From Chloroflexota bacterium (GTDB lineage Bacteria; Chloroflexota; UBA11872; UBA12225): a stretch of 34,817 bases of DNA. The stretch lies in NCBI GenBank assembly GCA_016199265.1, contig JACQGX010000364.1, forward strand, positions 1-34,817, given 5' to 3'. A program made the position numbers and the translations under genes. Shown piece after piece: positions 1-34,817 of the stretch (the first letter of the stretch is position 1; every line of letters begins with the position of its first letter). The notes below the pieces were generated by a model. The model made no database searches. It saw nothing but the letters and a program-made list of their open reading frames with translations, and was not told where the DNA came from.

Positions 1-1
1 C

Positions 2-238
2 CTGGCGGGCGGCATCGCGCCGCTGTGGTTTTTCCCGGAGTGGTTCCGGGGCGCCGCGGCGCTCCTGCCGTTCGCGGGGTTCGCCCACACACCGCTGTCT
101 ATCTACATCGGTCGCTTGAGCGGCGCCGACGCCTGGGCGGCGATCGGCCTCCAGGTCGGCTGGACGTGCGCGCTCGCCATAGCCGGACGCGGTCTCTGGC
201 ACCTGGCCGTGCGCAAGCTCGTCGTCCAGGGAGGCTGA
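2..238 (+). CDS. ABC-2-type permease, C-terminal part (5' truncated by window edge)
   Basis: Open frame from base 2 to TGA at 236-238: LAGGIAPLWFFPEWFRGAAALLPFAGFAHTPLSIYIGRLSG...KLVVQGG*; hydrophobic, followed 12 nt later by a homologous permease gene. The listed ORF 25..246 is another frame. Confidence 0.7.
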   Translation: MAGGIAPLWFFPEWFRGAAALLPFAGFAHTPLSIYIGRLSGADAWAAIGLQVGWTCALAIAGRGLWHLAVRKLVVQGG

Positions 239-250
239 GGAGGTAACGCG

Positions 251-1096
251 GTGACTCTCGCCGACCGCTATCCGCCCCTGGTTCGCACCCATGCGCTGGG
301 ACTCACACTCCACCTCCTCGCCGCGCACGCGGCATCGCGCATGGAGTACCGTGCTAACTTCCTCCTCGGCGTGGTTAACGGCCTCGGCTTCCAGCTCGCG
401 GGGCTGGTTTTTGTCTGGGCGGTGCTGCACCGCTTCCCATCGCTCGGCGGCTGGAGCTTCGGCGAGGTGGCCTTCTTATACGCGCTGCGCCTGCTCGGCC
501 ACAGCCTGTACCTGCCGTTTCTCCAGAACGTCGTCGGCCTCGGGGAGCTGGTGCAGAGCGGCGGGCTCGACCGGCTGCTGCTCCGCCCCGTCCACCCTCT
601 GCTGCTGGTCGTGAGCCAGGCGTTCCAGGTCCAGGCCGTGGCGAACCTGCTGGTCGCCGGCGCGGTCTTCTACGGTGCGCAGGCCGCTCTGGACGTCGCG
701 TGGAGCGTGCCGAGACTCGTCTTCTTCGTGCTGGCACTGGCGGGAGCCGTGCTGATCGAGACGGGCGTGCACCTGTTCCTCAGCACCCTGTCCGTGTGGC
801 TGGTCAGCTCCAAGAGCCGGCTCAACGACTGGGCGGATGGCCTGTTCAGCTCGTTCGGCAGCTACCCCTTTACGGTGCTCAACCGACCGCTGCAACTCGC
901 GTTTACCTTTCTTCTTCCGCTCGCCTTCGTCGCGTACTTCCCGGCGGCGCACCTGCTGGACCGCCGCGACGAGGGCGTGATCGGCATCCAGCCGCTGTTT
1001 GCCTACGCAACTCCGGCGGTTGGCGTTGTCACCCTTGCCGCCTCGCTCGCGTTCTTTGAGTTCGCCCTGCGCCACTATCGGTCGACGGGACACTAA
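251..1096 (+). CDS. ABC-2 family transporter permease (PF06182-like)
   Basis: 281 aa, multiple TM segments, MEYRANFLLGVVNGLGFQ / FLQNVVGLGELVQSGGLDRLLLRPVHPLLLVVSQ typical of this permease family; tandem with the preceding permease. Confidence 0.8.
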   Translation: MTLADRYPPLVRTHALGLTLHLLAAHAASRMEYRANFLLGVVNGLGFQLAGLVFVWAVLHRFPSLGGWSFGEVAFLYALRLLGHSLYLPFLQNVVGLGELVQSGGLDRLLLRPVHPLLLVVSQAFQVQAVANLLVAGAVFYGAQAALDVAWSVPRLVFFVLALAGAVLIETGVHLFLSTLSVWLVSSKSRLNDWADGLFSSFGSYPFTVLNRPLQLAFTFLLPLAFVAYFPAAHLLDRRDEGVIGIQPLFAYATPAVGVVTLAASLAFFEFALRHYRSTGH

Positions 1097-1097
1097 A

Positions 1098-1122
1098 GCA
1101 AGTGCAAAGTGCAAAGTGAGAA
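1098..1122. repeat. Heptanucleotide tandem repeat (GTGCAAA)n
   Basis: GTGCAAA GTGCAAA GTGAGAA, starting 6 nt after the stop codon of the permease. Confidence 0.6.
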
Positions 1123-1319
1123 TGCCTGTGGGTCCCTCCTTGGCTTTGGCCTAGGGCGGGGCCGGTAGGCCCGAGATCGCTGCCTATCCGGTGGCGTGCG
1201 TGGGGCGGTCCGCGCGTGCCGTGCCGCGTCCCGCGCCAGGTCGAAGTAGACCTCCGGGGGGCATCGACAAGGGTCGCCGCCGCCGGCTCGACGGCCACCA
1301 CGCGTTCCGCCGGCCCACT

Positions 1320-3011
1320 CTAGCGCTCCAGAAACAGCGGCGCCACCAGGTTGTCCACCGGCGCGTAGTCGTCGGTCAGCACCGGCGCGTTCGGATGGCG
1401 CTCGGCCAGCCAGCGATCGATCCGCGCCGGATCGACGACGCGGGCGTGCGCCGGGGCGGACCCATCAGGCGAAGGGCGCATTATCGCCTCCAGCCGCGCC
1501 GCGTCGAGCGGCTGCTGTGAGCCGACGACCAGCCACGGCAGCCGCAGGTCGTACTCCCAGCCTACCTCCTGCACGCGCACGACGGCAACGTGCGGGAACA
1601 CCTGGCGCATCGTGCGGACAAACGCCGGCAGAAACCGGCCGCTCGGCCACTTCTCGGCGATGTTGGCGACGTAGATTCCGTCGTCGCGCAGCAGGCCGCG
1701 GAGGCGCTGATTGAACTCGAGCGTCGTCAGGTGCCAGGGCACCGCGCGATCGCTGAACGCATCGCCGAAGACGATGTCGTACGCCAACGCCGGCAGGCGC
1801 GTCACTTCGGTGCGGGCGTCGCCGTGGATCACGCGGATGCCGGGAGCACGACTGCTCCTCCCGACCCCACCGGCCTCGTTGCTGCCCTGGCCCACTCCAG
1901 GCGGGCCGGCGAGCCGCAGGCCGAGGTGAGTCTGCGCCACGGCGGTAATACCGGGATCGATCTCGACGACGTCGATCTGGCTGCCGGGATAGACGCGCTC
2001 GAGGTACCGAGGGACGGTGTAGCTGCCGCCGCCGATCACCAGCGCGCGCAGCGGCACCTGGTCCGTATGGTCCGTGCCACGCCGTTCCGGCGCGTCGCGG
2101 CGCTCCGCCTGGTACACCGCGATATCGGCGAAGACCTGGGCGTTCGACCAGACGAGCAGCCGCGGCTCGGCCGGCGCGGTCGAGCCGTGATTGAGGCGGT
2201 CGAGCAACAAGGCGTTGAGCTCAATTCCACTGTACCGCCCGCGCTCGATCCGGATACAGTTGTAGGCCGTCTCCCGGAGGCAGGCATTCTCATCGCGCGC
2301 CCAGGCGAAACCAAACCCGATGCCGACGAACATCGCGCCGGCGATCACCGCGCCGGCCACTCGGCGCTCGGCCGAGGCGCTCCGTTCACTGCGCCAGCGG
2401 GCGGCGATGAACAGCACGTAGACCGCCAGCACGAACAACCCGGCGCCGACGGCCATCAGAATGGCGCGCGAGCCAAAGGTGGGGATGAGCACGAACCCGG
2501 TCAGAAACGTTCCGGCGATGCTGCCGGCGGCCGAGACGGCGCCCAGCCGGCCGACGACGGCGCCGGCCTCGGCCACCCGGCGCACGGTGAGCTGGGCGAC
2601 AAACGGCGTCACCGTACCCAACAGCGCGCTCGGGAGGAAGAAGAGCGCGACGACAAGCGCAACGAGGCGCGGCAGCGGCGGCAGTTGGGGCAGCACCGAT
2701 TCGAGGCTGACGGCGCGCACAAAAATGGCCACCGCCCAGGTGACGACGCCTGAGGCGAGCAAAGCGAGGCCCAGCGCCGCCGGTGAAGACGATCGTTTCG
2801 CCAGCCGGCCGCCGGCGTAGTTGCCGGCGGCGATCCCGGTGAGGACCACGCCGATGATGCTTGTCCACGAATAGAGCGAAGCGCCGACGACCGGTGCGAC
2901 GACGCGGCCGGCGACGATCTCCAGCACGAGCACCGCCAGGCTGCTGGTGAACGCGAGCAGGTAAGACTGCCAAGGGGACCAGACAGGCCGGGCAGGCGGC
3001 GCAGCGAACAT
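1320..3011 (-). CDS. Fused membrane protein / spermidine synthase-like protein
   Basis: 563 aa; N-terminal multi-TM half, C-terminal SAM-dependent spermidine-synthase-like fold (ALVIGGGSYTVPRYLERVYPGSQIDVVEIDPGITAVAQ; IRVIHGDARTEVTRLPALAYDIVFGDAFSDRAVPWHLTTLEF). Confidence 0.88.
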   Translation of the reverse strand: MFAAPPARPVWSPWQSYLLAFTSSLAVLVLEIVAGRVVAPVVGASLYSWTSIIGVVLTGIAAGNYAGGRLAKRSSSPAALGLALLASGVVTWAVAIFVRAVSLESVLPQLPPLPRLVALVVALFFLPSALLGTVTPFVAQLTVRRVAEAGAVVGRLGAVSAAGSIAGTFLTGFVLIPTFGSRAILMAVGAGLFVLAVYVLFIAARWRSERSASAERRVAGAVIAGAMFVGIGFGFAWARDENACLRETAYNCIRIERGRYSGIELNALLLDRLNHGSTAPAEPRLLVWSNAQVFADIAVYQAERRDAPERRGTDHTDQVPLRALVIGGGSYTVPRYLERVYPGSQIDVVEIDPGITAVAQTHLGLRLAGPPGVGQGSNEAGGVGRSSRAPGIRVIHGDARTEVTRLPALAYDIVFGDAFSDRAVPWHLTTLEFNQRLRGLLRDDGIYVANIAEKWPSGRFLPAFVRTMRQVFPHVAVVRVQEVGWEYDLRLPWLVVGSQQPLDAARLEAIMRPSPDGSAPAHARVVDPARIDRWLAERHPNAPVLTDDYAPVDNLVAPLFLER

Positions 3012-3024
3012 CGTGAGAGTATAG

Positions 3025-3131
3025 GCGTGAAGCGTGAAGCGTGAAACGTGTACTACCCGGCTGCCCTGTACAACAGCAGGTGCCGTTTACCAACAAGCGC
3101 CGCATCACAGCTCACGCTTCACGCTTCACGC
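3025..3131. repeat. Inverted pair of GCGTGAA heptad arrays
   Basis: Left arm 3025-3050 GCGTGAA x3 + ACGTG; right arm 3111-3131 CTCACGCTTCACGCTTCACGC is its reverse complement in sense. Confidence 0.8.
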
Positions 3132-3152
3132 ATAGTACTCTTGGGCAAGCAC

Positions 3153-3181
3153 TTGCTGTGCTCCTGCTTGACACCTATAAT
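3153..3181 (+). promoter_or_regulatory. Sigma70-like promoter
   Basis: TTGCTG - 17 nt (tgctcctgcttgacacc) - TATAAT; best consensus promoter I saw in the window, pointing into a long leader. Confidence 0.55.
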
Positions 3182-3187
3182 CAGCAC

Positions 3188-3961
3188 CCGGTAGCGACCC
3201 TCCTTCGTGCGCTACCAGTGACCGGCTCTTGGCTCGCCGGCGGCGTTGCCGGCGATGCGCGGTGCGGACGCATCCGATGTGTCGGATGCGCTGACGTGGG
3301 GCTCTCGGCGGGAGTCCGGTTGCTGGCAAGTGGCGAAAGAGCAAAACGCATGTCGCTTCCACCAGGGCCCGGCGGCCCGCCGAGCGGCGCAACGTCAGGA
3401 GGTGTTGCGCGGCGGGCGATCCCGCCTCCTCTGTCCGTCGCCGGCATTCGACGATGAGCCGGGATTTATGAACACAGACGGACGTTCCCGGGAGACGTGG
3501 AAGCCGCGGTAACTGCATAGCGCGCGAAAAGTTCGGGGAACAACGGAGCCTTGCGCGGGAGGCGTCGAAGGTTCGGCTTCCGGCCGAAACGGATGCACCG
3601 CGGCCACCATGACCCATCCCCAACGTATCAAGCACTGATGCTGCCCCACGGACGGCTCATGGGTCTCCCGGCAGGCCGTTGGATCTTGGACCCGGCCCAG
3701 CCGACCTTGCCGGCTGGCGTATTCCCGGTAGCACGCGGAGACGAAGCCGGTCCACGCGGCCCCTCGGCGCACGCGGGTGCAGGCAATGGTTCCGGATTCT
3801 TCTCCGCTCGCCCTGAGCCTGTCGAAGGGCGCCCTTCGACAGGCTCAGGGCGAGCGATGTATGGCCCGGAAGTTTTACCTGCACCCGCGCACGCCCTGCG
3901 TGACCCGTCAGGATTCCTTTCCCTAACCCCGGCTTCGACGCGCGAGCTACAGGAGGTTTCC
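3188..3961 (+). ncRNA. Long structured 5' leader / putative regulatory RNA upstream of CHAP gene
   Basis: Strong promoter upstream; multiple long complementary segments: GGTAGCG..CGCTACC, GCGCAAC..GTTGCGC nested in GCCCGCC..GGCGGGC, CCGCGGt..TGCAT with ATGCAcCCGCGG, GACCCAT..ATGGGTC, CGCGGGTGCAGG (3772-3783) with CCTGCACCCGCG (3878-3889). No credible ORF. Confidence 0.4.
3805..3856. repeat. Dispersed palindromic element, copy 1 (26-bp perfect arms)
   Basis: CGCTCGCCCTGAGCCTGTCGAAGGGC|GCCCTTCGACAGGCTCAGGGCGAGCG; same family as 9903-9967. Gives spurious ORF peptides such as PEPVEGRPSTGSGRA / LSLSKGALRQAQGER. Confidence 0.9.
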
Positions 3962-4552
3962 TTGCTCACGACGTCTTTCCGTTTTGCTGCCGATCGGGCA
4001 GCGCCTGGCCTCCAAAGCGCCCGACCCGGTGTTCGTTTCTTCCGACTCTCACAACGGATCGCAGCCGCCGTGGTTGCGTCCCTGTTGGTGCTCGGCGCCG
4101 GTGCGTTGGTGCCACGACCGGCGTACGCCGCATACAACTGCGTCAACGTGGTGTTACGTGACCCGTATTGGGGGCGGTACCGAGGCATCGTCGAAAGTGG
4201 CTGGAACGCGGCCGGTATCGGCGCCGCGTTCGCACGCAACGGCTTCGCGGTGGATGGCACGCCGTCAGTCGGCGCCATCATGGTCTGGCCGGCCGGCTAC
4301 TACGGCGCGAGCGGCACCGGTCACGTCGGCGTTGTCGCTGCCGTCCATGGCACCGGCAGCGTGCTTGTCCGGCATGAAAACTGGCCCTACGGCGCCGCCG
4401 AGCACGCCCAGGTGTTCACCGTGCGTCCCGGCCATCAGTTCGTCCACAAGATCGTCGCGGTACCGGCCGTAGCCGCCGCCGCTGAGGCGCCGGAAACCGA
4501 AGACGAACCCGCCGAAGAGGTCGTCCAAGCCGAAGAGCCGGCCGAGGCGTGA
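3962..4552 (+). CDS. Secreted CHAP-domain protein (putative cell-wall hydrolase)
   Basis: TTG start 5 nt after AGGAGG (3951-3956); signal-peptide-like LSQRIAAAVVASLLVLGAGALVPRPAYA; then AAYNCVNVVLRDPYWGRYRG...VGAIMVWPAG...GHVGVVAAVHGTGSVLVRHENW, CHAP-like Cys/His pattern. The longer ORF start at 3551 is not credible. Confidence 0.65.
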   Translation: MLTTSFRFAADRAAPGLQSARPGVRFFRLSQRIAAAVVASLLVLGAGALVPRPAYAAYNCVNVVLRDPYWGRYRGIVESGWNAAGIGAAFARNGFAVDGTPSVGAIMVWPAGYYGASGTGHVGVVAAVHGTGSVLVRHENWPYGAAEHAQVFTVRPGHQFVHKIVAVPAVAAAAEAPETEDEPAEEVVQAEEPAEA

Positions 4553-4783
4553 AACGTGAAACGTGAAACGTGAGCTCAGGCAGTAACTGGTCGCAAATGG
4601 GCACCGCTGCCGCGCGATGAGCCGCTGGTAGGGGCGAAGCATTGGCCGAACCAACACGGCGCACCGCACCAACGTCTCGGCGAATGCTTCGCCCCTACAC
4701 TATCGGACCGATAGACCGCCCCTGTTGCCGGAGGATGCGGCTTCGCAGTTCACGTTTCACATTTCACGTTTCACATTTCACGC
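4547..4783. repeat. Inverted pair of ACGTGAA / TTCACGT heptad arrays enclosing an inner inverted repeat
   Basis: Left arm 4547-4574 GCGTGAA ACGTGAA ACGTGAA ACGTGAG (contains the CHAP stop codon); right arm 4749-4783 TTCACGT TTCACAT TTCACGT TTCACAT TTCACGC. Confidence 0.85.
4628..4698. repeat. Inverted repeat, 22-nt arms, one mismatch
   Basis: GTAGGGGCGAAGCATTGGCCGA (4628-4649) vs reverse complement of 4677-4698 GTAGGGGCGAAGCATTCGCCGA. Confidence 0.85.
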
Positions 4784-4826
4784 CTCGTGCGGTCCCGCTG
4801 GCAGATATGGTCCACTTTAGGCATCT

Positions 4827-6665
4827 ATGGCACCACCTGATAAAGCCCGACCGTCGAGTAACCCGGAGTCCGTGCCCGGCGCGGCGCTCGTCGCCGCGCC
4901 GGGTCTCGCCGCCCGGCGGCGCGGCGAGACTTGGTTTGGCAACAACGACGTCGCCAGCTTCATCCACCGCGCCTTTACCAAGGCGATGGGCTACGACGAC
5001 GAGGATTTGCGCCGCCCGATCATCGGCATCTGCAACACGTGGAGCGAGCTCAACCACTGCAACCACGGCCTGAAAGATGTCGCGGCCGCCGTCAAGCGCG
5101 GCGTCCTGCAGGAAGGCGGGCTGCCGCTCGAATTTCCCACCATCTCCATCGGTGAGGTGTTCGTCAGCCCCACCAGCATGCTCTTCCGCAACCTGGCGGC
5201 GATGGACACCGAGGAAATGATCCGGGCGCAGCCGCTCGACGGCGTCGTGCTGCTGGCGGCGTGCGACAAGACAACCCCGGCGCAGCTCATGGGTGCCGCC
5301 TCGGCCGACGTGCCGGCGATGATGGTCACCGGAGGACCCATGCTCAACGGCCGCTACGAGGGGCAGGACCTGGGTGCGTGTACCGACTGCCGGCGCTACT
5401 GGACGGAGTACCGTGCCGGCACCGTCGACGAGGCGACGATGTGCGCGCTCGAGGACAACCTGTGCCGCTCGGCGGGGCACTGCATGGTGATGGGCACGGC
5501 GTCGACGATGGCCGCGTGCGCGGAGGCGCTGGGGATGATGCTCCCGGGCGGCGCGGCCATTCCTGCACCCGACAGCCGCCGCCTGCGCTTCGCCGAAGCC
5601 ACCGGACGGCAGATTGTGCGGCTGGCACGACAGGGCATCCGGCCGTCGCAGATCATGACGCACGCGGCGTTCGAAAACGCCATTCGCCTCCTGCACGCCG
5701 TCGGCGGCTCGACCAACGCGGTGGTGCATCTGGTGGCGGTCGCCGGACGGCTGGGCATTCGCCTGCCGCTCGAGCGCTTCGACGAGCTTTCCCGCACGAC
5801 GCCCTGGCTGGCCAACCTGCGCCCGTCGGGGCGCTACCAGATGGAGCAGCTCTTCGAAGTCGGCGGCATCCCCGCGGTGATGAAAGAGCTCGAGCCGCTG
5901 CTCGACCTCGACTGTCTGACCGCAACCGGTCTTACCCTTGGACAGAACCTCTCGCAGATCGAGCCGGCCGGCACGCGTTCCCCGGCGTCGATCAAGCGGA
6001 TGCGGGAGGTGATCGCCGCGCGTGAAGCGCCGCTCTCCGAAGAAGGGGGGCTCGCCATCCTGCGCGGCAATCTGTGCCCCGACGGGGCGGTGATCAAGCA
6101 CGTCGCGGCCTCGCCCCACCTGCTCAAACACCGCGGTAGGGCGGTCGTCTTCCGCTCGCTTGCCGACCTCTCGGCCGGGATCGATGACCCGGCGCTCGAC
6201 GTCACGCCCGACGACGTGCTGGTGCTCCAGAACACCGGCCCGGTCGGCGCACCCGGCATGCCCGAGGTAGGCAACCTCCCGATCCCCAAGAAGCTGCTCG
6301 AGCGGGGCGTGCGTGACATGGTGCGCATTTCCGACGCCCGCATGAGTGGCACCTCGTACGGCACCATCGTGCTGCACGTCGCGCCGGAGAGCGCGATCGG
6401 CGGCCCGCTGGCGGCGGTGCGCACCGGCGATCTGATCGAACTCGACGTCCCTGCGCGGCGGCTCGACGTGCTCGTCTCCGACGAGGAGATTCGGCGGCGC
6501 CTGACCGAGTTCACGCCGCCGCGTCCGGCCTACCGGCGGGGCTACGGCCGCCTCTTCCTCGACCACGTCCTCCAGGCGTCCGAAGGCTGCGACTTCGACT
6601 TCCTCGTCGGCGCTCCCGAGGACGCTCACGACGCCGCCCGCTTCGGCCGCGACCTGCGGACGTGA
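4827..6665 (+). CDS. IlvD/Edd family dehydratase (likely sugar-acid dehydratase rather than IlvD)
   Basis: 612 aa; GICNTWSELNHCNHGLKDVAAAVKRG, AACDKTTPAQLMGAASADVPAMMVTGGPM, GACTDCRRYW, GHCMVMGTASTMAACAEALGMMLPGGAAIPA, ISDARMSGTSYGTIVLHVAPESAIGGPLAAV. The CDKTTPA version is typical of the arabonate/xylonate dehydratase branch. Confidence 0.92.
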   Translation: MAPPDKARPSSNPESVPGAALVAAPGLAARRRGETWFGNNDVASFIHRAFTKAMGYDDEDLRRPIIGICNTWSELNHCNHGLKDVAAAVKRGVLQEGGLPLEFPTISIGEVFVSPTSMLFRNLAAMDTEEMIRAQPLDGVVLLAACDKTTPAQLMGAASADVPAMMVTGGPMLNGRYEGQDLGACTDCRRYWTEYRAGTVDEATMCALEDNLCRSAGHCMVMGTASTMAACAEALGMMLPGGAAIPAPDSRRLRFAEATGRQIVRLARQGIRPSQIMTHAAFENAIRLLHAVGGSTNAVVHLVAVAGRLGIRLPLERFDELSRTTPWLANLRPSGRYQMEQLFEVGGIPAVMKELEPLLDLDCLTATGLTLGQNLSQIEPAGTRSPASIKRMREVIAAREAPLSEEGGLAILRGNLCPDGAVIKHVAASPHLLKHRGRAVVFRSLADLSAGIDDPALDVTPDDVLVLQNTGPVGAPGMPEVGNLPIPKKLLERGVRDMVRISDARMSGTSYGTIVLHVAPESAIGGPLAAVRTGDLIELDVPARRLDVLVSDEEIRRRLTEFTPPRPAYRRGYGRLFLDHVLQASEGCDFDFLVGAPEDAHDAARFGRDLRT

Positions 6666-6670
6666 GAAGG

Positions 6671-6768
6671 GGTCAGCGGTCAGCTTTCAGCTTTCAAAAC
6701 CACGTATCACCGGATGATCAGCCGCCGACCGCTGACCGCCGACCGCTGACCGCCGACCGCTGACCGCT
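6671..6768. repeat. Inverted pair of heptad arrays (GGTCAGC/TTTCAGC and CCGCCGA/CCGCTGA)
   Basis: Left 6671-6698: GGTCAGC GGTCAGC TTTCAGC TTTCAAA; right 6722-6768: CCGCCGA CCGCTGA repeated three times + CCGCT. Starts 5 nt after the dehydratase stop. Confidence 0.88.
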
Positions 6769-6778
6769 AGAATTTCTT

Positions 6779-7390
6779 GTGGCCAAGCGCGTCACCAAAG
6801 GCAACCTCTGGGGCTACATTCAGAGCCGGCCATACGCGTCGGTCGCCGATATCCGCCGCCTCTTCATGATGGACGTGGAGGACGCGGCGATCGTCCCGAC
6901 GAGCGAGGGCAACTACTACATCGGCCTCCCGCAGCCGGCGGCCGACCTGGTCCGGCAGCTCTGGCAGGAGGGACGGATCATCCTGGACGTGAACCCGGAC
7001 CTCAAGGCGCGCGTCGTGCAGGGAATCTACGCGGCCCATGCGCCGCAGGGACGCCAGCCGGCGGCTTCCGGCGCTGCGACTGCGCTCAAGGACGCCAGCG
7101 CCTTCAGCACCTCGAGCGCCACACCGGCCGGGACGACCAAAGCGGCGAAAGCGAAGCCCCCAACGCCGCACCGACAGGCGGTGCCGGCGCTGGGCCTGCC
7201 CGCTGCCGAGGGCGGCAGTGTCGAGCCGCCCGCCAAGGCGGAGAGCAATAAGAGGCGCCGGCGGCGCTGGCGGCGAGCAGCGAGCGCCCCAGACGCTGCG
7301 GGTGGAGCGCCAGCGGGAGAAGCCGTACGTGATGGGCCAGCGGATACGGCAGCACCGGTGGCCGCAGGCGCCTCAGAATCGTCCTCGTAA
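6779..7390 (+). CDS. Conserved hypothetical protein
   Basis: GTG start; globular N-terminus MAKRVTKGNLWGYIQSRPYASVADIRRLFMMDVEDAAIVPTSEGNYYIGLPQPAADLVRQLWQEGRIILDVNPDLKARVVQGIY followed by low-complexity tail. Confidence 0.6.
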   Translation: MAKRVTKGNLWGYIQSRPYASVADIRRLFMMDVEDAAIVPTSEGNYYIGLPQPAADLVRQLWQEGRIILDVNPDLKARVVQGIYAAHAPQGRQPAASGAATALKDASAFSTSSATPAGTTKAAKAKPPTPHRQAVPALGLPAAEGGSVEPPAKAESNKRRRRRWRRAASAPDAAGGAPAGEAVRDGPADTAAPVAAGASESSS

Positions 7391-7434
7391 ACCATTGCCG
7401 TACACCGGTGGCGCGTGATAGAGTGCCCCCGGAC

Positions 7435-8682
7435 ATGGCATCTACCAGCGTTCGCACACGATGGACACCAGGTAAGGCCATGAAGCGCTCGGCCTCGACG
7501 GCCACGACAAACACGGCGGCGACAGACGGCGCACGTGTGCCGGCCACAGCGGACGAGCCGGCACGCGTGTGGAGCCGCCCCGCCGGTACCGGTGCGTCCG
7601 CGTGGCACCTCACGCCAAAGGCCAAACTGGTCACCTTCTGGACGTGCGTCGGCCTTGCGCTGCTGTTCCTCTGGGCGGTGCGCAGCATCGTGCAGCCGTT
7701 CGTTATCGCCATCATCCTGGCGTACGTGCTCAATCCCCTCGTGGTCGCCGTGTCCGAACGAGCGAAGGTGCCGCGCATCGTCGCCGTGACCGGGATCTAC
7801 ATCATTCTGGCGATGCTGCTCACGTGGGGCGCACTCGTCGTGCTGCCGGTAGCGACGCGCGAGGCGCGCGAGCTCGCGGTGGCGCTCCCTCGGCTCCTCC
7901 TCCAGTTCCAGGACACGCTGGCGCAAGAAGAGGCGATTGTCCTGTTTGGGGTAGAAGTCGAGATCTCGCCGCTGTCTGACGAGCTCACGCGCACGCTCGG
8001 CGGAATCGTCACCACTGCCTCCCATCGCCTGGTCGAGACGGCGGTGGCAACGGTCGAAACGCTGCTCAAGGGCATTCTGGCGCTGGTCGCCACGTTTTAC
8101 CTGCTGATGAACGGCGATCGGTTCAGAACCGGCGTGCGCCGGCTCACGCCGCCTCGATTCCGGCAGGAATTCGGGCCGGTGGTCAGCGACATCGACCGCA
8201 TCCTCGGCCAGTTCGTGCGCGGCGAGGTCCTGCTGATCGCGATTATGAGCTTCGCCACGTGGCTCGCGCTCACGCTCTTGGGCATCCGGTACGCGCTGAT
8301 CCTCGGCCTAATCGCCGGAGTGCTCGAGCTCATTCCGTTCATCGGACCAATCATGGCGGCGATACCGGCGGTGGCAATGGCGCTCTTTCAGCCATCGCCA
8401 CACGGCTGGTCGCCGCTGGTCAACGCCGGCGTCGTCGCGCTGACGTACTTCGTGCTGCGCCATGCCGAGGACTACTTTGTTATCCCGCAGGTCGTCGGAC
8501 GTGTCGTCGAGCTGCACCCGCTGGTGGCCATGTTCGCCATCTTCTCGGGCGCGGCGGTCGGCGGCATCTTGGGAATGTTCTTGGCAGTGCCGGTGGCGGC
8601 GGTGTTGCGCATCGTGGTGCGCTTCGTCTACTTCAAGCTGACCGAAGAGCCGGTCGAGCCGGTCGAGCCCACGAGTGATTGA
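7435..8682 (+). CDS. AI-2E family transporter / PerM-like permease
   Basis: Multi-TM; AVRSIVQPFVIAIILAYVLNPLVVAVSERAKVPRIVAV ... GVLELIPFIGPIMAAIPAVAMALFQ ... VVGRVVELHPLVAMFAIFSGAAVGGILGMFLAVPVAAVLRI. Start codon uncertain. Confidence 0.88.
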   Translation: MASTSVRTRWTPGKAMKRSASTATTNTAATDGARVPATADEPARVWSRPAGTGASAWHLTPKAKLVTFWTCVGLALLFLWAVRSIVQPFVIAIILAYVLNPLVVAVSERAKVPRIVAVTGIYIILAMLLTWGALVVLPVATREARELAVALPRLLLQFQDTLAQEEAIVLFGVEVEISPLSDELTRTLGGIVTTASHRLVETAVATVETLLKGILALVATFYLLMNGDRFRTGVRRLTPPRFRQEFGPVVSDIDRILGQFVRGEVLLIAIMSFATWLALTLLGIRYALILGLIAGVLELIPFIGPIMAAIPAVAMALFQPSPHGWSPLVNAGVVALTYFVLRHAEDYFVIPQVVGRVVELHPLVAMFAIFSGAAVGGILGMFLAVPVAAVLRIVVRFVYFKLTEEPVEPVEPTSD

Positions 8683-8739
8683 GTTACGAGTTACCGTGTC
8701 GCCGAGTCACGCCGAGGCGTGGAGGAGCATTGAGAAGCC

Positions 8740-9864
8740 ATGAGGGTTCCGCTACCAGGTAAGACGAAGGGGATGTTGCTGCCGCTACCGGCGGCTCAGC
8801 GACTGGGGCCGTCGATCGCCTCTCCGGCGTCGTCGCCGGCCTCGTTGCGAGCGGCGCCGTCGACCGCGGCACGTACGCCGACGCCGACGGCACGATCGGC
8901 CGCGCCGGTACCCGATGCGGTCGAAGGCACGCGCAACCGTGTCGTCGGCGTCGCCCAGCGACGCCTACCGCGCCCGATGCCGAAGCCGCGCGTGCGCCAG
9001 GAGATCGTCATCCGGCCGGCGGGGGAAGCCGACGCTGCCGGCTGCCTGGCGGTGAATACTAGCTACACGTCGAGTCACATCTGGCAGCTCGACACGCGCC
9101 ACGAGGGGGACGAGCTGCGGATCGCGTTCCGTGTCGTGCGCCTACCGCGCGAGCTCACGCAGATTGCCGGCCACGGGCTACCGCCGCTGCGCAACGGCGT
9201 GCCGCGTCGCGGCGTGCTCTGGCTCGTTGCCGAAGAGGTAGAGCTGCGCGACGAACCGGAGCTCACAGACGCCGGCCACGGGGACGCTCCTACCGGCGCT
9301 GCCGGCGCCGGCTATCGCGACGGACGCTGGCTCGCCCAGCCGGCAGCCACCACTTCGATGGCGTGGAACCACACCGTACGGCGCTCCGGTGGCGCTTCGG
9401 CCATTCAGCTCGGCCTGCCGTCACAGCCGGCGCATGCAGCGCACCCGGGCTACCCGGCCCAGACGGGTGGTACCGATGGGAGCCCAAACACAATGGGCAG
9501 CAGCCTTGCCGGCGGAGTACGCGAAGCTGACCTCGACCAGCACACGGCACCGGCGGACGCGCCGGCCGGCCGGATTATCGGCTACGTTACGGTAGCGACG
9601 GCGCGCGGCGACGAGACCGCGTACCTACGCGCGCTGATCGTCGATCAGGCGTACCGCCGCCGCGGCATCGGCGGTCGCCTGCTGGCCGAAGCGCGGCGCT
9701 GGGCCGCCGGCCAGGGCGCGGTACGCCTCACGACCGACGTCGCCGCCCGCAACTACCCGGCGCTGCGGCTGCTGCAAAAGGCGGGCTTCACCTTCTGCGG
9801 CTACAACGACCGCTGCTACACCAACTACGAGGTCGCGCTGTTCTTTTCCGCACCGCTGCGGTGA
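8740..9864 (+). CDS. GNAT-family N-acetyltransferase with large low-complexity insert
   Basis: EIVIRPAGEADAAGCLAVNTSYTSSHIWQLDTRHEGDELRIAFR ... GRIIGYVTVATARGDETAYLRALIVDQAYRRRGIGGRLLAEARRWAAGQGAVRLTTDVAARNYPALRLLQKAGFTFCGYND. Confidence 0.82.
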   Translation: MRVPLPGKTKGMLLPLPAAQRLGPSIASPASSPASLRAAPSTAARTPTPTARSAAPVPDAVEGTRNRVVGVAQRRLPRPMPKPRVRQEIVIRPAGEADAAGCLAVNTSYTSSHIWQLDTRHEGDELRIAFRVVRLPRELTQIAGHGLPPLRNGVPRRGVLWLVAEEVELRDEPELTDAGHGDAPTGAAGAGYRDGRWLAQPAATTSMAWNHTVRRSGGASAIQLGLPSQPAHAAHPGYPAQTGGTDGSPNTMGSSLAGGVREADLDQHTAPADAPAGRIIGYVTVATARGDETAYLRALIVDQAYRRRGIGGRLLAEARRWAAGQGAVRLTTDVAARNYPALRLLQKAGFTFCGYNDRCYTNYEVALFFSAPLR

Positions 9865-9865
9865 G

Positions 9866-9997
9866 GCGTGACGAAGAACGATGAACGACGACCGACGACC
9901 GATCCTTCGACAAGCTCAGGATGAGCGGGAAGTCGACCGCTCCGCTCGTTCTGAGCTTGTCGAAGGACAACCGGCGCCCCTTCGTCCGTCGTCGACT
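9866..9997. repeat. Inverted heptad arrays (GACGACC class) flanking palindromic element
   Basis: GCGTGAC GAAGAAC GATGAAC GACGACC GACGACC GATCCTT (9866-9907) immediately after the stop; ccccTTCGTCCGTCGTCGACTCGG on the other side (about 9977-10000). Confidence 0.7.
9903..9967. repeat. Dispersed palindromic element, copy 2
   Basis: TCCTTCGACAAGCTCAGGATGAGCGG (9903-9928) / CCGCTCGTTCTGAGCTTGTCGAAGGA (9942-9967): 26-nt arms, two mismatches, 13-nt loop. Confidence 0.88.
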
Positions 9998-10002
9998 CGG
10001 TA

Positions 10003-10031
10003 CACTCAGCGAGTCAACATCTCGCTGAGTG
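10003..10031 (+). promoter_or_regulatory. Perfect 11-bp dyad immediately upstream of hom start
   Basis: CACTCAGCGAG-tcaacat-CTCGCTGAGTG, ends 4 nt before ATG at 10036. Confidence 0.6.
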
Positions 10032-10035
10032 AACA

Positions 10036-11370
10036 ATGAACGTCAACCGCGCGCCGCGTGAGGCGCAACCAATCTACGTTGGGTTATTGGGCTTAGGCGT
10101 CGTCGGTGGCGGCGTCGCCCACCTGCTCTCGCAGAAGTCGGCGGCGCTCACCGCCGAGATCGGCCGGCCGATCGTCGTCAAGAGCGTGCTGGTACGCGAT
10201 CTCGCCAGACGCCGCAGCATTGACGTACCTGCCGGCCAGATTACCACCGATCCCGACGCGATCCTGGACGATCCGTCGATCGAGGTCGTCGTCGAGGTCA
10301 TGGGCGGCATCACGCCGGCGGCCGATTACATCCGCCGCGCGATCCGCAACGGCAAGCACGTGGTCACCGCCAACAAGGAGGTCATGGCGACCCGGGGCGT
10401 CGAGCTACTCCAACTGGCCAAGGAGCACGGCGTCGACGTCTACTACGAGGCGAGCGTCGGCGGCGGCATCCCGCTGATCGGCGTCTTCCGCCAGGACCTC
10501 GTGGCGAACGAGGTCGACCAGATCCACGCAATTATCAACGGCACGACCAACTACATCCTGACGCGCATGGCGCAGGATGCCGTCGACTTTGCGCCTGCGC
10601 TGGCCGAGGCGCAGGCGTTGGGCTACGCCGAGAGCGACCCGACCAACGACGTCGAGGGGATCGACGCCGCATACAAGCTGGCCATCCTGGCGTCACTCGC
10701 GTTTCGCACGCAGGTTTCGCCCGAGCACATCTACCGCGAGGGCATCTCGAAGCTGCGCGCCTCCGACTTCCGCTACGCACGTGAGCTGGGGTACGTCATC
10801 AAGCTCCTGGCCATCGGCCGGCGGTACGCGACCGAAGGCGGCGATGAGATCGAGGTCCGCGTCCACCCGGCGCTGATCCCGGCCGACTTTCTGCTCGCCG
10901 ACGTCAACGGCGTCTTCAACGCCGTCCACGTCCAGGGTGACCTCGTCGGCAACGTGTTGTTCTACGGGCGTGGCGCCGGCGCCCAGCCGACGTCGAGCGC
11001 CGTCGCCGCCGACGTAATCGACGTGGCGCATAACATCAACGCCGGAGTCGCCAACCGCATCCCGTTCCACTACGCCGGACGCCTACTGGTGCGCCCCATC
11101 CACCAGCTCGAAACGCGCTACTACGTACGGCTGTGGGCCGCCGACCAACCCGGCGTGCTGGCGCAGATCGCGCACGTCTTCGGCGATTACCGGATCAGCA
11201 TCGCCTCGTGCATCCAGAAAGAAACCGATCTCTCGGCAGGTGCCGCCGAGCTCGTGATCGTGACGCACCCGGCACGCGAAGCCGACATGCAGACCGCGCT
11301 ACGCGAACTCGCCTCGCTTGGCTGCGTCCGCGAGCTGGCGAACATGATCCGCATCGAGACGGTAAGTTGA
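10036..11370 (+). CDS. hom: Homoserine dehydrogenase with C-terminal ACT domain
   Basis: 444 aa: VGLLGLGVVGGGVAHLL, VTANKEVMA, YYEASVGGGIPLIGVFRQDL, INGTTNYILTRM, LAEAQALGYAESDPTNDVEGIDAAYKLAILASLAF; C-terminal DQPGVLAQIAHVFGDYRISIASCIQKE ACT-like. Confidence 0.95.
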   Translation: MNVNRAPREAQPIYVGLLGLGVVGGGVAHLLSQKSAALTAEIGRPIVVKSVLVRDLARRRSIDVPAGQITTDPDAILDDPSIEVVVEVMGGITPAADYIRRAIRNGKHVVTANKEVMATRGVELLQLAKEHGVDVYYEASVGGGIPLIGVFRQDLVANEVDQIHAIINGTTNYILTRMAQDAVDFAPALAEAQALGYAESDPTNDVEGIDAAYKLAILASLAFRTQVSPEHIYREGISKLRASDFRYARELGYVIKLLAIGRRYATEGGDEIEVRVHPALIPADFLLADVNGVFNAVHVQGDLVGNVLFYGRGAGAQPTSSAVAADVIDVAHNINAGVANRIPFHYAGRLLVRPIHQLETRYYVRLWAADQPGVLAQIAHVFGDYRISIASCIQKETDLSAGAAELVIVTHPAREADMQTALRELASLGCVRELANMIRIETVS

Positions 11371-11401
11371 GACGAAGGACGACAGCCGTCGTCCTTCGTC
11401 T
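11370..11401. terminator. Bidirectional hairpin between convergent genes
   Basis: AGACGAAGGACGAC-agcc-GTCGTCCTTCGTCT: perfect 14-bp stem, 4-nt loop, starting at the last base of the hom stop codon and ending just before the stop of the convergent gene. No U-run, so rho-independent function is unproven. Confidence 0.55.
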
Positions 11402-11403
11402 GG

Positions 11404-11763
11404 CTACCGGATACCGAACCCGACCGTCTTCGTCTCCTGCTCGGCGGATGCTTTGACCACTTCCTCGATGCTTTGATAGATCGTCTTGAAATCGACGGCG
11501 ATCTGATCGGCGGTCCGCGTGTCGTGCTGGTTCGCCGGTGGGATTTCGGCGGTGAGGTGTGGCTGCTCGCCGGCAACGGTCGATGCGCCCGTCTCCGTCG
11601 CGGCGGCCCCGCCGTCCTGCCCGGGCAGCCTGGTCTGCGTGCCTTCGGCGGTCGCGCCGGCTATCGTGTGCGCCGCCCCGGCGATGGGCCCGCGCGCCCC
11701 CGACAGCCGCGTGGCCGCCTCGATCATGGCGATAATTACCGAGTCATTGAGCGTTCTTGCCAT
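11404..11763 (-). CDS. Hypothetical protein
   Basis: MARTLNDSVIIAMIEAATRLSGARGPIAGAAHTIAG...DQIAVDFKTIYQSIEEVVKASAEQETKTVGFGIR; convergent with hom. Confidence 0.5.
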   Translation of the reverse strand: MARTLNDSVIIAMIEAATRLSGARGPIAGAAHTIAGATAEGTQTRLPGQDGGAAATETGASTVAGEQPHLTAEIPPANQHDTRTADQIAVDFKTIYQSIEEVVKASAEQETKTVGFGIR

Positions 11764-11853
11764 TCTGTCCTCGTCGTCCAATTTTCGTGCCGGCGCTTTC
11801 GCCGGCGCAGGTAGTCCATCCTTTGAATTCTAAACCCCCGCCGGATCTCGGAG

Positions 11854-11947
11854 TTCCTAGTTCCTAGTTCCTGGTTCCTGGTTCCTGGTTCCTGGTTCCT
11901 GGTTCCCGCCCTCAACCAGGAACGAGAAACTCGGAACTAGGAACTCC
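11854..11947. repeat. Inverted pair of TTCCTRG heptad arrays
   Basis: TTCCTAG x2, TTCCTGG x5, TTCCCGC (11854-11909); right arm CCAGGAA CGAGAAA CTCGGAA CTAGGAA CTCC (11916-11947). GGAGTTCCTAG/CTAGGAACTCC termini complementary; ends at the stop of the next (minus) gene. Confidence 0.92.
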
Positions 11948-12907
11948 TCAGAACCCGGCCCGCTTGTCACACACATTCATCAGCGGCTCGCCGGCAAGGA
12001 AGCGGCGGATGTTCTCGCGCAGGATCTGCTGGCCTCGCTCGACCGTCTGCCGCGACGCGCCCGAGCTGTGCGGCGAAATGATGACGTTGGGCAGCTCCCA
12101 CAGCGGGTGATGTGCCGGCAGCGGCTCCGGCTCGGTGGCGTCGAGCCCGGCGCCGGCCAGCCGACCGTTGGCCAGCGCATCGGCCAGCGCGTCCTGGTCG
12201 ACGATGCCGCCGCGCGACATGACGAAGAGGTACGCCTCCGGCTTCATCAACCGCAGCTCGCGCTCGCCGATCAGCCCGCGCGTCTGCGCGGTGATGGGAA
12301 TGGCGATCGCCAGGAAGTCGGCGCTGCGCAGCAGGTCGTCGAGCCGCTCGAGCGGCCACACTTCGGAGACACCGGGCGCCTGCGCCGCGAGGTTGACGTC
12401 GACCGCACGGATGTTCATGCCAAATCCCAGACCGCGCTGGGCGATCTCCGAGCCGATCTTCCCCAGCCCCACGATGCCGAGCACGCTCCCGCTCAGCTCC
12501 TGCACCCCTCGCGAACGGGTGGCGCGGTCCCAGCGCTTGATCTTCTTGTCCTCGAGCAGCGCCGGAATGTTGCGCGTAAAGGCGAGCATTAACGCAAAGC
12601 AGTGGTCGGCGATCGTCGCCGCGTGCGCACCGCGTGCGTTCGTCAGCGTCACGTGGTCCATCTCGATTAGCTCCGGCACCGAGCGGATGCGCTCGATTCC
12701 CGCGCTGGTGCAATGTACCCACCGCAGTCTGGCGGCCACGGGGAGAGCCTCTCGGGACGGCCATGAGATGATCGCGTCGGCATCGGGCAGCTCGCGCAAC
12801 TGCGCCTCCAGCGCCGGCGCGGCGACGAAAGTGGCGCCGGGAAACTCCGCACGCAACGCCTTCAGGCGCTCCTCCCCAACGTTCGTGGCAACGACAATCT
12901 TCGGCAT
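11948..12907 (-). CDS. D-2-hydroxyacid dehydrogenase (NAD-dependent)
   Basis: 319 aa: LSGSVLGIVGLGKIGSEIAQRGLGFGMNIRAVDVN; EAYLFVMSRGGIVDQDALADALANGRLAGAGLDATEPEPLPAHHPLWELPNVIISPHSSGAS. Confidence 0.92.
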   Translation of the reverse strand: MPKIVVATNVGEERLKALRAEFPGATFVAAPALEAQLRELPDADAIISWPSREALPVAARLRWVHCTSAGIERIRSVPELIEMDHVTLTNARGAHAATIADHCFALMLAFTRNIPALLEDKKIKRWDRATRSRGVQELSGSVLGIVGLGKIGSEIAQRGLGFGMNIRAVDVNLAAQAPGVSEVWPLERLDDLLRSADFLAIAIPITAQTRGLIGERELRLMKPEAYLFVMSRGGIVDQDALADALANGRLAGAGLDATEPEPLPAHHPLWELPNVIISPHSSGASRQTVERGQQILRENIRRFLAGEPLMNVCDKRAGF

Positions 12908-12952
12908 CGGCTCTCACTCCTCTTCGACCGGTGTGTTGTGGTGCGCAGATGA

Positions 12953-12979
12953 TAGTACGTGAGCGTCCCACACGTACTA
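12953..12979. promoter_or_regulatory. Dyad in divergent promoter region
   Basis: TAGTACGTG-agcgtccca-CACGTACTA, 9-bp perfect arms, between divergent start codons at 12907 and 13025; TACAAT (12978-12983, +) and TACTAT (complement of 12952-12957, -) overlap the arms. Confidence 0.55.
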
Positions 12980-13024
12980 CAATCCATGCGGCTACGGACC
13001 GAGAGGACGGAAACAGAACAACGC

Positions 13025-13804
13025 ATGAGTGATCGATTGGCCGGCAAAGTCGCGTTGGTGACGGGTGGTGGCGGCGGCATCGGCGAGGCAACGGCGCGCC
13101 TGTTCTGGGACGAGGGCGCGCACGTGGCGGTTGTGGACAGCGACGCGTCGGCAGCGCAGCGCGCGGCCGCGGGAATCGACAAGAGCGGCGAGCGCGTGCT
13201 CGCGATCGGCGCCGACCTCACGCAGGAGGTGGGGGCGGCACGCGCGGTACGCGAGACGGTCGAGCGCTTTGGCCGGCTCGACGTGCTGGCCAACGTCGCC
13301 GGCGTGCGAGTCTGGGGCCCAATTACCGAGGCGACCAAGAAATCGTGGGACTTCATCCTCGGCGTGAACCTGCTGGCGGTCGCGCACTGCTCGAAATTCG
13401 CCGTTCCCGAGATGGCGCGCCACGGCGGCGGCAGCATCGTCAACGTCTCCTCGGCCAACGCCATTCAGGGCCGTTCTGGCATGGCGCAGTACGATGCCAC
13501 CAAAGCCGCCGTGCTGGCGCTCACCCGCTCGATGGCGTACGACCACGCCGACCAGGGCATCCGGGTCAACGCACTGTGCCCCGGCCCGACACTGACGATG
13601 TTCCACGTCCGCCGCCGCGCCGCGGCCAAGGGCGTCTCGCTGGAGCAGGCCGAAGCCGAGATGCGCGCCGCCGGCGCACGCGTTCTGCTCAAGCGCCAGG
13701 CCGAGCCGCGCGAGATCGCGTATGGCATCCTGTATCTCGCCTGTGACGAGTCGTCGTACGTGACGGGGACGACATTGATGGTGGACGGTGGACTGAGCGC
13801 GTGA
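13025..13804 (+). CDS. SDR family NAD(P)-dependent oxidoreductase
   Basis: MSDRLAGKVALVTGGGGGIGEATARLFWDEGAHVAVVDSD; NVSSANAIQGRSGMAQYDATKAAVLALTRSMAYDHADQGIRVNALCPGPTLT; SSYVTGTTLMVDGGLSA. Confidence 0.94.
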   Translation: MSDRLAGKVALVTGGGGGIGEATARLFWDEGAHVAVVDSDASAAQRAAAGIDKSGERVLAIGADLTQEVGAARAVRETVERFGRLDVLANVAGVRVWGPITEATKKSWDFILGVNLLAVAHCSKFAVPEMARHGGGSIVNVSSANAIQGRSGMAQYDATKAAVLALTRSMAYDHADQGIRVNALCPGPTLTMFHVRRRAAAKGVSLEQAEAEMRAAGARVLLKRQAEPREIAYGILYLACDESSYVTGTTLMVDGGLSA

Positions 13805-13910
13805 AGCGTGAAGCGTGAAACGTGAAGCGGCGCACATCTGTGGATGGGGCCACGTTGCAGCACGAGGCGGCCCCGAACTTCACGTTTCACGCTTCACGCT
13901 TCACGCTTCA
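13801..13910. repeat. Inverted pair of GTGAAGC / TTCACGC heptad arrays
   Basis: GTGAAGC GTGAAGC GTGAAAC GTGAAGC (13801-13828, contains the SDR stop TGA); TTCACGT TTCACGC x3 TTCA (13879-13910). Confidence 0.92.
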
Positions 13911-13954
13911 GAGCACCAACGATAGTACGGTGATAAAACGAGGAAGGACAACCC

Positions 13955-15337
13955 ATGCCCAAGATCGCACTAATTGGCGCCGGAAGCGTCGTGTTCGCCC
14001 GGCGGTTGACGACCGACATTCTGACGTGGCCCGACCTGGCCGACGGAACCATTGCCCTGATGGACATCGACCCTTCCGGTCTGGAAATGATGAGCGCCTA
14101 CGCGCGGCGGCTGGTCGCCGAGCAGAAGCTGCCGACCAGGATCCTGGTTACGCAGGACCGAGAGGCGGCGATCGACGGCGCCGACTTCGTCATCACGAGC
14201 ATCGACGTCGGCGGGCGGGAGCTGCGCCAGCGCGACATCGAGATCCCGGCGCAGTACGGTGTCCACCAGACGGTGGCCGACACGATTGGCCCCGGCGGCG
14301 TCTTCCGCGCGCTGCGTACGACCCCCGTCCTGATCGACGTTGCGCGCGACATGGAGCGGCTGTGCCCGCAGGCGCTGCTGCTCAACTACGCCAACCCCAT
14401 GAACATCAACATGTGGGCGATCGCCGCTTCGACCAACGTACAGTGCGTCGGACTCTGCCACAGCGTGCAGGGAACGGCCGGCCAGCTCGCGCGCTACCTC
14501 GGGCTGGTCCACGAGGACCTGGCGTACTGGGTGGCCGGGATCAACCACCAGGCGTGGTTCCTCGAGCTGCGGCGCGGCACCTACCGGGGCGAGGACCTCT
14601 ACCCGCTGCTGCGCGAGAAGGTCGACGATCCCGAAGTCTACGACCGCGACCGCGTGCGCTTCGAGGTAATGCGCCACTTCGGCTACTTCGTGACCGAGTC
14701 GAGCCGCCACATGTCGGAGTACACGCCGTGGTTCCGGCGCACCGAGGCGCTGCGGGAGCGGTTCGCGCCGCCACCACCGGCCTGGATGCGTCAGACGCAG
14801 GCGGCTGCCACCGGGCAGGCGGCCGGTGGCGCGGCCGCGGCGGCGGCCGGCGCACCGGCGGCGGGCACGGCGATGCCCGGCGGTGGCCTGGCCCGACGCG
14901 TCGCCTACTACGACCGCATGCGCGAGCAGCTCGACGGCACCGAGCCGCTGCCGTTCGAACGGACCCACGAGTACTGCTCGCACATCCTGCACGCGGTCGA
15001 GACGAACACCCCGTACCGCTTCAACGGCAACGTCCCGAATGCGGGGCTGATCACCAACCTCCCACCCGGCTGCAACGTGGAGGTGCCGATCCTGGCCGAC
15101 AACACCGGGCTGCGGCCGTGCCACGTCGGCGAGCTGCCGGCGGCGTGCGCCTCGATCAACCGCACCAACGTCAACGTCCAGGAGCTGGCGGTCAAGGCGA
15201 TCCTCGAGCAGAACCGTGAGCTCGTCTACCAGGCGATCGCCCTCGACCCGCTAACGACGACGCAGTGCAGCCTCGACGACGTGCGGCGCATGACCGACGA
15301 ACTGTTCGAGGCCTCGGCCGCGCACCTCCGCTTCTGA
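13955..15337 (+). CDS. Glycoside hydrolase family 4 (alpha-glucosidase/alpha-galactosidase type)
   Basis: 460 aa: MPKIALIGAGSVVFARRLTTDILTWPDL, NYANPMNINMWAIAASTNVQCVGLCHSVQGTAGQLARYLG, WVAGINHQAWFLEL, PYRFNGNVPNAGLITNLPPGCNVEVPILADNTGLRPCHVGELPAACASINRTNVNVQELAVKA. Confidence 0.92.
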   Translation: MPKIALIGAGSVVFARRLTTDILTWPDLADGTIALMDIDPSGLEMMSAYARRLVAEQKLPTRILVTQDREAAIDGADFVITSIDVGGRELRQRDIEIPAQYGVHQTVADTIGPGGVFRALRTTPVLIDVARDMERLCPQALLLNYANPMNINMWAIAASTNVQCVGLCHSVQGTAGQLARYLGLVHEDLAYWVAGINHQAWFLELRRGTYRGEDLYPLLREKVDDPEVYDRDRVRFEVMRHFGYFVTESSRHMSEYTPWFRRTEALRERFAPPPPAWMRQTQAAATGQAAGGAAAAAAGAPAAGTAMPGGGLARRVAYYDRMREQLDGTEPLPFERTHEYCSHILHAVETNTPYRFNGNVPNAGLITNLPPGCNVEVPILADNTGLRPCHVGELPAACASINRTNVNVQELAVKAILEQNRELVYQAIALDPLTTTQCSLDDVRRMTDELFEASAAHLRF

Positions 15338-15521
15338 GGCGAGTCACCGCGTATCTTTTTGATACGCACTCGAAGTCGAATTGGAGCCGAACCGACGCCG
15401 GACACTTACCTAGTTGCCAACAACGTGTAACACGCGCGCCTCCCGATCTGCACTACACTTCGAAGCATCGGCCAGCATCGTCCTGCTACGGTGGTGCGAC
15501 ACCTGGAGCAGTCCGGACACC

Positions 15522-15549
15522 ACGGCAGACGGCAGACGGCAGACGGCAG
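15522..15549. repeat. Heptad tandem repeat (ACGGCAG)4
   Basis: Four perfect consecutive ACGGCAG units upstream of the AarF-like gene. Confidence 0.85.
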
Positions 15550-15574
15550 CGGTAGGAAGAAAGGAGGCGCGACC

Positions 15575-17257
15575 GTGGCCAGCCTGAACGATCGCCCGGG
15601 CCTGAGAACGTCGCTCGGAAGCGTTCTCACGCGCCGGTTCTCGCAGCATCCGGAGCGTTATCTCGAGATCTTCCGCGTCCTGCGCAAGTACCAGCTCTAC
15701 CATCTCGCGACGCAGTTTGGCCTGAATCACCGGCACGACGACGCGGATGGAATCGTCGCGCTCGGGCGAGACGAAACGCACGGCGGTCGCCAGGGTCAGG
15801 ATGGCCTCAATGGTCACGCCGCCCGCGCCGGCCACGCCGCCTATGCGGATAGTCTCGCCAGCGCCCTGGAGGAGCTTGGCCCGTGCTTTATCAAGCTCGG
15901 CCAGCTCCTCAGCACGCGGCCCGACCTCCTGCCGCCGCCGTACATTACCGCGCTGTCGCGGCTCCAGGACCGGATCGCGCCGGTGCCGAGCGAACAGGTG
16001 ATCCAGATCGTCGAACAAGAATTGGGTGCGCCCGTCTCGGACCTCTTCCAATCGTTCGACCGCAGCCCCCTCGCCGCCGCATCGATTGCGCAGGTACACC
16101 GCGCGGTGTTGCCGAGCGGCGACGACGTGGTAGTCAAGGTGCAGCGGCCCGGTGTCCGCCGGCGCATCGAAATCGACCTCGAGGTGCTGCACGAAGTGGC
16201 GCACTTCTCGACCAACCACACCTCCATCGGCGCCCGCTTCGGCGCCGTGCAGATGGTGCGCGAGTTGGAGCACAGCCTGACTCAGGAGATCGACTTCCGG
16301 CAAGAGGCCGAAAACACACGGCTCATTAGCCGGCAGATCGCCGGATTCCCGCGGCTCACGACGCCGGCGGTGCACGACTCGTACACCACACGGCGCGTGC
16401 TCACCATGAGTCTCGTGCGTGGCCGGCACCTCGCCGCCCTCTCGCCGGACGAGTTGCGGACCTTCGATTCCCGCGCCATCGCCAAAGATCTCCTCGCCGC
16501 CTACCTCAAGCAGATCGCCATCGACGGTATCTTCCACTGCGATCCCCATCCCGGCAACATCCTCCTGGCCGACGACGGCCGGCTCGCGCTGATGGACTTT
16601 GGCATGGTCGGCCGCTTCGACGCCGGGCAGAAGGACAATATCATCCTCCTGCTTCTGGCCTTCGCCGAACGCCTCGGCCAGCGGGTGGCCGACACCTACC
16701 TGGACATGGTCGAGGTGCCAAAGGGCTTCGACCGGCGTGCGTTCGCCCAGGACATCGCCGCCCTCGTCAGCCGCTATCACGACATGAGCGGCGGGCGGAT
16801 GGCCCTGGGCACCGCGCTGTTGGACCTGACCAAGGTCGCCTCGGCCCACGGTACGCCCGTGCCGACGGCCATGACCCTGCTCGGCAAGACGATGCTCAAC
16901 CTCGACGGCGCGATCCGCGTGCTCTCGCCCGAGCTCGATCCCGTCGAGCTGATCCGCGACTACATGATGCAGGTGATGCAAGAGCGGGTCATGGCGCAGC
17001 TCTCACCCGGCCGGGTGTTTGCCTGGGTGCTCGACATGAAGCACCTCTTCGAGAACTCTCCCCGGCGTGCCGACATCATCCTCGACAAGCTGGCCAGCGA
17101 TCAGTTCGCCATTCGGCTGGAAGTCGACCGGCTGGACGAGGCGATGCGCAACCTGAACCGCGCCGCCGGCCGGCTCTCGCTCGGTATGATCGCCGGGTCG
17201 CTGATCATCGGCGGCGGCTACGTGCTCGGCTCGCTGCTCAAGTCGAAGAACCGGTGA
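15575..17257 (+). CDS. ABC1/AarF/UbiB family protein kinase-like protein
   Basis: GTG start after AAAGGAGG; LGPCFIKLGQLLSTRPDLLPPPYITALSRLQDR, SLAAASIAQVHRAVLPSGDDVVVKVQRPGV-type core, GIFHCDPHPGNILLADDGRLALMDFGMVGRFD. Confidence 0.92.
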   Translation: MASLNDRPGLRTSLGSVLTRRFSQHPERYLEIFRVLRKYQLYHLATQFGLNHRHDDADGIVALGRDETHGGRQGQDGLNGHAARAGHAAYADSLASALEELGPCFIKLGQLLSTRPDLLPPPYITALSRLQDRIAPVPSEQVIQIVEQELGAPVSDLFQSFDRSPLAAASIAQVHRAVLPSGDDVVVKVQRPGVRRRIEIDLEVLHEVAHFSTNHTSIGARFGAVQMVRELEHSLTQEIDFRQEAENTRLISRQIAGFPRLTTPAVHDSYTTRRVLTMSLVRGRHLAALSPDELRTFDSRAIAKDLLAAYLKQIAIDGIFHCDPHPGNILLADDGRLALMDFGMVGRFDAGQKDNIILLLLAFAERLGQRVADTYLDMVEVPKGFDRRAFAQDIAALVSRYHDMSGGRMALGTALLDLTKVASAHGTPVPTAMTLLGKTMLNLDGAIRVLSPELDPVELIRDYMMQVMQERVMAQLSPGRVFAWVLDMKHLFENSPRRADIILDKLASDQFAIRLEVDRLDEAMRNLNRAAGRLSLGMIAGSLIIGGGYVLGSLLKSKNR

Positions 17258-17372
17258 GGGATCCAGCCCCCTCTCGTTGGCGAGGATCAGTCCCCTCTCG
17301 CTTTGGTCGCCCCGCTGCTGGCGGGGAGCCCGGGTTAGGGTGAGGGCAGCCGCCAATAGCAGAGGCAGCAAC

Positions 17373-18971
17373 ATGCATCAAGCTCACAGCGCCTCGCTAG
17401 TGCTTGGGGCACCCGCTTCCGTGGAACGCCCCGCTCAACGCCCGCTCTTGCGTCTGGGCGGTTACGTCGCCTTGGCCAAGAGCGCCTGGATGGGCGTGGC
17501 CCAGGCGTCCGACATCCTCGAGCCACTGCGCCTACTCGTGCCGAGCTGGCGCTGGCGCCTGGCGGTTCCCCAACTCCGGCGAATTCACCTGGCCACGCTC
17601 CTAACGCGGGAGCTCACGATCGCCGAGGCCGCCTTCGTGCTGATGGCATCGTTCTTCCTCTCCGCGCTGCTTGGTGCCGTGCGGCAGGTGCTCTTCAACG
17701 CGCAGTTCGGCGCCGGCACCGAGGCCAACGCCTACTACGCGGCCTTCCGCCTGCCGGACACGCTCTTCAGCCTGATCGCCGGCGGCGCCCTCTCGAGCGC
17801 GATGATTCCTGTGCTGCTGAGCACCACGCGCGATGAGGGAGAACAGGCCGGCTGGCGGCTCGTGAATCTTGTCCTCACCACACTACTCGCCGTCTTCGCG
17901 CTGGTAGTGCTCCTCGGTGAGGTATTCACGCCGATCTTTATCATCGAGTTGCTCGCCCCCGGCTTTGACGCCGAGACGAGCCGGCTCACGGTGACGTTGA
18001 CCCGGATCATGCTGATCCAGCCGGTGATCCTAGCAGTGGGCAGCGTCGCCACGGCCGTGCTCAACAGCCGGAACCGGTTTGTGCTCACCGCGCTCTCGGT
18101 GGTCAGCCACAACGTCGCGCTCATCGCCGGTATCGGCGCGGCCGCCGCGTTCCCGGAGCTGGGCATCTATGGCCCCACTTTTGGCGTCATCGGCGGCGCG
18201 GTCTTACAGGCAGCAATCTTGTTACCGGGGTTGCTGAGCGGCGAGCTCCACTACCGGCCCGGATGGGATCTTGGCAACCCGCGCCTGCGTGAAGTGGTTC
18301 GCCTACTGATCCCCAACGGCCTCGCCGTCGGCGTCAACTACGCCGGATTCATCCTCGATACATCCTTCGCCTCCATGGCCTCGGAGCAAGCGGCCCTGCC
18401 CGCCATCACCAACGCGTGGCTGCTCGTCGGTCTCCCGATTGCGCTCCTGGGCCAAGCGGTCGGGCAGTCGGCGTTTCCCCGGCTCGCGGCACACGCGGCC
18501 GCACTGGAGTGGCATCACATGCGGCGCACGCTGCTCCAGGCATTGGGGGCCGGCGTCGCGCTGACCATTCCGGCGCTCGCCGGCCTGCTCGTACTCGGCC
18601 GCATAACCATTACTATCCTCTTCGAGCACGGAAAATTCGACGCCGCCGCCGGGTCGCTCACCTACGCCGTGCTGGTCCCCTACGCCGTGGGCCTGCCGTT
18701 CTACGTCGGCACCGAAGTGATCACCCGCGGCCTCATTGCGCTCCGCGACACGCGTACGCCACTCCTCACCAACACCGTCCAACTCGTCGGGCGCGGCGCG
18801 ATCATGGCGCTGCTCGTCGGCAGTCTCGGCGTGATCGCCATCCCCATCGCCTTCGCGGTCACCGCCTCGGCCGAAACGATCATGCTCGGCACCGTGCTGC
18901 TGTTCAAGCTGCGGCACGCGGGCCGGGCGGTAGAGAGCCGGATCGAGCCGGCCATGAACGTGGCATCCTAA
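17373..18971 (+). CDS. murJ: Lipid II flippase MurJ / MviN family
   Basis: ELTIAEAAFVLMASFFLSALLGAVRQVLFNAQFGAGTEANAYYAAFRLPDTLFSLIAGGALSSAMIPVLLST; FVLTALSVVSHNVALIAGIGAAAAF; multiple TM helices. Confidence 0.9.
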   Translation: MHQAHSASLVLGAPASVERPAQRPLLRLGGYVALAKSAWMGVAQASDILEPLRLLVPSWRWRLAVPQLRRIHLATLLTRELTIAEAAFVLMASFFLSALLGAVRQVLFNAQFGAGTEANAYYAAFRLPDTLFSLIAGGALSSAMIPVLLSTTRDEGEQAGWRLVNLVLTTLLAVFALVVLLGEVFTPIFIIELLAPGFDAETSRLTVTLTRIMLIQPVILAVGSVATAVLNSRNRFVLTALSVVSHNVALIAGIGAAAAFPELGIYGPTFGVIGGAVLQAAILLPGLLSGELHYRPGWDLGNPRLREVVRLLIPNGLAVGVNYAGFILDTSFASMASEQAALPAITNAWLLVGLPIALLGQAVGQSAFPRLAAHAAALEWHHMRRTLLQALGAGVALTIPALAGLLVLGRITITILFEHGKFDAAAGSLTYAVLVPYAVGLPFYVGTEVITRGLIALRDTRTPLLTNTVQLVGRGAIMALLVGSLGVIAIPIAFAVTASAETIMLGTVLLFKLRHAGRAVESRIEPAMNVAS

Positions 18972-19037
18972 AGCGCCGCCCGGGTCGCCGCGGCGTTTGA
19001 CCACATATTCATATTACGGATGAAAGGCAAACGATAG

Positions 19038-20435
19038 ATGAGTACAGAACTTTCAGCGGAACCGGCAGAACGCGGGACAGACGGAGTGGCTGGGCCGGCA
19101 ACTCCGCCAGGCGCCGATCAGCTCGTACCGACAAGCAACGGCCAGGTTACGACAGGCCAGACGAGCAAGGTGGGCAACGAGTACCACTTCGTGACCGAGT
19201 GGTGGGTAGAAGGCACGGTGGAGGAGGTCGCCGACATCATCGGCGACCCAGTCGGCCTGCCGCGCTGGTGGCCGTCGGTCTACCTGGACGTGCAGGAGTT
19301 CAAGCCGGGCGACGCCCACAACGTGGGGCGCGAGATCGCGCTCTACACCAAGGGCTGGCTGCCCTACACGCTGCGCTGGTGCTTCCGCGTGGTCGAAAAC
19401 CGGCATCCGTACGGCTTCACGATCGAGGCGTGGGGCGACTTCGTCGGGCGCGGGATCTGGACCTTTGAGCAGGCGGGACCGCTGGTCCACGTGACCTACG
19501 ATTGGCAGATCCGTGCCGACAAGCCGCTGCTGCGCCGGCTCTCGTTCCTGCTCAAGCCGGTGTTCGAGGCCAACCACCGCTGGGCGATGGCGAAGGGCGA
19601 GGAAAGCCTGCGGCTGGAGCTGGCCCGCCGGAGGGCCGCCACCCCCGAGGCGCGGGCCGCCATCCCAGCGCCGCCCGGTCCGACGACAACCTCGCCACTG
19701 CCGCTGGCGTTCGCCACTTTGGCCGCGCTCGCACTCGCAGCCGGCGCGGGCTACGCCGTCCTGTACCTCATCCGACGCCGGCTCAGACGAGGCAGGCCGC
19801 GGCAGTATCAGCAGGAGCATCAGGAACAGCAGCCGGCCCGGCAGACCCGGCAGACCCGGCGGTTTACGTTCGATCCAGACCGGATCGCGCATTTCGAGGC
19901 CGCCGGCTGGCGGGCATACTACGACCGCAACTGGCCGAAGCTATTCGGCCTGATCGCGCGGCTGTCCCGGGAGCAGTTCCACATGCCGTTCCCGGAGTCG
20001 CTCCTCGGTGCGTACTACATCGCGCGGGCGGCCGCCGCCTGGGCGCCGCAGCGGCACGACGCCCAGAGGGGGCAGCGCTATTACGAGCAGTTCTACCGGC
20101 TCGCTCGGCGCTACTCCGGCCTGACGTTCGATCCGGTACGCGTCGCCGAGCTGGAGCTGCGGTACAACGACGTGCACCGGCGTCTGGTGGGGCAGCCGGA
20201 CAAGCGCGAGTTCGTGCAGACGATGACCGACCTGCACAGCGCCACCTTCGGCATCCCCGCCCGGCTGGCCCGCCGGTCCGCCGAGCTGCGCGTTCGGGCG
20301 GCCAATGTCGTCGACCAGATTACCAGCCGGCAGTCACGCGACGTCGAGGCCGACTGGCGCCGGCTCGAAGACTACCTGCGCGCCTGCTACCGCTCCATCC
20401 GGCAGGCGCGCCGCGCCGCTCTGCCGGCCACGTAG
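19038..20435 (+). CDS. SRPBCC (polyketide cyclase/START-like) domain fused to TM segment and unassigned C-terminal helical domain
   Basis: N-terminal EYHFVTEWWVEGTVEEVADIIGDPVGLPRWWPSVYLDVQEFKPGD...; TM PLAFATLAALALAAGAGYAVLYLI; C-terminal RRFTFDPDRIAHFEAAGWRAYYDRNWPKLFGLIARLSREQFHMPFPESLLGAYYIARAAAAWAP... Confidence 0.78.
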   Translation: MSTELSAEPAERGTDGVAGPATPPGADQLVPTSNGQVTTGQTSKVGNEYHFVTEWWVEGTVEEVADIIGDPVGLPRWWPSVYLDVQEFKPGDAHNVGREIALYTKGWLPYTLRWCFRVVENRHPYGFTIEAWGDFVGRGIWTFEQAGPLVHVTYDWQIRADKPLLRRLSFLLKPVFEANHRWAMAKGEESLRLELARRRAATPEARAAIPAPPGPTTTSPLPLAFATLAALALAAGAGYAVLYLIRRRLRRGRPRQYQQEHQEQQPARQTRQTRRFTFDPDRIAHFEAAGWRAYYDRNWPKLFGLIARLSREQFHMPFPESLLGAYYIARAAAAWAPQRHDAQRGQRYYEQFYRLARRYSGLTFDPVRVAELELRYNDVHRRLVGQPDKREFVQTMTDLHSATFGIPARLARRSAELRVRAANVVDQITSRQSRDVEADWRRLEDYLRACYRSIRQARRAALPAT

Positions 20436-20710
20436 CACCGTGTACTTGATGCCGTAGAAGAAATCACGGGTTCGCCCGTGGCGATGCACGGCGTGTGGTG
20501 TTGGCGGGAGAGTCACAGCGACTGAGGGCGCTTCGGCGGTACGTTGAAGCGAGATTCCAGGTAACGTGGCACGTTGACGCTTCCATTCGTCATCGCCTTC
20601 GTCGCGCTGGCGTTGCTCACCGTGACCGTGCTTGCACGGCGCCCCTCGACCATTGGGCTACAATAGCGCGCGGCGGACTCCACGACGGACTCCAGAGAAA
20701 GAGCAGACTT

Positions 20711-22573
<1,863 letters not shown>

Positions 22574-22674
22574 GCCAATTCGTCGGCCGCGCAGTGCGGG
22601 CGATCTATGCCGTAGCGGCGAATGGCTTTGAGGTCAGCCACAGCCCCATCGTAGCATTGCTGTTAGCACGTGCC

Positions 22675-22701
22675 TTGAGCAAGGATGGGCAGAGCTACAA
22701 T
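22675..22701 (+). promoter_or_regulatory. Putative promoter for HicB-like gene
   Basis: TTGAGC - 15 nt - TACAAT (22696-22701); short spacer. Confidence 0.3.
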
Positions 22702-22750
22702 CCGTAAGAAGGGCTGCATCGTTCCGCAAACGGGCGCCGGTGAGCTGAGC

Positions 22751-22972
22751 GTGAAGAAGCTTGAAGACTACACCCTCGTGATTCGTCCCGACGACAACGG
22801 TACGTTCGTCGCCTATGTGCCCGCGATCGAGGGGTGCCATGCCTGGGGCAAGACCCACGAAGAGGCACGAGCCGAATTGGCCAACGTCTTCGACATGATC
22901 GCCGAAGAGTATGCGGAGGCGGAGCGGCCGCTCCCGTCCGATGTCGAGTTGACGGTGGCGCGCGCCAGCTAA
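22751..22972 (+). CDS. HicB-like antitoxin-fold protein (no HicA partner seen)
   Basis: VKKLEDYTLVIRPDDNGTFVAYVPAIEGCHAWGKTHEEARAELANVFDMIAEEYAEAERPLP: the YxxxxPDxxGxFxAxVPxxxGCxxxGxTxEEAxxN pattern of HicB N-terminal domains. ORF could start at 22685. Confidence 0.75.
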   Translation: MKKLEDYTLVIRPDDNGTFVAYVPAIEGCHAWGKTHEEARAELANVFDMIAEEYAEAERPLPSDVELTVARAS

Positions 22973-22983
22973 GGCAAAAGATC

Positions 22984-23847
22984 TTGAGCACGTCGCACCG
23001 CTTGCGCGACCGCCTCGTGCTGGCGCTCTTCCCAGCACTTGTGGCGTACGTTATCGTGCTCGTGGGCCTCATGTGGATGGAATCGCGCCTCATCTACTTT
23101 CCGGCGGCGCACCATGTGGCGCTACCGGAACATTACGGGCTCAAGGCCGAGGAACTGTGGCTGCGCGCCGACGACGGCGTGCGGCTGCACGGCTGGTACA
23201 TACGGGGCATCGGCGAGCGCGCGCTCGTGTGGTTCCACGGCAACGCGGGCAACGTCAGCCACCGCTTGGAGAACGCCAAGCGCCTCGTCGACTGGTTCGG
23301 CCTGGATATCGTCCTGGTGGACTACCGCGGGTATGGGCGGAGCGAGGGTGTGCCCAGTGAGGCCGGCCTCTACGCCGACGGGCGCGCCATGTACCAGGCC
23401 GCCCGAGACCGCGGGTTTGCGCCCGAACGCATTGTGCTCCTTGGCCGCTCGCTGGGCGCCGCCGTGGCGCTGGAGGTCGCGCTCGATCACGCGTGCGCCG
23501 GTGTGGTGCTGGAGACGCCGTTCCTGTCGGTGCCGGCGCTGGCGCGCGTGCACTACCCGATTGTCCCCACCTTCCTCGTCCGCACCCAGTTCGACAGCGG
23601 GCGCAAGATTGCGCGGCTGCGCGTTCCCAAGCTGATCGTGCAGGCCGAGCGCGACGAGATCGTGCCGATCGCCCACTCCGAGCGGCTCTTCGACCTGGCG
23701 CCCGAGCCTAAGCGCTTCTACGTCCTCCCCGGCGCCACACACAACGCCATCTACGACATGTCAGACCCAGGCTACGTCGCCGCCTGGCGCAGTTTCCTGG
23801 CCAGCCTGCCCGGTGCAGCGCCGCATGACGGCCTTGTCGCGCGGTAG
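22984..23847 (+). CDS. Membrane-anchored alpha/beta hydrolase
   Basis: N-terminal TM, VWFHGNAGNVSHRLENAKRLVDWFGLDIVLVDYRGYGRSEGVPSEAGLYADGRAMYQAA...IVLLGRSLGAAVALEVALDH. Confidence 0.85.
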   Translation: MSTSHRLRDRLVLALFPALVAYVIVLVGLMWMESRLIYFPAAHHVALPEHYGLKAEELWLRADDGVRLHGWYIRGIGERALVWFHGNAGNVSHRLENAKRLVDWFGLDIVLVDYRGYGRSEGVPSEAGLYADGRAMYQAARDRGFAPERIVLLGRSLGAAVALEVALDHACAGVVLETPFLSVPALARVHYPIVPTFLVRTQFDSGRKIARLRVPKLIVQAERDEIVPIAHSERLFDLAPEPKRFYVLPGATHNAIYDMSDPGYVAAWRSFLASLPGAAPHDGLVAR

Positions 23848-23857
23848 CATTACGGCC

Positions 23858-25090
23858 ATGACAGAGCGAAGCACGACCAGCACCTCCGGCATGATCATCC
23901 GCGTTGCCCAGCGGCCGGAAGACGGCGACGTCTGTGGCACCGACAACCGCGCGCTCCAGGCGGCCGTCGATTACGTTGCCCGGATGGGCGGCGGGGCGGT
24001 CTTTGTCGGCCCTGGCACGTACCTGATGCACGACTCGCTGCACCTGCGCTCCGGCGTCACGGTGCGCGGCAGCGGCGCGGAGACGGTGCTGCGCAAGTGC
24101 GACGCCGCCGTCAGCCGGCTGGTGCTCGACGGTGACTACGGCGAGGAGCAGATCACCGTCGCCGACGCCACCGGCTTCGCTCCGGGCATGGGCGTCGTCA
24201 TCTGGGACGACCGCTCGGGCGGCTTCCACACCACCGTCACCACCATTCTCGCGGGACCGCTGGATCCCACCGTTCCTGAAGAAGATCTCGGGTTTACGTT
24301 TCGCGTCGGCGGGCCGATGCAGGCCGACTATCTGGTGTCGCGAAACGCGACAGCGGCGACCGTCTTCCCGGTGATCAGCGGCCGCTACGTCGAAGGTGTA
24401 CGCATTGAGCACCTGACGATCGACGGCAACCGCGAGCGTAACGTCGGGCTCAACGGCTGCCGCGGCGGCGGCATCTACCTCTATCGCGGGCACGGCACCA
24501 TCATTGCCGACTGCGTTGTGCGTGACTACCACGGCGATGGCATCAGCTTTCAGCAATCGCACGGCGTCCACGTCGAGCGCTGCGAGGTCTCCGGCTGCGC
24601 CCAACTCGGTATCCACCCCGGCTCCGGCAGCCAGCGCCCCGTGATCGTCGACTGCTACAGTCACCATAACGGCACGATCGGCCTCTTCCTCTGCTGGCGC
24701 GTGCGCCACGGCCGCTTCGAGCGCAACCGTCTCGAGGCCAACGGCCGCATCGGCATCTCGATCGGCCACAAGGACACCGACAACCTCTTTGTCGAAAACG
24801 TATCCGTCGACAACGGCCGCTACGGCGTGTACTTCCGCGACGAGCCGGCGCCGATGGCCGGACACCGGAACCGCTTCGTCCGCTGCACCATCGCCGGCAA
24901 CGGCGTAGAGGCGCCTGAAGGCGAAGACGCCGAGGTGCGCGTCGACGGCGAGACGACCGGCACCGTCTTCGAAGATTGCCACATCGGCTCTACCGCAAGC
25001 GCGCCCGGCGAGTCCCACGTATTGGGCAACGGACTCCCGCGCGGTATCGTCCTCGGTCCAAAGGCAGAAGCGCCGACGTTCACGCACTAA
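23858..25090 (+). CDS. Right-handed parallel beta-helix repeat protein
   Basis: DNRALQAAVDYVARMGGGAVFVGPGTYLMHDSLHLRSGVTVRGSGAETVLRK; repeated IxIxxNxV-type coils (GTIIADCVVRDYHGDGISFQQSHGVHVERCEVSGCAQLGIHPGSGSQRPVIVDCYSHHNGTIGLFLCW). Confidence 0.85.
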   Translation: MTERSTTSTSGMIIRVAQRPEDGDVCGTDNRALQAAVDYVARMGGGAVFVGPGTYLMHDSLHLRSGVTVRGSGAETVLRKCDAAVSRLVLDGDYGEEQITVADATGFAPGMGVVIWDDRSGGFHTTVTTILAGPLDPTVPEEDLGFTFRVGGPMQADYLVSRNATAATVFPVISGRYVEGVRIEHLTIDGNRERNVGLNGCRGGGIYLYRGHGTIIADCVVRDYHGDGISFQQSHGVHVERCEVSGCAQLGIHPGSGSQRPVIVDCYSHHNGTIGLFLCWRVRHGRFERNRLEANGRIGISIGHKDTDNLFVENVSVDNGRYGVYFRDEPAPMAGHRNRFVRCTIAGNGVEAPEGEDAEVRVDGETTGTVFEDCHIGSTASAPGESHVLGNGLPRGIVLGPKAEAPTFTH

Positions 25091-25117
25091 AGAGGGCCGA
25101 ACAAGAGTACCTCACGC

Positions 25118-25145
25118 CCTTCGACGCGTTCAGGGCAAGCGGGAC
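25118..25145. repeat. Half-copy of the dispersed palindromic element
   Basis: GCCCTTCGACGCGTTCAGGGCAAGCGGG resembles one arm of 3805-3856 (GCCCTTCGACAGGCTCAGGGCGAGCG). Confidence 0.55.
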
Positions 25146-25242
25146 GACGAGGGCTACAATAGGCGTGTCCAGCAATGTACCGGCACCCCCGGCCACGGAC
25201 ACAGATGCGGGCACAGCCAGAGCACAACGGGAGAACAGAGCG

Positions 25243-26736
25243 GTGAACATCGTCCTGATCGTGATCGACACCTTGCGCTACGACTACGTCGGCGCCAACA
25301 GCAACGCGCGACTCCACCCGCCAGCCGCCCCTATCCCGCGAACGCCGAACCTGGACCGCCTCGCGCGGAGCTCGTGGAACTTCCACCACGCGTTCTCGGC
25401 GAGCTATCCCACCATTCCCCAGCGCACCGACGTGATGACGGGCCGGTACGGCGCACCGTTCCACCGCTGGAAGCCGCTCGACTGCGACAAACTGACCATC
25501 CCGGGCGCGCTGGCGGCGCTCGGGTACTGTACACAGCTTATCCACGACACGCCGCACCTGGTCAACGGCGGCCACCGCTTCGACTTCCCCTTCCACGCCT
25601 GGACCCCGGTCCGCGGCGCCGAGGTGGACCGCGCCTGGATCAGCGACACCTGGGCGCACCTACCCAACTGGCGCCTCGATCCTATGTTCGACATGCTCCC
25701 ACGAGACGACGAGACCGTCCTGCGACGAGGCTGGAACACGGGAGCCGGCTACGTACACACCAATCGCGGCCGGACACGCGAAGAGGACTGGAACGTCGCC
25801 AAGCTCTTCACCACGGCATCCCGATTTCTGAAAGACAACACCCGGCGCGACAACTTCTTCCTGTGGATCGACTGCTTCGACCCGCACGAGCCGTGGGACT
25901 CGCCGCCGGAATTCGTGCGGCTGTATGACCAGACGCCGGGCTACGACGGCAAACTCGACCCGCGCTCGTTCGGCCAGGGACGGAACCATCCGGAGATCTC
26001 GCCCAGCGCGGTGGAGCACCTCAAGGCGCAATACGCTGCCAAGGTGACGTTCATGGATAAGTGGCTGGGCGCGTTTCTCGACACGCTGGAGGAGACCGGC
26101 CTGGCCGAGCGGACGGCGGTCGTTCTCACGGCGGATCACGGCACCAACGTGGGTGACCGAGATGGCCGGCACTTCGGCAAGTCGGTGCCGCCGCGGGCGA
26201 ACGAGGCGCACGTGCCGCTGCTGGTGCGCGTCCCCGGCGCCGGCGCGGGTGAGAGCGACCGGATCGTGCAGCCGCAGGACCTCTTCGCCACGGTCCTGGC
26301 GATCGCCGGTGGCGAGCCGCCGGAAGGCGCCGAGTCGTTCGACGTGCTGACGCTCGCCCGGGAGGACGGGCCAGAGCGACGGCGCCTCGCGCTCTGCGGC
26401 CGCTCGGTCGACGGCTGGCAGCAACGCCCCGATGGCGTCCTTTTCTCGGCGCTGGACAAGGAGTCGTGCTTGGGCGTGGCCGCCCGGCCGGAGGCGTGCG
26501 AGCTGCGGCGGCTGCATGCGGACGAGAACGTGGCCGCGCAGCATCCGGACGTCGTCGAGCGGCTGCGCGCCACGGCGCTCGAGGAGATTGGCCGGCGGGG
26601 ACTCGACCCGGCGCTGCTGGAGTGGCTCGGGAGCGAGGGCCGGTTGCCGTTCCCGACAGAGTATCGCTCAACCGACGCCCATCCGGCGCCGCCCGGCTGG
26701 CGCACCTACTTCCAGAACCTCTACCACGGCGAGTAG
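25243..26736 (+). CDS. Sulfatase-fold (alkaline phosphatase superfamily) protein with Thr at nucleophile position
   Basis: VNIVLIVIDTLRYDYVGA...TPNLDRLARSSWNFHHAFSASYPTIPQRTDVMTGRYGAP; VVLTADHGTNVGDRDGRHFGK. Confidence 0.88.
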   Translation: MNIVLIVIDTLRYDYVGANSNARLHPPAAPIPRTPNLDRLARSSWNFHHAFSASYPTIPQRTDVMTGRYGAPFHRWKPLDCDKLTIPGALAALGYCTQLIHDTPHLVNGGHRFDFPFHAWTPVRGAEVDRAWISDTWAHLPNWRLDPMFDMLPRDDETVLRRGWNTGAGYVHTNRGRTREEDWNVAKLFTTASRFLKDNTRRDNFFLWIDCFDPHEPWDSPPEFVRLYDQTPGYDGKLDPRSFGQGRNHPEISPSAVEHLKAQYAAKVTFMDKWLGAFLDTLEETGLAERTAVVLTADHGTNVGDRDGRHFGKSVPPRANEAHVPLLVRVPGAGAGESDRIVQPQDLFATVLAIAGGEPPEGAESFDVLTLAREDGPERRRLALCGRSVDGWQQRPDGVLFSALDKESCLGVAARPEACELRRLHADENVAAQHPDVVERLRATALEEIGRRGLDPALLEWLGSEGRLPFPTEYRSTDAHPAPPGWRTYFQNLYHGE

Positions 26737-26805
26737 CCGGGCACCTGGACACTGCTGCACGCGTCCCATCTTGTTGATCCTGCCGTAGCTGAGGAGGGCA
26801 GACTC

Positions 26806-27642
26806 ATGGCACTGACGATCGAAAGCAAGGCATTAGCTCCTGGGAGTACGGCCGCAGCGGCCACGGAATCGGCTATCGGACGGCGGAACCTTACGCCAGA
26901 AGAGCGCCGCATGTACGACGAGCAGGGGTACGTCATCATCCCGGCCGTCTTTCCCCCGGAGGAACTGGAGGCCATCGACCAGGAAATCGACGGCATACTT
27001 GCCCGGCGGACAGCGGAACGGCAGGCGAGTCAGGAGAAGGGAGAGAGGCAGCCGTCACGCCCCAAGGGACACCACGATGAGACCGGGCCCATTCTTCAAT
27101 TGGGCCTGCGATCGGCGGTCTGCCAGCGCTTCGCGCAGGACGAGCGCGTGCTCGACCTGATCGACGACATCGTCAAGCCGGGGATCGCCATCTACTCGGT
27201 GAAGCTGATCGCCAAGCCACCGCACACCGATGTGGTGTGCCACTGGCACCAGGACGACGCCTACTACGTGCTCAATTCGGACAGCCAAACACGCATGTCG
27301 GTGTGGGTGCCGCTGCAAGACGCGCACGAGAGGAACGGCTGCTTGTGGGTGTTGCCCGAGAGCCACAAGTGGGGGCTGCAGCCGCACGTCACGTACGACT
27401 ACGGCCAGTGCCGCCGCGCGATGCGCTACGAGGACATCGACGTGTCTCGCGCCATCCCAGTGCCGGTCAGGGCAGGGTCGGCGGTGCTCTTCAGCGCGCT
27501 CCTGTGGCACTACTCCAAAGGCAATGACACCGATCGGGTGCGCCGCGCCTTCATCACTTCCTACCAGGAAGCGACCGTCCCGCGGGGCAACGGCGACCAA
27601 TGGAAGATCCTCCGCCCGGCTGCTGCCGCCGAAAGCGAGTAG
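26806..27642 (+). CDS. Phytanoyl-CoA dioxygenase (PhyH) family protein
   Basis: YDEQGYVIIPAVFPPEELEAIDQEIDGIL; HTDVVCHWHQDDAYYVLNSDSQTRMSVWVPLQDAHERNGCLWVLPESHKWG; AGSAVLFSALLWHYSKGNDTDRVRRAFITSYQEA. Confidence 0.92.
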   Translation: MALTIESKALAPGSTAAAATESAIGRRNLTPEERRMYDEQGYVIIPAVFPPEELEAIDQEIDGILARRTAERQASQEKGERQPSRPKGHHDETGPILQLGLRSAVCQRFAQDERVLDLIDDIVKPGIAIYSVKLIAKPPHTDVVCHWHQDDAYYVLNSDSQTRMSVWVPLQDAHERNGCLWVLPESHKWGLQPHVTYDYGQCRRAMRYEDIDVSRAIPVPVRAGSAVLFSALLWHYSKGNDTDRVRRAFITSYQEATVPRGNGDQWKILRPAAAAESE

Positions 27643-27691
27643 GGCCAAGCACCTGAGAATCTGGCAGCTTGCTGCGCGAAATCCTGCACGC

Positions 27692-28699
27692 CTACACGAA
27701 GTACCGGCCGGCCACCTGACGCGCGAAGTTGCGCCCCATCACCCGGTAGCCTTCGGCGTCCGGGTGCAACTGGTCGGGCAGCAAGTGCGCGTATTCCGGG
27801 CCGAACACCGCCGTGCCATCCACGTAGTGCACGTTGCGGTCGCCGCGCGACCGCAGCGCCCCCACCGCCAGGGCGACCTCCTCGCGCATGGCTTGCAGGG
27901 TGAACCCGACGGCGTTTTTCGTTGTCTCCCGCGGCGGCGAGTAGATTGGCGACATCACCACGAACGGCGTGTCGCGGTGCCGCTCGCGCACGATCTGGAC
28001 GAAGCCGATGATCGCCGGCTGGAACGTCCTCGGGTTCAGGCTGGCCGCGCCGTAGATGTTGATGCCGACACACATCGAAAGATAGCCGGCCGGCAAGTCC
28101 CGGATCAGCCGCGCGACCATTGGGTCCAGGTGGCACTGGCCGCCGTACCCCAAGCACGTCAGGTGCAGTCCCCGCTCGCGGGCGACGATCGCCGGCCACG
28201 TCTGCGTCGGGCTCACGGCCGCCCGGCACTGCGTGATCGAGCTGCCGTACGTCACCCACCGCGGCCGCGCGTCCTCGGCGGGCGCGAGCGTCGCACCCGC
28301 GCTGAGCGCCAGTGACCGCAAACGAAACGTCCCGAACTGGGGCAACCAGAGCTCGATCAGCTTCTCGCCGGCAGGCAGATCGTCGAACGCGAACGCCTCC
28401 TGCCCCGCCATCGGCTGCGACGCGACGATGCGGCCGTCAACGCACAGATCGACCGGCGCCATCTCGGGCTGCGGCTCGATCGTGCCCTGCACCGTCGTCG
28501 TCGCGCTGCGAAACGCCAGCCGCACCCCGGCCGGCATCGCCGCCCGCTCGACCAATGCCTCCGGTGGAAAGAGCGCCAGATCTTCGTGGGGCAGCCGCCA
28601 CGGCTGCGACCACTCGGCGGTGTGCTGCAGCGAGATCGCCCCGTGCCACCGCAGCCGCTCATCGCTAGGACGAACCTCCATCCGTTCCGTCGGGTCCAT
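27692..28699 (-). CDS. SGNH/GDSL hydrolase family protein with N-terminal beta-sandwich-like region
   Basis: MDPTERMEVRPSDERLRWHGAISLQHTAEWSQPWRLP...; PRWVTYGSSITQCRAAVSPTQTWPAIVARERGLHLTCLGYGGQCHLDPMVARLIRDLP; DQLHPDAEGYRVMGRNFA. Confidence 0.85.
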   Translation of the reverse strand: MDPTERMEVRPSDERLRWHGAISLQHTAEWSQPWRLPHEDLALFPPEALVERAAMPAGVRLAFRSATTTVQGTIEPQPEMAPVDLCVDGRIVASQPMAGQEAFAFDDLPAGEKLIELWLPQFGTFRLRSLALSAGATLAPAEDARPRWVTYGSSITQCRAAVSPTQTWPAIVARERGLHLTCLGYGGQCHLDPMVARLIRDLPAGYLSMCVGINIYGAASLNPRTFQPAIIGFVQIVRERHRDTPFVVMSPIYSPPRETTKNAVGFTLQAMREEVALAVGALRSRGDRNVHYVDGTAVFGPEYAHLLPDQLHPDAEGYRVMGRNFARQVAGRYFV

Positions 28700-28785
28700 A
28701 GACGTCGCCTTCTCCCTCCCGTATCCGCGGTAGTCGCGGTGCTCGCGTAGTCGTCCCCTGGTGATACCAGACGGCCACCATTCCG

Positions 28786-29175
28786 TCACGGCACGGTGAC
28801 GATCGCGTCGGCCTCGATCTCGACGAGCATCTCCGGCGAGATCAGGCGCCGGACCTCGACCATACTCGTGGCGGGCCGGATCTGGCCGAAGAACTCGCCG
28901 TGCGCCCGACCAATTTGCGCCCAATCGTCGATGTTCGTGACGTAGATGCGCGTGCGCACCACGTCCCGCAGCTCGGCCCCGGCGGCGCGCAGGGCGCGCT
29001 CGATATTCCGCAGCGTCTGTACCGTCTGGGCGTAAGGGTCGCCACCGCCGACTACCGCGCCGCTCTCGTCGGTCGCCGTCGTGCCGGAGATGTGCACCAC
29101 CTGCCCGACGCGCACCGCGCGCGAATAGCCGACGATCGGCTCCCATGGTGTCCCACTGGAAATGTTCTGCCGCAT
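28786..29175 (-). CDS. RidA family protein
   Basis: [97 protein letters not shown]. Confidence 0.88.
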
Positions 29176-29248
29176 TGGCCGCATCAGTGCGTGAACTTTA
29201 CTTTCCCAAACCGCGAAAGTAAACCTCCCATGCTCAAAAGGAGGAGCA

Positions 29249-30175
29249 TTAGCCTGGCCCATCGAGCGCCGCCGCTAGCTCGTCGACGACTTCGACCAGG
29301 GTCTGGCCACGTTGGCGTGTCTCCGGCGTTTCCTGCCCGAGCGGGGTGTGTTCCACGAAGCGGTAGAGGTCGGCGGCGCCTTCGAGGATGCGCGGCGTCA
29401 GGCCCAGCGCGCCGAAGGTAGCGGCGATCTCCTCCATCTCACCCACCCAACGGTACGCCTTGGGCGGCATGCCGGGCACGCTCCGTTCCAGCGAGGTCCA
29501 GAGCGTCTGCTGGCTCTGCTGCAGCTCGGCCCGCAGCGCTTCGCTCAAGCCCATCTTTTCGCCGGCCACCAGCAGCTCCGTCCCGAGCGCCGTCAGTCCC
29601 TTGGTCAGCGCCGCGTAGCACATCTTGAGGCCAGAAGCCTGGCCGACATCGGTGCCGATCACGCGCACGTCGAGCCCATGGTCGCGCAGCGCCGCGAGCT
29701 CGGCGGCGTGTTCGGCGGAGGCGTAGATGCGCGGCCCGGCGCCGCCCGGCCTGGGGGGCCCGCCGATGATGCCCGCGTCCACAAAGCGCGCACCGGCGTC
29801 GCCGATGAGCCGCGCGATCGCGCGCGCCGTTTGTGGGGCGATCGCGTTCAGGTCGGCGTATAGCAGCGATCTGCCCGCCGTCCCCGTCGTCCTCGTCGTG
29901 CCTGCTTCGCGCAGCGCCGCGGCGACACGCCCGGCCAGGTCCTGGGCACGCGCCGGCGGCAGAACCGACAGCAACACGTCGGCCTCGCCCACCAGCGTCA
30001 CCAGGTCGCCCACGTCCTCGATACCCGCCCCGGCGGCCAGCCCTGCAGTGCGCCGGCTCCGCCCCTCCAGCGCGGTGATGACCCGCAGCCCGGCGTGGCG
30101 CAGTACCGCGCCAATCGCGTGGCCCATGTCCCCCGGACTCATCACCGCCACCGTCGGTGCCGTTCCCGTCGCCAT
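29249..30175 (-). CDS. NAD(P)-dependent dehydrogenase with DUF1932 C-terminal domain (6PGDH-like)
   Basis: [107 protein letters not shown]. Confidence 0.88.
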
Positions 30176-30353
30176 GCTTTTCCTCCTTGTGGTGATCCTT
30201 GACCAGCCTACCACGTGGCAGGTGTGCACCGGCAGCGCTCGACATCGCCCTTGTTGCATACTGCATCCGCGAGCGCACCTTCTTCTGACGGACGATGGTG
30301 CCCGAGGATTGGGGCTCGTTTCGGCCCGCCGGACGAGCGCCCAAGGAGGAGCG

Positions 30354-30641
30354 ATGATCGAGCGGATCGAAACCGCCTACTACCGCACCGTCGCGCGGCA
30401 GGCGCTGGCGATGGCCGGCGCGGCCGGGCTGCGGACGAGCAGCCACTACGCCGACGAGCTCAGCGCCCATCTCCTGTGTGCCAGCCGCGATCCCGTCTAT
30501 CTCGAAAAGCACGCCTTTGCGCTCGATCCGTTTCTCCAACGGCCGCAAGTGGTGACACACGGCCACGTGCGCCCGACCGAGGAACCCGGTGCCGGACTAC
30601 GCTTCGACGAGGCAGCGCTGGCGCGCTATCGATACCTTTGA
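30354..30641 (+). pseudogene. Mandelate racemase / muconate lactonizing enzyme (enolase superfamily) with core apparently deleted
   Basis: AAGGAGGA RBS + MIERIETAYYR (MLE-type first strand) runs directly into TVARQALAMAGAAGLRTSSHYADELSAHLLCASRDPVYLEKHAFALDPFLQRPQVVTHGHVRPTEEPGAGLRFDEAALARYRYL (MLE C-terminus). 95 codons versus roughly 350+ for the family. Confidence 0.65.
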
Positions 30642-30996
30642 CGGCGACGGACAACTCCTGCGGCTTGGGCTTCAGGCGTACACGCTGGGCCTCGCCTATG
30701 AGTTCGACCCGTCTTTTGGGCATTCAATCTGTAGGGTAGATCCGCTTCCCCACCAACTCACCGTCTCCCTCACGCCCAACGAGAGACGCACTGCCGAGGA
30801 TCGCCGTGACTGTTACTGGCTCTACGTCGTGACGCACTGTCACACTCAGCCAACGCTCTACGCGCCCATCAAGGATCCTGCGCGTCTCCCCTGGCACGAG
30901 GTCCGTAAGGTCGACCACTATTACCTTTCGGTAGACGCCATTTCTCACCCGATCCGGCTCCGCGAGGACTCCGTGCCATACAATCCTGCGCCATGA
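30622..30996 (+). pseudogene. Remnant of SNF2/DEAD-like helicase with DUF3883 C-terminus, ATPase core missing
   Basis: Frame of ORF 30589..30996: ...LGLAYEFDPSFGHSICRVDPLPHQL (resembles region just before the Walker A segment in defence-island helicases) joined to TVSLTPNERRTAEDRRDCYWLYVVTHCHTQPTLYAPIKDPARLPWHEVRKVDHYYLSVDAI (DUF3883-like). Confidence 0.55.
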
Positions 30997-32684
30997 CCCC
31001 CGATCGGTTGCGAGCATTGATCGCCGGCGGCGAGACGCTGGACGTAGAGCTCAAGGGCGAACGCAACGGGCCGCTGTCTGACCGTGAGATCGTAGAGACC
31101 GTTGTTTGTCTCGCCAACCGACCCGGGAGCGAGATCGGGTGGCTGCTCGTCGGCGTCGAGGACGATGGCACCGTGACCGGCGCTCAGCCACGGCACGCCG
31201 GCGGTATCGATCCGCACCGTGTGCAGGCTCTGATCGCCAACCGAACCCGCCCGGCGCTTACCTGCCGAACCGAGGTAGTGCCGCTGGATGGCAAGCCCGT
31301 GCTCGTGGTCGAGGTCCCTACGGCCCAGACGCCGGTGGGGACGGCAGACGGCACCTACCTGCGTCGCGCTCTCGGTGGACGGGGAACACCAGCCTGCATC
31401 CCGTTCCACTTCCACGAAATGCAGGCACGGCAGGCCGACCGCGGACACCTCGACTACTCTTCACTAACCGTGCCCGATGCGCAATGGGGGGATCTCGATC
31501 CCCTCGAGTTCGAACGCTTCCGGCGCAGTATCCGCGAGAGCGGCGGCCTGGGGGACCGTACCCTCGTCGAGCTGCCGGACCTCGAGCTAGCCAAGGCGCT
31601 GGGGGCCGTCGAGGCGAATCATCGGGTGAGCGGGGTGCGAGTACTGGGCCTGCTGCTTTTCGGGCGAGAGGAGGCGCTCCGCCGCCTGATTCCGACTCAC
31701 GAGGTAGCTTTCCAGGTCCTCTCTGGAACCGAGGTCGAGGTCAACGACTTCTTCCGCTGGCCGCTGACGCGCGTGATGGACGAGCTGATGGGCCGCTTTC
31801 GGGCGCGCTACCGTGAGGATGAGCTGCAGGTGGGCATGCAGCGCATCGGCATCCCCGAGTACCCGGCGCGCGCCTACCGCGAAGGCATCGCCAATGCGTT
31901 CATTCATCGGGATTACTCCCGCCTGGGTGCGGTCCACATGCAATGGCACGACGACAGAATCGAGATCTCGAATCCCGGCGGGTTCCCCGACGGCGTACGC
32001 CTCGATAATCTGCTGGTCACACCACCGCGGCCGCGGAACCCTCTACTGGCCGACGCCTTCAAGCGCGCCGGAATCGTCGAGCGCACAGCGCGTGGGATCG
32101 ACACCATCTTCTACGAGCAACTGCGCAATGGCCACCCGCCGCCGTCGTACGAGCGCAGCACAAGCACCGACGTCATCTTGGTACTGCCTGGTGGCGCGCC
32201 GCACGTCGCGTTCGTCCGCTTGGCGGTCGAGGAGAGCCAAGCCGACCATCCGCTTGGTCTCGATCAGCTTCTCATCCTGAACCGGCTGTGGCAGGAGCGG
32301 CGGCTGACTGCGGAGCACGCGGAGCACCTCATCCAGAAACCAGAAAGTGACGCCCGTGCCGTGTTGGAGGCACTTGTCGAGAGAGGTCTACTGGAAGCCA
32401 GAGGCGCAGGAAAAGGTCGTGGCTATCATCTTTCGGCTGCGACGTACCGCCGGCTGGGCGAACCGGCGGCCTACGTGCGGCAACGAGGCTTCGAGCCGCT
32501 GCAGCAGGAGCAGATGATCCTGCAATACGTGCGAGCGCATGGTTCCATCACGCGTGCCCAGGCCGCCGAGTTGTGCCAGATCAGTCTATTCCAGGCAACC
32601 CGTTTACTCTCCAAGCTTGTCAAGGAGGGCAAGTTGATGGCGCGGGGCGCCCACAAGAGCACACGTTATGAACTCCGCTCGTAA
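30993..32684 (+). CDS. AlbA_2 (Schlafen-like) / ATP-binding HATPase_c_4 protein, RecG-related transcriptional-regulator type
   Basis: IAGGETLDVELKGERNGPLSDREIVETVVCLANRPGSEIGWLLVGVEDDGTVTGAQ; YREGIANAFIHRDYSRLGAVHMQWHDDRIEISNPGGFPDGVRLDNLLVTPPRPRNPLLADAFKRAGIVERTARGIDTIF; C-terminal winged-helix-like YVRAHGSITRAQAAELCQISLFQATRLLSKLVKEGKL. Confidence 0.9.
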   Translation: MTPDRLRALIAGGETLDVELKGERNGPLSDREIVETVVCLANRPGSEIGWLLVGVEDDGTVTGAQPRHAGGIDPHRVQALIANRTRPALTCRTEVVPLDGKPVLVVEVPTAQTPVGTADGTYLRRALGGRGTPACIPFHFHEMQARQADRGHLDYSSLTVPDAQWGDLDPLEFERFRRSIRESGGLGDRTLVELPDLELAKALGAVEANHRVSGVRVLGLLLFGREEALRRLIPTHEVAFQVLSGTEVEVNDFFRWPLTRVMDELMGRFRARYREDELQVGMQRIGIPEYPARAYREGIANAFIHRDYSRLGAVHMQWHDDRIEISNPGGFPDGVRLDNLLVTPPRPRNPLLADAFKRAGIVERTARGIDTIFYEQLRNGHPPPSYERSTSTDVILVLPGGAPHVAFVRLAVEESQADHPLGLDQLLILNRLWQERRLTAEHAEHLIQKPESDARAVLEALVERGLLEARGAGKGRGYHLSAATYRRLGEPAAYVRQRGFEPLQQEQMILQYVRAHGSITRAQAAELCQISLFQATRLLSKLVKEGKLMARGAHKSTRYELRS

Positions 32685-32685
32685 A

Positions 32686-32726
32686 TACGAGCGCGCTCGT
32701 AACAGATACGAGCGCGCTCGTATCTG
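32686..32726. repeat. Two copies of a perfect 16-bp palindrome TACGAGCGCGCTCGTA
   Basis: 32686-32701 and 32707-32722; the second extends to a 24-bp palindrome (32703-32726). An extra half-site CGCTCGTA lies at 32676-32683. Confidence 0.9.
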
Positions 32727-32876
32727 CAAGCATCTGCCCGAATCCTGCGCCCGAGAAGTACCCCGATGATCCCGAAAGAGTGCAAGCGTCTCGCCGCGGT
32801 TGACCTCCCAATTGCCGAGATCAGCGCTGGTAGGCACGGTACTCGCAAGACCGCACGTTGTGAACCCGGCTTGTAA

Positions 32877-32943
32877 TACTGCAACGAGGCTTCGATCTGG
32901 TAGAGCACTGCAGCGATTTGATCTGGAAACTCTCGTTGCAGTA
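32877..32943. repeat. Inverted repeat with 12-bp perfect arms
   Basis: TACTGCAACGAG (32877-32888) and CTCGTTGCAGTA (32932-32943), enclosing two GATCTGG direct repeats. Confidence 0.75.
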
Positions 32944-33151
32944 CTATCGACCACACAACCTGTCCCTGCCGCTGGCCAGCGCAGTGACGCCAAAGTCCCG
33001 TGGCGCCTCGTGACGTACCCCAGCGGGCGAGCCCAGCGATCATAGCACTCAGGCAGCCGCTACACCAGCCGGTGTGCCAAAGGAGACGCACAAGCGATGC
33101 CTGCACGGCCGGCGGTTGGTCGAGCACCAGCCTTGCCGAGGGGCTCGGCTA

Positions 33152-34543
33152 CCTGAGGCCTGATCATAAATACGCCGCGGCCGCGTGACCGCGGCCGCGG
33201 CGGCCTCGTATCGTCCGGTTGCCACACCACAACACGGAGGCAACTGGATGGTAGCCGAACTGGTCGCTGCCCCCTCGCTGCTGGTCGCCCTGCTCCTGCT
33301 CCTCGACCGCATCCCCATCCCACCGCCGCCGGCGAAGCGCCCCCGCGGGCGCCCCACGACCTACACGGATCGCCTGTTCCTCAAAGCGCTGGTGCTCATG
33401 ATCGTGCGCCACCTGGGCACGGTGCATGAGCGGCTGGCGATCGCTCAGGGGGCACCCGGCGGAGCCCACCGCCGAGATGCGGCAGTTGCGGACGCTGCTG
33501 ACGGAACAGGGACGCTTCCCGACCCGGCGCACCTGGGAACGGCGCCTGGCGCGCCTGCCCGCCACGCTGCCCGCCCAGATCGGGTGCCTGGGGCGTCACC
33601 TGGTGGTGGTGCTCCGGCCGTGGGACGTCGGCGGCCGCGCGGCGGCCATCGACCGCACCGTCCTGCGGGCGAAGGGGGGCGTCTGGCACCAGAAAGATCG
33701 CGAGGCAGGGCTCGTGCCGCACACGTCCATTGCTACGGAAGCCGGCTGGACGAAGAGCGGCTGGCATGGCTGGGTGTATGGGTGGAAACTCCATCTGGTC
33801 ACCACCGTCGCGGCGGTGTGGCTCCCCTTGGCCGCCGACCTCACGCCGGCCAACACGGCCGATAACGAGCACGCCCCCGTCCTGCTCGCCGACCTGCCCC
33901 GCGCGCTGCGGTTTCTGTGGGGCGACACCAGCGATAACGATCCGGACCGGCACACGCGCTGCGCCACGGCCGGGGTGATCCTGGTCGCCAGCAGTCGTGG
34001 CCGTGCCCGCCGCACGGACGCGGGCGCCAAGGTGCGCCAGGTCTTCCATGCGCTGCGTTCCAAGACGATCGAGCACTTCAACCAGCAGTGCAAGCGCCTC
34101 TTCGGTGGCCACGGGCAGGTGCCCACCCGAGGCCGCACCGCCACCCGGCGGCACGTGCTCGGTGCCGTCTTCGTCTATCAACTGCTCCTGCGCCACCGCG
34201 TTGCCACCGGTCGCCCGCTGCGCGTCGGCCTCAAGCCCTGCCTCCAGGCCGCCTGACCCACTGCCTGCCACCAAGTCCACCGCCATGTCCGTCGCCACTG
34301 CGCCGTACCGCCCCCGGCGGCCGCCTCCCGCCGGCCCACCCGGTCGCCGCCGCGGTGGGGCCTTCACGCCTCGCCGGCCGCCACCGGCCCGCCAGTGGCC
34401 ACTCGCACGGCCGCCGCCTGGTTCGCTGCCTCCCACTACGTGGCCCCCTGCCGGCCTGCTCCGGCGTCCCGCCACCGCCCTCCCCGCATCGCCTCCGGCT
34501 ACCCTCTCCAAGCACGCCTCCCGATTTGTGACCAGGCCTCAGA
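33152..34543 (+). mobile_element. Complete insertion sequence (IS4/IS5-like DDE), about 1.39 kb
   Basis: TIRs CTGAGGCCTGATCATAAAT (33153-33171) and ATTTGTGACCAGGCCTCAG (34524-34542), 17/19 match, TA flanking both ends (33150-33151, 34544-34545); encloses DDE transposase. Confidence 0.8.
33248..34256 (+). pseudogene. DDE transposase, frameshifted
   Basis: MVAELVAAPSLLVALLLLLDRIP...RGRPTTYTDRLFLKALVLMIVRHLGTVHERLAIAQG (frame of 33248) continues one frame over as HPAEPTAEMRQLRTLLTEQGRFPTRRTWERRLARLP...AIDRTVLRAKGGVWHQKD...LAADLTPANTADNEHAPVL...SKTIEHFNQQCKRLFG; switch at CAGGGGGCACCC (33447 region). Confidence 0.8.
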
Positions 34544-34628
34544 TAGTCCTCATCGAAGTCGGGACTCGACACCACTGCCCACGTTCCGGTGAAACTCATA
34601 GCTTGCTCCTGCCCGTTCGTGAGTTGCG

Positions 34629-34790
34629 CTACCCGCCCTCGGACTTGGCTGGGAGCTGGCAGATCTGGTTGATCATGGCCATGGTGTGGTAGGCGTCGGC
34701 GAGCGAGGGGGATGGGAACGGCGGCTGCTGGCCAGCGCGCACGCCGTCCAAGAAGGCGGTGGCCTGCTTCCAGGAGCCGGGCTTGAGGTG
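34629..34790 (-). pseudogene. C-terminal fragment of Gfo/Idh/MocA-like oxidoreductase
   Basis: Reverse strand HLKPGSWKQATAFLDGVRAGQQPPFPSPSLADAYHTMAMINQICQLPAKSEGG*; in-frame stop (TAG) immediately upstream at 34791-34793 where the sequence changes character. Confidence 0.55.
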
Positions 34791-34817
34791 CTATAGACAG
34801 TCAGATAATGTTCTGGA

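Follow-up and report, generated by a model that had tools for sequence, protein, structure and literature searches.

Intergenic heptanucleotide arrays in a Chloroflexota genome as probable arms of several families of tiny mobile hairpin elements

Period-7 loci between the genes of the window

The window analyzed here, a stretch of 34,817 nucleotides, is contig C324 of a Chloroflexota MAG of 5.59 Mb that consists of 430 contigs and is 77% complete. The nearest named relatives, AVDCRST_MAG77 (G004) and YX3bin23 (G002), belong to the same family and to different genera. In a previous sequence-only reading, nine intergenic loci built from heptanucleotide repeats had been described in the window, and all nine were found at their positions. 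The period, given as always exactly 7, holds throughout the window. Inverted partner arms had been assigned to six of these loci; the pairing itself was observed as described, but it extends to eight of the nine.

The first locus is an AAGTGCA-family element on the plus strand (1094-1153) with 56 bp (8 x 7) between the TA dinucleotides at 1094-1095 and 1152-1153. Its heptad arm (1100-1118) faces a plain partner arm at about 1139-1151, and the degenerate partner of the array at 1098-1122 can be read as CCTTGGCTTTGGCCTAG at about 1139-1155. The first TAA of the element (1094-1096) is at the same time the stop codon of an ABC-2 permease gene (251-1096). GTGAAAC-family elements were located at 3022-3134, 4547-4783 and 13799-13910, all on the plus strand. 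The first of them has arms at 3025-3050 and 3112-3131 enclosing the family core (3051-3111). The second overlaps the CHAP gene at its stop codon (4552), and the arms of the element (4547-4573 and 4749-4783) are interrupted by a second palindrome, the nested repeat GTAGGGGCGAAGCATT...CTTCGCCCCTAC at 4628-4698, a nesting that is also seen in the copy of the GTGAAAC element at locus L011. The third overlaps the stop codon of an SDR gene (13804) and has arms of 29 bp that are 100% complementary.

A GTCRGC-family element (6671-6769, plus strand) has arms at 6671-6696 and 6722-6768 and the right end GC|TA; as CCGCTGA is the reverse complement of GGTCAGC, the two words at 6671-6768 are one word in two arms. 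GACGAM/GACGACC heptads on the plus strand (9866-10000) flank a nested TTCGACAAGCTCAGG palindrome (9903-9967). Immediately after the stop codon of the homoserine dehydrogenase gene (11370), GACGAAG/GACGACA units form a perfect hairpin (11371-11401, plus strand) with a 13-bp stem, about two heptads per arm and no array of its own. An AGTTCCT/GGTTCCT-family element on the minus strand (11850-11947; arms 11850-11906 and 11914-11947) directly abuts a 2-hydroxyacid dehydrogenase gene of the same strand (11948-12907) at its stop codon. The sole unpaired locus is a perfect fourfold ACGGCAG array (15522-15549, plus strand), which lies upstream of the probable GTG start, at about 15575, of an ABC1-kinase-like gene. 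A search of the window against Rfam gave no matches.

Recurrence of the words and restriction to the lineage

The periodicity of the genome was assessed in 84 contigs taken irrespective of repeats (878 kb N-free), with genes called approximately by our own codon-usage model and exact periodic runs of at least 12 matches being counted. Intergenic DNA contained 55 runs at lag 7, 25 at lag 8 and 17 at lag 14, and only 1, 0, 0 and 3 runs at lags 4, 5, 6 and 9, respectively. In coding DNA of the same contigs the maximum was at lag 9 (21 runs), with 13 runs at lag 7. Thus, the postulated genome-wide excess at lag 7 over the neighboring lags was found, whereas the exclusiveness of the period does not extend beyond the window, since a second repeat class with an 8-nt period is present in the genome. 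One 8-nt word, CGCAGAGA, has 40 matches in the source genome and none in 120 other Chloroflexota. Lag-7 arrays were absent from 189 kb and 160 kb of two genomes of the same family, and four were found in 1.30 Mb drawn from 80 other Chloroflexota loci. The period-7 arrays are real and lineage-specific.

The words had been taken to be unrelated or only loosely related and specific for their loci. The specificity is contradicted by their recurrence: in 1.16 Mb of the source genome, 17 heptad words were each present at 2 to 32 loci, with AAAGTGC at 32 loci and GTGAAAC at more than 20, the latter count being inflated by 16 stretches that were selected for that word. In printouts of whole gaps, the heptad word points inward at both gap edges. 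Furthermore, conservation was assessed outside the heptads, where a simple sequence repeat would have nothing conserved beyond its unit. The GTGAAAC cores gave a mean pair score of 23.8 compared to 14.4 after shuffling, and the AAGTCCA cores 15.2 compared to 10.9. A 100-bp GTGAAAC consensus matches end to end at two window loci (79% at 3032-3131; 81% at 13799-13899, with the consensus on the minus strand) and in 0 of 12 relatives. GACGAA loops are weakly conserved, and the loops of GTCRGC, AGTTCCT and GGCRGTA show no conservation outside the heptads, as expected for simple sequence repeats. Since AAGTGCA, GTGAAAC and AAGTCCA are conserved beyond the heptads, they represent dispersed palindromic elements, and two tiers can therefore be distinguished, namely families proven to be dispersed elements and those of which only the arms are known. 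A mirrored order of the units was not retained as a sign of arm-to-arm copying, since both arms of GTGAAAC have the family consensus as their inner unit.

The gene order CHAP-ilvD-6779-7480-GNAT-homoserine dehydrogenase-11404-11948 is partly conserved in G004 and G002, and orthologous gaps were compared with these genomes of other genera. The gap between ilvD and gene 6779, with 113 nt and heptad arms in the window, measures 6 nt and lacks an array in G004, and the remaining orthologous gaps of the relatives have a different sequence and no arrays. G002 contains a single unexpanded AAGTGCA copy whose two arms are plain and free of heptads, identified by one BLAST match (88% over 32 nt, E 1.4e-4) and a second arm matched by eye; a DapA-like gene takes its stop codon from the CTAA of this copy. 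Judged from this heptad-free copy, the growth of heptads in the AAGTGCA family looks derived in the lineage of the source genome.

Insertion of AAGTGCA elements at TA and their position at stop codons

The full AAGTGCA element, of which both the arms and the core are conserved, can be written as CTAAACC(AAGTGCA)n AAGTGAGG nnn CCTGCGGGTTCCACCTTGGCTTTGGTTTAG. A profile search yielded 54 matches of 51-96 bp in 1.16 Mb, all without coding capacity, and about 120 exact matches per strand to three copies of the word are present in the whole genome, overlaps counted. The element is bounded by C-TA|AACC...GGTT|TA-G, with the right end being either TA-G or TA-A. Its terminal inverted repeats, CTAAACC...GGTTTAG, are imperfect, and the inner arms are related. 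In 22 out of 25 copies the length from TA to TA is a multiple of 7 (49, 56, 63, 70, 77 or 91), and a C precedes the left TA in 40 out of 40 copies.

Empty sites were reconstructed by removing the element together with one TA, joining the flanks and aligning them to other copies of the repeat in which the element resides. Two sets were obtained, each with one TA kept and gap-free across the junction: one in an AGTTCCT heptad array (locus L011 compared to L081), the other in the GGGAGAGGG palindromic repeat (locus L028 compared to several loci). Such gap-free junctions are the signature of an element that duplicates TA within CTAG. IS630 likewise has a preference for the TA of CTAG (Tenzen and Ohtsubo 1991, listed among the references of PMC2170065). 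For the other families no empty sites were found; GTCRGC elements have TA at many of their ends. The core pattern of AAGTGCA was not detected in 84,980 species genomes or IMG/VR, scans in which the source genome is possibly not included. The 77%-complete assembly contains four DDE_3 (IS630-type) ORFs. No autonomous IS630 with AAGTGCA-like ends was found among them, the only clear terminal inverted repeats (locus L161) being different, and these ORFs were not taken as the source of the element, no matching ends having been found.

These data bear directly on the possibility that the arrays are ordinary heptanucleotide simple sequence repeats (SSRs), which would have arisen by independent slippage with a period set by the contact length of DNA polymerase, as proposed for long prokaryotic SSRs, and whose arms would be paired by hairpin slippage or template switching. 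Among SSRs with units of 5-11 nt, period 7 is the commonest in many bacteria (Mrazek 2007, summarized in PMC4679880), the AGTTCCT and GTCRGC loops are unconserved, and the 7-nt steps within the elements probably result from slippage. Nevertheless, the occurrence of the same words at many loci, the conserved non-heptad cores of three families and the gap-free empty sites make it unlikely that slippage alone generated the arrays.

The position of the arrays relative to genes was analyzed in addition. An array lies no more than 10 nt away from 29 of 76 stop-side gap edges; 10.9 would be expected, and none of 500 shuffles reached 29. The gene calls are approximate, and some stop codons beside elements may be products of the elements themselves. 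Arrays avoid the start-side edges (found at 4 of 64; 8.6 expected). The proposed proximity to stop codons was thus confirmed, and the description of a period-7 intergenic family with inverted arms at gene ends is supported. The terminal TA is the stop of an inward-reading gene at 11 of 40 AAGTGCA ends and 4 of 14 GTCRGC ends, TA|AACC giving TAA in AAGTGCA and TA|GCGG giving TAG in GTCRGC. Outside the interiors of coding sequences, 72 of 306 CTAG sites (24%) coincide with a stop codon, and so do 11 of 34 (32%) of the AAGTGCA ends not inside a coding sequence. Comparing these values, no extra preference for stop codons is needed, and for AAGTGCA the adjacency of arrays to stops is largely explained by the CTAG/TA target site plus selection.

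A role at gene ends, with hairpins acting as terminators or protectors of RNA 3' ends and being retained by selection, would also place arrays within 10 nt of stop codons. It is consistent with the strong RNA hairpins formed by six of the seven folded loci (3022-3134, 6666-6770, 9866-10000, 11371-11401, 11846-11950 and 13799-13910; z -4.9 to -10.2), but the copy at 1094 folds no better than shuffled sequences (z +1.6). Intrinsic terminators require a GC stem with a run of T behind it, and none of the T-tailed terminator-like sites is made by array arms; the earlier suggestion of terminators was therefore dropped. Arrays are only modestly enriched in convergent gaps (13 of 78) compared to tandem gaps (41 of 307), the orthologous gaps of the relatives lack them, and the positions of AAGTGCA elements are already explained by their targeting of TA. 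We therefore regard such a function as very improbable.

Proposed explanation and relation to known heptamer repeats

Overall, the intergenic heptads are probably for the most part the arms of several families of tiny, mobile hairpin elements. We assign a probability of roughly 70% to the reading that the arrays are arms or terminal-inverted-repeat regions of short, non-coding, dispersed MITE/REP-like elements, which in the case of AAGTGCA are mobile at TA. For AAGTGCA, an IS630/Tc1-mariner-type MITE is the most likely identity. The element would be inserted at TA, preferably within CTAG, by a transposase acting in trans, and the TA would be duplicated. Insertions into coding DNA would mostly be lost, and those at stop codons would survive because the TA and the first base of the element remake the stop (TA|A to TAA; TA|G to TAG), leaving arrays that abut stop codons. 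Thereafter, the arm would grow or shrink by exactly 7 nt at a time, for which slippage on a short tandem seed already present in the stem would be the simplest mechanism. The other families may be mobile as well, and a host function would be dispensable. Against this explanation stands that no transposase with matching ends was found, that the loops of GTCRGC, AGTTCCT, GACGAA and GGCRGTA are hardly or not conserved outside the heptads, and that empty sites were obtained for AAGTGCA only, so that in the other families a TA duplication is absent or at most putative.

By itself, the transposon model gives no reason for a step of 7 (or 8) being shared by many unrelated families of a single genome. 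An enzyme that copies 7-nt units from a template, telomerase-like or retron-like, as had been suggested, would fit the stepping by 7 of unrelated families in this lineage and not in its relatives, but it can hardly be correct, as the sole reverse transcriptase found in the 77%-complete assembly is a truncated group II intron RT, the many words would require many templates, a separate 8-nt class exists, and a Y1/RAYT transposase was not detected either (no PF01797 match in this assembly). REP/BIME elements with RAYT transposases are intergenic palindromes in many copies. The elements described here resemble them in being multi-copy intergenic palindromes and differ in that their arms are tandem heptads and that no Y1 transposase accompanies them in the 77%-complete assembly; an assignment as REP elements with a RAYT was rejected for the latter reason.

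MITEs of the IS630/Tc1-mariner type, e.g. RUP of Streptococcus pneumoniae (PMC2229807), are short, dispersed and non-coding with inverted ends, as is AAGTGCA, and share with it the TA duplication, the preference for CTAG and the insertion into repeats. AAGTGCA differs from RUP-type MITEs in that one arm is a variable 7-nt array and that an autonomous partner with matching ends was not found. Like the arrays analyzed here, the cyanobacterial STRR and the TAACTGA arrays of Beggiatoaceae are lineage-restricted intergenic tandem heptamers (PMC4679880). The TAACTGA arrays of the Beggiatoaceae genome, for which only one indirect repeat is reported, lie mostly just upstream of start codons (MacGregor 2015, PMC4679880), whereas start-side edges are avoided in the present genome. 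Heptamers have also been described as GGGAATC in Xanthomonas and GGGGA(C/T)T in Nostoc (Rehm et al. 2015, PMC4692102). According to the passages of that work used here, Xcc has 70 convergent inverted pairs, and the arrays are intergenic, on the coding strand and within 50 bp of stop codons or overlapping them. The anatomy is the same as that reported here, with one G-rich word per genome there compared to many words here. According to the same passages, the repeats were not found to be generally associated with mobile elements, and TA ends or a core are not described.

Thus, inverted heptamer pairs near stop codons are already known from Xanthomonas with a single word. New are the many words in one genome and the evidence that the array of one family is a growing arm of a TA-inserting element. 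Since 2007, heptamers have been noted to be in excess in some bacteria, with no settled explanation, and the inverted pairs over stop codons in Xanthomonas were reported without a cause; here, one array family is traced to the variable arm of a TA-inserting element. It is a doubtful extension that a lineage-specific factor acting in trans (a transposase, polymerase or repair enzyme) grows unrelated arms by 7 (or 8) and that the heptamers of Xanthomonas and cyanobacteria are arms of TA-inserting elements as well. If this were true, the "heptamer SSRs" would together form a single class of mobile hairpins. Our results offer a test for other genomes, i.e. TA ends and empty sites, and narrow the question to the reason for the step of 7.

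Heptad words and a parallel 8-nt class

When ACGTGAA, the word found at 4547-4783 of the window, is reversed, it reads AAGTGCA, the word of the best-defined heptad family. The two most frequent words genome-wide are thus mirror images of each other, a relation that is possibly a coincidence.

Parallel to the heptads, the same genome contains a class of 8-nt repeats with the words CGCAGAGA and CACGGAGA. At four loci (L030, L048, L079 and L098), its arms are inverted and spaced roughly 50-230 nt apart. An exact 21-mer search for this class gave 40 matches in this genome and no match in 120 other Chloroflexota.

Other palindromes and transposase genes

Palindromes of the TTCGACAAGCTCAGG type are present at 3766-3895 and 9903-9967 of the window, and their chance-ORF translation yields RPEPVEG / FDKLRTSG peptides. 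A further repeat, GCTCGTA/TACGAGC, is both tandem and palindromic and adjoins a gene end (32676-32731).

A DDE_Tnp_1 transposase gene lies at 33426-34256 of the window. Elsewhere in the genome, an IS630-type element (L161:162-1475) has 45-bp inverted ends without relation to the heptad families, and its reading frame is broken into two ORFs.

Tandem arrays in relatives

In YX3bin23, which belongs to another genus of the same family, the counterparts (L152 and L153) of two window gaps, 4552-4872 and 9864-10036, contain different tandem arrays. Their units are longer, about 15-18 nt, and they adjoin N runs, which look as if the assembly had broken within the arrays. A Chloroflexota from groundwater has an inverted pair of heptads with an unrelated word (AGGGTAG / CCCTATA; L207:11241-11299), which lies 11 nt past the homoserine dehydrogenase match.
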